Shown here in pieces: positions 1-64,000 of a stretch of DNA of 64,000 nucleotides (the stretch's first letter is position 1; each line of letters starts with the position of its first letter). This stretch comes from Paracoccaceae bacterium (lineage in GTDB: Bacteria; Pseudomonadota; Alphaproteobacteria; Rhodobacterales; Rhodobacteraceae). The stretch lies in contig JAOGIM010000003.1 in assembly GCA_028150825.1 (NCBI GenBank), positions 55,861-119,860 on the forward strand, given 5' to 3'. The translations under genes and the position numbers were made by a program. Below the pieces are notes generated by a model. It did not search any database and was not told the origin of the DNA. It saw nothing but the letters and a program-made list of their open reading frames with translations.

Positions 1-200
1 GATGCAGAAATACTTTGAACCCTAGTTTTTACCAATCTATAGGACCAAACGTAATCCACATTAAACCCACTAAAAAATGCAATCATTTCGACATATATCT
101 AACAACTCTATAAAGGATCTCTGTTAAATTTTTCGATGGCAACTCTGTCTTAAGTAGACAAAATTCTAAAGAAAGGCTAACGGAAATCAACGTAAGACCA

Positions 201-569
201 TTGGAGGTAAAATTGGCGTTTTTATTAAAACTTTTTAATTCTAAGCCTCAGGTTGCACCAAAACCAAACTGGACGAGCGTTGAGGATCATATAGAAGCAG
301 ATAGCGATTACTATGCGGATAAACATTATTCTACAGTCAAAAGTAAGATCCCAGAACTGGAGAAATTGCAATCTGAAACGAATGTTACAAATGGCCCACA
401 ATCGATAAACTACTTGTCTGAAAGGATCGAAGCCCTCTAACAAGTTTATACGGCCCATAAAGCAAAGCTAAAGGCAAATGAAGATGCTTTTAAAGCAAAA
501 GAGCTTAAATTTTAAGAAGAACGACTACAGGCTGTTAAAACTTCACATGAGCTGTCTAAAAAGTTTTAG
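201..569 (+). pseudogene. Decayed coiled-coil-like hypothetical protein
   Basis: The frame opened at 201 continues past in-frame TAA at 438-440 and 513-515 as a Lys/Glu-rich sequence (QVYTAHKAKLKANEDAFKAKELKF*EERLQAVKTSHELSKKF) to TAG at 567-569. Confidence 0.4.
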
Positions 570-825
570 CCACTGCATGGTCTAAAAGTTTAAATATGTT
601 CTAAAAATTTTCCAAATACGTTCGCGTAAATTTGTGGCTTGACCCAGCAGACTTAAATTGTCTCTGAACTAAATGCCTGTGTCTAGTCCGGAAGAACTTT
701 GATCACAAAATCTTAAATCAGCTTGTGAACCAACCAGAATTATTTTCTATTTGGGATAGAAAGCCTTCCGACTCAAAAATCTTCAAGCAAATACACAAAT
801 CGCACTAACAAGGTGGATACAAAAA

Positions 826-1128
826 ATGAAAATGATGAGCATAATCTCAGTCATACCAAAAGAGAATGTGATTGAAGACATAACTGACTTAATCACGGAA
901 AGCCGGAAAGACGGTATTGACGGATTAGAAGTTTACAGCATTGTTCATACTCGGGAAGAAGAACTGGTTGTAATAAATCAATGGACTTCAATTGACGCTT
1001 TTATGGATTATGTGAACGGGCCCCATAATATGATCGAAATGATTGCGCACCTTTGCGTTCACTACGATACAGAAAACGTTTGTAGAGCGTATTCAGGTAC
1101 AATAATGCATCAGGAATTTGGGTCCTGA
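826..1128 (+). CDS. Small ABM-like (putative quinol monooxygenase) protein
   Basis: 100 aa; ABM-like size and pattern (ISVIPKENVIEDITDLI...GIDGLEVYSIVHTREEELVVINQWTSIDAFMDYVNGPHN). Confidence 0.6.
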   Translation: MKMMSIISVIPKENVIEDITDLITESRKDGIDGLEVYSIVHTREEELVVINQWTSIDAFMDYVNGPHNMIEMIAHLCVHYDTENVCRAYSGTIMHQEFGS

Positions 1129-1204
1129 ACCAAGCTAATAAAACATGAGCTTCAGTGGTTATTAAAACTTTATATTAAAGACTTATTGAAAAGAATGACT
1201 ATTT

Positions 1205-1941
1205 ATAAAAATTGACACTATTGCGACAGGACGAATTGGTGGGTTTTTAGCGGTTAAACTGGCGTCAAGAGGTCATAAACTGGTAATAACCGCACTTAGA
1301 GCACACCTGAAAGCTGTCAAATCAAGAGGTTTGGCACTCCAAGATCAGCAAAATTAGAGAACGAAATAGCCTTGGATTGCAATCGAAAGTCCTTCTAAAG
1401 TTGGTAAAGTGGATGTTAACATATTTTGCAATAAGGGTGACAGGATAGACGCTGCCGCTCAGGCATGTTCTCCAATGCTAAAAAAAACATCATCGTCATT
1501 CCATTCTTAAATAGTGTGAAGCATAGGATGAGTTGCCCAACCATCTTTCTGGTAATCATGTGTCAAAACGCATTGTAGGTGTTTAAACTACAGTTTTGAA
1601 ATCAGACGCCATTAAACAGACAGGCGCTTTGATGTGAGTCTATGTGAGCCTGGGAGAATTAGGTCCGCACCCAACTGGCAGATCTCTGTAAAGGCGTGAT
1701 GCCAGAAAGTGCAATTTTATTTTGGGCCAACGACATTTAACTTTCAAATTAAATGGTAGAGAAAACTGAGGCCTTGATTGAAAGTCTTCACTCAAGCATG
1801 CGTGCCTCTAATGCCATCATTTTGGAACATGGAAGTCCGCTTGAGCTTATTTGGGTATCACGTACCATTAAACGGGTGGCCAAAAAAAGTGGGACCAATA
1901 ATCCTTTAAAATCCGCGCTAAATAACTTACTGACACCTTAA
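1205..1941 (+). pseudogene. Decayed ketopantoate reductase (ApbA/PanE family)
   Basis: Fragments in several frames: TGRIGGFLAVKLASRGHKLVITALRAHLKAVKSRGLAL, SKVGKVDVNIFCNKGDRIDAAAQACSPMLKK, NIIVIPFLNSV, and an ApbA_C-like end MVEKTEALIESLHSSMRASNAIILEHGSPLELIW. Confidence 0.65.
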
Positions 1942-2127
1942 AAAAATAGAGTTAAGTCATCACTTTATTAAAAAAGCTTTTCAACAGTCATTACAACCTA
2001 ATATGAAAGCCTTTTAAACTGAAACGAATGATTTGATAGATAGATCATAGACCCATTATTCTTATTGCGATTGCTTTCGCGCTTTTAGTTCGAGAAAATC
2101 CAATTTTTCATTGAATACAAAAATTAC

Positions 2128-3372
2128 TTGGTCTTTAGTTCCTTTCGGATTCTAGCGAAAAAATCTTGGTCAAAAGGAGCCTGCTTGTCCCATATTAACG
2201 TTTTCGTTGGAGCATTTTTTACCCAATTTACAGTGATAGGTCTGATGTTCTCCTTTGGCGTCTTTTTCAATGAATTTGAAATTGAATTTGGTTGGTCGCG
2301 AACATTACTGTCAAGTTGTGCAGCAATCGCTTTCTTTGTTATGGGCGTATTAGCTCTGGTAGCAGGTAGAATGAGCGATCGATATGGTCCCCGTCTAGTC
2401 TTAGGCTTTACTGGAACTTTATACGGCATCGGCTTTGCGTTAATCTCACAAGTCTCAGAACCCTGGCACCTAGTCTTGATTTTCGCCACATTCATTGGCG
2501 CAGGCATGGGAACACATGATGTTGTCACCCTCTCAGCCGTTGCCCGCTGGTTTCCGAATGGTCGAGGTTTAATTACAGGCCTTGCAAAAGTCGGAACAGC
2601 TCTGGGTCAGATGATTATGCCCCCACTCGTCGCCCTTTTGATCATATATTATGATTGGCGCACGGCAGTAATTTGCCTGGGCATTATGGCAGCAGTACTT
2701 TTGATTGTTTCAGCCCTGTTGATGACACATCCTGAAGAACAGCAAGAAGAACTGGGCGTCCAGTCCAAACCAGCTAAATCAATAAGCAAATCGCGCCAAA
2801 CAATAGCTTTTAAACAGCTTTGTTTGATCCAATTTTTATTTTTTCCAACATTGATGACAATCCCAACTCATATTGCAGTGCATGGGATGGATTTGGGAAT
2901 GACATCGGCAAAAGCGGCACTTTTTTTAACGTCAATAGGCGGTGCAAGCATTGCAGGACGTTTGATAGTTGGATCGTTTCTGGACCGAATGGGTAGTAAG
3001 AAAGCCTATGTTGCCTGTTTCATTCCAATTATAATAAGCTTGTTTGCGCTCTTAAATATAACTCAATATGAAATTCTATTTGGGTTTATAGCACTCTATG
3101 GGTTTGGGCATGGAGGATTTTTTGCTGTTGTTTCGCCAACTGTGGCAGCTTATTTTGGCATGAAGGAACATGGCGCACTTTTTGGAACTATATTGTTTTT
3201 TGGAACTATTAGTGGATCGATAGGTCCCATCCTTACCGGCTTTGTTTTTGACCACTTTGGAAGTTATGAGATAGCTTTCTGGGGCCTGCTCGGATTGATG
3301 TTGGCAGGACTACTCTTGGTTTTGGCTTTACCGTCAAAAGATATTGACACCAAAAGTGAGCCAAAGAATTAG
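2128..3372 (+). CDS. MFS transporter (OFA / monocarboxylate-like)
   Basis: 414 aa, multiple TM segments, MFS loop GRMSDRYGPRLVLGFTG; TTG start in the ORF track. Confidence 0.85.
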   Translation: MVFSSFRILAKKSWSKGACLSHINVFVGAFFTQFTVIGLMFSFGVFFNEFEIEFGWSRTLLSSCAAIAFFVMGVLALVAGRMSDRYGPRLVLGFTGTLYGIGFALISQVSEPWHLVLIFATFIGAGMGTHDVVTLSAVARWFPNGRGLITGLAKVGTALGQMIMPPLVALLIIYYDWRTAVICLGIMAAVLLIVSALLMTHPEEQQEELGVQSKPAKSISKSRQTIAFKQLCLIQFLFFPTLMTIPTHIAVHGMDLGMTSAKAALFLTSIGGASIAGRLIVGSFLDRMGSKKAYVACFIPIIISLFALLNITQYEILFGFIALYGFGHGGFFAVVSPTVAAYFGMKEHGALFGTILFFGTISGSIGPILTGFVFDHFGSYEIAFWGLLGLMLAGLLLVLALPSKDIDTKSEPKN

Positions 3373-3640
3373 ATAATTAGTATATTTCTAAATTTCTGTT
3401 GCGCAGAAAACAAATTTTTCTATCTACTCCTTTAAAATGAGTTTGATTTGGAAAACGCCTCGTAGGATATATGAAATATACGCCAGCCGAATAACTTTTC
3501 AGTGACATCATCTGGAACACCCTTTAGTCAAAGCAATAAATTAGATACAAATGTCAATTTGAGTACTACAAAATTCATTTGGATTGTGACAAACTTAAAC
3601 CTAACAAAATAAATTAGGCTATTCGACAAAAGGGCTGGTA

Positions 3641-4024
3641 ATGAAAAACACCGCAGACTATTTCACGCGCATCATTCTAGCGGCAATTTTGATTGTCTTC
3701 GCGACAAAAGCATCATCAGATTATAACAAAGGCGACAAATTTCGGTGTAAGTCTCAACTGGCCGTTAGGGTGTTTCAAAAACCTCACCATCTTAGTGAAA
3801 TGAAACCCCAAGAGTTTACCCTGACAATTACCCAAAACTCGATCAAATTTTATTCCAAGGCTCATTTGTCGTCAACCAATATGAAAGTACACTACCTCGT
3901 CAACAGCTCTTTGGCGGCTTATAATGAATACAGTAACTTTAGCCTTGATATGGGAAAATTCCACTATGCAGATGCCTATTCGTTCGGCGCGGCTTTGATA
4001 ACAGGAACCTGCAAAAAGCTGTAA
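3641..4024 (+). CDS. Hypothetical secreted protein
   Basis: 127 aa ORF with N-terminal hydrophobic signal-like segment. Confidence 0.45.
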   Translation: MKNTADYFTRIILAAILIVFATKASSDYNKGDKFRCKSQLAVRVFQKPHHLSEMKPQEFTLTITQNSIKFYSKAHLSSTNMKVHYLVNSSLAAYNEYSNFSLDMGKFHYADAYSFGAALITGTCKKL

Positions 4025-4221
4025 TTTAAATAAAATGCACATGTCGTGTTTATACAAAGAAACAGCGTGCTTTATCCGCGGCACAATTTAGACCAATGGA
4101 AATAGTTACTGGAGATATTTTTCTAACGTCTTTCTGAACTTTAAATTAAATCGCGATTTTAATTATTTTGATTGAAGCTTTTAGCGACTCGGTTTATGGC
4201 ACATCGAATTTAAGCACATGA

Positions 4222-5412
4222 GTGATCTGCTTGAAGTTCATGTCGCAAGGGAGAAAAAACATGCAGGCAGACAAATTCGGTTTCGGGACACAGATCCGTA
4301 AGTCTCCCTTTTTTGATGCAACGGTTCGTTGGGGAGCAACAGGATTTTCTGTCTATAATCACATGTATATTCCCCGCGACTTTGGATCTGCAGAACAAAA
4401 CTTCTGGAACCTGATAAATGATGCGATTTTGTGCGATGTGGCAGTTGAACGCCAAGTCCAGATTACTGGACCAGATGCTTCAACATTCATTCAAATGTTA
4501 ACACCTCGTGATCTTTCCAAGCTATCGGTTGGTCAATGCAAATATATACTGGTTACAAATGCAGACGGCGGGATTTTGAATGACCCCGTATTGCTGCGTT
4601 TGGCCAACAACCACTTTTGGATGTCACTGGCGGACAGCGATGTTTTACTATGGGCCCAAGGCGTCGCAGTTAACTCAGGACTAGACGTAAAAATCTGTGA
4701 ACCAGATGTCTCACCTCTTCAATTACAGGGTCCAAAATCAGGTGAGATTATGACAGCCTTGTTTGGTAAAAGCATTATGGACCTTCGTTATTACTGGCTT
4801 ATTGAAGTTGAGTTAGACGGTATACCACTCGTCGTATCAAGAACAGGTTGGTCCAGTGAGCTTGGATATGAGATTTACCTTAGAGAAGAGTCATTAGGTG
4901 ATAAATTATGGGAAAAAATTATGGCGGTAGGAGAACCCTTTGGCCTAAAAGCCGGGCATACATCCTCCATCCGGCGTATCGAAGGTGGAATGCTATCCTA
5001 TCACGCCGACGCAGATATAAATACAAACCCATACGAACTTGGCTTGGATCGACTTGTAAACCTTGATATCAATTCAAATTTTATAGGCAAAGCTGCGCTG
5101 ACGCATATCCGCGATCATGGTGTTAACCGTAAACAAGTGGGTCTTATCATTCAATGCGAACCGTTATCAGGTCCAAACACAACGTTCTGGCCCATTAGTC
5201 AAAGTGGCAAAATCGTAGGCAAAGTAACCTCAGCGATTTATTCCCCAAGGCTGGAACAGAACATAGCTTTAGCTATGGTTTCTTCCAATTGCTCCAAACT
5301 CGGCACAGAGCTAGAAGTTTCTATGTCCTCTGAAACAGTACAAGCCTTTGTAGTACAAAAGCCGTTCTATGATCCAAAGAAGAAGATCGCAAGCCTTTAT
5401 AATAATAAGTAA
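4222..5412 (+). CDS. GcvT-family aminomethyltransferase, DmdA-like (substrate uncertain); start probably downstream, e.g. MQADKFGFG at 4261
   Basis: Folate-dependent T-protein-like sequence: FDATVRWGATGFSVYNHMYIPRDFG, DVAVERQVQITGPDAS, VVSRTGWSSELGYEIYL, GKAAL. Confidence 0.85.
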   Translation: MICLKFMSQGRKNMQADKFGFGTQIRKSPFFDATVRWGATGFSVYNHMYIPRDFGSAEQNFWNLINDAILCDVAVERQVQITGPDASTFIQMLTPRDLSKLSVGQCKYILVTNADGGILNDPVLLRLANNHFWMSLADSDVLLWAQGVAVNSGLDVKICEPDVSPLQLQGPKSGEIMTALFGKSIMDLRYYWLIEVELDGIPLVVSRTGWSSELGYEIYLREESLGDKLWEKIMAVGEPFGLKAGHTSSIRRIEGGMLSYHADADINTNPYELGLDRLVNLDINSNFIGKAALTHIRDHGVNRKQVGLIIQCEPLSGPNTTFWPISQSGKIVGKVTSAIYSPRLEQNIALAMVSSNCSKLGTELEVSMSSETVQAFVVQKPFYDPKKKIASLYNNK

Positions 5413-5498
5413 CCCAGCTTTGCGCAAACATTGATCTAAACATAGGAGTTAGTGTGAGTGGTTAATCTGATCACTACAAACATTCGAGGGCTAAAATA

Positions 5499-6065
5499 AT
5501 GTTTCGCGCAAGCGTACGGTTTTTTTTGTTTATTTGTGCTGCATCACAAGCATACGGCGCAACCGATTATGAAATACGTCCTGGAACACTGATAGGTTTC
5601 TCGTATATGGTTGCCGGTGTTCCGTTTTATGGAACATTTGTTATCAAACAAAGTAAATTTTCAATAGACTTCAAGAATCCGGAAAACTCTACGCTTGCGC
5701 TTGAATTTGATACCACAAAAAGTACAGCTGGATTTTATCTTGCGACAAAAGCAATGCTTGGCGACACAATTTTGGACTCGCGAAACCACCCAACCATCAA
5801 TTTCTTCAGCACTGATATTGCTCTAGCCGACGGTCAGTTTCTGCTTGTCGGGATGGCAACAATCAAAGGCATCACAGACCGTATAGAAATTACAGTTTAT
5901 CTTGGGAAAAAAATAGAAACATACCGAAAAGCACCACAAGAAATTTCATTTTTATTCAATACTTCTTTCAGTAGAGAAAAATTCAGAGCAAATGGTTTTT
6001 CAAAACTTGTTGGAGACACAATAGAGTTGCGTGACGAGGTAATTTTGTATTTAAAGAAGGAGTAA
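5499..6065 (+). CDS. YceI family protein
   Basis: Signal-like N-terminus, FDTTKSTAGFYLATKAMLGDTILDSRNHPTINFFSTDI and GMATIKGITDRIEITV typical of YceI. Confidence 0.8.
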   Translation: MFRASVRFFLFICAASQAYGATDYEIRPGTLIGFSYMVAGVPFYGTFVIKQSKFSIDFKNPENSTLALEFDTTKSTAGFYLATKAMLGDTILDSRNHPTINFFSTDIALADGQFLLVGMATIKGITDRIEITVYLGKKIETYRKAPQEISFLFNTSFSREKFRANGFSKLVGDTIELRDEVILYLKKE

Positions 6066-7070
6066 TAAAATCTCTCAAGGCATGTTCTTGAATAGACATT
6101 TTTTATATAGTACAAATCCTAGTTCATTTTTATATTTTGAGTAACGTACACAGGGAAAATCCCAGTAGCTCAAACAAACTTATACCCAATCCCAATGTAA
6201 AGAAATATACATAAATACTCAAGGTAGAGGATAGTACTAGGCATACGCATATGTCCACGCCTCAAAAATTAATGAAAGTTAAAGGTGTGTATAATTCACC
6301 AAATCTTATAGATAATTACGGCGCTGATGGAAGCTATTTCGATACCCTGTTCGACGCCAACGGTATTTTTAATAAGGTATTATAATAATAGCAATAGTCC
6401 TGCAACGACGGAAGGTGATAATGGCATACAGGAAGAGATGGAACGCTAAATGCACACCATTCACGTAAATGGTGTTAGAGGTGAAGCTCAAGATCAAATC
6501 GAAGCCCTAAATAGCACTCAAGAAAGCGATGTTTATTAAGTAAAAAGTGAACTCAGGCTCGCAGTGTGGGAAGCAATTCCAAACGAAGATTATGATTTAA
6601 GCGTATACGCTGATACGCTGCATATTTATAATAACGACAGAACATACCTATCTTCTAAATTAGAATATTTGGGAATTTGATTTTGAATTTGGGCCTGACG
6701 GCGGCCCGCTTACCCCTGAGTGGATAAATAGCACCTGAACAGTTAAGAGTATTCAGGCCAGAAATCCATTAGGAAACTCACTTTATTAGACATATTTTAA
6801 TATAGTCTTATCCAAACCCGATTAAGCGACTTTGCGAAACATGTTTCAAGATTGCAACGGTGAGCTTTTTGTCTATATATCCGACGGTCCATTACCATTG
6901 ACCTATGTCATGCCCACAAGTGACGAGCAGACGCAAATGATGGAGCCACATTATATCAAATGGATTTTCATAATCAACTTTGACCTTACCACAGATGAAA
7001 TCAGCCTTGAGGATGTGTCCTCTATTATTACCTAAAAACTTGACCTTACAGCACAAATGGAATTGGTGAC

Positions 7071-10000
7071 CTACCCATTACTTTCTAATGATACACGGCT
7101 CGACTGCCGCGCAAAAATTCGAAGCTTTATTCGTTTCATAAAGGCATCCAAATTCGCTCCAAGCACCAATAATGCAGGTGTTGCAAGCAAAGTAAGTATA
7201 GTGGCAAACGTTAGCCCACCAGCAATTGTACTAGATAAATCCGTCCACCACTGGGAAGACGGTGCACCTGACAAAATAGTTCTATCCCCAAATTGGATAG
7301 TCAACCCAAACACCATCGGCAACAGCCCCATAATGGTAGTTACTGCCGTCAGCAACACTGGCCTAAACCGCGCAAGACCCGCATGGAATGCCGCATTCGT
7401 TGCCTCGTAGCCCTTTGCACGATATTCATTAAACGTATCAATCAAAACAATGTTATTGTTTACAACAACGCCCGCCAGCGCAATAATCCCCAAACCAGAC
7501 ATAACAATGCCAAACGGCCGATCCATCAACCATAAGCCTAAAAATACTCCGCCAGAAGACAAAATAATAGCAGACATTGTTACAAATGTTTGCCATACAG
7601 AATTGAACTGGATGAGCAGCACGAGGATCATAAGGCACATCGATAGAGAAAATGCTTGAGCAAAAAACGCACTTGTTTCCTCAATATCTTCACTTTCACC
7701 TCCAAAAACAATGGAACTGGAAAGAGGGATGTAGTTACTATCCGCTATGATGTCCTGGAGCGTTTCCAATTGTGTGGCCGGCAAAAGGCCTTGTTTTACA
7801 TCAGCATCGATCGAATAAAAACGTTTGCCATTCTTGCGTTCAATATCACCACCTTTGGGCTGCGGCATCAATTTAGCAAAGACCGACATTGGGACATAAT
7901 CTCCCGAGGCCGTTGGAATGCGCAGTTCTTCCAAGTGATCAAGATTACGCTGATCTCCGGGGAACCGCAGTTTTATGTCTAATTCGTCATCGACATCATC
8001 AGGTCGATAGTCAGAAATACTCACACCTTCTGTAAGCAGTTTAATCATATTTCCAAGTGCATCTATAGATACTCCGTGGCGGCTGGCCTCGTCACGGTCA
8101 AATTCTATGGTCCACTCGATTCCAGGCAATGGCCGCGTGTCCTTAATATCTACAAATCCTCCAATTTCAGCCATCAAACCAACAACAGTATCTGTGGCTA
8201 GTGCTGCCTGTTCCAGATTGTTATCAAATATTTCAATATGTATGGGCGCCCCGCCACCCGGACCGCCTTCTTCTGCTTGAATATTTACTTTAATACCAGT
8301 TACGCCTTCGAGCCGTCTGCGCATTTCATCTATTAATATACTGGCTTTTTCTCGTTTCTGCCAGTCGTCAAATACAGTGCGTATGGACCCAATCGAGTCT
8401 CTGGGAGCCGATTCATCAGACCCTAATCTCGCATATTTCGCAGAAATACCCTTTAAATCGAGTACTCGGCTTTCAGCCTGGCGTAAAAGAGCGTCGCGTT
8501 CATCTGCCGCAAGATCACCACGCGCCAAAACTTGGATTGCAGCTTGTTCTGGCTCAACATCAGGAAAGAAGGTAACCCCTAAACCAGCCGAAAAGTATCC
8601 GCCAAAGGCTACGGCCATAAAACACACGACGAATAATATAACAAGCATGGGGTATCGAACCGCGCGCTTGAGAACCCAGCGGTAGGAACGTGGGGCTGAA
8701 TGATGTGCTGCACCACCAAAAGTCGCCTTTTTACCAAACATACCCCCTAAGACAGGGATAAAAACCAATGCCATTAACAAAGAGGCCGATAGGACACATA
8801 TTACAGTAATTGGCAAAAACTTCATAAAGCTACCAACAATTCCTGGCCAAAACAAAAGCGGCAAGAACACCATTAATGTCGTAATAGTAGAGGCAATGAT
8901 TGGCCAGGCCATGCGCACAGCACCTTCGCGGTATGCAGTCGCGCGATCCACTGACTGAGCAATTCTTCGGTCCGCATATTCAATTGTTACGATGACCCCA
9001 TCCACTAGCATACCCGCGACAAGAATAAGCGAAAACAACACAACAATATTTAGCGTAATGCCCATGTTGTGCAGTAAAGAAATTCCAATCAGAAAGCTAC
9101 CAGGGATCGCCAAGGCAACCAGGGCAGCGTTTCTCAGGCCAAGACTTGCCACTACGACAATCATAACAATCAAAACGGCCGCAGTTACGTTATTGCCAAG
9201 ATCACTGAGAGTTGATCGAACATTCTTAGATTTATCCAAAAGGTAATTTACTTTGACATCCTCAGACATCAATGCAACTTCCTCATCTATAATTCTCCGA
9301 GTATTCTCCGCAACTTCGATTAAATTGGCTCCAACACGTTTTTTAACATCCAACACCAAAGAGCTCTCACCGTTAACCCGGGAGCGGTTGTCTGCGTCAA
9401 CAAACGCGCGACGGACTGTTGCAATATCTTTGAAATGGATCGTAGTGCCATCGCCTATTTTTATCGGCAAGCTCATCAAATCTTCGATAGTTTCAATAAC
9501 GCCAGGGACTTTTAATGCAAGCCGCCCTGCGCCAGTATCTATTGAGCCAGCCGTTACGAGTTGGTTGTTAGAGGCTACGAGTCCAATCACTAATGCGGGA
9601 TTCAGACCATAACTTTCCATTGTTCCAGCATCAATTAGGACTTCGACCATTTCCTCACGATCACCTCCAATCTCGACTTCTAGAACGCCGTCAACCGCTT
9701 CCAGTTTATCCTTTAAATCACGTGCTGCCAAAATCAGTAACTTTTCTGTCACATTTCCATAAATGGCTGCTGTCAGGATTGGAAAAAGTGATAGAGAAAT
9801 CTCAGTAATTTTTGGATCGTCTGCATTTGGAGGCAAATTTGATTTAGCGTCATCTACCGCTTTGCGAACGTCTTCAAGAACCAAATCAATATCTTCACCA
9901 GCTAGAAACTCGAGCGTGACCGAAGCGTACCCTTCGGTTGCTGCGCTGGTCATTTTATCCAGCCCCGCTACCGAGCGCAGTTGTTTTTCCAGCGGCTTTA

Positions 10001-10193
10001 CCAGGAGCTTTTCTGCATCGGTGGGCGAGATACCCGAATAACTGACCGAGACATATGAGATGGGTATATCGATATCGGGTTCTGCTTGCTTTGGGATATT
10101 GATCCAAGCATTTAATCCAATACCGAATATTATCATAATCATAAAAATGATTGCGCCAGGCCGTTTAAAGGCAGCATGAATGACAGCCTTCAT
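7071..10193 (-). CDS. RND family efflux transporter permease (AcrB/HAE-like)
   Basis: 1040 aa; IPKQAEPDIDIP, GVTFFPDVEPEQAAIQV, duplicated TM blocks, GLGIIALAGVVVNNNIVLIDTFNE. Confidence 0.95.
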   Translation of the reverse strand: MKAVIHAAFKRPGAIIFMIMIIFGIGLNAWINIPKQAEPDIDIPISYVSVSYSGISPTDAEKLLVKPLEKQLRSVAGLDKMTSAATEGYASVTLEFLAGEDIDLVLEDVRKAVDDAKSNLPPNADDPKITEISLSLFPILTAAIYGNVTEKLLILAARDLKDKLEAVDGVLEVEIGGDREEMVEVLIDAGTMESYGLNPALVIGLVASNNQLVTAGSIDTGAGRLALKVPGVIETIEDLMSLPIKIGDGTTIHFKDIATVRRAFVDADNRSRVNGESSLVLDVKKRVGANLIEVAENTRRIIDEEVALMSEDVKVNYLLDKSKNVRSTLSDLGNNVTAAVLIVMIVVVASLGLRNAALVALAIPGSFLIGISLLHNMGITLNIVVLFSLILVAGMLVDGVIVTIEYADRRIAQSVDRATAYREGAVRMAWPIIASTITTLMVFLPLLFWPGIVGSFMKFLPITVICVLSASLLMALVFIPVLGGMFGKKATFGGAAHHSAPRSYRWVLKRAVRYPMLVILFVVCFMAVAFGGYFSAGLGVTFFPDVEPEQAAIQVLARGDLAADERDALLRQAESRVLDLKGISAKYARLGSDESAPRDSIGSIRTVFDDWQKREKASILIDEMRRRLEGVTGIKVNIQAEEGGPGGGAPIHIEIFDNNLEQAALATDTVVGLMAEIGGFVDIKDTRPLPGIEWTIEFDRDEASRHGVSIDALGNMIKLLTEGVSISDYRPDDVDDELDIKLRFPGDQRNLDHLEELRIPTASGDYVPMSVFAKLMPQPKGGDIERKNGKRFYSIDADVKQGLLPATQLETLQDIIADSNYIPLSSSIVFGGESEDIEETSAFFAQAFSLSMCLMILVLLIQFNSVWQTFVTMSAIILSSGGVFLGLWLMDRPFGIVMSGLGIIALAGVVVNNNIVLIDTFNEYRAKGYEATNAAFHAGLARFRPVLLTAVTTIMGLLPMVFGLTIQFGDRTILSGAPSSQWWTDLSSTIAGGLTFATILTLLATPALLVLGANLDAFMKRIKLRIFARQSSRVSLESNG

Positions 10194-11467
10194 CAGTTTG
10201 TTTCCCCGATGATTTCGTAGGTAACTTTTGTCCCATCACTTACGAAGGCCTGTCCCATCCCCAAGATCAACGCACCATTTCGCAGGCCAGATACATAGGC
10301 AGCGTTACCAACAGTTTGTGTCACGAGCACTGGCACGGTTTTTACAGTCCCATTAGCGGCCACCGTTTTAACACTTAGCAGACCTGTATCATCCACGTTA
10401 AGATGCGCTGGTGATATTTTGAATGCCGGCACGTGATCAATGATAACGCTTACGCCGGCACTCATCCCAGCGCGCAGAGTTCCATCTTTGTTATCAAGCA
10501 ATATTTCAACATTAAAAGTTCGCGTTGCTTGATTGGCAGAGGTTGCAATTTTATTCACTTGTCCCTGTCTTTTACCAGCACCATCAATGTCCAGATCAAC
10601 ATTATCACCAATCCTGATTTTACTGATCTGGGTCTGGGGTATCGGGGCATCTAGAATAAGCGACTGCAATCCAATAATACGCGCAATGGGAGCATTTTCG
10701 CCAACTGTCTCTCCAACTTCGACATGAAATTCCTCAAGCCAGCCACTTTTAGGCGATTTTACCTTGGTGAAGTCCATTTGCTCTTCGAGCTTCGAAATAC
10801 GGGCATCCACAGCTTTTATAAGAGCGTAAGATTTTGAAAGCTCAAATTCTTCTGACAAGCTTTGCAACTCGATCAATCTCATCTCTGCCGCTTTAAGATG
10901 GGCCATTTGCTGCAGCTTGGCGATGGGCTTCTTAACCCCACGCTCAACTAGCTTTTCTGTCGACTCATAATTACTACGGACCGCATCTAAGTCTGCGCGT
11001 GCAGCTGCGAGTTGGGCAACCCACTCTCCATCTTTTCGAAAGCGCTTCTTTATCTCTTCATAAGCCACCAGAGCCGCTCTACGGTCCGCGCGCGCTGCAT
11101 CCAAATCAGCGTCCAACGTTCCTTTATCAAGCTCAATTAAAATTGCACCAGCTTCAACCCAACCACCTTCGCTAGCTGTGTGTGACTTAACAAAGGCATT
11201 TCGCCGACTAATAACGTTAATGTCAAAGCCAGTTCGGGTTACACCGCGCGCCGTTATTTTTATCGGTACACGCTGATTGACCACTTTCAACGCCTGAGTA
11301 ATCAAGTTTGGCAAATTTTCTTCTGTTTCGATTGTCTCAGACAATGCGACATGATCCTCTAAGAGATCAACTTTCCCATAAAATCCAACTATATCGTCTG
11401 AGAACATCCAACCGACGACGAGTCCGGCGATAATAAGCGCCGAGATGTATGACTTACGTATTTTCAT
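10193..11467 (-). CDS. RND efflux periplasmic adaptor (HlyD/MFP family)
   Basis: 424 aa; single N-terminal TM, coiled coil, SPKSGWLEEFHVEVGETVGENAPIARI; abuts the permease gene. Confidence 0.92.
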   Translation of the reverse strand: MKIRKSYISALIIAGLVVGWMFSDDIVGFYGKVDLLEDHVALSETIETEENLPNLITQALKVVNQRVPIKITARGVTRTGFDINVISRRNAFVKSHTASEGGWVEAGAILIELDKGTLDADLDAARADRRAALVAYEEIKKRFRKDGEWVAQLAAARADLDAVRSNYESTEKLVERGVKKPIAKLQQMAHLKAAEMRLIELQSLSEEFELSKSYALIKAVDARISKLEEQMDFTKVKSPKSGWLEEFHVEVGETVGENAPIARIIGLQSLILDAPIPQTQISKIRIGDNVDLDIDGAGKRQGQVNKIATSANQATRTFNVEILLDNKDGTLRAGMSAGVSVIIDHVPAFKISPAHLNVDDTGLLSVKTVAANGTVKTVPVLVTQTVGNAAYVSGLRNGALILGMGQAFVSDGTKVTYEIIGETN

Positions 11468-11797
11468 TTATCTTGTTTAAATCCTGAATTTAACAATACT
11501 AGGTACTAATTGTTGTGCGAAAACCAAATAATATTGCGAATACTGATATTTTAAATGGGTACTAACACATTGAGGAATAATAATAAAGTCGATCTTTGAT
11601 CTGCCGTAACTCGCTTTCGAGATATCAAGCACTTGCTCGATATCGCATCTTCTTACAACATCCCAAATACCTTTCGTGATATGGCAGTTCTTAGACTCAG
11701 GCCCTAATCTGGTATGAAAGTATTGCAAACTCATAAATCTTTTCAAGCAGCCAATTACACTGGGCCGGTATATAAGTGTTAAACCGGATGTAGTGGT

Positions 11798-12742
11798 TTA
11801 AATATCAAACTCAAGTTTTTGAGATGCTTCATTTAGTTTGAGCAAATGGAATAGGCGCTTAAAATGTTGCATGCGCAGTGTCTCGCCCAAGCCTAGACAG
11901 ACAATGCCGTCAGGCAAATCTTTAGAAACAATTGATGCGTCAAAACGCGACCCAACAACTTGAATTAGTATTTTCTGCCCACTTTTATTTGTTGCAAAGC
12001 CCTTCGCACGTACGATATTAGGGTAGTCTTTGGCCAACGTCTGAGCTAACTCATTAACATCAATATTATGTTTTGGAAGCAATGTCAGAGTGGACAGTCC
12101 ACCAACGTCTTGATGCGCACCTTTGGCGTAAACTCTTTGAATAAAATGACCCAAAACGATATCAGGCGCCACTTTGCTATGGGTGACCGGTATAATTGGT
12201 GCATTTTCATTAAGTGAGGCCAGCCATGTTGAAATAACCCCTGCTTGATCTTTAGTCACAAGGTCAACTTTGTTTAAAATCAATAGATCAGCAGCTTGTA
12301 GCTGAGCAAGTATAGTATCGCTCATATATTTGTCGCGAGCTGCCTTTTGGATAGTCTCAGCATCTACCAAAATAACAATCCCATCAGGTGAAACGCCATT
12401 TACCAACCCAACAGACCCCATGATTGCCTCGGGCCTGGCAACGCCAGAGGCCTCAATGAGAATGTGATCAAGAGATCGGTTCATCGCATCCAACTGCAAA
12501 AGCGCAGCTGAAAGATCGCTACCAAAAGAACAACAGATACACCCACCAGCGATCGAGATAACCTCATCGTCAGAGGCTTCGATCAAATCTTCGTCAATTG
12601 GCAAATCCCCAAATTCATTTACCAACACTGCCAGTTTCTGACCGTTGGCATTGCGCAACAAATGATTTATCATAGTTGTTTTACCGGCTCCTAGATATCC
12701 GCTGAGCACTGTAACTGGTATTCCATGGCCAAAGTTTTTCAT
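11798..12742 (-). CDS. COG0523 (CobW/P47K) GTPase, putative metallochaperone
   Basis: Walker A GYLGAGKTTMINHLL; GGCICC motif; NKVDL; ATG overlaps the upstream gene's stop. Confidence 0.93.
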   Translation of the reverse strand: MKNFGHGIPVTVLSGYLGAGKTTMINHLLRNANGQKLAVLVNEFGDLPIDEDLIEASDDEVISIAGGCICCSFGSDLSAALLQLDAMNRSLDHILIEASGVARPEAIMGSVGLVNGVSPDGIVILVDAETIQKAARDKYMSDTILAQLQAADLLILNKVDLVTKDQAGVISTWLASLNENAPIIPVTHSKVAPDIVLGHFIQRVYAKGAHQDVGGLSTLTLLPKHNIDVNELAQTLAKDYPNIVRAKGFATNKSGQKILIQVVGSRFDASIVSKDLPDGIVCLGLGETLRMQHFKRLFHLLKLNEASQKLEFDI

Positions 12743-14382
12743 AAATTTCTCGCTTCAAAAATGCGCCCCCCTTGGACAGTGCCCCAGATTTTAATGTCCT
12801 TGAGGTTTTCACCGCTAATATCTGTCGGATCGTGCTCCAGAACTGCAAAATCTGCCTTTTTACCAATTTCTATGGATCCAATTTCACTGTCCAAATGTAA
12901 GGTATAGGCCGCCCCCAAAGTGATGGCATAAAGAGCGTCTTGAACCGATATTTTTTCACCTTCACCTTGAATGCGCCCTGAGACAGTAAGACGATTAACC
13001 GCACACCAAGCCGTAAACAAGGGTCCTAGGGGAGTTATGGGCGCATCCGAGTGAATTGCCATAGGCACCCCCATTTCAAGCGCTGTATGACAGGCGTTCA
13101 TTCTGTTAGCCCGTTCTGGACCAACGGTCAGACGATAATGCTCATCTCCCCAATAAAAATGATGGTTAGCAAACAGGTTCACGCACATATCCATATTTTT
13201 CATTCTGCGAAATTGTGCAGCATCGGCAAGTTGACAATGTTGAAGCGTAAAGCGGTGATCTACAATTGGGACCTCGTTCAGTGCTGTCGCAAAAGTGTCG
13301 AGCACCATCTCAGTCGCTTCATCGCCATTGGTATGAGTATGAACCTGGATGCCATTGGCAAGCGCCAATCGATAAAGTTCTGCAAGTTGCGCTGGCGAAG
13401 TATACCAAAGTCCGTTGGGCGCTCCGTTTAAATATCCCGGCCATCTCATACGGGCCGAAAACCCTTGAATTGAACCATCTGCAACAGCTTTTATCCGCCC
13501 CAATCTAAGCCGATCAGTAGAGCGATCTTTCAACGATAATACCAAATCGATCGTGTCTTTAGCAGAGGCACCCATAAATACGCGCAGCGGCACGATACGG
13601 GCTGGAAAAGTAGGCAGTTCAGTCACTTCGAGCATCTTATCGACGCTTTCTTCAGTCAGACGCGCAGCAAGATCAGTTACTGTTGTAACCCCGCTGCGCA
13701 CACACATCTTACTAAATGCGCGCAGACCATCAGCGTCTCCCTCCATCGAGGCGCGGTCAAATCCAACATGTGTGCTCACAGGTCCCATAGCGTCCGGACC
13801 ATAAAGTTCGCCCGTCGGCAGTCCATCAGGACCCAAAGGAATTCCAGGATGATTTACGCCAAGCTTCAATAAACCTGCTAGTTCCAAAGCTTTGCTATTT
13901 ACATTCAATATATGACCGGAGGCATGCAGAACACCGACAGGGCGTTTTGGGGAAACTTGATCCAAGTCATCGCGTGTTATCCGTTTATTGTCCATGTAAA
14001 TTGGATCTAACTGCCAACCTGTCAGTGGCATGTAAGGATCTTTCAGTTTACTTTCTGCAACCTGCAAAAGTTCGATCACACCGGTAATCGTTTTAGTGCC
14101 ATGCCAGATGTTTCCATCTGGATCCAAACGATCAAAATAACCGCAGTACACGTGTCGCCAAAGTGTACCTGCCATCACATGAGCATGTCCCTCAACCAAT
14201 CCCGGCATAAGAACCTTGTCATGGAATGTATCATCCAGAGTGTAATCACCCCAAATCGCAAGCTCTTCCAAAGTTCCAGTGCCCAATATACGCCCATCTC
14301 GAACGGCGACATGGGTCGTTTCAGGCTGATTTGGATTCATAGTTATAATTTTTTTAGCCCTAAAAATAGATGTTTGAACCAT
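12739..14382 (-). CDS. YtcJ-like metal-dependent amidohydrolase
   Basis: 547 aa; VEGHAHVMAG HxH metal motif, QVHTHTNGDEATEM, HSDAPITPLGPLFTAW, C-terminal GKKADFAVLEHDP. Confidence 0.92.
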   Translation of the reverse strand: MVQTSIFRAKKIITMNPNQPETTHVAVRDGRILGTGTLEELAIWGDYTLDDTFHDKVLMPGLVEGHAHVMAGTLWRHVYCGYFDRLDPDGNIWHGTKTITGVIELLQVAESKLKDPYMPLTGWQLDPIYMDNKRITRDDLDQVSPKRPVGVLHASGHILNVNSKALELAGLLKLGVNHPGIPLGPDGLPTGELYGPDAMGPVSTHVGFDRASMEGDADGLRAFSKMCVRSGVTTVTDLAARLTEESVDKMLEVTELPTFPARIVPLRVFMGASAKDTIDLVLSLKDRSTDRLRLGRIKAVADGSIQGFSARMRWPGYLNGAPNGLWYTSPAQLAELYRLALANGIQVHTHTNGDEATEMVLDTFATALNEVPIVDHRFTLQHCQLADAAQFRRMKNMDMCVNLFANHHFYWGDEHYRLTVGPERANRMNACHTALEMGVPMAIHSDAPITPLGPLFTAWCAVNRLTVSGRIQGEGEKISVQDALYAITLGAAYTLHLDSEIGSIEIGKKADFAVLEHDPTDISGENLKDIKIWGTVQGGRIFEARNL

Positions 14383-14437
14383 GAACTCTTCCTAAAATTA
14401 TGTTGCATATTTAAATTAGAGATCTTCCTATAATTAT

Positions 14438-14473
14438 AAAAATAGTTTTTACTATCTATTAAATACTATTTTT
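14438..14473. promoter_or_regulatory. Inverted repeat between divergent amidohydrolase and lysR genes; putative LysR-type operator
   Basis: AAAAATAGTTTTTA-N8-TAAATACTATTTTT; arms complementary at 13 of 14 positions. Confidence 0.5.
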
Positions 14474-14487
14474 TAATGGAATGCTGA

Positions 14488-15417
14488 ATGTTAAATTTCA
14501 CTTTGAAGCAGTTGAAATACGTCGAAGCAACTGGACGACTTGGTTCGATTGCCAAAGCAGCTACGGATCTAAATATTTCTCAATCTTCGATTACAGTGGC
14601 AATTAATTCACTCGAGTCTGAAATTGGCTATGACCTTTTCACGCGCACACCAGCCAAAGGTATTAAGCTTACTCCAGCGGGCCGTGATGGGTTGCGAATA
14701 ATAAGAGCATTCATGGATCAAAGCCGACATTTTGCGGCAGAAATACAACAAGAACCGTTGGGAGGTGATGTCTCTGGGTCTGTTCGTATTGCTTGTTATG
14801 CCACCGCAGCCCCTTCATTTCTACCTCCAATATTAAAGAGCTTAACTCTAAGCCATAAGAATATATCTATCAAATTTCTGGAGGGTGATATGGAAGATAT
14901 CATCGAATTTTTAGATCAAGGTGAAGCTGATCTAGCTTTTTGCTATCGTGAAATGATGAGTGATCGGCATCATTTCATGCCATTATTTGAGGCACCACCT
15001 TATGCATTACTTTCGATAAATAATCCAATGTCAAATTCCGCAACAACAAGTTTATTCGAGTTAAGTAAAGAACCAATGATTATGCTCGACCTACCGAGAG
15101 CCAAAGATTATTTTATGAGCCTTTTTGAACAGCATGGCCTAAAACCAAACATTGTCCATTCAAGCCGTTCAGTAGAAATCATTCGTACGCTAGTCGCCAG
15201 TGGTTATGGTTATTCGTTGCTCAACATATTTCCACCAGACTACTTGAAAGACGTTTCAACATTTCAAATTCTACCGCTTGAACACCCAGCGCCTGCTCCC
15301 GTATTCGGAATTGCCGTTATCGCCCGCACAAAACAACCCATCATTGTAAAATCATTTCTTCAGAAATGCCTAGAGCTAAAACAACGCGGCGCTTTTAAGC
15401 CCATGGTAGTCTTATGA
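14488..15417 (+). CDS. LysR family transcriptional regulator
   Basis: N-terminal HTH LKQLKYVEATGRLGSIAKAATDLNISQSSITVAINSLESEIGYDLFTR; LysR-substrate-like C-terminal domain; divergent from the amidohydrolase. Confidence 0.95.
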   Translation: MLNFTLKQLKYVEATGRLGSIAKAATDLNISQSSITVAINSLESEIGYDLFTRTPAKGIKLTPAGRDGLRIIRAFMDQSRHFAAEIQQEPLGGDVSGSVRIACYATAAPSFLPPILKSLTLSHKNISIKFLEGDMEDIIEFLDQGEADLAFCYREMMSDRHHFMPLFEAPPYALLSINNPMSNSATTSLFELSKEPMIMLDLPRAKDYFMSLFEQHGLKPNIVHSSRSVEIIRTLVASGYGYSLLNIFPPDYLKDVSTFQILPLEHPAPAPVFGIAVIARTKQPIIVKSFLQKCLELKQRGAFKPMVVL

Positions 15418-15431
15418 TAATCATTTAAAAT

Positions 15432-15469
15432 AAAAAATGGTTTAACATATGCTATTTAAACTGTTTTTT
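15432..15469. promoter_or_regulatory. Inverted repeat upstream of the peptide-transporter operon, related to 14438-14473
   Basis: AAAAAATGGTTTAA-N10-TTAAACTGTTTTTT; arms complementary at 12 of 14 positions. Confidence 0.45.
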
Positions 15470-15541
15470 AACGATATCAGTCTAGTCTAGGTTTTTCAAA
15501 TAATAATTAAATTTAACAAAACTAATGAGAGGAATTGACCT

Positions 15542-17116
15542 ATGAAATATTTTTTAAAGAGGATTATTGCTGCCATCGCAATAGTCTCAACGATTGGGAC
15601 TGGGCTTATGGCCGACGAGCCAGTCCAGGGCGGAACACTCATTACAGTTTTAGGAAGTAATGTGCGTAACCTTAACTCTTCCGTGCAATCTGGAATCGTG
15701 ACCGGCTATCCTGGAGCACAGCTTTTTGCATCACCGCTACGCTATGACGAAAACTGGGACCCCCAACCTTATCTCGCAAAAAGTTGGAAAGTGTCTGACG
15801 ATGGACTGCAAGTAACGCTTAACCTCGTAAGTAATGCAAAATTTCATGATGGGGTTCCACTTACATCCGAAGATGTAGCATTTTCAGTCGAAGTTATTAA
15901 GGCCAACCATCCGTTTAAATCAATGTTTGCGCCGGTGGAGAGTGTAGACACACCGAATGCTCATACAGCAATCTTAAACTTGAGCAAACCACACCCTGCC
16001 TTAATGCTAGCAATGTCCGGGCAGTTGATGTCCATCATTCCCAAGCATATTTATGGCGATGGTGCCATAACGGATGTAAAAACACATGCCCGCAACAACG
16101 AAAATGTTGTCGGCTCTGGCCCGTTCAAACTGGTAGAGTTCAAAAACGGTGAGCATGTCATTCTCGAAAGGTTTGAAGACTTCTTTATTGAGGGACGCCC
16201 TTATCTAGACAAGATTGTGATGAGAATAATCAGTGATCCAGCAGCACGTGCGATCGCCTATGAAAATGGCGAAGTCCATATGGGTGGATTTGAATCCCTA
16301 CCCCGGATTATCAATAGGTTGAAAAAGGTCGATAGCCTGACAGTAACCCCGAATGGCTATGGAGCCATTGGTCCGCTTGACTGGTTGGCCATGAATACTC
16401 AGCGTGGTCCCTTGAAAGACGTGCGGGTACGTAAAGCGATTGCTTATTCAATCGATAAGAACTTTATTCACAAAGCTCTTATGCAAGGCACAGCTAGTGA
16501 CTCGCGCACGGGTATTCACCCTGATAGCCCTTTTTATAGCGGTGATGTTGAAAGTTATGATGTGGATTTAGACAAAGCAAACGCTCTGTTGGACGAAGCA
16601 GGCTATCCGCTGAATGGTAACAGCCGCTTTAGCCTAACAATCGATTTTGGCTGGCCAGGCGTCAAACCTCAGGTGGAATATGCCAAAGCAGCACTGAAAA
16701 AAGTTGGTATTGACGTGCAAGTACGTGCCTCAGCCGATTTCCCAACTTGGGCAAAACGAATGGGCGAAATGGACTTTGATATGTCTTGGGATACCGTTTT
16801 TAACTGGGGCGACCCAGTTATTGGAGTGCACAGGACGTATGTCTCGGACAATGTGGGCAAAGGCGTTTGGTCTAACACGCAAGGTTATTCCAACGCCCGT
16901 GTTGATGAGATACTAGCAGAAGCTGCCGTAGAAGTGGATGCATCTAAGCGGAAAGCGCTTTACGCAGAATTCCAAGCGATTATTGCAGATGAAGTTCCTG
17001 TTTATCATACTAATACCCTTCCTTATCATACTGTTTATAGCGACAAAGTTGGAAATCCTCCTTTAGGCATATGGGGAACATCTACTCCGATAGATATGAC
17101 CTATTTGAAAAAATAA
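15542..17116 (+). CDS. ABC transporter substrate-binding protein, family 5 (dipeptide/oligopeptide type)
   Basis: 524 aa; signal peptide; SBP_bac_5 features (LAKSWKVSDDGLQVTLNLVSNAKFHDGVPLTSEDVAFSVE, RKAIAYSIDK). Confidence 0.95.
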   Translation: MKYFLKRIIAAIAIVSTIGTGLMADEPVQGGTLITVLGSNVRNLNSSVQSGIVTGYPGAQLFASPLRYDENWDPQPYLAKSWKVSDDGLQVTLNLVSNAKFHDGVPLTSEDVAFSVEVIKANHPFKSMFAPVESVDTPNAHTAILNLSKPHPALMLAMSGQLMSIIPKHIYGDGAITDVKTHARNNENVVGSGPFKLVEFKNGEHVILERFEDFFIEGRPYLDKIVMRIISDPAARAIAYENGEVHMGGFESLPRIINRLKKVDSLTVTPNGYGAIGPLDWLAMNTQRGPLKDVRVRKAIAYSIDKNFIHKALMQGTASDSRTGIHPDSPFYSGDVESYDVDLDKANALLDEAGYPLNGNSRFSLTIDFGWPGVKPQVEYAKAALKKVGIDVQVRASADFPTWAKRMGEMDFDMSWDTVFNWGDPVIGVHRTYVSDNVGKGVWSNTQGYSNARVDEILAEAAVEVDASKRKALYAEFQAIIADEVPVYHTNTLPYHTVYSDKVGNPPLGIWGTSTPIDMTYLKK

Positions 17117-17125
17117 GTAACAACA

Positions 17126-17153
17126 CAGTGGGGCAAGTATGCTTGCCCCACTG
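17126..17153 (+). other. Intercistronic hairpin between the substrate-binding protein and permease genes
   Basis: Perfect 12-bp stem CAGTGGGGCAAG-TATG-CTTGCCCCACTG, no following T-tract. Confidence 0.75.
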
Positions 17154-17177
17154 CCCTGACATAAGAGAAGTGTCTCC

Positions 17178-18152
17178 GTGAAAGTTATAGAAAATTTCCT
17201 AATACGTGTCGCTTATGCCGTCATTCTTTTGACGGCTGTTCTGATCTTGAATTTCTCAATGATGCATCTTGCCCCTGGAGACGTGGCTGATACGATTAGC
17301 CAGTCAATGGGCGGCGCAGATAAAGAAATCTTAGATCAAATTCGAGCAGATTATGGGCTTGACCGCCCCTTTCTAATCCAACTTGGAAGTTACATCGGAA
17401 ATGTTTTGACCTTTGATCTTGGGTATTCGTTTTTTTACAACACGCCAGTAACCGAACTCATTTTACAAAGGCTACCTGCAACGCTCTTGTTGGTTTTTAC
17501 TGCCCAAGTTCTCGCTCTTATTATTGGTGTAATGCTCGGCGTTATTTCAGCAAGACGTCCCAACGGCCTAACCAGTCACTTTGTTACGCTATTGGCCTTG
17601 TTTGGTTATTCAGCTCCCGTTTTTTGGACGGGAATATTACTCTTAATTGGATTTTCCTTAAACGTGCATTGGTTTCCAGTTGCCGGCATGAGGGATGTGA
17701 CAATTTCAGGTGGCTTTTGGGTTCATTTCGTCGATGTGGCGCGCCATCTTGTGTTGCCGGTCATCACACTTGGATCCATTTTTCTGGCACTGTACTCGCG
17801 TTTGTGTCGTGCTACGATGCTAGAGGTGCTTGGATCCGATTATATTCGCACGGCAAAAGCAAAGGGCCTTCATGATCGTGACGTGATTTATAAACATGCG
17901 CTTAAGAACTCACTCTCGCCGGTCATAACCCTTGCCGGTCTTCAGTTTTCTGCCGTTATTTCAGGGGCCGTCCTCGTGGAAGCCGTTTTTAGTTGGCCCG
18001 GCCTCGGCACGCTTGCGTTCCAATCTATTATTGCCAGAGACACCCCAACAATTTTGGGTATTTTATTCTTTTCTGCACTTGTTGTTATTGTAGGGAACCT
18101 GCTCACTGACTTGGTCTTGCGTCTGATAGACCCTCGGATTGGAACAAAGTGA
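17178..18152 (+). CDS. ABC transporter permease (DppB-like)
   Basis: GTG start; APGD and SRLCRATMLEVLGSDYIRTAKAKGL permease motif. Confidence 0.95.
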   Translation: MKVIENFLIRVAYAVILLTAVLILNFSMMHLAPGDVADTISQSMGGADKEILDQIRADYGLDRPFLIQLGSYIGNVLTFDLGYSFFYNTPVTELILQRLPATLLLVFTAQVLALIIGVMLGVISARRPNGLTSHFVTLLALFGYSAPVFWTGILLLIGFSLNVHWFPVAGMRDVTISGGFWVHFVDVARHLVLPVITLGSIFLALYSRLCRATMLEVLGSDYIRTAKAKGLHDRDVIYKHALKNSLSPVITLAGLQFSAVISGAVLVEAVFSWPGLGTLAFQSIIARDTPTILGILFFSALVVIVGNLLTDLVLRLIDPRIGTK

Positions 18153-19036
18153 TGAGCGATATGGAACAACGGACCACACAAGATATAATTGCAGAAAGAC
18201 ACCCATTTATAGAAGCGTGGCAAATGTTTCGGCGAAATCATGCTGCGATGGTGGCACTCGTGGTTTTGTCTTTAATTGGTTTTGGGGCAATTTTTGGACC
18301 CCTAGTATATCCGATTGATCCCTTTGAAATGGTATGGACCCCCTTCTCGCCGCCCGGAGTAGATGGCTTTATTCTAGGTACTGATTACTTGGGACGAGAC
18401 CTTTTATCCGCTATTATTCACGGTGCCCGTGTTTCCATCCTAATCGGCCTTTCGGCCGCGTTTATGTCAGTTTTTATCGGAGTCTCTGTTGGGGCGATTG
18501 CTGGGTTTTACCGGGGCTGGGTAGAGGAAGTCTTGATGCGTATAACCGAGTTTTTTCAGGTTCTTCCCACATTACTCTTTTCAATGGTTATAGTTGCACT
18601 CTTTGGTTCTTCCCTAATGATGATAACGTTTTCAATCGGAATCGTCAGCTGGACCGCAGTTGCCAGAATAACTCGTTCAGAATATCTGCGGATCCGCGAA
18701 CTAGAATATGTTATGGCAAGCCGCGCCTCCGGTTCGACGGACGCCAAGCTTATTTTCAAAGTGATCCTCCCTAACGCTTTGCCACCTATTATAGTACAGG
18801 CCGCCTTGATGGTGGGCTCTGCCATCCTTTTTGAAGCAGGACTTAGCTTTCTAGGTTTAACCGACCCGAATGTTGTGAGTTGGGGGCAAGTCATAGGATC
18901 GAACCGACAATATATTCTAGATGCCGGCTACACCGTGACCATCCCAGGTATTGCGATCTTCATAACAGTTTTATGCATATCATTGGTGGGGGATGGGTTA
19001 AATGACGCCTTAAACCCCAGATTAAGACAGAGATGA
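18149..19036 (+). CDS. ABC transporter permease (DppC-like)
   Basis: GTDYLGRDLLSAIIHGARVSILIGL; SEYLRIRELEYVMASRASG; overlaps the previous gene. Confidence 0.95.
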   Translation: MMSDMEQRTTQDIIAERHPFIEAWQMFRRNHAAMVALVVLSLIGFGAIFGPLVYPIDPFEMVWTPFSPPGVDGFILGTDYLGRDLLSAIIHGARVSILIGLSAAFMSVFIGVSVGAIAGFYRGWVEEVLMRITEFFQVLPTLLFSMVIVALFGSSLMMITFSIGIVSWTAVARITRSEYLRIRELEYVMASRASGSTDAKLIFKVILPNALPPIIVQAALMVGSAILFEAGLSFLGLTDPNVVSWGQVIGSNRQYILDAGYTVTIPGIAIFITVLCISLVGDGLNDALNPRLRQR

Positions 19037-19134
19037 GGAATTTGATAGATGTCTTCACTGGAAAACCATTCTCAGCTCGTGCAAATTCTCTGCATCGTCG
19101 TTAATACGAAAGCACGTAAAAAAGGACACAAAAA

Positions 19135-20964
19135 TTGCAGGAAGATATGACTAAGCCTATTGCAAGCTTTGAAAACCTGCGTGTCGAGTTCGAAACAAAA
19201 ACTGGCACTGTGGTCGGAGTTGAAGATGTTTCTTTCAAAATAAAAGCCAAAGAAACCGTTTGTGTCGTTGGAGAATCCGGCTCAGGCAAATCAGTCTCTT
19301 CATTGTCAATGTTGCGACTAGTTGAATTTGGGGGCGGAAAATTAACAGGGGGCACGTTAAAATTCACACGCAAATCGGGTGAAACTTTAGATATAACTAA
19401 AGCCGATCAATCCTTAATGCGCACAATCCGTGGCAATGAAATCGGAATGATCTTTCAAGAACCGATGACGGCACTCAATCCCCTTTTTACCGTAGCCCAA
19501 CAATTGACGGAAGGACTTCGCACCCACAAGACACTTGGTAAAGAGGCCGCGGCGAAGCGGGCACTTGAATTACTTTACCAAGTTCGTATTCCAGAACCCG
19601 AGAGGAGATTAAATCAGTACCCCCATGAGCTTTCAGGTGGTATGAGACAGCGTGTTGTGATCGCAATGGCGCTGGCTTGTGAACCAAGATTGCTTATCGC
19701 CGATGAGCCCACAACAGCCTTGGATGTAACGATACAGGCAGAAATTCTGGCATTGATTGATCGTCTAAAGCAAGAGACGGGCACGGCTGTTATGTTTATC
19801 ACGCATGACATGTCTGTCGTAGCACAAATGGCCGATAGGGTCGTCGTCATGCATCGGGGCAAGAAGGTCGAAGAAGGAACCGTAGAACAGATTTTTGAAA
19901 ACCCAAAACATGACTATACGAAATCCCTTTTGGCGGCGGTCCCTAAGCTTGGCGAAATGAAAGGTAAACTTCTGCCCGAACCAATGCGCTTGATGGGTAA
20001 TGAAAATACAAAATTTAAACCACTTAGCGGCAGTGATGAACCGTTACTTATCGTCAAGAATCTCACGACGCGATTTGCAGTAAAGGGTGGGTTTCTAAGG
20101 CGCACCCTGGCAAATGTTCATGCTGTGGAAGATGTGTCGTTTACATTAATGAAAGGCAAAACTCTGTCTCTAGTTGGCGAGTCTGGGTGTGGTAAATCCA
20201 CAGTTGGGCGCTCTTTGCTGAGACTGGTCGAACCGCTATCGGGCCAGGTGAGTATCGACGGCCAAAATATCGTCACCATGTCTCCACCCGAATTGCGAAA
20301 GGCCAGATTAAATATGCAAATGGTGTTTCAAGACCCATTTGCCTCGCTCAACCCTCAAATGCTATTGAAGGACCAGGTCGCAGACCCAATGCGCAATTAT
20401 AATACTCATTCGGGCGAGGCACTGGATAAGCGCGTTGAAATGCTGTTCGATAGAGTTAAATTGCCTCACAGTTTCCTGCGCCGTTATCCTCATGAATTGT
20501 CTGGTGGACAAAGACAACGGGTTGCTATTGCCCGAGCTCTTGCCCTTAATCCTAAGCTGATTATTGCGGATGAAGCGGTTAGCGCGCTGGATGTCTCTGT
20601 TCAAGCTCAAGTTCTCAATCTAATGCTTGAACTGCAATCTGAACTTGGCTTGTCATTCTTGTTCATTAGTCATGATATGGCAGTGGTCGAGCGTGTGAGC
20701 CATGATGTAGGTGTGATGTACTTGGGTCGTATTGTTGAATTTGGCCCGCGTTCAAAAATATTTGAAAACCCTCAACATGCATATACTAAAGCGCTACTGA
20801 AAGCAGTCCCTATTGCTGATCCCCGGCAGAGGAGATCCGAAAATGATTTGAATTTTAAACCCTTAGCGTCACCTATCCATAGCCTTCATTATGAAGCAGT
20901 GCCTTCGGCCTATGAAACTATTTCTGAGGGGCATTTTATATTGACGACAGACAGTGGCTATTAA
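19135..20964 (+). CDS. Fused dipeptide ABC transporter ATPase (DppD-DppF-like)
   Basis: Two NBDs: GESGSGKS/LSGGMRQRVVIA and GESGCGKS/LSGGQRQRVAIA. Confidence 0.96.
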   Translation: MQEDMTKPIASFENLRVEFETKTGTVVGVEDVSFKIKAKETVCVVGESGSGKSVSSLSMLRLVEFGGGKLTGGTLKFTRKSGETLDITKADQSLMRTIRGNEIGMIFQEPMTALNPLFTVAQQLTEGLRTHKTLGKEAAAKRALELLYQVRIPEPERRLNQYPHELSGGMRQRVVIAMALACEPRLLIADEPTTALDVTIQAEILALIDRLKQETGTAVMFITHDMSVVAQMADRVVVMHRGKKVEEGTVEQIFENPKHDYTKSLLAAVPKLGEMKGKLLPEPMRLMGNENTKFKPLSGSDEPLLIVKNLTTRFAVKGGFLRRTLANVHAVEDVSFTLMKGKTLSLVGESGCGKSTVGRSLLRLVEPLSGQVSIDGQNIVTMSPPELRKARLNMQMVFQDPFASLNPQMLLKDQVADPMRNYNTHSGEALDKRVEMLFDRVKLPHSFLRRYPHELSGGQRQRVAIARALALNPKLIIADEAVSALDVSVQAQVLNLMLELQSELGLSFLFISHDMAVVERVSHDVGVMYLGRIVEFGPRSKIFENPQHAYTKALLKAVPIADPRQRRSENDLNFKPLASPIHSLHYEAVPSAYETISEGHFILTTDSGY

Positions 20965-21988
20965 CATATCACTCGATATTGAGGCTTGAGTATTGGCAAT
21001 ACTTTGCGCTGTATCTTTTGACTTAAACTATCGGCTTTAGGTTTGACGCGCACCTCATAGAGGATTTTTTTAATTCTTTTTATGGCAATCTAAGAACGCT
21101 CCAGAATTATTGCATTATTTGCATTCATTAATATAAGCTTTCCGTCCGGCGTACTGAGCGGTATAACGTTATCTTCAGACACTGCGCACAATGCGTGCGC
21201 ATTTAAATTGCCTTCTTCTACAACCACTTCTAGGTCAACTATACAGATTTTCAGATTATCTAATATTTTGAGTACACGCATGCATAAATCCTGTTACTGC
21301 TCTTTTTGACATTTTCGCCAAGTCAATCACTTAAGGCACTTGTCGCAAGGAAGTTACGTTAAATGACCAATAGAGGATAGTAATTTTATTAAGAGTTTCG
21401 ACCGAGAAAGCCAGAATTTATCTCTTAATCTTACTTTCGAAAACAGTATGATACGTACCCCTCATAATAAAAGGACGCCTTGGGCGTTCCATAAATTTGA
21501 TCGTGAAATTGGATGCGCGTTTCCAAATTACATTCACTGGCCCGTAAATGAGATAATAATAAGTAAAACAAGCGAGGTGGGCCCACTGGAAATGTTGACT
21601 ATGAGCTCCGCTGTCAGAAAAGTAGTCTTTCTCACCTTATGGTAAAAGGCCTCGCACTCAGAAACACTTTTTTATTAGAAGTTTCGAGCATCCGGACACC
21701 ATCAATACTCATCAAACGTTCAAATTTAATTATGCAGCATATACGGATTGTCTTGAGAATGTACTTTCAAACAATCAAGTGAGATTGGTCGATTAAGCCA
21801 TCCCAAATCACAACGTAGGTATTGGCTTAAAATACAAACATTCAATATGAAGAGCTAGTTCTTGTATCATTTCGTTATACAACACTTCCGAGCTGACAAA
21901 TTACTATTTCATAATTTTCAATAATTTTATGTTTTATAATTTTAATCGTACAAATCTGTAAACCAAAAAACTTAAATCACGTGTCAAA

Positions 21989-23128
21989 ATGACCTCAGAA
22001 ACAGCTTTAAAAAGCTACTATCCAATGCCGCCCACGATATCTCTGGGACCTTTGCTGCAAGGCTCTTTTCTTGAGGCGTGAAATTAGATTCATTCAATGC
22101 GTTAGCAGAGCATGGGCCGATTCCGTCGAAAGAACTAGCCCAAAATACTGGTTCCAACGAGCGTTATCTGCGGGAATGGATGTATGGCGTGGCCTTGGCC
22201 GGCTACATTACCTTTGACAAGACATCTAGCAAAGGAAGCTTAAGCGAAGAAAAAAGGTTGTTTTGGTTGAAGAAGGAGGACGATTCTCTCAGATGGGAGC
22301 ATTCCAAATGACAAATAGTGCGCTGCTGCCATATCAAGATTTAAAGGATGCTTTTAAAGATGGTGGGGGGATCGTTATCGATACTTATCCTTCTGAACTT
22401 TGGCATGCCTTAGATCATACGGGTTGCACGCGTTACAGAAATTTCTTAATGCATGACTGGCTGCCTCATTTAAAACATACCACTCAAAAACTGGCTCAGG
22501 GCGGGTCAATGGCTGACCTGCGGTGTGGGCCGGGTAGAGGCTCAATCGAATTGGCGAAACCCTATCCAATGGCAAGGTTCTACGATTTTGACGCGTATCA
22601 TAAAAACGTTTCCACCGCATAAGAAAATGCCCAAAAAGCAGGTGTGGAAGGCAATACAGACTTCAAATTGTGGCAAGTTGCAGACGGTAGTCCAGGAGCT
22701 TTTGACGTGGTTGCCACCTTTGATTTGATACACGATCTCCCCGATGCGGAAGAAGGTCTTAGAGTTGTCTAAAAAAATCGTTGAAAAGCGATGGTGTCTT
22801 TCTTTTAATGGATATCGAAGCAACCGATGAACCTATCGACAACGATGGGCCATTGAACATTTTCAAACTCGGCATAAGCCTTCATTTCTGTATGACAACG
22901 GCTATGTGGCAGAGCGGTAAAGGCATGGAAACTATTGGCCTAACGCAAAGTGTTTAAAAGTCACTCTGCAATAATCTTAGCTTCAAATCGATAAATAAAA
23001 TGGACGTGTATCATCCTCTTAATTCTCTTTACGAAATTGAGTGAGCCTTTGGTTACAAGTATGCTTTTAGCATTTTAGCGCCTATCGAGTATGGCCATCA
23101 ACCTTTCGCACATTCTGCTGTTCTTTAA
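21989..23128 (+). pseudogene. Decayed class I SAM-dependent methyltransferase with N-terminal winged-helix region
   Basis: Fragments across frames: KELAQNTGSNERYLREWMYGVALAGYITFD, WLPHLKHTTQKLAQGGSMADLRCGPGRGSIELAKPYP, FDVVATFDLIHDLPDAEEGLRVV; several stops and frameshifts. Confidence 0.7.
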
Positions 23129-23503
23129 GCACATTTGAAAATATCTATGTTTTTAAATGCAGAAACTAATCTTCAATCCATATTTCTAACCTCTAAGGAA
23201 AGTCTTTTACCTTTATAAAACATTTAAAGATAGCCATCGAGTTTATATCAGCTTAAATTTTCACTTTCCCGCAGTGAAACTCAGCAACATTTTTCACGTC
23301 TATTTGTCCCAAGAATAGGAACGTGAATGCCACTAACGTGGGAGACGCCATATTATCTAAATGGTTTATTAACTGAATTTCTGAGTTGTTCAAGTAATCA
23401 CAGATTTAATTCCATACAGAACTATATAGTTTCAGTGCATATGTTTATGTAAAGTTTGCCAGTGCTATCGTGTCGCATGTAAGTCTCATATCTAGCCAAC
23501 TAC

Positions 23504-23662
23504 ATGAATGTTATGACAAACAAAAAACCTTTAGATCCTGAAAAAACGGCAAGAGAAATTTCAGAAGAGTTTTTGACAACTCTGAAAAAGTATTTTGCAA
23601 TTTTTATAAGCCTTGTCTTAGCCCTTGGTATGCTCTTTGGCTTCGTTGTTCTGTATTGGTAA
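23504..23662 (+). CDS. Small single-TM hypothetical protein (52 aa; below the ORF-track cutoff)
   Basis: MNVMTNKKPLDPEKTAREISEEFLTTLKKYFAIFISLVLALGMLFGFVVLYW; clean ORF with C-terminal TM helix. Confidence 0.45.
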   Translation: MNVMTNKKPLDPEKTAREISEEFLTTLKKYFAIFISLVLALGMLFGFVVLYW

Positions 23663-24337
23663 AACTGCGGCCCAAGCGTATTTCAATCACTAAAATTAAA
23701 ATAAGTAGCCTCTCTTAAAAAAAAAAATTAGTAAAAGCCACCCGTGATCCCATGAAATACTCATAACATAGAGCTTTTAGGCACCGTAATTTTAACTTTC
23801 TTAATTTTTCAAATCAAGTTTTTGGACCTTTTTGGCAAAAGACATGATATTTTTAATCTGGTTAAAAAATCAAATTTTCGCTATAACTAGACCCACTTGC
23901 TTTTTGACAACCGATATTCCGAGTTTTTCCATGGTCTCTGCCTGCAAATCAAGCCATTCGGCTCTATCCACTTGTACTACTTTTTAGCTCAGGTAGATGA
24001 CTATAGTCGATCCTCGAACAAATCATATCCTTGGAAACGTTTCCTAACTTTCAATGATCTCTCGTAACCTCAGTCGATAGGGCTCAACCGGTCCATTTAG
24101 TATTGTTTTAACTGAGTATTTCAATCTAATCTTAGTTAAGTCATCAAAGTTATAAATTATGTTGATTTTTGGTTAAGAAAAACTTTGTTCCACAGGCAAA
24201 ATTATTGCAAAAGTTCTTCCAGTTTCATCGCGCATACAACGCAAAATACTCAGACCTGATTTTAAGTTTAAGTCGGAAAACTCTTTAATCGTCCTAAAAA
24301 AAAGACATCAAAATTCTTAAAGCATGTGAAGTACGGA

Positions 24338-25591
24338 TCACAGTTCGACTGAACCTGCCTCAATAAACTCTTGATCTAAATCTGGTAACGGTTGTTTTTG
24401 AATAGCAGATTCGAATGCTTTAAGCCTTTTGTGGATGGATATTAGCTCAATAATTGTCGTCCATGAGAAAACCAGAAATTGGAATGAAGATGCAACTTGA
24501 CCAAAGGCACGTAATATTTGGTTCATTATTCCAAGCGTTATCTTGCCAGAGACAATTGTGGGTATCAGCACTATATAGGCAATTACGTTATCTGCTTGAA
24601 AGTACATATAACGGAATAAATTAAAGTATGTATAATGCACGTAGATTCTGAAATAGTTTTTTCGTACATTCTTAAATAGCATATCAAGAGTCGGTGGACT
24701 TGCCATTTCAGCACTCTCTTCACCAAGCACCAGTTCCTTGCGAAAAGCAGCTTCCACCCTCTGATTTTTAAATTCAAGACCAGGTAGTTTTATGCCTGCA
24801 ATAAAGAGCATACCGGTCCCAAAAAGTGACCAAAATATTGAAAGCATGACCAAAGGATAGGGTATGGATCCAAGTATTGGGATACTTTCGACATGAACCG
24901 ACAGTGCCGCCAGCACGGGCAAAAACGCAATCAACGTCATTATGGAGTCAACGAAGGCGACACCCAGTCCCTCCATGATCGCAGCAAAACGCATTGTATC
25001 TTCCTGAATACGCTGTGAAGCTCCCTCGATATGTCGCACTTCTGACCACCTTTTGACGTAGTGGTCATTCATCGCATTGCGCCACCGGAAAATATAGTGG
25101 GAGGTAAAAAACCTATTTGCGATAATAAAGCCAATATAGGGAAATGCGATCGTACAAAACAAAATGATATGACTGTAGAGGGTCATGGCAGTCACTTCGT
25201 CCGTTCCCGCCAACCCTTTTTGGATATCATCGTAAAAAGGACCATACCAAGCATTTATGACTACTGAAACCTGAACAGAGGCGTAAGACAACAGGACTAA
25301 CAAAGCTGATCCCAAAATTGACCAAATTTGCCATTGGTGGGGCCTATAGTAGCTCCAGAAGCCAAAGAACAAAAGTGCACCAAGGAAATAATAGAGATCA
25401 AACCAAAGGAATTCTGGAGTGATAAAATGACCTAATCCAATGACTGGCCCAATGCCATCTTCTGTGAGGTTGAAACCGAGCATTAACCCCAATTCATAAC
25501 CTATTAAATACCAACCGGCTATCAGAAAAGCGACCCAAATAAGTACAGAAGAAAAGAATAGTTTTGGTTTTGGGAAGAAAGATTCAAACAT
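24338..25591 (-). CDS. SbmA/BacA-like peptide transporter
   Basis: 417 aa; SbmA/BacA-like WRNAMNDHYVKRWSEVRHIEGASQRIQEDTMRFA and QADNVIAYIVLIPTIVSGKITLGIMNQI. Confidence 0.9.
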   Translation of the reverse strand: MFESFFPKPKLFFSSVLIWVAFLIAGWYLIGYELGLMLGFNLTEDGIGPVIGLGHFITPEFLWFDLYYFLGALLFFGFWSYYRPHQWQIWSILGSALLVLLSYASVQVSVVINAWYGPFYDDIQKGLAGTDEVTAMTLYSHIILFCTIAFPYIGFIIANRFFTSHYIFRWRNAMNDHYVKRWSEVRHIEGASQRIQEDTMRFAAIMEGLGVAFVDSIMTLIAFLPVLAALSVHVESIPILGSIPYPLVMLSIFWSLFGTGMLFIAGIKLPGLEFKNQRVEAAFRKELVLGEESAEMASPPTLDMLFKNVRKNYFRIYVHYTYFNLFRYMYFQADNVIAYIVLIPTIVSGKITLGIMNQILRAFGQVASSFQFLVFSWTTIIELISIHKRLKAFESAIQKQPLPDLDQEFIEAGSVEL

Positions 25592-25794
25592 TATAAAAGG
25601 TCCGCTCCAACTGGCGTTTCATTTATCATTTTATTTAATTAATTCACTTTAAACCTTTTTCCAATACATTTAGTACTTTTAAGATTATAGTGATGGTAAT
25701 TCATAATTTGCCAGTACTGGTGCAAGCGGATTACTTTCCTCTTTTCATTCTGTGGTGTATCAAACGCATATTATCTCAAGTTTGGAACAAAAAC

Positions 25795-26124
25795 ATGATA
25801 CTTTACGGAATACCGACTTGTGATACCTGTAAAAAAGCCCGCAAAGCATTAGAGGCCGAAAGCTATGAAGTGACCTTTCGCGATGTGCGCAACGAGCCAC
25901 TCTCTGAAGACGAGTGGGCCGTTTTATTGCATGAATTTGGTTCTACCCTGGTAAATCAAAAATCAACCACTTACAGAGGCCTGTCAATCTGGCTGCGTGA
26001 GTCCGAAGCTGATGCACAATTGATTGCACATCCGACGCTGATGAAGCGTCCCATCTTACAAGACGGAGATAGATTAACCATGGGTTGGAAGGAGGACGTT
26101 CAGGCTATTTGGTTGCACCAATAG
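25795..26124 (+). CDS. ArsC/Spx-family (YffB-like) thioredoxin-fold protein
   Basis: MILYGIPTCDTCKKARKALE CxxC motif; HPTLMKRPILQDGDRLTMGW; the longer ORF from 25690 is probably over-extended. Confidence 0.88.
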   Translation: MILYGIPTCDTCKKARKALEAESYEVTFRDVRNEPLSEDEWAVLLHEFGSTLVNQKSTTYRGLSIWLRESEADAQLIAHPTLMKRPILQDGDRLTMGWKEDVQAIWLHQ

Positions 26125-26210
26125 CTATATGTAAACGTCCTGAATCTATTTTGATTAACAACTTTTTTCATACACATATTCACGATTTTCAATTTTTTTT
26201 GCTTGACATT

Positions 26211-27107
26211 ATGACTTCTGCTCCTGATCTAAACGCTTCTATTTTACGATGCGGTTACGCTATGTCATTGATGGTTTTTGGATCTGTTGTCATAAGTCTT
26301 ACTTGACTCATAATGCGAGGAATAGACGGGGCCGAAGCGTTTCAAGTAAATTTTTATCGCAGACTTGCTCTTAGTGTAACTATTTTTGGAGTTATGCTTT
26401 GGCGTTTTGGACGACGAGCACCTCAAAATATTATAGCGGTTGGAAAACCGGGTCTGTTGACCAGGTGCTTTTTAGCACCTGCAGGGCTGTGCCTTTTGTA
26501 AGCGATCACCAACACGACGGTTGCTGCAACGCTTTTTATATGCAGCTCTATCCCATTTCTCACAGCAGCACTCGCCTGGGTCATCTTAAAAGAAACGCCG
26601 TTCAAGTTGACCATAGCTACAGTGGTTATCGCCACATTTGGGGTCAGCGTCATGATCGTAACTGGATTAGGAGCTGGTTCTTTTTACAGAAACATAATGG
26701 CCTTGTTAACAGCGGGGTGCTTTCCTGCTTTTGCAATTACTGTCTGCCGTAGCCGCAATATTGAAATGATCCCTGCCCTTTTAATTTCTGGCGCAAATAT
26801 TAGTCTCATCAGTCTCATAATCCTTGGTGGAGACCTAAGCATTTCGTTCCCCGACTTGCTGTTATGCATCTTGCTTGGTAGTTTTGTTTCAGCAATTCCA
26901 AATGCTTTTTTCATTACAGCATCACGGTATCTAATTGCTGCAGAACTGACACTTTTTATGTTGTTAGAATTTGTCCTTGTTCCCATTTTGGTTCGGATCT
27001 TCATAAAAGAAATTTCCGGTCAAGCCACGCTGATTTGTGAAGTTATAGTGATTATCGTTGTGCTACTGCGTGTTTGGTTTGAGATGCGTGAGAGCAGAGC
27101 ACTGTAA
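26211..27107 (+). pseudogene. EamA/DMT-superfamily transporter with two in-frame stops
   Basis: One continuous frame with TGA at 26304-26306 and TAA at 26499-26501; TM segments and AALAWVILKETPFKLT typical of EamA. Confidence 0.75.
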
Positions 27108-27222
27108 GTTGCTATTGTTTTAAAAAACCCAGATTGCATAGCTCTCATAAATCATCAAAATCAGAATAGTATTTACCAGTTTCGAGTAATCCAATTAAAA
27201 TATCAGCGATCAAAGGCTTATA

Positions 27223-27618
27223 ATGATATATGATCATATAAAGACTGTTTTGCCAGAGTGGATAGAATATAATGCGCACATGCAAGATGCGTATTATAGC
27301 CTTATTTTCAGCAAAGCCGTTGACTCCTTGAAAGATTAAGTTGGCCTTGACCAAGCCTACCGTAAAAAAATGAGCGCAGATTGATATTAGAATTTGCGTT
27401 CTAAACGTTAGTGAAAAGTTGTTCCATATCTATACCCTATGATAAGCGAGGGGCGTGATGTCGCAATCTCTGAAATGGTGCAAATACATATTCGTCAAAA
27501 ACCCACACCCAAAAGTGTTACTATTAAATTGGACATAATACATCGACTTGGGACATATCTTCTGGAGCCAAAACATAAGTCAGAGCTTAAGCACCGAGCC
27601 CGCGCAATGTCTTTGTAA
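27223..27618 (+). pseudogene. Decayed hotdog-fold thioesterase
   Basis: TVLPEWIEYNAHMQDAYYSLIFSKAVDSLKD*VGLDQAYRKK..., then in another frame EGRDVAISEMVQIHIRQKPTPKSVTI. Confidence 0.65.
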
Positions 27619-27699
27619 GGAAAGAGAGAAGTAACGAACTCAGCTTGCCTTTTTAAAGTTTATCCCGGAAAGCTATGCGAATCCTTCACCATAATCAGC

Positions 27700-29010
27700 T
27701 TCAGACTGAACCGTTTGAGAATTCGTGATCATCTAAAGATTGTGGTCTTATTTCGATGCTATAGCCAGGCGCTTTGGGCGGCATGTAATACCCGTTTCTC
27801 ATTAAAACAGGCTCATAGAAATGCTTGTGCAGATATTCCACATATTCTACAACACGATCTTCCATCGCACCCGAAATGCAGATGCAGTCGATCATTGCAA
27901 GATGTTGTACATATTCGCAGAACCCGCGGCCCCAGCATGCGGGCACACTTTGATGTTAAACTTTGCAGCCATGAGTAAAACTGCGATAACGTCGCTGATG
28001 CCAGCCACTCGACAACTATCTACCTGACAAAACTCGATTGCATCCGCCTGCATGAATTGCTTGAACATAACTCTGTTTTGGCGAGCCTCGCCTGTTGCAA
28101 CTCCAATAGGAGCAACCGCACGAGCAATTTTTGCATGCCCAAGAATATCACCCGGGTTGGTCGGTTCCTCAATCCATCAAGGACCTACCTCTGCAAGACC
28201 TTTCATATTTTTTATCGCTTCATTGACATCCCATACTTGATTAACATCAAGCATAATTTTCAAACCTGGACCGATTTCTTCCCAAATAACGCGGCAAAGG
28301 CGTAAGTCACCCGCGGGATCACCCCCAACTTTGACTTTCATATGCGTATACCCTTCAGCCAAAGCGTCGCGACAAAGGCGTCGAAGTTTATCATCGTAAT
28401 ATCCCATCCAACCAACACATGTGGAATAGGACAAATATCCCCTGTTCTCCAAATCTGCGCTCCGTTCAAATTTAGCAACGTGTCGGCTGCGTACATTACG
28501 CATCGCCTCGTCGGGTGTGATTGCGTCAGTAATATGTTGGAAATTCACACAAACTACCAGTTCTTCAGGGGACATGTCAGCCACCAGTCACCAAACTGGC
28601 TTACTTTCCACTTTTGCCATTAGATCCAAGACAGCATTGGAGATCGCACCAGCAGCCATATGAATTAAACCTTTTTCAGGACCAACCCATTGAAGTTGAC
28701 TATCTCCACCAATTTGCCACGTGAAAGTCCCAAATTTTCCGTAATAACTTCCAGCTTACGTCCAATGTTCAAAATTTTGCAGACTTTTAATCCCTTCAAC
28801 ACAAAGGTCGTTGCCTCGACCAAGCGTGAAGGTTAGACCATGACCCTCTAGATTTCTTGGATGATCCGTATGAAGAACCAGGTAGGCTGCTGAATAATCT
28901 GGATCAGGTGTTTTTGCATCTGATCAACTCCAGTTTTAAAAGCTATGCGCGCTTGGAACAGGTCGACATAAAGGTTTGCAATATTCAACTCAGTGACGAT
29001 TTTTTACATT
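27700..29010 (-). pseudogene. Decayed L-fuconate dehydratase (enolase superfamily)
   Basis: LVADMSPEELVVCVNFQHITDAITPDEA, YLSYSTCVGWMGYYDDKLRRLCRDALAEG, MLDVNQVWDVNEAI, WIEEPTNPGDILGHAKIARAVAPIGVATGE, YMPPKAPGYSIEIRPQSL; in-frame stops and frameshifts. Confidence 0.85.
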
Positions 29011-29029
29011 GTCAGATCCTATCGCCTAG

Positions 29030-29583
29030 CGACGTAAAAACGCACCCAGCAAAAGGCCCTTCAGATCCAAGGATTGAGCAAAATAACTCAAGACTGAGTA
29101 TTTCAGGTTATTGTTCGAGATGCACCCAAACTCGCCTAGTGTATCCGATTGCTATTCCAACAGCTTCACCTAAAACAATTGCCTAAAAACCAAACATTGT
29201 GGTCAAGTCTGCACAAAAGTTTGAAATCGCATTTGCCAACTTGTGGACGATGGTTTCTGCTCGTCCTCATCCTGACCAACGTTTTTAAAGACTTCGCGTC
29301 CCTGTAGCACATTATATCCAAATCTCGCCGCATAGCGTGCAATTGAATTACCGCTAGCAATGCTTTCAAGGCTTCCAAATCGTTCATCGCCACACAGTTC
29401 ATGCGCTCGCATGAAGGAACTAAATCCAATTTCTTCGGTGGCTAGATTGCCAATAATTATGCGCAGCCTATTTTCACCCTTGAAATCACTAAATATTGAC
29501 TGCGAGATGGAAGTTGCATTCTTGATAAGATGGAGGGTATGATTCTTGCATGAATGAAAATAATATACCTCGCTTTGCCGCAC
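29030..29583 (-). pseudogene. Decayed ROK-family sugar kinase (C-terminal part)
   Basis: FGSLESIASGNSIARYAARFG...GREVFKNVGQ and, in another frame, FANAISNFCADLTTMFGF*AIVLGEAVGIAIGY, as in ROK C-termini. Confidence 0.6.
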
Positions 29584-30536
29584 GTCTTAATGCGTTCAAA
29601 ATTGGTTCTGAGGCCTATTGGCCAGGACGGAATTCTATTGCCACCACTGATATTTTAGCACGTGCAGCCACAGCTGGCTTGAATGCTGCTGATCTAAATT
29701 ATCCAGATCACTTTATCGATGAAAGCCCAACTGATCTGCTGCACGCATTGAGTGAAAATGGAATGAAACTTAATGGTATGGCAATGCGGTATTATACCGA
29801 ACCTGGCTATAAGCTAGGTGCATTCACTAATCCAGTTTCGTCAATCAGGCGTGCCGCAATTGACGAAACAAAACGTGGCCTAGACGTTTTGGCCGAAATG
29901 GGCGGCAACCTAATGACGCTTTGGATGGGGCAAGACGGATTTGATTATTCATTTCAAATGGATTATCAGCATGCCTGGTGTAACACAATTGATGCAATGA
30001 TCGAAGTAGCAGAACACAACCCTGCGATCAACATTGCTTTAGAATATAAACCTAATGAGCCAAGGGCATTTGCGTTAATGCCTGATGCAGCGACAACACT
30101 ATTGGCCATTAAGGAGATTGGGCGCGATAATACTGGCGTCACTTTAGATTTTGCTCATGTACTATATGCAGATGAAATGCCTGCCTTTGCTGCCGCCTTG
30201 ATTGCACGACACTCGCGCATCCTAGGAGTGCATTTGAATGATGGTTACGGCAAGTGGGATAACGGATTAATGGTTGGAGCGGTGCATCCGATACAAACGA
30301 TCGAATTGCTCGTTGAGTTAGAGCGATCGAACTATGGTGGCGCTATTTATTTTGATACCTTCCCGGACCATTCGGGCCTCGACCCTGTTGAAGAGACGCG
30401 AACAAACATCGAGGTTTTACAACGTTTGCGTACTACCGCTTCAAAGCTGGTAAAGAATGGCGAATTACTAACCGCAATTGCAAGACAGGACGCGCCCAAC
30501 GCGATGCGCCTAGTTCAATCAACAATGCTGGCATGA
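29550..30536 (+). CDS. Sugar phosphate isomerase/epimerase-like TIM-barrel protein
   Basis: 328 aa; ALEYKPNEPRAFALMPDA, NTGVTLDFAHVLYA, GVHLNDGYGKWDNGLMVG xylose-isomerase-like barrel motifs. Confidence 0.9.
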   Translation: MNENNIPRFAARLNAFKIGSEAYWPGRNSIATTDILARAATAGLNAADLNYPDHFIDESPTDLLHALSENGMKLNGMAMRYYTEPGYKLGAFTNPVSSIRRAAIDETKRGLDVLAEMGGNLMTLWMGQDGFDYSFQMDYQHAWCNTIDAMIEVAEHNPAINIALEYKPNEPRAFALMPDAATTLLAIKEIGRDNTGVTLDFAHVLYADEMPAFAAALIARHSRILGVHLNDGYGKWDNGLMVGAVHPIQTIELLVELERSNYGGAIYFDTFPDHSGLDPVEETRTNIEVLQRLRTTASKLVKNGELLTAIARQDAPNAMRLVQSTMLA

Positions 30537-31378
30537 GCTTATTAGTAGCAGGCTCACTACACTTAGATGTGGTCTTGCGTGCACCGTATTTGCCGAAGCT
30601 TGATGAAACTGTAGCAGGTAGCTCAGTCGACTACGTATTTGGTGGGAAAGGCGGAAATCAGGCTATTTCTGCTGCGCGCATGGGAGCCACAGTACATTTT
30701 GCGGGGCGCGCGGGCAGCGACCTTTTTGGTGATATGATTCGAGAAACTCTGACAGAAAGCGGTGTAGAGGTATCTCAACTACAACGTGATGTTGGACCTA
30801 GCGGAATGAGTGCTGCGATTGTGGATGCAAACGGTGAATATGGCGCAGTGATCGTTTCAGCAGCCAATCTTAATATCGTGGCAACTGATATAAACATACC
30901 GCAAAAGACATCGCTGGTCATTTTACAAAATGAGATTCCCGAAAAGGTGAACTTGACATTAGCCCATAAGGCAAAGGCGGCTGGTGCTAAAGTTTGGCTG
31001 AATGCTGCACCAGCGCGCGAGCTACCAAAGAATTTAGTTGAAGCGGTTGATCTGCTTATTGTAAACCGAGTGGAAGCGAAATTTTATTCAGATTCAATAC
31101 CTGCAAAAAGCGTTTTAACGACCCTTGGTGCGCGGGGTGTTTACTATAATAATGTTTTATATGCGGGGTTGCTAGTCGATGTGGTTTCGACCCATGGGGC
31201 GGGGGATATGTTTGTTGGTACGCTGGCAGGGCAAGTAGTACGTGGAAAATCTATGGCCGACGCGATTAGGTTTGCGCAAGCAGCCGCAGCCCTGCACGTG
31301 TCCTGTCAACTAGATCGGCGGAAAGATATCAACCCTCAGTCCGTCAAGACATTTTTAGAAAATCAAGACAATCTGTAA
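30533..31378 (+). CDS. PfkB/ribokinase-family sugar kinase
   Basis: GGKGGNQAISAARMGA; THGAGDMFVGTLAG; start overlaps the upstream stop. Confidence 0.92.
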   Translation: MSLLVAGSLHLDVVLRAPYLPKLDETVAGSSVDYVFGGKGGNQAISAARMGATVHFAGRAGSDLFGDMIRETLTESGVEVSQLQRDVGPSGMSAAIVDANGEYGAVIVSAANLNIVATDINIPQKTSLVILQNEIPEKVNLTLAHKAKAAGAKVWLNAAPARELPKNLVEAVDLLIVNRVEAKFYSDSIPAKSVLTTLGARGVYYNNVLYAGLLVDVVSTHGAGDMFVGTLAGQVVRGKSMADAIRFAQAAAALHVSCQLDRRKDINPQSVKTFLENQDNL

Positions 31379-32229
31379 AATCTGGTGGCAGTCGCACCAA
31401 AAATTTGAGCATGGTCAGCCTTAGACAAGCCTTGCGTTAAATCTTGAGCAATGTCATGCCAATCACCATATCCTGCCTGCAGACGACAGACGGGCCAATC
31501 TGATCCCCACATAATCCGACTTGCGCCAAAGGCGCTCAGAACATGCTCTGCGAAGGGACGTAAGTCGTCTATGGTCCAACCGTCTCCAGCCTCAGTAACA
31601 AGTCCTGAAAATTTGCAACATCCACGCGTCTCATCAGCCAGTCGGGAGATATCATTGGCCCATTGCGAAAAAGCATCCTTACCTGAACGCTGATCATAAA
31701 CTTGTGGCTTCATGCAGTGATCGTAGACAATACGCATCTGAGGGTAACGCATGACTAGTTTTAAAAAATTAGGTAGGTGCATCGGAAAACCAAGCGCATC
31801 AAAGGTTATGTCCAAACCTATTATTGCCTGAAATGCCCATTGTACGTCTTCGCGAAGCATCCAGTTTATATCTGGAATGTCTTGGATCATCGGCCGGACA
31901 CCAAGAAACTTTGGGTGTGCCGCAAACCGTTCCAGAATTGTAAGGTCGTTTGGATTTTCGAAATTAATCCAGCCTACAACTCCTTTAATGGATGGCGTTG
32001 CATCAGCCAACCCTAACATATATTCAGTTTCCTGAGCGGTTGGTGCAGCTTGTACTAATACAGTGCCGTCGATGCCATACTTTTCCAAACTTGGCTTAAG
32101 GTCAGATGGGGTGTAAGGACGGTTCAAAATAAGGTTATCTTGCGGCATCCAATCGTAGTCACCTCGCAGCGGTTGCCAAAAGTGTTGGTGGGCGTCAATT
32201 TTCAAATTTGATTTCAAAGCGAAGTTCAT
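31363..32229 (-). CDS. Amidohydrolase_2 family, L-fuconolactonase-like
   Basis: KIDAHQHFWQPLRGDYDWMP; IMWGSDWPVC; start reset to MNFALKSN at 32229 because the longer ORF overlaps the upstream gene. Confidence 0.9.
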   Translation of the reverse strand: MNFALKSNLKIDAHQHFWQPLRGDYDWMPQDNLILNRPYTPSDLKPSLEKYGIDGTVLVQAAPTAQETEYMLGLADATPSIKGVVGWINFENPNDLTILERFAAHPKFLGVRPMIQDIPDINWMLREDVQWAFQAIIGLDITFDALGFPMHLPNFLKLVMRYPQMRIVYDHCMKPQVYDQRSGKDAFSQWANDISRLADETRGCCKFSGLVTEAGDGWTIDDLRPFAEHVLSAFGASRIMWGSDWPVCRLQAGYGDWHDIAQDLTQGLSKADHAQIFGATATRFYRLS

Positions 32230-33254
32230 GTTGGAGCATCCTCGCGTACAAGGCCTGCATCCTTCAGATCTAACCAAAGTGATTTAGGGATATCTGCCTT
32301 TGCAGCTTGCAAATTGCCCGCCATTTCGGCCACTCCTTGTCCTCCAGGTATCACAGCAACGTGGGCTGGATGCAACAGCGGAAACTGGAAAGCAGCATCA
32401 ATCATGCGAACTCCATGACTTGTGCAAACCTCTTCTATGGCGTTCACACGCTTAATGATGTCTTTGGGAGCAGGATCATAGTTGTAGAACGATCCGGGCT
32501 TTGCTCCTGTAGCTAGTATACCAGAGTTATACGGCCCACCCGTTATAATCCCAATTCCACGAGTCTCACAAAGTGGCAAAAAACTATCAAGCGCTTTTTG
32601 CTCTAATAGAGTATAGCGCCCTGCCAGTAGAAAAAGATCAAAATCACCGCGCTCGGCTAGGGCTTGGCAAACCTCCCATTCATTCACTCCACCGCCAATC
32701 GCTTTTATAACCCCTTGATCCCGCAAAGAGATCATTGCGTCATAACCCCGCCCACCAAAGAATTCTTCAACCCGCATGTCTGAGGCTACTTTTGATCCGT
32801 GAGAAAACGCACAAAGGTCGTGTACATATAGGATATCAATCCGGTCCACGCCAAGGCGTGAAAATGAATGTTCAAAAGAACGCATAATGCCGTCATAGGT
32901 GTAGTCAAAATTTTCACGACGTTGCGGTACGTCAAACCATTTACCGACGCCTGCGCGGTGTTCTGGGGCACAATATTCAATCAGACGGCCGACCTTGCTG
33001 GATAAAATGTAACTGTCCCGCGGCTTGTCACGCAAAAACGAATTCAAACGAGTTTCGGACAATCCCAGACCGTAAAGTGGTGCGGTATCATAATAACGCA
33101 CGCCCCCTTCCCATGATGCATCAAGCGTTGCACGCGCCTCATCATCGGAAATAGCCTTGTATAAGTTACCCAATGGTGCTGTTCCAAAGCCCAATTCTGT
33201 AAATGTAAGACCGCCATTCTCAAGCCTATCCCAGTGCCTTGTCTGTAACCCCAT
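32226..33254 (-). CDS. Aldo/keto reductase (L-fucose/aldose dehydrogenase-like)
   Basis: GFGTAPLGNLYKAISDDEARATLDASWEGGVRYYDTAPLYGLGLSE. Confidence 0.93.
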   Translation of the reverse strand: MGLQTRHWDRLENGGLTFTELGFGTAPLGNLYKAISDDEARATLDASWEGGVRYYDTAPLYGLGLSETRLNSFLRDKPRDSYILSSKVGRLIEYCAPEHRAGVGKWFDVPQRRENFDYTYDGIMRSFEHSFSRLGVDRIDILYVHDLCAFSHGSKVASDMRVEEFFGGRGYDAMISLRDQGVIKAIGGGVNEWEVCQALAERGDFDLFLLAGRYTLLEQKALDSFLPLCETRGIGIITGGPYNSGILATGAKPGSFYNYDPAPKDIIKRVNAIEEVCTSHGVRMIDAAFQFPLLHPAHVAVIPGGQGVAEMAGNLQAAKADIPKSLWLDLKDAGLVREDAPT

Positions 33255-33347
33255 TTAAATCTCCATTTGTCGTGACCATAACTATGCCAATTTTGCTTTG
33301 CATGAACAAAATAGCAGATATAACGTTTAGACAAGGGAGAAATAATT

Positions 33348-34148
33348 ATGACTAAGAATTTCAAAAATGTCTTTGGGGAGATCAAACCAGTCATCGCTAT
33401 GGTTCATATCGGAGCGTTACCCGGATCTCCACTTTTTGATCCAGCGTTTGATTTGGTTTCAAGCGCGCACGCTGATCTGGTAGCTTTGCAAAAAGCAGGT
33501 GTTGACGGTGTGATGTTTGGCAATGAAAATGACCGTCCCTACGAGTTCAACGTCGACACCGCCTCCACAGCAACAATGGCGGCGATTATAGGCCATCTTA
33601 AATCTGAAATCACCGTGCCATTCGGTGTCAATGTGCTTTGGGACCCTATGGCCAGCATTGCCTTGGGTGTCGCTACGGGCGCAGATTTTGTGCGTGAAAT
33701 TTTCACCGGCACCTATGCTTCTGATATGGGACTATGGACACCTAATGCCGGACAGGCGATGCGATACCGTGATCGATTGGGACGCTCTGATATGGCTATG
33801 CTTTTTAATATTTCTGCCGAATTTGCTCATTCCCTTGATCAACGTCCCCTGCAAGATCGTGCGCGCAGCGCCGTGTTTTCATCCATCCCAGATGCCGTCC
33901 TAGTGTCGGGCCAGATCACCGGTGAGGCAGCTCCTTTATCAGATTTAGAAGCTGTTAAAGCCGTATTACCTCAAACGGCAGTTATGGCAAATACTGGTGT
34001 AAAGCATGAGACCGTGGCAGACGTTTTGGCCATTGCAGATGGCTGCATTGTAGGATCGTCACTAAAGGTTGATGGGAATACGTGGAACAGCATAGATCCA
34101 GAGCGGGCTTTGGATTTCATGAACCGCGCACGCGCGGCACGAAAATGA
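33348..34148 (+). CDS. BtpA/SgcQ family TIM-barrel protein
   Basis: IAMVHIGALPGSPLFDPAFD; GVDGVMFGNENDRPYEFNVD; GVNVLWDPMASIALGVATGADFVREIFTG; VMANTGVKHETVADVLAIADGCIVGSSLKVDG. Confidence 0.93.
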   Translation: MTKNFKNVFGEIKPVIAMVHIGALPGSPLFDPAFDLVSSAHADLVALQKAGVDGVMFGNENDRPYEFNVDTASTATMAAIIGHLKSEITVPFGVNVLWDPMASIALGVATGADFVREIFTGTYASDMGLWTPNAGQAMRYRDRLGRSDMAMLFNISAEFAHSLDQRPLQDRARSAVFSSIPDAVLVSGQITGEAAPLSDLEAVKAVLPQTAVMANTGVKHETVADVLAIADGCIVGSSLKVDGNTWNSIDPERALDFMNRARAARK

Positions 34149-35239
34149 AAGAACGCATAAAGCGCGATTTAATGGATCTGATGAGGATCCCAGGATTGTC
34201 TGGGCATGAGGATCGTGTGCGCCGTGATTTGCGCAACCGGCTGGATGCCATTGGTATTAAAAGTAGATCAGATCGCTTGGGTAACCTAGTTGCACATTTT
34301 CCCGGCAATGGGCCAAGCGTTATGCTGTTCACACATATGGACCAGCTAGGGTTCATCGTGCGAAAGATCGAGCCAGATGGCCGCATCCGTTTGGAACGGC
34401 TTGGTGGGGTGCCAGAACGAGCATTGGCTGCTCAAGAAGTTTTGATTTGTGTTGGTAAAGGTAGGGATGTTTCTGGTATTATTGCTAACAAAAGCCACCA
34501 CGCAACCACTACTTTGGAAAAATATGAGGTAACGCCCTATTCTGATCTTTATGTAGATACTGGCTTGACGAGCGCAGCCGAAGTTAAGGCGGCGGGTATC
34601 CTTATTGGTACGCCAGTTGTTTATGCGCCTCAAGCTAAAGAATTTAATGACGATTTTATTTGTGGAACCAGTGTTGATGACCGTGCTGGCTGTGCTGTTT
34701 TGCTTGAGGTTGCGCGTCTCTTAAAAAACCGGATAAGTGGTCCTCCCATAGATTTAGCTTTCACAGTACTTGAAGAGTTCAACCTTCGCGGTGCTCTTCC
34801 GCTAGCTCAGAAGCTGCTGCCTGACATTGCGGTTCAGATTGATCTGATGCTTGCAACCGACACGTCAGATATGGAAGCACGCGGGGAAATGGTGCTAGGT
34901 GGCGGTCCAGGGATGAGCCTATATTCCTTCCACGGAAGAGGTACGCTCAACGGGGTAATCCCACATCCGGCGTTAGTCGATCTGTTTGAGCGAACTGCTA
35001 ATACTGAAAATATTCCTTTACAACGTAGTGCCCAAGTAGGGGTATTGACGGACCTATCGTATGTGCAACTGGTCGGCGAAGGAGTGGCCTCTATCGATAT
35101 GGGGTTTCCGATGCGGTATTCCCACTCGGCGCGAGAGCTTTGCAATTTGGAGGATTTAGTTTCGCTTGCCAGGTTGTTAGGGGCGGCTCTTGGTCAGATC
35201 GGGCCAAAATTTTCTTTAAACAGGGATGATTATACTTAA
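34145..35239 (+). CDS. M42-family metallopeptidase-like protein (SgcX/FrvX-like)
   Basis: LMRIPGLSGHEDRVRRDLRNRL; SVDDRAGCAVLLEVARLL; AFTVLEEFNLRGALP; start reset to 34145. Confidence 0.92.
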   Translation: MKERIKRDLMDLMRIPGLSGHEDRVRRDLRNRLDAIGIKSRSDRLGNLVAHFPGNGPSVMLFTHMDQLGFIVRKIEPDGRIRLERLGGVPERALAAQEVLICVGKGRDVSGIIANKSHHATTTLEKYEVTPYSDLYVDTGLTSAAEVKAAGILIGTPVVYAPQAKEFNDDFICGTSVDDRAGCAVLLEVARLLKNRISGPPIDLAFTVLEEFNLRGALPLAQKLLPDIAVQIDLMLATDTSDMEARGEMVLGGGPGMSLYSFHGRGTLNGVIPHPALVDLFERTANTENIPLQRSAQVGVLTDLSYVQLVGEGVASIDMGFPMRYSHSARELCNLEDLVSLARLLGAALGQIGPKFSLNRDDYT

Positions 35240-36726
35240 TGACCTACACACTTGGAATTGATATCGGGACCTATGAGACCAAAGGCGTGTTGGTGGACAC
35301 AACTGGCACAATCCACGCTCAAGCCGCACGTAGCCACAAAATGCTGGTGCCCAAACCTGGCTGGGCAGAGCACAGTCCTGAGCAAGACTGGTGGGGTGAT
35401 TTTATCTTTATTTGCAGAACCCTATTAAGCGAAAGTGATGTCGCTGCATCTCAGATCAAGGCAGTTGCGTGCAGTGCGATCGGTCCATGTATGCTTCCTG
35501 TGGATGCGAACGGCAATCCCTTGATGAACGCTGTCCTGTATGGCGTTGATGGACGTGCTGAAGCTGAAGTGCGCGAACTCACAATGCGCATCGGTGAAGA
35601 GACAATAATAGCGCGTTGCGGTAATGCGCTGACATCGCAATCTATTGGGCCAAAAATACTTTGGCTTAAGCGGCAGCGTCCTAAAATATATTCAGAAACA
35701 TCACATATTTTGAGCTCAACTAGCTTCATTGTCATGCGCCTTACAGGTGAAGTAGTGATTGATCATTACACCGCAGCTAATTTCTCACCACTTTATGATG
35801 TCAAGAAACAGGCATGGGTTGATGACTTGGCCAACGATATTTTGCCGCTGGCAAAACTGCCGCGATTGATGTGGTCAGGCGAAATTGCCGGCCACATTAC
35901 CAAAGAAGCTGAGCAGATGACTGGCCTTGCGTTTGGCACCCCTGTTACCGTGGGCACTATAGACGCTGCTGCAGAAGCACTATCTGTTGGTACGGATACG
36001 TATGGCGATATGATGATGATGTATGGCTCAACTATTTTTATTATTCTAAAAGCCCAGTCCATGGTGACTGATCCCCGGATTTGGTACGCACCTTGGCTGT
36101 TTGAAGGCGAGCATGCATCCATGGCGGGGCTTGCCACTTCGGGCACTCTGACCCATTGGTTTCGGGATCAAATCGCGCGCGATCACTCGGTTCAGAAGGC
36201 GTTCCCTGCCTTGGCCGAAGAAGCGGCAAAATCGCCACTTGGCGCCAACGGTCTGTTGATGCTTCCATATTTTTCAGGTGAGCGGACGCCTCTTCATGAT
36301 GTTAATGCGAAGGGCGCCATGTTCGGGTTTAACCTAACCCATACACGTGGGGATATGTACCGCGCGTTAATTGAAGGAATTGCTCACGGCACACGACACG
36401 TGACTGATACTTTTGCGGAGCTGGATCAAGCCCCAAAACGATTACTTGCAGTTGGTGGGGGAACTAAAAATAGTCTTTGGCTGCAAGCAACATCAGACAT
36501 TACTGGCATTGATCAAATCGTGTGTGAGAAAACAAATGGTGCCAGTTATGGCGACGCATTTTTAGCAGCTATGGCCGTCGGGTTGGCAGACCGAGCAGAC
36601 ATCGCTCAGTGGAACCCTGTGGTAAAGACAATCACTGCTCGGCCAAACGCTGTCTATGAAAAAGCACATGGCTTGTTCCGCAGACTTTACGAACAAACCA
36701 AAGATATTGCCTCAGAACTTACTTAA
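35239..36726 (+). CDS. FGGY-family carbohydrate kinase
   Basis: TLGIDIGTYETKGVLVDTTG; LLMLPYFSGERTPLHD; LLAVGGGTKNSLWLQATSDITG. Confidence 0.95.
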   Translation: MTYTLGIDIGTYETKGVLVDTTGTIHAQAARSHKMLVPKPGWAEHSPEQDWWGDFIFICRTLLSESDVAASQIKAVACSAIGPCMLPVDANGNPLMNAVLYGVDGRAEAEVRELTMRIGEETIIARCGNALTSQSIGPKILWLKRQRPKIYSETSHILSSTSFIVMRLTGEVVIDHYTAANFSPLYDVKKQAWVDDLANDILPLAKLPRLMWSGEIAGHITKEAEQMTGLAFGTPVTVGTIDAAAEALSVGTDTYGDMMMMYGSTIFIILKAQSMVTDPRIWYAPWLFEGEHASMAGLATSGTLTHWFRDQIARDHSVQKAFPALAEEAAKSPLGANGLLMLPYFSGERTPLHDVNAKGAMFGFNLTHTRGDMYRALIEGIAHGTRHVTDTFAELDQAPKRLLAVGGGTKNSLWLQATSDITGIDQIVCEKTNGASYGDAFLAAMAVGLADRADIAQWNPVVKTITARPNAVYEKAHGLFRRLYEQTKDIASELT

Positions 36727-37633
36727 CCGCACCCGCCGCCATGCCCTTAATTATATACTTTTCGAGGGCTATTGCTACAATCACTAAGGGAAGTATCGCA
36801 GCTGAAGATAATGCTGCCATAGACCACCAGTTGATCCCCTGCGACCCAGTTTGAGACGCGACCATGACAGGCAACGTCGTGGCATTAGTCGAGGTTAGCA
36901 GTGCGGCAAAGAAATATTCGTTCCAGCACAATACCAGTGATAAAATAAAGGCGGCAACCATACCAGGCAGCGCTATAGGCATCACGATCTGCATAAATGC
37001 CCCCCAGATCCCAAGGCCATCAACGAGTGCAGCTTCTTCCAACTCTATTGGTATACCTTGAAACTGATCACGCATAATCCAAATCACAATTGGAAGAACC
37101 ATTAAAGTGTAAAGCAAAATCAATCCAATGCGGCTGTCAAGCAGACCCAAAGATTTGTACAAAACAAGAAATGGCAAGGCCAGAACTACAGGCGGTAGGA
37201 TCATTTGGCTAAGGAAGAAAAACGAGATGTCAGAATTTTTCATAAAACCAAATTTGTAGCTGAAACGCGACAGACCGTAAGCGGCGAGTGATCCTAATAT
37301 AACTGCAAGCAGCGAAGCAGAAATTGAAACCACAGCACTATTCCAAAAGCGTTTAAAGAATTCCTCCCGAACGGTTGATACTTCTCCAATCAATCTCGGT
37401 GACAGACCAATAGATTCCCAGCCTTTCCATCTTGGCGTAAAATCCCACCACGGGATCAGGTTGCCCTTCATGACATCAGGAGCCATTTTGAACGAAGTAG
37501 TAATGGTCCAGAAAATTGGAAACAGGCAAACTACCGCCCAAATTAAAAGGGTTAAGTATATTGCTGTGCGGCTAGCCCACCATTTGCTTTTAACGCGAAG
37601 GCCCAATTCGTGGTCTTTAAAAATGACACTCAT
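36719..37633 (-). CDS. Carbohydrate ABC transporter permease (MalG-like)
   Basis: C-terminal permease motif EEAALVDGLGIWGAFMQIVMPIALPG; start reset to 37633 (ATG overlaps the upstream stop). Confidence 0.94.
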   Translation of the reverse strand: MSVIFKDHELGLRVKSKWWASRTAIYLTLLIWAVVCLFPIFWTITTSFKMAPDVMKGNLIPWWDFTPRWKGWESIGLSPRLIGEVSTVREEFFKRFWNSAVVSISASLLAVILGSLAAYGLSRFSYKFGFMKNSDISFFFLSQMILPPVVLALPFLVLYKSLGLLDSRIGLILLYTLMVLPIVIWIMRDQFQGIPIELEEAALVDGLGIWGAFMQIVMPIALPGMVAAFILSLVLCWNEYFFAALLTSTNATTLPVMVASQTGSQGINWWSMAALSSAAILPLVIVAIALEKYIIKGMAAGAVK

Positions 37634-38733
37634 GCCGGCCGCTCCATCCATCGGCTTACTAATTTTAAAAACAGGGTCACGAAGATCACAATAAGAACCA
37701 GATAGACCATTGCGAGCAATGTACCGTAGCCCACATTTGAGCGGTCTCTATATTCTCGGAAGATAAAGCTTGTAACACTGTCGGTTGCCCCACCAGGCCC
37801 ACCTGACGTCACGTTGATGATGATATCAGCTAGCTTAAGTTTAAAAATAATACGGATCACTATAGCAGTGACCGAAACAGGCAACATCAGAGGAAAGATA
37901 ATCTCCTTAAAGCTCTGCCAGCCAGATGCACCGTCAACTTTTGACGCTTCAAGAATTTCACTCGGCAAAGCCTGAAGACCTGCCAAAAGCATAATCATCA
38001 TAAAAGGAATGAACGTCCAGGCATCCATTGCCATGATCATGAAACGCGCTATTTCTGGATCACCAAAAAACGTCGGCTCACCTCCAAGGTCGCGGATAAT
38101 GCGAGAAATTGGGCCAAAGCGGACCTCCAGCATGGACTTTCCAATCATCCATGATACTGCAACCGGACTGAGCATTAGAGGCAGTAGAAAAACGACACGG
38201 AAAAATTTACGCGCTCTGATTTGTGCATTTAGCAAGAGCGCTAACCCAAATGCAATAACGTATTCCACGCAAACGGCTAGCACATAGTACACCATATTCG
38301 TCAAAGCGTTCCAATAAAAGCTGTCGTTCCACATCTGTACAAGGTTATCCCAGCCATTTGGCTGGGGTCCGTTTGGCGACGCAAGGTTCCAATCAGTAAA
38401 GGAAATATAAAGCGCAAAGAGAAGTGGAAAGACAACAAGACTCACTACGAATAGCGCCGCGGGCAGTACAAAAAGCGTGCGCTTGCCTTTTTCTCCATTC
38501 ACAATGACTTGTGCTGCACAAAGGGCTGTAGCCCAAAGCATGTAAGCATAGAGAATTGGGCGCCAAGTTTCAAAACCAATACCAATGCGTCCAGCCTGAT
38601 ACATGGTCTGCAGTAGCGCGAGCATCATACAACACAGTGCCGTGCTCCAGACTATTAACTTACCAAGACGCTTGCGGCTGTCTGAAATATTATCGGCAGT
38701 CACCGTATGTAGAAGGTCTCCATCTGTGTTCAT
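37630..38733 (-). CDS. Sugar ABC transporter permease (MalF-like)
   Basis: EASKVDGASGWQSFKEIIFPLMLP EAA loop; multiple TM segments. Confidence 0.94.
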   Translation of the reverse strand: MNTDGDLLHTVTADNISDSRKRLGKLIVWSTALCCMMLALLQTMYQAGRIGIGFETWRPILYAYMLWATALCAAQVIVNGEKGKRTLFVLPAALFVVSLVVFPLLFALYISFTDWNLASPNGPQPNGWDNLVQMWNDSFYWNALTNMVYYVLAVCVEYVIAFGLALLLNAQIRARKFFRVVFLLPLMLSPVAVSWMIGKSMLEVRFGPISRIIRDLGGEPTFFGDPEIARFMIMAMDAWTFIPFMMIMLLAGLQALPSEILEASKVDGASGWQSFKEIIFPLMLPVSVTAIVIRIIFKLKLADIIINVTSGGPGGATDSVTSFIFREYRDRSNVGYGTLLAMVYLVLIVIFVTLFLKLVSRWMERPA

Positions 38734-38805
38734 AGTCTGTCTCTAGCAATGTAAGAGATGTTTGCAATGGGGTTAGTCACGCAAAACTAATTGATATTCA
38801 TTTAT

Positions 38806-38837
38806 TAAAAAACAGGCGGTGCCAAAACACCGCCTGT
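38806..38837 (-). terminator. Intrinsic terminator between sugar-binding protein and permease genes
   Basis: Minus strand: ACAGGCGGTG-TTTTGG-CACCGCCTGT followed by TTTTT; perfect 10-bp GC-rich stem plus T-tract. Confidence 0.8.
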
Positions 38838-38858
38838 CCCAAGTTCAAATTATCTCAA

Positions 38859-40505
38859 TCACATGCCAAGCGACGCTTTGTACACAGAAATTTGACTGTC
38901 ACGGCCAATCTGGTCAGTGATTTTCTCCCAAGCGGCCGCAATCGCATCTGCGGTTTCTTGGGCAGAGCCATATTGACCAGCATAACCCTTAGCCAACTCA
39001 TCTTCTGCAACAGAATAATATTGAAAAATACCTGGGATGCGTGGTTCGATCGCAGCATTCGGATGGTTGTAGCTGTCTGCGTTAGAGCCAAGATAATCTT
39101 CAACATAAGCGCGTTCGTACCCAGCTTCTTCCCACTCATCATACTGGAAGTGAGAGTTACGGTAAGGCTGAAATCCTGATGGATAAGCAGAGGCCCAAAG
39201 CGACAAGTCCTTACCACCAAGGTGGGCTGCAGCAGACCATGCCGCTTTTTTCTTTTTCTCATCGCCTTCGACTGTAGCCATTACGTACACACCCCAGCCA
39301 ATATATGCCATGTTTGGTGCTTCGTTCCTGGTCTCCTCCCAAGCACCAGCTTTTGCATTGTAAACACGTTCTGAGGCTGGATTTACTCCAAACCCTGCAA
39401 CATCACCAACAACAGATGTATCAGATGTTCGTGCATTAGAGCCAACATCGCCCCACCACATTAGCATAGAACCAGTGCCAGCAAGAAACTGTTGGAACGC
39501 CGTCGTGCCAGGGTCTGCGTTTATTTGGTCAGTGGGGTATGCACCAGCATCAATCAAATCCATAACGTCTTGGATAGCTTGGACCCAAGCCGGATTGTTG
39601 ACCATGGGCTTCATTGTATCCGGCTCAAAAAGCCATGCTGGGCTATTTGGATGCTTAGCATACGCTGATGCGCGGTTTTCAAGGAAGTAGAAGCCAAAGC
39701 CACCCCAACCTTTTAGCGGGTCAAGATAGCCATGCGCGGGAAGTCCAGTAAGGGGGTCTTCTTTACCAATCAGGTCCTTAGAGACTTGATTAATTTCTTG
39801 CCAGGTCGTGGGCACATCGCGCCCAGTAATTGAGCCCTCTCCAAAGTAATCTTTGCGGTAGGCAAACGTGTGGCAATCACCATCAATTGAGACACGATAT
39901 GTTTTTCCACCCCATGTACCAACTGGTGCTTTTAGGTAGTCAACATAGTCGTCCATATCAATTTGTTCTTTGACCCATTCGGGCATCTCTGAAGCCATTC
40001 CTTTGCCAAGCACATCGCCCTCGAAGGGAGCTCCCATCTCAATGATGTCAAAATCAGCTGTGCCCGTCGCGATTGATTGTTGAAGACGCGCATTATAATC
40101 TGCTTGTGCCAAATCAATCCAATTGATCTTTGCCCCAGTGTACGCCTCCCAAGGCTTCAAGAACCCACGGAACAAAAAGTTGTGCAGATTTTGATTGTTA
40201 AGTCCCATAAAGGTCAACTCAACACCCTCAAACTCCCCCTCACTGACGTTACCTTTCGTCGCCCCGAGACACATTTCGCCAACTTTTTGCCAATCGCTGT
40301 CGGTCGGTGAACCTGCACCAACTCCAGGGATTTTCAGGATTTCAGCCCGAACATTTCCATGCGCACCAGCCAAAGCCGTTTTAGGCATCATTGCAACGGC
40401 CCCGATTGCTGCAGAACCTTTTAGAACCTGACGTCGATTCATTTTTTGCGCAGCTTTTATGTAGTTATAAAGTTCGACTTTCATATTATTCCTCCCAAGA
40501 ATCAT
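38859..40505 (-). CDS. Sugar ABC transporter substrate-binding protein with Tat-like signal
   Basis: NRRQVLKGSAAIGAVAMMPKTALAGA signal; SBP_bac_1-like sequence; start may be at an internal ATG (40484 or nearby). Confidence 0.92.
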   Translation of the reverse strand: MILGRNNMKVELYNYIKAAQKMNRRQVLKGSAAIGAVAMMPKTALAGAHGNVRAEILKIPGVGAGSPTDSDWQKVGEMCLGATKGNVSEGEFEGVELTFMGLNNQNLHNFLFRGFLKPWEAYTGAKINWIDLAQADYNARLQQSIATGTADFDIIEMGAPFEGDVLGKGMASEMPEWVKEQIDMDDYVDYLKAPVGTWGGKTYRVSIDGDCHTFAYRKDYFGEGSITGRDVPTTWQEINQVSKDLIGKEDPLTGLPAHGYLDPLKGWGGFGFYFLENRASAYAKHPNSPAWLFEPDTMKPMVNNPAWVQAIQDVMDLIDAGAYPTDQINADPGTTAFQQFLAGTGSMLMWWGDVGSNARTSDTSVVGDVAGFGVNPASERVYNAKAGAWEETRNEAPNMAYIGWGVYVMATVEGDEKKKKAAWSAAAHLGGKDLSLWASAYPSGFQPYRNSHFQYDEWEEAGYERAYVEDYLGSNADSYNHPNAAIEPRIPGIFQYYSVAEDELAKGYAGQYGSAQETADAIAAAWEKITDQIGRDSQISVYKASLGM

Positions 40506-40698
40506 CTTAATCGATTATAAGCAAGAGACGGACGAGCAGCAAATTTAAGTAGTTATTTGAGTGCTGTACGCACTGGCAGTCCTTCCGTATCAAAATTATT
40601 ATGATCCAAAATGACCTAAAGTCAACAAAAGCTATGTGTTGGGCGTGGACAGTACAAAATGGTTTGGCTAGCATCAAAGTCTAGGGAGGCGTCGCAAA

Positions 40699-41736
40699 AT
40701 GGCAAACGTCAAAATACACGGAATTCGAAAGTCTTACGGAACATTGGAGGTTATCCATGGACTGAATATTGATATTAAGGATGGTGAGTTTTTAGCACTG
40801 GTTGGCCCATCTGGTTGTGGAAAATCCACATTGCTTAGGATGATCGCCGGATTGGAGCCAATCGACAGCGGGAACATCGCAATTGGTGAGCGTGTAGTGA
40901 ACAATCTCCCTCCCTCTGAGCGCGACATTGCAATGGTGTTTCAGACCTATGCTCTTTACCCGCACAAAACCGTAGCAGAGAATATGGGCTTTGCGCTCAA
41001 GGTTGCAAAAACTAGCAAATTGGAGATCCAGCGCCGAGTAAGAGAAGCCGCTGAAATCCTCAGCCTGACCGAATATTTAGACCGGAAACCACGTCATTTA
41101 TCCGGTGGTCAGCGCCAACGAGTTGCAATGGGCCGGGCCATCGTTAGGGATCCCCAGGTATTTTTGTTTGACGAGCCGCTATCTAATCTTGACGCGAAGC
41201 TGCGCATTCAGATGCGTACTGAAATTAAAGAATTGCATCAGCGCCTAAAAACAACGACTGTTTTTGTGACACACGACCAGATTGAAGCGATGACACTGGC
41301 AGATAGGATTGTGGTAATGCACGGGGGAGGCATAGAGCAGATTGGCACACCACTTGAGCTTTATGATCACCCAGCCAATGAGTTCGTTGCAACATTCATT
41401 GGCGCGCCATCAATGAATCTACTTGATGGCATCCTGTCTGATGGTAATGTCCGCGTTGGGCCTCAATGTTTTGCCGGCCCAAATGGTACTGGTAATATTA
41501 AGCTTGGTGTCAGGCCAGAACACCTTACTTTGGTTAATGAGGGTGGCCTTCCTATGCAGGTCAAAGTTGTTGAACCGACCGGGGCAGAAACAATGGTTTT
41601 TTTGAGTTATAAGGGTCAGGACGTCACGGCAGTCTTTCGAGAACGCTATACTTTTGAAAGTGGGCAAACCGTCCATCTCAAACCGGACCAAGACCATCTT
41701 CATATATTTAATGCGGAGACCGGGCTGCGACTTTAA
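40699..41736 (+). CDS. Sugar ABC transporter ATPase (MalK/UgpC type)
   Basis: GPSGCGKSTLLRMIAGLE, LSGGQRQRVAMGRAIVRDPQVFLFDEPLSNLDAKLR, C-terminal TOBE region. Confidence 0.96.
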   Translation: MANVKIHGIRKSYGTLEVIHGLNIDIKDGEFLALVGPSGCGKSTLLRMIAGLEPIDSGNIAIGERVVNNLPPSERDIAMVFQTYALYPHKTVAENMGFALKVAKTSKLEIQRRVREAAEILSLTEYLDRKPRHLSGGQRQRVAMGRAIVRDPQVFLFDEPLSNLDAKLRIQMRTEIKELHQRLKTTTVFVTHDQIEAMTLADRIVVMHGGGIEQIGTPLELYDHPANEFVATFIGAPSMNLLDGILSDGNVRVGPQCFAGPNGTGNIKLGVRPEHLTLVNEGGLPMQVKVVEPTGAETMVFLSYKGQDVTAVFRERYTFESGQTVHLKPDQDHLHIFNAETGLRL

Positions 41737-41757
41737 AAATAATATTAGGAGAACAAA

Positions 41758-42204
41758 ATGCTCAGGGGAATAGATCCAATTTTGAATGCAGATGTGCTGT
41801 ATGCATTGCGCGCGATGGGACATGGAGATGATTTGATCATTGCCGACACGAATTTTCCGTCCGAGAGCGTTGCGCGTGAGACTGTGTTGGGAGAGGTCCT
41901 GCGGATAGACCGCAGCGCTGCTGAAGTCATCAAGGCTGTTCTTTCAGTCTACCCGATTGACACATTTGTGGATGATGCCGCTGCCAGAATGGAGGTAGTC
42001 GGAGAGCGTGACAAGATCCTGCCTGTGATGGAAGAGGCTCAGGTCCAAGTGAGTGCAGTCAGCGGTCCTAAGTTGATAGGTATCGAACGCTTCGCTTTTT
42101 ATGGTCGCGCAAAGAACGCTTATGCCGTAATCCAAACCGGTGAGCGACGTTTCTATGGTTGCTTTGCCCTTCGTAAAGGCGTCATTCCGCCGGATGAGGC
42201 CTAA
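41758..42204 (+). CDS. fucU: RbsD/FucU family sugar mutarotase (L-fucose mutarotase-like)
   Basis: MLRGIDPILNADVLYALRAMGHGDDLIIADTNFPSES; FYGRAKNAYAVIQTGERRFYGCFALRKG. Confidence 0.88.
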   Translation: MLRGIDPILNADVLYALRAMGHGDDLIIADTNFPSESVARETVLGEVLRIDRSAAEVIKAVLSVYPIDTFVDDAAARMEVVGERDKILPVMEEAQVQVSAVSGPKLIGIERFAFYGRAKNAYAVIQTGERRFYGCFALRKGVIPPDEA

Positions 42205-42206
42205 CA

Positions 42207-43118
42207 ATGGGAAAAGTTGTTGTCCTCGGAGTGTTTGTTGCTGATACCGCTTACCGCGCAACGCGGATGCCGAATATGGGAGAGACAATCATGGGTACCT
42301 CTTTTGCTCTTGGCCCTGGTGGAAAAGGCTCAAATCAGGCTGTTGCCTGTGCCCGAATGGGTGCTGAAACCCATATTATTACAAAGCTAGGCCAAGACGA
42401 TTTTGCCAAACTGGCACTTGACACTTGGGAGCTGTCAGGGGTTATTCCGCATGTAGAGCAAGTCAGTGACAGTTATACCGGCGCAGCGCACATCTTTATT
42501 GAAGACAGCACAGGTGATAACGCTATTATTGTCGCACCGGGAGCAGCGGCATTGATTGATATTGCAGATATCGAGGCACATGCCGCGTTGATCGCGGACG
42601 CAGATGTCTTTGTAACTCAACTCGAGCAGCCGATGGCTGCGGCAATGCGAGGATTGGAAATTGCGCGTGCAGCTGGGGTGACTACAGTTCTCAACCCTGC
42701 GCCAGCGGCAGTCTTGCCACGCGGCATGCTAGCCTTATGCGATTACGTGACTCCAAACGAAACTGAGTGCGAAGCTTTGACTGGTATTACCGTGCAGACA
42801 CTGACACAAGCAAAACAAGCTTGTGACGCTCTGCGTGATCTTGGCGTAGGAACCCCTATAATTACCATGGGAGACCAGGGCGCATTTTTAGATGGCCACG
42901 GGCTTGTCGCTGCCTCAGCTCCCGGTGCTGTTATAGAAACAACAGGTGCAGGAGACGCATTTAACGGTGGTCTTGCTGCGGTTTTGGCTGAAAAGAAGTC
43001 TTCTTTAGAGGCTGTATGCTATGGCTGTGCAACGGCAGGTATCTCCGTAACGAAAGCTGGAACAGCACCCGCAATGCCGAACAGAGACATGGTAGACTCT
43101 TTCATCAGATTGACCTAA
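42207..43118 (+). CDS. Ribokinase-like PfkB kinase
   Basis: GPGGKGSNQAVACARMGAETHIITKLGQDDF; TTGAGDAFNGGLAAVL. Confidence 0.93.
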   Translation: MGKVVVLGVFVADTAYRATRMPNMGETIMGTSFALGPGGKGSNQAVACARMGAETHIITKLGQDDFAKLALDTWELSGVIPHVEQVSDSYTGAAHIFIEDSTGDNAIIVAPGAAALIDIADIEAHAALIADADVFVTQLEQPMAAAMRGLEIARAAGVTTVLNPAPAAVLPRGMLALCDYVTPNETECEALTGITVQTLTQAKQACDALRDLGVGTPIITMGDQGAFLDGHGLVAASAPGAVIETTGAGDAFNGGLAAVLAEKKSSLEAVCYGCATAGISVTKAGTAPAMPNRDMVDSFIRLT

Positions 43119-43599
43119 ATCATCTGTACCAAAATTGCTTATAATTCCAACGATTTCAAGGCACACTTACTGAATGGCTGACGAGTTTAAGCCCCACTGA
43201 ACAAGTCGACCAATCCCTTGGGTAAAAACACGGAACCATTATAAAGTTCGCTTTTCAAGACTTACCATAAGAAAAGAGACAAAACCCTGCGTATAATAAG
43301 GCTCGCCCGATATCCAATATCTACCAACCAGTATCTACCAGAAATGTTGTGCTATATGGGTTGATTTATTGGAATGCAATAGCGAGCTAGGCCTTAACTT
43401 TTACTCAAGCATACAATAAAATGGTCAAAATAATCCGTTTAAGTATCAGGCTTAAGAAGCTATGACCTTAATTAATTTTTTAATACATATTCTAATGAAC
43501 ATTATTATTTAAAAAACTCAGATTTAATAAGATTATTGACTGATATAAGTCAAAAATTAATTGCTTTTTTAACAAAAATAAATTTATTATAAGAAAAGC

Positions 43600-43614
43600 A
43601 ACAAAATTTTTGTT
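43600..43614. promoter_or_regulatory. Palindrome upstream of the deoR-family gene, putative operator
   Basis: AACAAAA-T-TTTTGTT perfect 7-bp inverted repeat about 22 nt upstream of the ATG at 43636. Confidence 0.35.
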
Positions 43615-43635
43615 CATTCGAAGATAAGTTTAAAA

Positions 43636-44412
43636 ATGTCACTTAATGATCGTCAAGAAGAAATCCTTAAGTCACTTTACCAGTTTGGAGCAGTTGAAGT
43701 CGAAGCGCTTGCATATGAGTGGAGCGTCACAACCCAAACCGTTCGCAGAGATTTAACAGAACTTTGTGCATCTGGTTTAGCACTTAGAACGCATGGTGGT
43801 GCCAAGCGCATGAACACAAAAGCCGTGGTTGCATATGCAGACCGCAGACTGAAGCACACTTTGGCAAAAAGATTTATAGCAGAAGCGGCTTCAAATATTA
43901 TTCCTAATGGTGCGTCGCTTACCCTAAATATTGGAACAACTACCGAGATGGTCGCGGAAGCACTACGCTTCCACAAGGACCTGACAGTTGTGTCAAACAA
44001 TATCAATATTGTTCAAATTCTGAGAGCCTCAAGGCTTAAATCTCTCGTTCTCATTGGGGGTGAGATACGTCTCTCTGATGGTGCCATAATTGGAGAAGAT
44101 GCAATTAAAGCTATTTCGAATTTCAAGGTAGACTTCGCAATCATTGGTGCTTCCTCTATCGAGCCAGACGGCTCAGTCTTGGACTTTGATCAACGAGAAG
44201 TCGCCGTTTCCAGAGCCATTTTAGAAAACGCACGGCATAAGATACTTGTCGCCGACATTTCAAAATTTGACGTTTCCGCTCATGTAAAAATCTGTGACGC
44301 AAAAGACCTCGATTACGTCATATTAAATGCGCCTCCCCCAATAGGCTTTAAGGCCGTAATACAATCACATCCCACCAAACTTATTATTGCAGGCGAGAAA
44401 AATGCCAGCTAA
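43636..44412 (+). CDS. DeoR/GlpR family transcriptional regulator
   Basis: N-terminal HTH NDRQEEILKSLYQFGAVEVEALAYEWSVTTQTVRRDLTELCASGLALRTHGGA; DeoR C-terminal sensor domain. Confidence 0.95.
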   Translation: MSLNDRQEEILKSLYQFGAVEVEALAYEWSVTTQTVRRDLTELCASGLALRTHGGAKRMNTKAVVAYADRRLKHTLAKRFIAEAASNIIPNGASLTLNIGTTTEMVAEALRFHKDLTVVSNNINIVQILRASRLKSLVLIGGEIRLSDGAIIGEDAIKAISNFKVDFAIIGASSIEPDGSVLDFDQREVAVSRAILENARHKILVADISKFDVSAHVKICDAKDLDYVILNAPPPIGFKAVIQSHPTKLIIAGEKNAS

Positions 44413-46000
44413 TGCTAACAATGTAGATATTTTCATCATTGGCGGCGGCATAAATGGCTGTGGTATTGCACGTGACGCTGCTGGTCGCGGATATAAGGTT
44501 GCCTTAGCAGAAATGAATGATCTGGCCTCCGCAACATCCTCTGCATCTACAAAGCTATTCCACGGTGGTCTCAGATATCTGGAATTTCTTGAATTTCGGC
44601 TTGTACGAGAAGCGCTCATCGAGAGAGAGGTTTTACTCAGAGCGATGCCACATATTTCTTGGCCGATGCGATTTATTTTGCCCTTTCATAATGAGATGCG
44701 CTTTGAGAATGATACGCCAACATCAAAAATTTTATCATTCTTTCTGCCGTGGATGAAAGGTCGCCGCCCAGCTTGGCTCATTCGGTTTGGGCTTTTTCTC
44801 TATGACAATTTAGGGGGCCGAAAAATTTTACCCGGAACAAAGACACTTAAGCTTCACTCTTGCGATGAAGGCAAACCTCTTGTGTCAAAATTTGAAAAGG
44901 CTTTTGAATATTCTGACTGTTGGGTTGAGGATTCCCGGCTTGTTGTTTTGAATGCACGCGATGCCTACGCAAAAGGCGCCACCATTCATGTGCAAAGTAA
45001 GGTTATCTCGGCGACTTTCACGACCGGCTTGTGGCATATCGTAACGCGAAACTCTGACGGGTACGAACGGACTACAACTGCTAAAATGATCATAAATGCA
45101 GGAGGACCTTGGGTTGAAGACATCATTCGAAACACTGTTCGTCTAAATTCAACAGAGGGTGTCAGGCTCGTCCGTGGTAGTCACATCGTGACCAAGAAAT
45201 TATACGAACACGACAAATGCTATTTCTTCCAAGGAGAAGACGGAAGAATAGTTTTCTCAATACCGTATGAGGACGATTTTACTCTTATTGGGACGACAGA
45301 TGCCGATCACGAGAGTCCGAGTATTAAACCCGTCTGTACACCAGAAGAGACGCTCTATCTGATCGATTTTGCAAATAAATATTTCATCAATCAGATCTCT
45401 AAAGACGATGTTCTATGGACCTACTCTGGTGTCCGTCCACTATACAATGATGGTGCGAGCTCTGCAACAGCCGCAACGAGAGATTATGTTTTAAAAGTCA
45501 ACCACTCAGCGGGCGGACCTGTATTGAATATTTTTGGTGGAAAAATAACAACTTATCGCAGATTAGCAGAGTCCGCATTAGAATTAATAGACGCTGAATT
45601 TATGCGGAAGACAAATAAATGGACTGCAAAAGCTCCCATGCCCGGTGGCGACTTCCCAGTCACCGGTCTGAAGAACCTTTGCGATAAACTTGGTAAGAAA
45701 CTGCCGTTCTTGTCAGAGAAAATAATAAAACGTTTGATCCAACAATATGGCACAGAAGCGGCGATTATATTTGAGGGGTGCACTTCATTAGATAATCTTG
45801 GTAAAAATTTTGGCCATGGAATCTTCCAACAAGAATTAGATTGGACAATCGAAAATGAATGGGTTACGCAAGCCGATGACTTTCTTTGGAGACGATCAAA
45901 ACTTGGCCTTCGTCTGCGCGATGAAGAGAAAAATGAGATCAATGCCTATATTGCGAAATACATTACAGACCAACGTACAAAATCCTTAAATCGTTTTTGA
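44402..46000 (+). CDS. glpD: Aerobic glycerol-3-phosphate dehydrogenase
   Basis: DIFIIGGGINGCGIARDAAGRGYKVALAEMNDLASATSSASTKLFHGGLRYLE; start reset to 44402, overlapping the regulator. Confidence 0.94.
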   Translation: MPANANNVDIFIIGGGINGCGIARDAAGRGYKVALAEMNDLASATSSASTKLFHGGLRYLEFLEFRLVREALIEREVLLRAMPHISWPMRFILPFHNEMRFENDTPTSKILSFFLPWMKGRRPAWLIRFGLFLYDNLGGRKILPGTKTLKLHSCDEGKPLVSKFEKAFEYSDCWVEDSRLVVLNARDAYAKGATIHVQSKVISATFTTGLWHIVTRNSDGYERTTTAKMIINAGGPWVEDIIRNTVRLNSTEGVRLVRGSHIVTKKLYEHDKCYFFQGEDGRIVFSIPYEDDFTLIGTTDADHESPSIKPVCTPEETLYLIDFANKYFINQISKDDVLWTYSGVRPLYNDGASSATAATRDYVLKVNHSAGGPVLNIFGGKITTYRRLAESALELIDAEFMRKTNKWTAKAPMPGGDFPVTGLKNLCDKLGKKLPFLSEKIIKRLIQQYGTEAAIIFEGCTSLDNLGKNFGHGIFQQELDWTIENEWVTQADDFLWRRSKLGLRLRDEEKNEINAYIAKYITDQRTKSLNRF

Positions 46001-46099
46001 AGCCAGTTAGCTTTTATCAACCAATGGGTAGAATTTCTGATCGCATTTCAATTATTTTTGAAGTCACCATCTTTACGATTAACATATGCACTGGCATCT

Positions 46100-46597
46100 T
46101 CAACCGCTCAAGTGAGTGCGCAAAGCTTGATAAGCCACAGCTGTCGCAACATTTGACAAATTTAGTGATTTGACAAGAGAACTGCGCATTGGCACATGAA
46201 AAATTCGATCCTCCATACCATCTAAAATCGTGATTGGTAGGCCTTTGGACTCACATCCAAATACCAAATAGGCATCGCGTTCGTAGTCAGGAATGTAAAA
46301 GCTTTGAAGTCCGTGTTCTTCAAAAAAATACAGATTATTTCGCAGTGGCCTACGATGCTTCAAAAAACTTTGCCAACTGTTATATTGGCTGAGTTGAACA
46401 TCTTTCCAATAGCGCGTTCCCGCGCGTATCACAGACTTTTCATCTAAGGAAAACCCATAGGGCTTAATTAGGATCAACTCCAGATCAAGCGCGACGCATG
46501 TCCGCCCAATTGCACCCGTATTATGCGGAATTTCAGGTGTCACTAACACCATTTTCATGCGCAGATCGGACATTAGATTGTTAACTTTCTCTGTCAA
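46100..46597 (-). CDS. trmL: tRNA (cytidine/uridine-34 2'-O)-methyltransferase (SPOUT); start probably internal, MKMVLVTPEIPHNTGAIGR
   Basis: PEIPHNTGAIGRTCVALDLELILIKPYGFSLDEK; VFGCESKGLP; RSLNLSNVATAVAYQALR-like motif. Confidence 0.93.
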   Translation of the reverse strand: MTEKVNNLMSDLRMKMVLVTPEIPHNTGAIGRTCVALDLELILIKPYGFSLDEKSVIRAGTRYWKDVQLSQYNSWQSFLKHRRPLRNNLYFFEEHGLQSFYIPDYERDAYLVFGCESKGLPITILDGMEDRIFHVPMRSSLVKSLNLSNVATAVAYQALRTHLSG

Positions 46598-47069
46598 GGA
46601 TGCGAAACCATACGGCCAGCGTATTGTTAACCTAATTTAAGTGTCATTAACAACTTAGGCTCTAAAATTTAATCATTTGTGAATTGATACGAGTTTGTGA
46701 AAAACTTATATAATCGCAAACGATGCTCTCAGGAGGGAAATCTGATCCTTATTTTATGACTTTAGAAACATTTTCTAACTGAGGAATCCTGCTTCCGTTA
46801 CACTTTTCCATTAGTATGGTTTAGACTGGAAAACCTGAATGCTAAACTGTCCTATAAGCTCCTAACGGCCCAAAAATTTCTGATGAACTTTCTAATCCTT
46901 GATAACCATAAACCCTGATCAACATATAAGACAGAAATAGCTTTCCTTTTTAATTCAAAAGTATACGCGAGTCTTTAACAAAGAAAATTGAAGGGCTAAG
47001 ATACTACCAAATTTCCTCTTTTGAAAATGCATTAAGCCCTTTTTGCGTTGGCCATCATTCACCATAATC

Positions 47070-47444
47070 TTAATCGAACGTGGAAAAACCACTTCCGGGT
47101 TTGGTATATTCAGGACGTGGAGGGCTGAATACATCAAGGATTATCGCGCCATCCGGACCGCCTATGATTCCGTGTTCTATTCCTCCAGGGCTACACCAGA
47201 AATCGCCTTTTCCAACTACAATCTCTTCACCATCTTGGATACGAATTGCACTGCCTTCTATCATCACACCCCATTGCTCTTGCGAATGACTGTGGATCGC
47301 ACCGTGCGCATTAGGTTCAATTCTAACAACAGAGATCATAGCCTGCTGACCGGGGAAAATACGGGTGGTTATTCCCTCGCCCAAGGTACGGAAAATTCCT
47401 TGTTCTAAAGCATCAATATTAAAAAAATTTTCTTTTTGGCCCAT
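47070..47444 (-). CDS. Cupin-domain protein
   Basis: EPNAHGAIHSHSQEQWGVMIEGSAIRIQDGEEIVVGKGDFWCSPGGIEHGIIGGPDGAIILDVFSPPRPEY. Confidence 0.85.
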   Translation of the reverse strand: MGQKENFFNIDALEQGIFRTLGEGITTRIFPGQQAMISVVRIEPNAHGAIHSHSQEQWGVMIEGSAIRIQDGEEIVVGKGDFWCSPGGIEHGIIGGPDGAIILDVFSPPRPEYTKPGSGFSTFD

Positions 47445-47844
47445 CTAAATAATCCTATATCCTTCATTGCAACCCAATGGATTTGACCGTGCCAAAACTT
47501 CCAATCTTAAAAAAAAGACGCATTAGTCATTCTATGCATTACGCCAAATATATAGCGGGTATATTCCATATTTATGCAATCTGGCACCTCTAAAAATATT
47601 CTACGATCCCTCCAAAAGTCTGGGGCAACCTGCATGAGTCATATTTGTTAACAGCTTATACCTAGTCTGCAAATGTCATCATTTCATAAACATCCAAAAG
47701 AGACCCATTGTGACACATTTTATCCATCACATCAAAATCTAAAGCATGCAGCGTATTAAAAAATATCAAATACAAAGCTCATGAATATAAGTTATTGTTT
47801 AAAGCTGGACCGCAGTAAGTTGCTTCATATTATATAAAGTAAGA

Positions 47845-48102
47845 TCATTCTAGGCTGAGAATGTCCGTCAGAACACCTGGTGCAGAGTGTAGCATACTGT
47901 CCCGTGCTTTTTTAGCTGCTTCTGCCATGTCTTCGGTCGGGTAAACAAAAATTGTCATAAATAATTTATCTCCATCACAAACACCCGCAATTAGTTCAGC
48001 GTCAAGGAACAATTCTTTTGTTTTTTCTGCCAGGAATTACTATCGCAATTTCAAATCTTTTTCAGTATCAAATCCTACCATATTTATTCTCGAAAAGCTC
48101 AT
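47845..48102 (-). pseudogene. Small hypothetical protein, one frame interrupted by tandem stops TAG-TAA
   Basis: MSFSRINMVGFDTEKDLKLR**FLAEKTKELFLDAELIAGVCDGDKLFMTIFVYPTEDMAEAAKKARDSMLHSAPGVLTDILSLE in a single frame. Confidence 0.5.
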
Positions 48103-48884
48103 TAATACCTCCGTTGTCAGGTTATTAAATTATGACCAGTTTCATATTCAATGCCAGAAAATGACATGTTAATAAACACTAAATGCAAAATCCCAAATGA
48201 TCTGAAAACCAGAAGTATACTGAATAAAATTAGATTTTCATTCAGGGTGGTTTTACAATCTGTTTGGTGTGGATCCGAACTATCAGCCCACTGTCTAGTT
48301 CAATATTATTGCACAGAAGATTAATTAGCATAAATCAATCACAAGCTCGCCAATAGCAGCTGCCAAGACTTTGCCACTCGTTTGATCTAGGGCTTCAGGT
48401 CACATTTTATCAGTCGCGGCCCGAGCAGTGTCTGCATCTAGCAGAAGCGTAATGCTGCACTCAGTATTCTCACCAGTTTGGGTGGCTTTAAACTTACCAT
48501 ACTAGCAACCTTAATTTTTGCCCACATGCCTTCGCCAGTTTTTTTCAGAATCAATATTGTCAAATCCCCAATCTGTGCAAGTAGCGAACATTTTCTCTCC
48601 TCGTAATCATTTCTTTTAGGGAAAATATTTGTCATATGACTTATCGAACATGACGAAGCGGAAACACATACAATATGTCAAAATGTTTATTTATTCTCTT
48701 AATTATCTCAAGCCAAAATTATAAAAAGTGTGGTTTCCATTCGCAATTCCAATGCCAACCCTTTGAAACTTTTCTACGTCCTCTCAAAGAATTGACTTAA
48801 ATTCTTTGCTGTTGCCATAGAAAAAATACGTTAGTTTCATGAAACTTTTTGACATCACATAGCTGCAAGTTAACCCAAAAAAAA

Positions 48885-49866
48885 TTAATTATTGTACGAA
48901 TAATTGGAATTTAAAATCTCACCGAATGTCTTTGGGTCAATGTTACCTCCCGAAATCACAGCTACGACATTCTGCCCACAGAACTGCGGACGCAATGCTG
49001 CTGCTAATGCTACCGCGCCAGCTCCCTCAGAAACCAAACGGGCTTTTGAGGCCAAAGACCGAAGTGCTTTCTCAGCTTCTGAATGAGAAACAACTATCAC
49101 ATCGTCAACCAACACATCCATAAGAGGCCACATCTCAATTAAGACACTGGTTGAACCAATCCCATCAATCCAACTCTTTCCCCGTTTGACTTTTACCGGT
49201 TTTCCATGAGTTTTGGCAGATTTCAAAGGCGTTGAACTTTCTATCTCACAGGCAATAATCTGCGGTGTTTTTCCCAGAGCCTTCATTGCCAAAGCTATTC
49301 CGGAAATCATGCCGCCCCCCCCCAACCGGTACAACAATCACGTCTACATCCAGACACTGCGATGCAATCTCTAGTCCAATCCCAGCATTCCCAATAATCA
49401 CTTCTAATTCTGCAACTGGATGAATAAAGAAACCCTCTAAACCAGACGTTCTGGTCATCATTACCCCCCACCACTCAGAAAATGATACAGAGGTTACTTT
49501 TGCGCCAAGATCTAAAAGGGCTTCCACTTTCACTTTAGCGGCAGTATCTGGAACAATGACGTGAACAGGTAATCCACGATTCTGAGCGGCCTTGGCAACT
49601 CCCTGACCAAAATTACCAGCACTAGCGGTTATAACACCGTTTTGCAGATCTTTTTCGTCAGCTGTCTCAATCGCATTCGCGCCCGCCCTTATTTTAAAAG
49701 AGCCAAGTTCTTGCAAGCATTCTGCCTTAAGCATTAACTTTCGATCGGAACACTCAAATGGCAATAAGGGCGTTTCAATAATTTCATCTGAAATTCGATC
49801 GGCCGCTTCTTCAAAATCTTTTAGCGTTAGCTGAAAAGCTGCCTCTGCAATCGAAATTCTGTCCAT
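48885..49866 (-). pseudogene. Threonine/serine dehydratase-like PLP enzyme (fold type II), frameshifted in a G9 tract
   Basis: ORF 49246-49866 (ECLQELGSFKIRAGANAI, SAGNFGQGVAKAA) and ORF 48885-49337 (GGGGMISGIALAMKALGKTPQIIACEIES) join as VIVVPVGGGGMISGIA if one G is removed from the tract at 49315-49323. Confidence 0.85.
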
Positions 49867-50109
49867 TAAATCACCTTAAACTGTCGAGGATGCTAACAGT
49901 GACTTTAACCTATGGTTAAAACCCGTCAAACAAAATCCTAAGACCCTTAGATTGGGTATAGAAAATAATGTAATCTATTACGGCTAGTCCTCAAACAGCG
50001 AGTGGGTTTATCTAAAAAAGAGTGGAACTATTAAAACATTTTCTTCAAAGAAGCGTGTCTTTGTAAATGCCAAGCTGATGAAAGCGGCGCACAACACCTT
50101 CGGCCAGGG

Positions 50110-50688
50110 TCAATTGAAGTGACCATCGTCCAAACTAAATACGAAAGACTCTTTCGTTTTGGAATTATAAGCGACAAGCTCACCGCTTCTGACTACATTT
50201 TTAGTTATTGCATTTATAACAACTTGATGTGTAACCATCAAAGTAAACCCACTTTCAATGCTATCTAATTTTTTCTGTAAAACCCCAAGGGTCAGTGTTT
50301 TGTCAGCATAGTCCTGAAAAAATGAATTTAGGCCCTCGAAAGTTTGCCATTTCCCCAAATTCAAAAGCGCAGTGGTATCTTTGCAGCGACACCACTCACT
50401 CGATATAACCTCCTTAAAATTCACAATGCTCTTTCGGATGGCTACACCTATTTTTTTAGCCTGCGCTTGACCTGCGCCGCTCAAATTTCTTTGACTGCGG
50501 CAAAGGGTTAAATCAAAGTCATCAGGATCACCAAAGCCCGGGGCAAGGGCATGTCGCATGAACACAACATTGGCATCAATGGTAGTCACCGCCTCGTTTA
50601 GATTATCCACAGCTTTTAAATTGGATGTCGCCTCCACATCCGTGATCAGTACTACCGCAAATAACAAAGTCAGTATCATGAAGCGCAT
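50110..50688 (-). CDS. Secreted histidine phosphatase superfamily protein
   Basis: Signal peptide; VVFMRHALAPGFGDPDDFDL; LTLMVTHQVVINAI-like second motif. Confidence 0.8.
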   Translation of the reverse strand: MRFMILTLLFAVVLITDVEATSNLKAVDNLNEAVTTIDANVVFMRHALAPGFGDPDDFDLTLCRSQRNLSGAGQAQAKKIGVAIRKSIVNFKEVISSEWCRCKDTTALLNLGKWQTFEGLNSFFQDYADKTLTLGVLQKKLDSIESGFTLMVTHQVVINAITKNVVRSGELVAYNSKTKESFVFSLDDGHFN

Positions 50689-50735
50689 AGTGGATACCTT
50701 TTACGGTTTGTATTTTAATCGGTTTTTAAGCTTGT

Positions 50736-51494
50736 TTAACGCACAGAGTTTTTCACTTTGCAATGCACTGCCAATTGGCCATCTAGTTTTACTTCAATAT
50801 GATCGTCTACTTGAACAGGGTAAAGGCCCAGAGCTGTCCCTCCCAAAACAATATCACCGCTTGATAATTTTAAAGAGTGATCAAGCAAATGCTTTTCAAG
50901 CCAATTCAGAGAAGCTACCGGCCCTCCAACCATTGGCCAAAGATCGCCAGAATCAATGACCGTGCCATTTATTTCCAATGAAAGAACTGACGTATCATCA
51001 AAAAGAGCCAGCGCCTTTTGCCATTGCCTTTCAGGGAATACCACACCCTTATTGAGGCCATTATTCGCAATCAGCTCTGACAAAGATTTTCTAGGCGCTC
51101 GGAACACAAAATTATGCAGCTCAATAATTGGAAAAACCGACGAAATTTTATTTTTTTCACCAATTTTAATTGCCATTTCCGCTTCAACAGCAAGATTACA
51201 AAATGAGTGATACTCCAACTCCACTCCATTTGAATGTAGCTCATTTTCAAACAATGTACCCCGAATAGGACCAGCAATGCCAAATAACCTTGTCGTTCCC
51301 GAACCAGTGCAGCCAACCTTATACCCCGCCACTCGCTCCCCTTGTTTGGTGCGAAGTCGCATCACCTCATCCTGCAGCGAATATGCAGATTTTTCATCTA
51401 ACTGAAATGTTGGATCCTCAAAGCATGTGCCAGGGCTCATTAAGCGAAAGTCACTTAGTTGCCGCTTGGCTAATTTATAGATGTCAAAGCTCAC
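50736..51494 (-). CDS. 2-keto-4-pentenoate hydratase-like protein (FAH superfamily)
   Basis: 252 aa; RVAGYKVGCTG, VEAEMAIKIGEKN, GDIVLGGTALGLYPVQVDDHIEV. Confidence 0.85.
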   Translation of the reverse strand: MSFDIYKLAKRQLSDFRLMSPGTCFEDPTFQLDEKSAYSLQDEVMRLRTKQGERVAGYKVGCTGSGTTRLFGIAGPIRGTLFENELHSNGVELEYHSFCNLAVEAEMAIKIGEKNKISSVFPIIELHNFVFRAPRKSLSELIANNGLNKGVVFPERQWQKALALFDDTSVLSLEINGTVIDSGDLWPMVGGPVASLNWLEKHLLDHSLKLSSGDIVLGGTALGLYPVQVDDHIEVKLDGQLAVHCKVKNSVR

Positions 51495-51796
51495 TCATCA
51501 TATCCAGTTCAAAAAATCAAATTATGCTTCATTTGTATTTGCAAGTCCAAACCCATTAAATTTTAGCAATTGATGATTTCTAATCAAGCGCATTCATCCC
51601 AAATTCGTAGTCAGCCTCAAGACGGATCGTGCTATGTTAACTGCCATACATTCAAATAAAAACTCTGATGCCTTAACGACTACTATTGAAAAAAGTCACC
51701 AACCTTGTCCCAAACTTGATATGATCTGCTTGTCACTTATTTGTTAAATGAGTTTCCAGATCAGTGAACAAGATGATAAAGACAGATGACACCCTT

Positions 51797-53680
51797 TTAA
51801 AAAATTAGATTAATCATTGGTAGTGATACGATCAAGAAGAGAAACGTCATAATTCCGCCCGTGCGCATAAAGTCAATGACGCGGTACCGCGCGGGTCCCA
51901 TGATCAGAGAATTAACTTGATGGGTCGGTATAAGGAACGAATTAGATGTAGAAATTGCAACAGTCATTGCAAAAACGGCCGGGTTTCCACCTGCGGCCAA
52001 TGCGATCGAGATAGCCAGCGGGACCAACAGGACTGTAGCGCCTATATTGGACATGACCAAAGTGAAAATTGTTGCCAAAATTGCAATACAGCCCTGCAAG
52101 CTCCAGATAGGCCAGCCATCGAGCAAAGAAACAATTTGGAAAGCCAACCATTCAGCAGCACCTGTGGACTGAACGGCTTGCCCCAAAGGTAACAGGCTCG
52201 CCAAGAGAAAAACCGTATTCCACCCCACCGCTTCATAGGCTTCATCTATGGATAAAACGTTAGTCAGGATCATCCCTATCGCGCCTGTTAGCAGAGCAAG
52301 CGACAAACGCAAATCAGTGAATAATATCAAACCAAAGGCCAAAAGAAAGAACAGGAGCGCCCAGCCTACTTTCTTGGGCCGCAGATTCTCTTGTGGATAA
52401 TCAGTCGTGACAACAACAAAGTTTCTATTCTTATTCAACCGAGTTAGCGCTTCCCAAGGCACATGAACAACCATGATGTCACCTGTTTGGAGCGGCTCGA
52501 TAGACAGTCTAGTGGCATTATGATCCTCTGTTTGGACATGACTCAAGGTTACCTCTCCACGTCTGATGGCAAGTAAAGACAGACCATAAACTTCACGGAG
52601 CCGCGTCTCTTTTGCAGTTTTGCCCCTCAACTCACTGTCCGGGGGCACAAGAATTTCTGCAATTCCTGATTTCTCAGAAGAAGTACTATCTGCGAAAATA
52701 TCTAGTTTTGGTACTACGCGAACATCAAACACTTCGCAAAACTGAGAAATAACGCGCCTGCGACCAAGCATCGCCAGCCGACACGGAGCCTGTATCACAG
52801 TATCATTGGGACTAGATAGCGAAGTTTTTCCTTGAAAATGAGTACCAATTACATAAAGATTATTAGCTTCTGAAACATCCGCCAATGTATGGCTTACCAA
52901 TAGTGAATGTTCTGTTACCTCAATCTCGACCAAATCAGCTTTCAAACCGTAGAGTCTTTTCACATATTCATTCATAGATTGACCCGATACAGCATTTCCT
53001 CCCACGCTTGTCTTGGGCAGCAAGAGTTTTCCAAAGATTATAAAATACAGTATGCCAGTAAGAAGCAAAGCTAGACCAATGGGGGTCACCGAGAACAAAT
53101 CAAAGGGCGCCATCTGCTTTTCAATTGGCAGGTCTCTATTCGCCGCTAAAATCAAATCATTCAATAGGATCAAAGGTGAAGACCCTACCATAGTCATCGT
53201 TCCACCAAGTATTGCACAAAAGCCCATCGGCATAAGAAGACGACTTAAAGGTATTTCAGTTCGAGCCGAAATTCGGCTTATAACGGGCAAGAATAGGGCG
53301 GCTGCCCCGACGTTTTGCATAAAGGATGAGATCACTCCGACGGTGACACCCACAATTGGAATGATCCGTTTCTCAGTTGTGCCGCCAACTGACATAATGC
53401 GGCTGGAAACTATGCTCATCATGCCAGTTTTATCCATACCCGCCCCTATGATCATAACGGCAATGATTGAAATAACTGCGTTTGATGCAAATCCATCAAA
53501 CAAGTGATGTATGTCTGCAATAGTGGAAAAGCCTGGAATATAACTTGCCATGCCAAGCAAGACCATCACCACGACCGCGGCCACATCAATGCGGACAACC
53601 TCGGTAACAAACAAAAATATCGTCAGAATAATGAAACCAAAAACCATTATCATTTCGGGAGTCAGGGAGAATACTTCCAT
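51797..53680 (-). CDS. SLC13/DASS-family anion permease with two TrkA-C-like domains
   Basis: 627 aa; VGVISSFMQNVGAAALFLPVI, GSSPLILLND, GNPAVFAMTVAISTSNSFLIPTHQVNSLIMGP. Confidence 0.92.
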   Translation of the reverse strand: MEVFSLTPEMIMVFGFIILTIFLFVTEVVRIDVAAVVVMVLLGMASYIPGFSTIADIHHLFDGFASNAVISIIAVMIIGAGMDKTGMMSIVSSRIMSVGGTTEKRIIPIVGVTVGVISSFMQNVGAAALFLPVISRISARTEIPLSRLLMPMGFCAILGGTMTMVGSSPLILLNDLILAANRDLPIEKQMAPFDLFSVTPIGLALLLTGILYFIIFGKLLLPKTSVGGNAVSGQSMNEYVKRLYGLKADLVEIEVTEHSLLVSHTLADVSEANNLYVIGTHFQGKTSLSSPNDTVIQAPCRLAMLGRRRVISQFCEVFDVRVVPKLDIFADSTSSEKSGIAEILVPPDSELRGKTAKETRLREVYGLSLLAIRRGEVTLSHVQTEDHNATRLSIEPLQTGDIMVVHVPWEALTRLNKNRNFVVVTTDYPQENLRPKKVGWALLFFLLAFGLILFTDLRLSLALLTGAIGMILTNVLSIDEAYEAVGWNTVFLLASLLPLGQAVQSTGAAEWLAFQIVSLLDGWPIWSLQGCIAILATIFTLVMSNIGATVLLVPLAISIALAAGGNPAVFAMTVAISTSNSFLIPTHQVNSLIMGPARYRVIDFMRTGGIMTFLFLIVSLPMINLIF

Positions 53681-54385
53681 CGAGTGGACCTGTCTTGCCT
53701 TAAACTACTTTATTTGGGTAAGTATAAGGAAGCCGGTAACGGGATAATAGTAAAGACTTATTTGATCAAATTACAGGCAAAGTATCTTTTTTTAATTTTA
53801 ACTCTACAAAGATTGAGATAAACTAAAATCTCTTTCCAGACCTCCAGACGTCTTAAAATCCATCCACCAATTACAAAGTTTCGTTACACTCATTCTAACA
53901 GCGATATATGGCTATCATACGAGCATAGATTGGAATAAATATAAAGATAAATGTTAATTCGTTTGCTCGCAAACCGCTGCAAAAGTTCTTTGACGGTGTT
54001 CTGTTTAAAAATTAAGATTTAGCTGGCCATTTAATACTTCATGACTATTATTCTGTTATTAAGAAGCCATATGAGCATAACTCTTAGAATGCCATAATAG
54101 AGCCAGGGTTTAAACAACCAACCTATTCGATCTAGCGGCCACTATTCCTTTATAGATAACTTATTTTGAACAACGAGGCCTAAGTGATCTAGTGCTTTCT
54201 ATAGCACCTAATTAATCATCATCCGTAAAGGCTTCCTTTAGTTTGTAAAGTGTTTTCAATTCTATCTTAAGGAGCTCTAGAAATAAATGTATTAGCACTC
54301 TAAATGCTAAAAAATTGCAATAAATATAAGCAATAAGGAACCAACCCAAAAAATCTGGGTGATGCGCGCCTCAAGTACAAATATT

Positions 54386-55990
54386 CTATGTGAATCCGAT
54401 CGAAGCTGCTTTCACATCATCATCGATATAAGGCATGTATTTCGAAAAGTTTTCAGAAAACATTTTAACGAGCTTTTGCGCCTGCCGATCATATGCCTTA
54501 GCATCTTCCCAAGTTTCACGCGGGGTCAAGAGCTTGTTATCGATACCCTTTAGCATAACAGGTACCTCAAAGCCAAAATTAGGATCTTTTCTAAATTCTA
54601 CATCCATAAGACGGCCATCTAGCGCTGCGCTCAATAGCGCCCGCGTAGCTTTGATTGGCATACGCGATCCAGTGCCATATCCACCGCCAGTCCAACCTGT
54701 ATTTAGCAACCAGCAAATTGATCTATGATTAGCGATTTTGACCTGAAGTAGTTTCCCATAAACCTCAGGGCGCAGAGGCATAAAAGGCGCGCCAAAGCAG
54801 GTAGAGAATGTTGGTTCTGGTTCGTTAACCCCTCGCTCAGTACCGGCAGCTTTAGACGTAAAGCCAGACAAAAAATGGTACATAGCTTGCGCTGGTGTAA
54901 GACGGGAGATGGGCGGCATAACACCAAAAGCATCACAGGTCAGCATAATTATATTTTTGGGGTAGTCGCCAAGGCCATTTTCCGCAGCATTGGAAATATA
55001 GTTTATAGGATAGGAACAACGCATATTCGGGGTCAGGGACCCATCTTTAAAATCAAGTTCTTTTGTCTCCTCGTCATAGACCATATTTTCAATCACAGTG
55101 GCAAACTTCTTCGTTGTCGCATAAATTTCAGGCTCTGATTCTTCTGTAAGATTAATGGTCTTAGCGTAACACCCTCCCTCAAAATTAAACGTTCCATTAT
55201 CCGACCAGCCATGTTCATCATCACCAATCAATACACGGCTTGGATCGGTCGAAAGCGTGGTTTTACCAGTACCTGACAAACCAAAGAACAAAGCAGTGTC
55301 TGCAGGATCATCAATTGCGTGGTTGGCAGAACAATGCATGGGCATAACACCCTTTAATGGCAACAAATAATTTAATAGAGTAAAGATAGACTTTTTATTT
55401 TCGCCAGCAAATTCTGTGCCTCCAATCAAAATGACTTTCTTTTCAAAGTTCAAAGTGATCACTGTGTCAGTGCGACAACCGTGACGATCAGGGTTAGCTT
55501 TAAAACTTGGGCAATTAATAATTGTCCATTCTGGCAAATGCCTATCAATTTCGGCAAGCGCTGGACGGCGCAGTAAATGACGTATGAACAAGCTATGCCA
55601 CGCAAGTTCTGTCACGACCCTGACATCAAGGCGATGCGTAGGGTCTGCTCCGGCGTAAAGGTCTTGAACGTAATATTCACCTCCTGCCATGTGCGTCAGC
55701 ATATCCGAGTAAAGAGTATCAAAATGTGCTGAATCCATTGGTGGATTATTTTCCCACCAAATTTTGTCCTCTACCTCAGACGTCCGCACAATAAATTTAT
55801 CCTTTGGACTACGTCCAGTGAATTTTCCAGTTGTAACCAGTAACGTGCCGCCTTGCCCCAAGTTACCTTCATCTGACTTCAAAGCCGCTTCAATCAAAGA
55901 AGGCTCCAAAAGATTATAATAGACAGTGCCCAGCCCAGTAATTCCCTGATCTTCAAGCGTCATGCTTTGGTTTACCCTTCCATGTATCAT
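54386..55990 (-). CDS. pckA: Phosphoenolpyruvate carboxykinase (ATP)
   Basis: [60 protein letters not shown]. Confidence 0.97.
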
Positions 55991-56423
55991 TTATGACCTC
56001 CTAATTGGTAACAGTGCCTACCTTCTTTTAGGTTTCTATAACCTTCATTTTAACAAGTTAAAGGCGTGATTTGACTAGTTAGCGCAAACATTTGAATGTT
56101 AGCGCAACCTAAGAGGTTTATCTTTCTATCAGACTACTTCAGCTGCACTGGATAGATTTTAAACGTACAATAAACAAATATTTGGCCCCATAGCGTACTG
56201 GGCTTAATTGAAGTACAATTGCTAAAGGTTTTTTTACAATAGTCCACTTAAGCTACCTCGCCGACGTCAATACTTTTGGGTACTATATTTTCTTAGTTGA
56301 CGAGAATTTAAAGTTCAAAAGATCAAAATTTAAAGGCCAAATAGTTTTCTCACACAGTGAAGACAAAAAGTTATTAGGAAGTCATTTCAAAAAATTATTT
56401 TTAGCGTATATTTTCAATTATAA

Positions 56424-56818
56424 TCACTCACCTGTTATTAACACTCCGTAAGAACGCAATTCATTGAGAGCAGGTATTGGCATGTGATCGGCGGAAAACT
56501 TAACAAAAATTGCTGTTGCCTTAAAAATATTCCCATCAAATTTGCCCTGAACCACTACGGGGCTATCCACTTCAAATAAATCTGGCAAAATGTCGTCATA
56601 AACTACGCTTATTCTGCCATTTTTATCCGTTAAGGAAAAATGAGCTCCAACAGGGTCTGTATTCTTCGCATATTGTGCAATTCCAAAAACATTTATTGTT
56701 CCAGAGAATTGCGATGAGTACGATGGAACCTCACTGGGGAATAAAAAGTAACGAGTTTGGGACGATACGCTAGTAGCAAAAACACAACATGCGGCAGCCA
56801 AATATATCATGAGTTTCA
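56424..56818 (-). CDS. CcmE-like OB-fold periplasmic protein lacking the canonical heme-binding His
   Basis: YFLFPSEV, FSLTDKNGRISVVYDDILPDLFEVDSPVVVQGKFDGNIFKATAIFVKFSADHMP resembles CcmE (xxVxYxGILPDLFREGQGVVxEG...AKHDExYMP); start reset to MKLMIYLAAACCVF. Confidence 0.7.
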
Positions 56819-57129
56819 TTATAATTATTCTCCAAAATTTTTTTTGACTGTATTTGAGATTAGGTGCTTGCACCAGATATGATCGTGAAAAATCTAAGTA
56901 GTATAATCGAAAAACCTTCAGGTTAAGAACAGCTCGTTAAGTAGCACTTCTTAGCGATACAAGTTTAGGCAGAGAGAAAGCGTCTCTGACCAGGTTTTCA
57001 AAGTAGTATTACGTAGGTAAATACAGTAATAATACCTACACAAAAAATTTCAGCGGAATGTTATTGTCAGGTTCCTTTGATATTACGGAACATTATATAT
57101 TTTGCTCGGATATTAAAGATAGCGGAGCA

Positions 57130-57740
57130 AAAGTCTTATCAGAAAAATCTTTAAATTATCATCTTAACTAATATACTGATCGGAGAGACACAAATAAACC
57201 ACAGTATTGCTCAATTATAATTATACTCATATGAACTTGGCGCTTTAGCAGTTCAATGACCTCTCCCATTTGACTTATTATATTAGGCTGCATAACTTTT
57301 GTTGGCTGGTCTAGGATTAAAATTTGCCACGGAATAATTTATGCTCGGTCAATCGCTGATTGTTGCTGATTACTACCTGATGAACCATGACGTTAACGAG
57401 ACGCCATTTTTTTCAAAACTGGAAAAATTTCATTTATATAACCCCAAACGATATGCTCTTTGATAGGCTGGCAAGAATAACCAGTCTGTAAATTTTCTTC
57501 CGCCCTCGGTGGAGGAAAAATATCGCATGCTTGGGTTACACAAGCAATACCCGGTTGGGCGCGTTTGAACAAGGCCATATGAGCCAGATCTCTTCTGTCG
57601 AGATTGACCTGCCCTAGAAGCAATCGAATGGGTCCCTGGTATTGCTCGCATCAGGCAGGTCTTGCCAACACTATTTGAGCCCAACACGCGTGTGGACCGT
57701 CTTTTCTTGGCCTGAGACTCCAAAGTATACAAGATTTGGG
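57130..57740 (-). pseudogene. Decayed branched-chain amino acid/urea ABC transporter ATPase (UrtE/LivF-like)
   Basis: RVLGSNSVGKTCLMRAIPG (degenerate Walker A), FKRAQPGIACVTQACDIFPPPRAEENLQTG, GSNQQQSAID, ILILDQPTKVMQPNIISQMGEVIELLKRQ in shifted frames. Confidence 0.7.
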
Positions 57741-57879
57741 ATATGAACGATAACGCTAAGTTGTATTTCCCTTGGCATATCATGCTAGAGTGTGCAGCAT
57801 GACCGCTATAACGCGCCGCCATAGGATGGCAGCCCTGTTCAAAAGTGGCTCCATTTCGGTGGCTGGTAAGGAAAAAACT

Positions 57880-58815
57880 ATGATACTAATCAGTGAAGCG
57901 CAATCTGCAGCCATCGTAACACCTGAACTCGCCTTCTCAGCGGTACGTGATGCCTTCATCGCCGCTATCGCCCCAAGTGCCGTAAGCTTTCCGGTTGTTA
58001 TGGCCCATGGCAGCGATCCGAAGAATCGGTTCACCATCAAGTCGGCATCTGGTATAGAGCTAGCCGGGCTGAAGGTTGGTGCCTACTTCCCCAGCAACGA
58101 TGCACGTGGATTACCGCGCCATGCCTCGACGATACTTCTAATCGACCAGAGTACAGGGCGTATAGGTGCGTTGATCGAAGGGTCAGCAGTGAATTGCTAT
58201 CGTACTGCTGCGGCGGATGCAGTCGCAACCGATGCATTAGCGAGACCAAACGCAGACGTCCTGACTGTTATCGGGACTGGCCATCAAGCAGCCTACGAGG
58301 CGCAGGCCATCGCTCGCATCCGAAAGCTGTCCCGTTTGCTGGTGGTCGGCAGAGATCCCTCTCGCACCGGCTCCTTCGTTCAAAAATTGCGCAGCTCGGG
58401 CTTGCCGGCTGAGCCTTCGGCGGCGAAAGCCGCAGTGCAAGCAGCCGACATCATCGTTACTGCAACCACAGCCACTGCGCCGCTCTTCGAGGGGACGTGG
58501 ATCCAACCGGGAACGCATATCTCGTCCATGGGATCAGACGCAAAGGGGAAACAGGAACTCCCCAGTGATCTTTTGTTAAAAGCAAGTCTCTTCTGTGATT
58601 TTCCAGAACAGTCAGTGCGCATCGGCGAGTTCCAGCATGCCGACTCTACGGCAATGCCAATTGCAATCGGCTCAGTCTTGTCAGGCGGCGCTCCTGGCCG
58701 CCAGAATGAAACCGAGATCACCATATTTGATAGCTCAGGCATCTCGCTCCAAGACCTATACATGGCAAACGTCATTATCGAACGATATGCAACAACGACG
58801 CTTCAGGATAGTTAA
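57880..58815 (+). CDS. Ornithine cyclodeaminase/mu-crystallin family protein
   Basis: RFTIKSASGIELAGLKVGAYFPSNDARGLPRHASTILLIDQSTGRIGALIEGSAVNCYRTAAADAVATDALA; VIGTGHQAAYEAQAI; start reset to MILISEAQ. Confidence 0.92.
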   Translation: MILISEAQSAAIVTPELAFSAVRDAFIAAIAPSAVSFPVVMAHGSDPKNRFTIKSASGIELAGLKVGAYFPSNDARGLPRHASTILLIDQSTGRIGALIEGSAVNCYRTAAADAVATDALARPNADVLTVIGTGHQAAYEAQAIARIRKLSRLLVVGRDPSRTGSFVQKLRSSGLPAEPSAAKAAVQAADIIVTATTATAPLFEGTWIQPGTHISSMGSDAKGKQELPSDLLLKASLFCDFPEQSVRIGEFQHADSTAMPIAIGSVLSGGAPGRQNETEITIFDSSGISLQDLYMANVIIERYATTTLQDS

Positions 58816-59118
58816 AGGAGGATATTAAAGCTCCATTGCCACAGCTCGCGTACACAGTCATGACGGGGCAGACAGTATCACAAACCCACGGTCTCAGGCT
58901 TCAAGGCCCATAATCCAATTTCCACTTTGAGACATCCGGCTAACGGTCTAGAACTGGGCCAAGTTACCATTCTTTGAATTTATTATGAAAAGTCATGGGA
59001 TAGTAGTCAGGTGGTGCTTAATATGAACTAAAGAGGATTTATGATAGGTTTGTGGATACAGGACATAAATCAGATTATAAAACTCCACGTGGCAAATTAA
59101 CTTGGTAAGATCACTTAA

Positions 59119-61116
59119 ATGAATGAAATCGAAATAATTGAGCACATCTGGATAGAAATGTCAGATGGCGTGCGTCTGTCCGCTAAGATTTGGCTACCAG
59201 TGAACGCAAAAAATGCACCCGTACCAGCTATTTTGGAATTTATTCCATATCGCAAACGTGATGCATACGCATTGCGAGACCATGCCAATCACGCGTGGAT
59301 GGCGGCCCGTGGATATGCATGCATTCGACCTGACATGCGTGGTCATGGTGACTCTGAAGGCATAATGCTGGATGAATATTCTCCCCGAGAACAACAAGAC
59401 GCAGTCGAAGTAATTGAGTGGCTCGCCAAACAAAAGTGGTGTTCCGGCAATGTCGGCATGATGGGTCTATCATGGGGTGGGATAGCAAGCATGCAGGCAG
59501 CGATCAAACAGCCCCCAGCCCTCAAAGCTATTATACCTGTTGGAGCATCGTTGGATCGATATTATGACGATGGAGGTTATCTAATGGGTGGCTATCCTGG
59601 CCAAGGACTTGGCTGGGGTGGCGTCATGTTTGGATATTGTATCCGCCCGCCTGATCCTGAGGTTGTTGGTGATTTATGGCGTGACATGTGGTTTGACCGC
59701 CTCGAAAAAACACCTATGTTTGCCGAGAAGTGGCTCACTCATCAACTGCGCGATGAAACTTGGAAACAGGGATCAGTTTGTGAAGATTTTGATAAAATCA
59801 AAGTGCCAGTCCTAGGTGTGAGCGGCTGGAATGATTGCTGGCCAAATACGATGATCAGATTGCTAGAGAATATCAATGCTCCATGCCGAGTGGTATCTGG
59901 GGCTTGGGCGCATGTATATCCAAATCTTGGCGGACCGGGCCCAATGATTGGGTTTCTACAGCTTGCTCTGGAGTGGTGGGATCACTGGTTAAAGGGTATC
60001 GAAAATGAGATAATGAATGAGCCTGCATTCGTTGCCTTTCTGCAAGATAGTCACAACCCCGATCCAAATCCTAGCGAACGCCCGGGACGTTGGATTGGTG
60101 AAACGGGCTCGCCCACACAAAATGTTTCGATAAAGCGCTACAAAATGGGGCCTGGAGCCTTATTTGAGAAAAACTGTGAAACCACAGGTTTTGCAAACAT
60201 TTGCTCACCACTAAGCATTGGATTGAAAACGGGTGAATACATGCCCATTTCTGGTTCAGCAGAACTCCCTCAGGATCAGAGTGCTGATGACGCGCTTTCA
60301 GTTTGTTTCGAAGATAAGCAGCTTACAGCGCCGCTGGATCTTCTTGGGACACCAAATTTGTACTTGCGTGCGTCTAGCGATTTCTCATGCGGCCTGATTG
60401 CTGCAAGACTTTGTGATGTGGCACCAGATGGAACCTCAACACTGATCAGCTATGGTGTTCTTAACCTTAAGCAACGAAATGGACGTGAGACTCTAGCCGA
60501 TCTTACTCCCGGTGAAAATGTGGATGTGGTTATTCGTTTAAACGATATAGGTTGGTCATTAAAACCTCAGCATAAAGTGCGACTGGCCTTGTCTAGCCAA
60601 CTCTGGCCAATGGCATGGCCTGTAGCTGAGCGTGCAACCATTACCTTAGATCTAGCTCATTGTTATTTGGATTTGCCCGTCAGGGACGCCAATGCCGCTG
60701 GTGAAATTAAGACACCGTTCGGTCCGCCTGTTACAGCCGACCCGCTCGTGCATGAAATCTTACTTCCACAAGAAGCATCTCGTCATACTCATAGCGATAT
60801 CGAAAAGGGTGAGATAGTTTACGAAGTTAAATTTGATGGTGGAAAAACAAAGTTTGAAGCCACTGGTTTGACATACGGATCAAACAATTCACAGAAATAT
60901 ACCATAGTTGAAGGAGATCCGCTCTCCGCATGCATTGAGTATCAATCAGGTTTCAGTTTTCTGCGTGATGGTTGGGATATAAGGACAGAGAGCGAATTGA
61001 TTACAACATGTGATGCGTCTAGCTTCATTCTCAAAGGCCGCATCGCAGGTTTTGAGAATGATCAACAAGTTTTTGTTCGCAACTGGGACGTCAAAATTCC
61101 CCGCGTGGTGTTTTAA
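59119..61116 (+). CDS. CocE/NonD (S15 peptidase-like) hydrolase
   Basis: WIEMSDGVRLSAKIWLP; RGYACIRPDMRGHGDSEG; VGMMGLSWGGIASMQAA; C-terminal jelly-roll-like domain. Confidence 0.93.
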   Translation: MNEIEIIEHIWIEMSDGVRLSAKIWLPVNAKNAPVPAILEFIPYRKRDAYALRDHANHAWMAARGYACIRPDMRGHGDSEGIMLDEYSPREQQDAVEVIEWLAKQKWCSGNVGMMGLSWGGIASMQAAIKQPPALKAIIPVGASLDRYYDDGGYLMGGYPGQGLGWGGVMFGYCIRPPDPEVVGDLWRDMWFDRLEKTPMFAEKWLTHQLRDETWKQGSVCEDFDKIKVPVLGVSGWNDCWPNTMIRLLENINAPCRVVSGAWAHVYPNLGGPGPMIGFLQLALEWWDHWLKGIENEIMNEPAFVAFLQDSHNPDPNPSERPGRWIGETGSPTQNVSIKRYKMGPGALFEKNCETTGFANICSPLSIGLKTGEYMPISGSAELPQDQSADDALSVCFEDKQLTAPLDLLGTPNLYLRASSDFSCGLIAARLCDVAPDGTSTLISYGVLNLKQRNGRETLADLTPGENVDVVIRLNDIGWSLKPQHKVRLALSSQLWPMAWPVAERATITLDLAHCYLDLPVRDANAAGEIKTPFGPPVTADPLVHEILLPQEASRHTHSDIEKGEIVYEVKFDGGKTKFEATGLTYGSNNSQKYTIVEGDPLSACIEYQSGFSFLRDGWDIRTESELITTCDASSFILKGRIAGFENDQQVFVRNWDVKIPRVVF

Positions 61117-61343
61117 TACTTAAATAGCTACAATTTTCAAAATATAATGAAGTAACTTATTTTACCTGATAAAATAGCTCGAAAGTCCGCGAGACACAGT
61201 CTTTTTTTCGGAGTTCCCCTATTGACCTTGCGGGCAAAGCGTTGAGATTTTACCAAGTTATCCCAGCATAAAATCTATATTTGTCTGTTGTTTTTTGTGG
61301 TTAGTGCTATTTCTGAGCATAATATTTATGAAGTAGAACTAAT

Positions 61344-62567
61344 GTGGCGGTTAATAGAATGAAGCTAACTGGCCCTTTTCTTTTCATTTTAACCACATTG
61401 ATGATTGATGCCATCGGGGTTGGGATAGTATTTCCAATCATGCCAGACCTGATGGATCGTGTGGGTGCTGGCAGCGCGGCGGAAGGGGCATTATGGGCCG
61501 GTGTGATGATGTCTGCCTATGCAGCAGCAATGTTTGTATTTGGGCCAATCGTCGGCAGCCTTTCAGACGCTTATGGACGGAGGCCAATATTGATTGCCGC
61601 GATGGCTACTTTGGCGGTCGATTACATTATTATGGCTATGGCTCAAACCTATTGGGTATTACTAATGGGGCGGATAATCGCCGGGATGGCCGGTGCCACA
61701 TATATAACGGCGACAGCCTATATATCTGACATTACCAAACCGGAGGAACGGGGTGCCGCCTTTGGTATGATTGGTGCTGCCTTTGGCGTTGGCTTTGTTT
61801 TTGGACCGGCCCTTGGAGGTATCTCATCAGGCTGGCATGTCACAGCACCCTTCTGGATTGCGGCGGCATTATCAACACTCAATATGGTTTTTGGTGTTTT
61901 TATTTTACCAGAATCTCTGACTGAAAAAGGCCGCCGCCCTTTTGGTAAGAGAGATCTAAATCCTTTCGCCTCCATAATCCGCGCTTTTGTTATCCCGGGC
62001 CTAACAATTCCACTGATCTGTATCTTTGTTTTTGAATTTGCAAATATGGTCTATCCTACCCTCTGGGCCTTTTGGGGGCTTGAGGTGTTTGCATGGGACA
62101 GCTTCACCATTGGACTAACCTTGTCAGCATACGGAATTCTAATTGCAGCAGTACAGGCTGGACTACTACCACAAATGACAAAGCGCCTCGGTGATTATAG
62201 GACCCTAATCTTTGCGAGCATCGCTGCCGTAATTGCACTCGTAGGCTTTGGGTTTTCTACTGCAGCTTGGGCGGTTGCCATATTTATCCCGATTGCTTCG
62301 CTGTCAGATATGGCACCACCCTTGCTGACCGCCTTTGTCGCTAATAGAGTGGCTGATGATCAGCAAGGTTTGGTACAGGGGGTGATTGCATCACTAGCAT
62401 CGGTTGCAGCAGTGTTAGCACCCCTCGTGCTCACTGGCGTTTTCGATCGATTTGTAAATAACAAAGGGCTATTTTTTCCAGGCGCACCGTTTATTGTTGC
62501 AGCAGTGCTTATAATAGTAATTCTCCCTTTGATGTTGCGTTTGAAACCTCAGAGTACACTACGGTAG
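61344..62567 (+). CDS. MFS transporter (TetA-like)
   Basis: DAIGVGIVFPIMPDLMDRVG; GSLSDAYGRRPILIAAM; GAAFGMIGAAFGVGFVFGPALGG. Confidence 0.9.
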   Translation: MAVNRMKLTGPFLFILTTLMIDAIGVGIVFPIMPDLMDRVGAGSAAEGALWAGVMMSAYAAAMFVFGPIVGSLSDAYGRRPILIAAMATLAVDYIIMAMAQTYWVLLMGRIIAGMAGATYITATAYISDITKPEERGAAFGMIGAAFGVGFVFGPALGGISSGWHVTAPFWIAAALSTLNMVFGVFILPESLTEKGRRPFGKRDLNPFASIIRAFVIPGLTIPLICIFVFEFANMVYPTLWAFWGLEVFAWDSFTIGLTLSAYGILIAAVQAGLLPQMTKRLGDYRTLIFASIAAVIALVGFGFSTAAWAVAIFIPIASLSDMAPPLLTAFVANRVADDQQGLVQGVIASLASVAAVLAPLVLTGVFDRFVNNKGLFFPGAPFIVAAVLIIVILPLMLRLKPQSTLR

Positions 62568-62889
62568 ATAATTCTACAAACTTGGAATTCTTCAGTTATT
62601 AGGGTTCTATAAAACAAATGAGAGGATCCATCACATTGCTGAAATATTCCCTCTAGGATCAACCAATACCTTATGCCACTCGCTTAGTGCAATAGAATGC
62701 AACATTCCTTAACGAACTTTCTCTTTCCTTCCTCTGCTAACCCAACATTATATACCCCAGATCCAAGGCTTAGCATAAAAGACTTCATTAGCGCATCTTT
62801 GAGGAGCTATCCGAACTCTTAAAGATGAGGATGAGCTTCGAGCCCTGTGAAGTGACGTATAGACGCAACGCGTCGATGGGACGTCATCT

Positions 62890-63260
62890 GACCGTGGCTA
62901 CAATGTGCTGATCCCGACGAAAATTGAGGAGGTAATAAGCGCTCAAGATTATGATATCTATGATGTTCGCAAAGACATTACCTACTCTCACATTATGATG
63001 TCAGGGAGCACCTTGCAGAAGTTGGAAAGCGATTAATTGAAGACGAATAATATGCTAATGTCGCTGCGTTTTTAGACTTCGTTTTAGGCCACTATTTAAA
63101 GAGCGATATGGAAAGCTTTGATTAGTCAAAGTTACCAGATTACGTCAGGTTAAAGTTTGAGTCATAAGTTGAAGGCAGCGCTCCACTAGCTGGTATAGAA
63201 CAAATCACTCCATCGTATGTTGGCTTTCAGATACTTGTATACAGTCCACCAAGCTAGTAG
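62890..63260 (+). pseudogene. Remnant of a type I restriction enzyme HsdR C-terminal domain
   Basis: GYNVLIPTKIEEVISAQDYDIYDVRKDITY; EHLAEVGKRLIEDE*YANVAAFLDFVLGHYLKSDMESFD*SKLPDYVRLKFES; IEQITPSYVGFQILVYS; stops and frame changes. Confidence 0.65.
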
Positions 63261-63299
63261 CTTTACCTTGTCCCATCAAAAATGACTAAAGATTCCCAT

Positions 63300-64000
63300 C
63301 TATGCCGCGAATTGCTTCTCACAAAGATCTGCTAAGGCCTCTGATGCAATCCTAAAGGAGTTAACTCTGGCATCATGATCATGGATCATACCTGTCACCA
63401 TAAGTTCGTCAGGCTTGTGTGTATCAATTAGCATCTCAAATTTCTTTCTGATGGTTCTCAATGATCCAGTGGCCGAGCATGACAACGCTTTCTCGACTTG
63501 TGCTTGAGTATGTCGTGGCACTTCCAGATCTACCTGCTCAACAGGAACTGGCAGTTTACCAGGTTTACCCGAAATCAAACGAGCAAAGGCCTGCACCTGC
63601 GAAGACCTAAGAAACGTTGCCTCCTCGTCAGTATCTGCTGCACACACCCCTGCCCCCAACATAACGTAAGGCTCTTTCAACCACTCTGATGGACGGAATG
63701 TCTTTCGGTACGCAGATAATGCTTTCTCAAGCATTTCTGGTGCAAAATGAGATGCAAATGCATATGGCAACCCGAGTTGCGCGGCTAACTGTGCACCATG
63801 TAGGCTCGAGCCAAGAATCCAGATTGGTACATTGGTCCCAGTACCAGGAATAGCTGTCACAAGCTGCTTCTCTTCATTGTCACTAAAATAGCCTATCAAC
63901 TCCAGAACATCGCTTGCAAAGCTATCATTGGGGGCCATATGACGCCTTAAAGCCCTTGCAGTGGCAATATCAGACCCAGGAGCGCGGCCTAACCCTAGAT
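63300..64000 (-). CDS. LLM-class flavin-dependent oxidoreductase (partial; runs off the window end)
   Basis: [21 protein letters not shown] continues in frame upstream of the 63938 ATG to the window edge; [31 protein letters not shown]. Confidence 0.9.

Follow-up and report, generated by a model that had tools for sequence, protein, structure and literature searches.

Do the sugar-related genes clustered in the window, the 64,000-nucleotide stretch of DNA analysed here, form one undescribed pathway, and what do its BtpA- and M42-family proteins contribute to it? The stretch comes from a marine Roseobacter-group bacterium, whose metagenome-assembled genome is 63% complete and 2.34 Mb in size. 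Based on the list of open reading frames and on Pfam and NCBIfam profile scans of the locus, all genes named in the preliminary description were recovered at or near where it had placed them (Table 1). The overlapping junctions that it had reported, ATGA between the BtpA and M42 genes (34145–34148) and TAATG between the M42 and FGGY genes (35237–35241), were read exactly so from the DNA. Two genes had been overlooked, namely the isomerase-like gene, whose stop overlaps the start of the first PfkB gene, and the L-fuconate-dehydratase pseudogene. The true start of the lactonase-like gene probably lies near 32229. The dN/dS values across the locus genes ranged from 0.01 to 0.19, indicating purifying selection on all of them.

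Table 1. Features of the locus in window coordinates, with the matches on which each assignment is based
Feature	Positions	Strand	Match
L-fuconate-dehydratase-like enolase-superfamily (MR_MLE) pseudogene	27704..28923	-	two-frame match to locus L096
Xylose-isomerase-like TIM barrel (sugar isomerase/epimerase)	29550..30536	+	PF01261 77.5 bits; best PDB 3ktc 176 bits
PfkB-family sugar kinase	30533..31378	+	PF00294 138 bits
Amidohydrolase_2, L-fucono-1,5-lactonase-like	31363..32277	-	PF04909 135.6 bits; best PDB 4dlf
Aldo/keto reductase (AKR)	32226..33254	-	PF00248 144 bits; PDB 9w6y, 8scc
BtpA/SgcQ family protein	33348..34148	+	PF03437 252 bits; TIGR00259 255.9
SgcX-type M42 metallohydrolase	34145..35239	+	PF05343 234.8 bits; signatures EEFNLRG, HGRGT
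FGGY-family sugar kinase	35239..36726	+	FGGY_N/FGGY_C
Sugar ABC transporter permease, MalG-like	36719..37651	-	PF00528
Sugar ABC transporter permease, MalF-like	37630..38733	-	PF00528
Extracellular solute-binding protein, TAT signal	38859..40505	-	PF01547, PF10518
ABC transporter ATPase, UgpC/MalK-like	40699..41736	+	NF008653 504 bits, over cut-off
FucU/RbsD-family sugar mutarotase	41758..42204	+	PF05025 116 bits; PDB 2ob5 183 bits
Ribokinase-like PfkB kinase	42207..43118	+	PF00294 177 bits; TIGR02152 281.8
GlpR-type DeoR regulator	43636..44412	+	NF008154 208 bits
GlpD glycerol-3-phosphate dehydrogenase	44387..46000	+	NF008899 728 bits, over cut-off

We compared the locus with 80 public loci, 56 of which were full-context loci and were used for counting flanking genes. 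The trio of BtpA, M42, and FGGY genes was present in most of the 80, usually in the same order and adjoining the same ABC transporter, and was spread over many alphaproteobacterial families and the gammaproteobacterial Granulosicoccaceae. Among these loci, whose selection through M42 biases the trio frequencies, BtpA was linked in 75/80 and FGGY in 77/80. BtpA lay within 70 bases of the M42 gene in 70 of the 76 measurable loci and FGGY within 30 bases in 76 of 77, which, together with the overlapping junctions, bears out the earlier claim that the BtpA–M42 pair is tightly coupled to the kinase. In an unbiased sample of 399 Pseudomonadota genomes, only five SgcX-type M42s were found, all five adjoining BtpA. 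The preliminary description had made its proposal depend on the conservation of the trio elsewhere; since the trio order recurs in most of the 80 loci and every gene is under purifying selection, the linkage goes far beyond chance. GlpR and GlpD, which had been counted as members of the cluster, occurred in only 3 of the 56 full-context loci; we therefore excluded them from the system and regard them as probably mere neighbours.

This comparison also showed that the locus is a composite, with the trio lying within a sugar-transport module that is distinct from it and just as conserved. Orthologues of both permease genes were present in 60 of the 80 loci. In Rhizobium, the transporter–FucU–ribokinase–AKR set occurred without the trio: the rhizobial loci (Rhizobiaceae, L209–L214) carry orthologous genes in the same arrangement and nothing at the place of the trio, whereas they contain SIS and creatininase-like genes that are absent from the window. 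A tie between these two genes and the trio was considered and dropped, since both adjoin AKR in the trio-free Rhizobium loci; literature searches on the SIS–creatininase–ribokinase set and on Atu2016 returned nothing relevant. Conversely, the trio was found without this transporter set in Aureimonas, Microvirga, and Aurantimonas, accompanied in the first two by another transporter (RbsBAC) and DhaKL. The isomerase-like gene, adjoining the first PfkB gene, was present in 28 of the 56 full-context loci; the pair accompanied the transporter in Agrobacterium/Rhizobium loci that have neither FGGY nor BtpA, and trio loci of Devosia and Aureimonas lacked the isomerase. With each set occurring without the other and GlpR/GlpD standing outside, this modular occurrence corrects the earlier view of a single "supercluster" pathway. 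Since most loci with sufficient flanking sequence contain both modules, the two may nevertheless act on one compound, in which case dividing them would be misleading.

The assignment of the pair to SgcQ and SgcX held up. The window M42 protein belongs to its family by profile score and by conserved catalytic-type motifs: H64, D178, E210/E211, D233, and H327 were invariant alignment columns and aligned with the motifs of YpdE, and we take their catalytic roles to be those of the family. It was 34% identical to E. coli SgcX and shared with it two motifs, EEFN[LI]RG and HGRGT, both absent from YpdE and FrvX; the remaining M42s in the 399-genome sample carried neither signature. In the window protein, EEFN stands where EEVG is expected and HGRGT is an insertion, and these sequence differences suggest a changed specificity.

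The BtpA family originally took its name from the biogenesis of photosystem I in cyanobacteria. The window BtpA was 47% identical to E. coli SgcQ and scored above the family cut-offs (30 for PF03437; 153.4 for TIGR00259), while falling far below that of the photosystem I biogenesis model NF045918 (160.6 against 400). Its AF2 model (pLDDT 94.1), for which the input alignment left out plasmid and E. coli loci, predicted a phosphate-binding-type TIM barrel. Foldseek matched it to KDPGal aldolase, ThiE, TrpA, and Rpe with TM-scores of only about 0.6, so the reaction type is not readable from the fold. No solved structure of a relative was found by sequence search. No lysine at a barrel-strand end was seen in the alignment, which weakened class I aldolase chemistry as a candidate. 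Across the 399 genomes, BtpA adjoined an FGGY kinase, a PfkB kinase, or a PTS in 18 of 19 loci, the lone exception being the weakest BtpA match; the chance of such a neighbour is about 3% by a hand estimate from 10 PfkB/FGGY genes in the 2.34-Mb window genome. We infer that BtpA acts on a sugar phosphate produced by the neighbouring kinase or PTS. On the function of BtpA, SgcQ, and SgcX, the literature yielded only work on the regulation of sgc and a working model.

Our preferred reading, to which we give a probability of roughly 0.55, is that the locus joins two separately occurring sugar-use modules, and that BtpA converts the phosphate made by FGGY while M42 hydrolyses a bond. In the first module, a dedicated ABC transporter would import one sugar, to be handled by FucU as mutarotase, the ribokinase-like PfkB (just under the TIGR02152 cut-off of 299.65), AKR, and the lactonase, and in many genomes by the isomerase–PfkB pair too. 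In the second, the trio, FGGY would make a sugar phosphate, probably of a ketose or polyol, which BtpA may bind in its TIM barrel and convert, conceivably by isomerisation, epimerisation, or aldol-type cleavage. M42 would hydrolyse a bond of either the compound taken up or an intermediate; our guess is an amide, and this guess is weakened by the lack of an amine-handling gene in the window cluster.

No characterised pathway was found to match the whole cluster, in line with its having been put forward as undescribed. The trio appears to be the ABC/kinase counterpart of the E. coli sgc operon (sgcXBCQAER), which likewise encodes SgcQ and SgcX beside a DeoR-type regulator and an uptake system that phosphorylates its sugar. 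Whereas sgc relies on a PTS, the window uses FGGY for phosphorylation and an ABC transporter for uptake; profile scans found no PTS genes (IIA/IIB/IIC) in the cluster, which also lacks an SgcE-type epimerase and adds AKR, lactonase, FucU, ribokinase, and isomerase. The sgc substrate was stated to be unknown in recent independent work, in which the tested mutants showed no growth defect on standard substrates or 190 Biolog carbon sources (2026; PMC13343008). More tentatively, and at slightly less than even odds, the SgcX-type M42, BtpA, and a phosphorylating partner may form one undescribed catabolic route in Pseudomonadota, of which sgc would be the PTS form; BtpA would then represent a new class of enzymes acting on sugar phosphates and M42 a specialised sugar-conjugate hydrolase rather than a general aminopeptidase. 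BtpA proteins 55–67% identical to that of the window also adjoin FGGY, DeoR, and a sugar ABC transporter in loci of Rhizobium, Salipiger, Labrenzia, and Thermus plasmids, but those loci lack M42, carry an SDR and a HAD phosphatase (no HAD in Thermus), and encode an FGGY of another clade (30–34% identity). As a working analogy only, E. coli lyxK-sgbH-sgbU places two TIM barrels after its FGGY kinase, one for phosphosugars and one xylose-isomerase-like, although SgbH, a decarboxylase, belongs to a different family, M42 is missing, and the transporter differs.

The strongest alternative, which we consider unlikely, takes the whole cluster as nonphosphorylative oxidation of L-fucose (or L-galactose/D-arabinose): ABC import, FucU mutarotation, AKR oxidation to a lactone, hydrolysis to the aldonate, dehydration, and later steps, with the trio, isomerase, and PfkB genes as passengers or serving a second sugar. 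Like the Xanthomonas/Burkholderia-type pathway, the window has a putative AKR dehydrogenase whose nearest solved relatives are L-galactose dehydrogenases, a candidate Amidohydrolase_2 lactonase nearest to 4dlf and the fucono-lactonase model, a FucU mutarotase, and a dehydratase relic, and a few loci contain fuconate-dehydratase-like, FAH, UxaA, and SDR genes. However, that pathway has no role for the trio, the isomerase, or either PfkB kinase, its later steps are not linked in the window, and the lactonase scored well under the NF052480 cut-off (213.5 bits against 400). The dehydratase itself is broken: the pseudogene is 46–50% identical to L096 1633–2931 in two frames, its reading frame being broken and interrupted by stops, and a search of the window's own genome placed three TGA and one TAA inside its longer piece and, in this 63%-complete assembly, found no intact gene closely resembling it. 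Elsewhere, fuconate dehydratase was linked in only 5/80 loci, FAH in 6/80, and UxaA in 8/80, and Rhizobium keeps AKR, transporter, and FucU without these three genes. The hint of a 6-deoxysugar substrate in the preliminary description thus survives in part: AKR, lactonase, and FucU are consistent with oxidation of L-fucose, the dead and rarely linked dehydratase is not, and we extend the L-fucose reading only to AKR and lactonase.

Somewhat less probable still is a single phosphorylative route, in which the isomerase makes a ketose, FGGY phosphorylates it, and BtpA cleaves it as an aldolase, replacing FucI–FucK–FucA or RhaA–RhaB–RhaD. An isomerase, a kinase, and a phosphate-binding TIM barrel do share one locus, KDPGal aldolase is among the closest folds to BtpA, and DhaKL in the Aureimonas/Microvirga form would suit dihydroxyacetone release. 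Against this stand the missing strand-end lysine and the separate occurrence of the isomerase described above, both with the transporter alone and as an absence from trio loci. The E. coli fucose/rhamnose set was not found among the cluster genes, none of which profile scans matched to a FucA/RhaD-type aldolase. The FGGY kinase shared 18–26% identity with E. coli FGGY kinases, formed its own clade in the tree, and fell below the D-xylulokinase model TIGR01312 (290.7 against 380.25) and far below the FucK (107.4 against 470.9) and RhaB (46.9 against 527.95) models.

That BtpA and M42 are accessory factors, such as a chaperone or a transporter-regulating peptidase, rather than catabolic enzymes is very improbable. 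The naming of the BtpA family would agree with such a role, but the photosystem model score and the alignment of the M42 motifs with the catalytic motifs of YpdE do not. SgcQ has been described as having PTS chaperone-like features in a 2026 atlas (PMC13343008); BtpA, however, pairs with three unrelated kinase kinds (FGGY, PfkB, and PTS), a pattern easier to reconcile with a common type of substrate than with a chaperone for a transporter. An accidental island of sugar genes, suggested by the mixed strand orientation and by GlpR–GlpD and a dead fuconate dehydratase that other loci do not commonly share, can be dismissed for the conserved set: its order is shared by several families in two classes, every gene is under strong purifying selection, and pseudogene decay is confined to the locus edge.

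In this locus BtpA/SgcQ and SgcX have test partners, a kinase and a strongly conserved binding protein, and their hosts are free-living, so that the substrate can be sought through the binding protein and the reaction through the kinase product and BtpA. A sequence search found no solved relative of the solute-binding protein, and its model, of moderate confidence (pLDDT 71.6) and with many MalE-like matches, for these reasons does not name the ligand. It is the most conserved protein of the locus, exceeding FGGY and M42 in 47/47 loci, with dN/dS of 0.011–0.021 and orthologues 64–67% identical in the trio-free rhizobial loci.

Searching with an M42 alignment retrieved at least 80 loci. Among the 80 listed, BtpA was linked to M42 in 75 and the FGGY kinase in 77, counts that are conditioned on M42 because it served as the query. 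Their hosts included the Roseobacter group and other Rhodobacterales, Devosia, Bauldia, Mesorhizobium, Chelativorans, Rhizobium, Aureimonas, Microvirga, Inquilinus, and the gammaproteobacterial Granulosicoccaceae, and the closest public relatives of the window among the matches listed were Paracoccaceae/Planktomarina MAGs. The usual order was isomerase-PfkB-<lactonase-<AKR-BtpA-M42-FGGY, followed by <permease-<permease-<binding protein-ATPase-FucU-ribokinase. Across the 56 loci with full flanks, we counted permeases (43), AKR (41), binding protein (39), FucU (36), lactonase (33), ribokinase (30), isomerase (28), the isomerase-associated kinase PfkB1 (24), SIS (12), creatininase-like protein (12), fuconate dehydratase (4), and GlpR/GlpD (3). 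Our literature search found no description of the BtpA-M42-FGGY trio, which is a conserved, undescribed functional unit. In Devosia (L093, L108, and L109), genes for a NagA-like deacetylase and a SIS sugar isomerase lie immediately upstream of the trio.

We regard the trio as an ABC/FGGY counterpart of the PTS-based sgc operon. The trio M42 proteins and E. coli SgcX share the motif EEFN[LI]RG and an inserted HGRGT, both of which YpdE and FrvX lack. Among the listed loci, the former was exact in 73/80 (two of the others read EEYNLRG) and the latter in 79/80. Only five M42 proteins in 399 Pseudomonadota genomes carried both motifs, and BtpA was adjacent in all five (hypergeometric ~1e-7, calculated by hand and ignoring kinship, the five genomes representing four families). 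Any assignment of the M42 chemistry or of the locus substrate carries low confidence. For sgc itself, an E. coli atlas from 2026 describes induction by nitrogen-containing carbon sources, saw no growth defect in the tested mutants, and gives the substrate as unknown (PMC13343008).

BtpA exceeded the family cut-off in 19 of the 399 genomes. The flanks of 19 BtpA genes, a set from which the window copy and hits below the threshold were excluded, sorted into five types: the PTS operon sgc; the window type; DeoR-BtpA-M42-FGGY-RbsBAC-DhaK; DeoR-BtpA-FGGY-SDR-(HAD)-ABC; and a divergent BtpA (~30% identity) adjoining a PfkB kinase. In 18/19 cases a sugar kinase or PTS lay next to BtpA or with a single gene in between (M42, a permease-like gene, or another), the sole exception being the weakest BtpA match; the chance rate for a kinase neighbor is ~3%, a rough hand estimate from 10 PfkB/FGGY genes in the 2.34-Mb window genome. 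The BtpA model (AlphaFold2, 27 sequences; pLDDT 94.1) matched phosphate-binding TIM barrels in Foldseek at TM ~0.6, namely KDPGal aldolase, thiamin phosphate synthase, TrpA, ribulose-phosphate 3-epimerase, PcrB, and PRAI, while a sequence search found no solved structure among its relatives. Residues invariant in the alignment of all BtpA types include H20, N59, R116, R139, R166, and K240. Given this predicted fold and the neighboring genes, BtpA would act on a sugar phosphate, and we propose with moderate confidence that this is the product of the neighboring kinase. The divergent-BtpA/PfkB loci (L148, L150, L135, L142, and L147) often include one or more of ribose-type ABC genes, a phosphotriesterase-like gene, a GATase1-like gene (PF07090), an M20 peptidase gene, and TenA; this kind is apparently undescribed and possibly encodes a nitrogen-containing sugar pathway. 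Separately, DhaKL-type loci (L079, L088, L091, L104, and L136) show an RbsC-like match inside a ~1-kb BtpA-M42 gap.

The trio FGGY kinases formed a separate supported clade (12 rows, support 100/97), in a tree whose deeper joins are not usable because the E. coli rows are long-branched. Their identity was 18-26% to eight E. coli FGGY kinases versus 30-34% to SDR-type kinases, and they scored below all equivalog cut-offs in the NCBIfam scan. The closest solved kinase was 3IFR, placed under XylB by context in a study of the FGGY family (PMC3245297).

The preliminary description had read the locus as a single supercluster pathway, a view that the distribution of its parts does not support. The binding protein was the most conserved locus protein, exceeding FGGY and M42 in 47/47 loci, with dN/dS of 0.011-0.021 between relatives. 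Only three of its 12 orthologs in the 399-genome sample were in trio-bearing genomes (G000, G320, and G379), and in G379 it was on a different contig from the trio. Its only partners in Rhizobium etli and CIAT894 were permeases, LacI, FucU, and ribokinase. In Agrobacterium and Rhizobium NLR16a, it occurred with the isomerase and another ABC transporter, together with an RpiR regulator and a PfkB. Other Rhizobiaceae (L208-L214) had AKR-SIS-(creatininase)-<permeases-<binding protein-ATPase-FucU-ribokinase with the trio position empty. Conversely, DeoR-BtpA-M42-FGGY was accompanied by RbsBAC and DhaKL in Aureimonas, Aurantimonas, and Microvirga. Thus, the transporter module is retained in genomes that lack the trio, and the trio persists where that transporter is missing. 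We have high confidence in the composition, conservation, and modularity of the locus. The Rhizobiaceae locus of L209-L214, near lon (and hupB where seen) and encoding a 6-phospho-3-hexuloisomerase-like SIS protein and a creatininase-like protein, appears from its gene content to be a separate, unassigned sugar pathway. In L218, the rhizobial locus of the binding protein is carried by a conjugative plasmid and directly adjoins Qat anti-phage genes.

ORF calls and family scans recovered every gene previously listed for this locus of the window, which comes from a metagenome-assembled genome of 2.34 Mb (62.7% complete), and the two reported gene junctions were exact; the xylose-isomerase-like gene and the pseudogene are additions. 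The suggestion of a 6-deoxysugar substrate held in part: AKR, lactonase, and FucU are consistent with L-fucose-type oxidation, and a few loci also carry fuconate dehydratase, UxaA-like, FAH, and SDR genes, but the fuconate dehydratase of the window is dead, with intact full-length homologs in L059, L060, and L096. Upstream of the isomerase, the AGE-family gene (GlcNAc 2-epimerase) of one congener, L031, was intact and that of another, L030, was split across several frames; we found no copy in the window. The locus edge is eroding, while dN/dS indicates maintained purifying selection on the core genes; the fucose branch therefore explains at most part of the module comprising the transporter, FucU, ribokinase, AKR, and lactonase. 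Elsewhere in the window, the 206-aa ORF of a threonine/serine dehydratase-like PLP enzyme covers just the first half of its family, and a distinct 150-aa ORF comes next in a different frame; this too may be a decayed gene.

Coordinates of features in the window and in compared loci
Feature	Sequence	Position	Strand	Remark
L-fuconate-dehydratase-like pseudogene	window	27704-28923	-	in-frame stops and frame break
Xylose-isomerase-like gene	window	29550-30536		stop overlaps PfkB start
BtpA/M42 junction	window	34145-34148		ATGA
M42/FGGY junction	window	35237-35241		TAATG
PLP enzyme	window	48885-49866	-	
AGE-family gene	L031	743-1981		
AGE-family gene	L030	3876-5024		
Qat genes	L218	6287-8891
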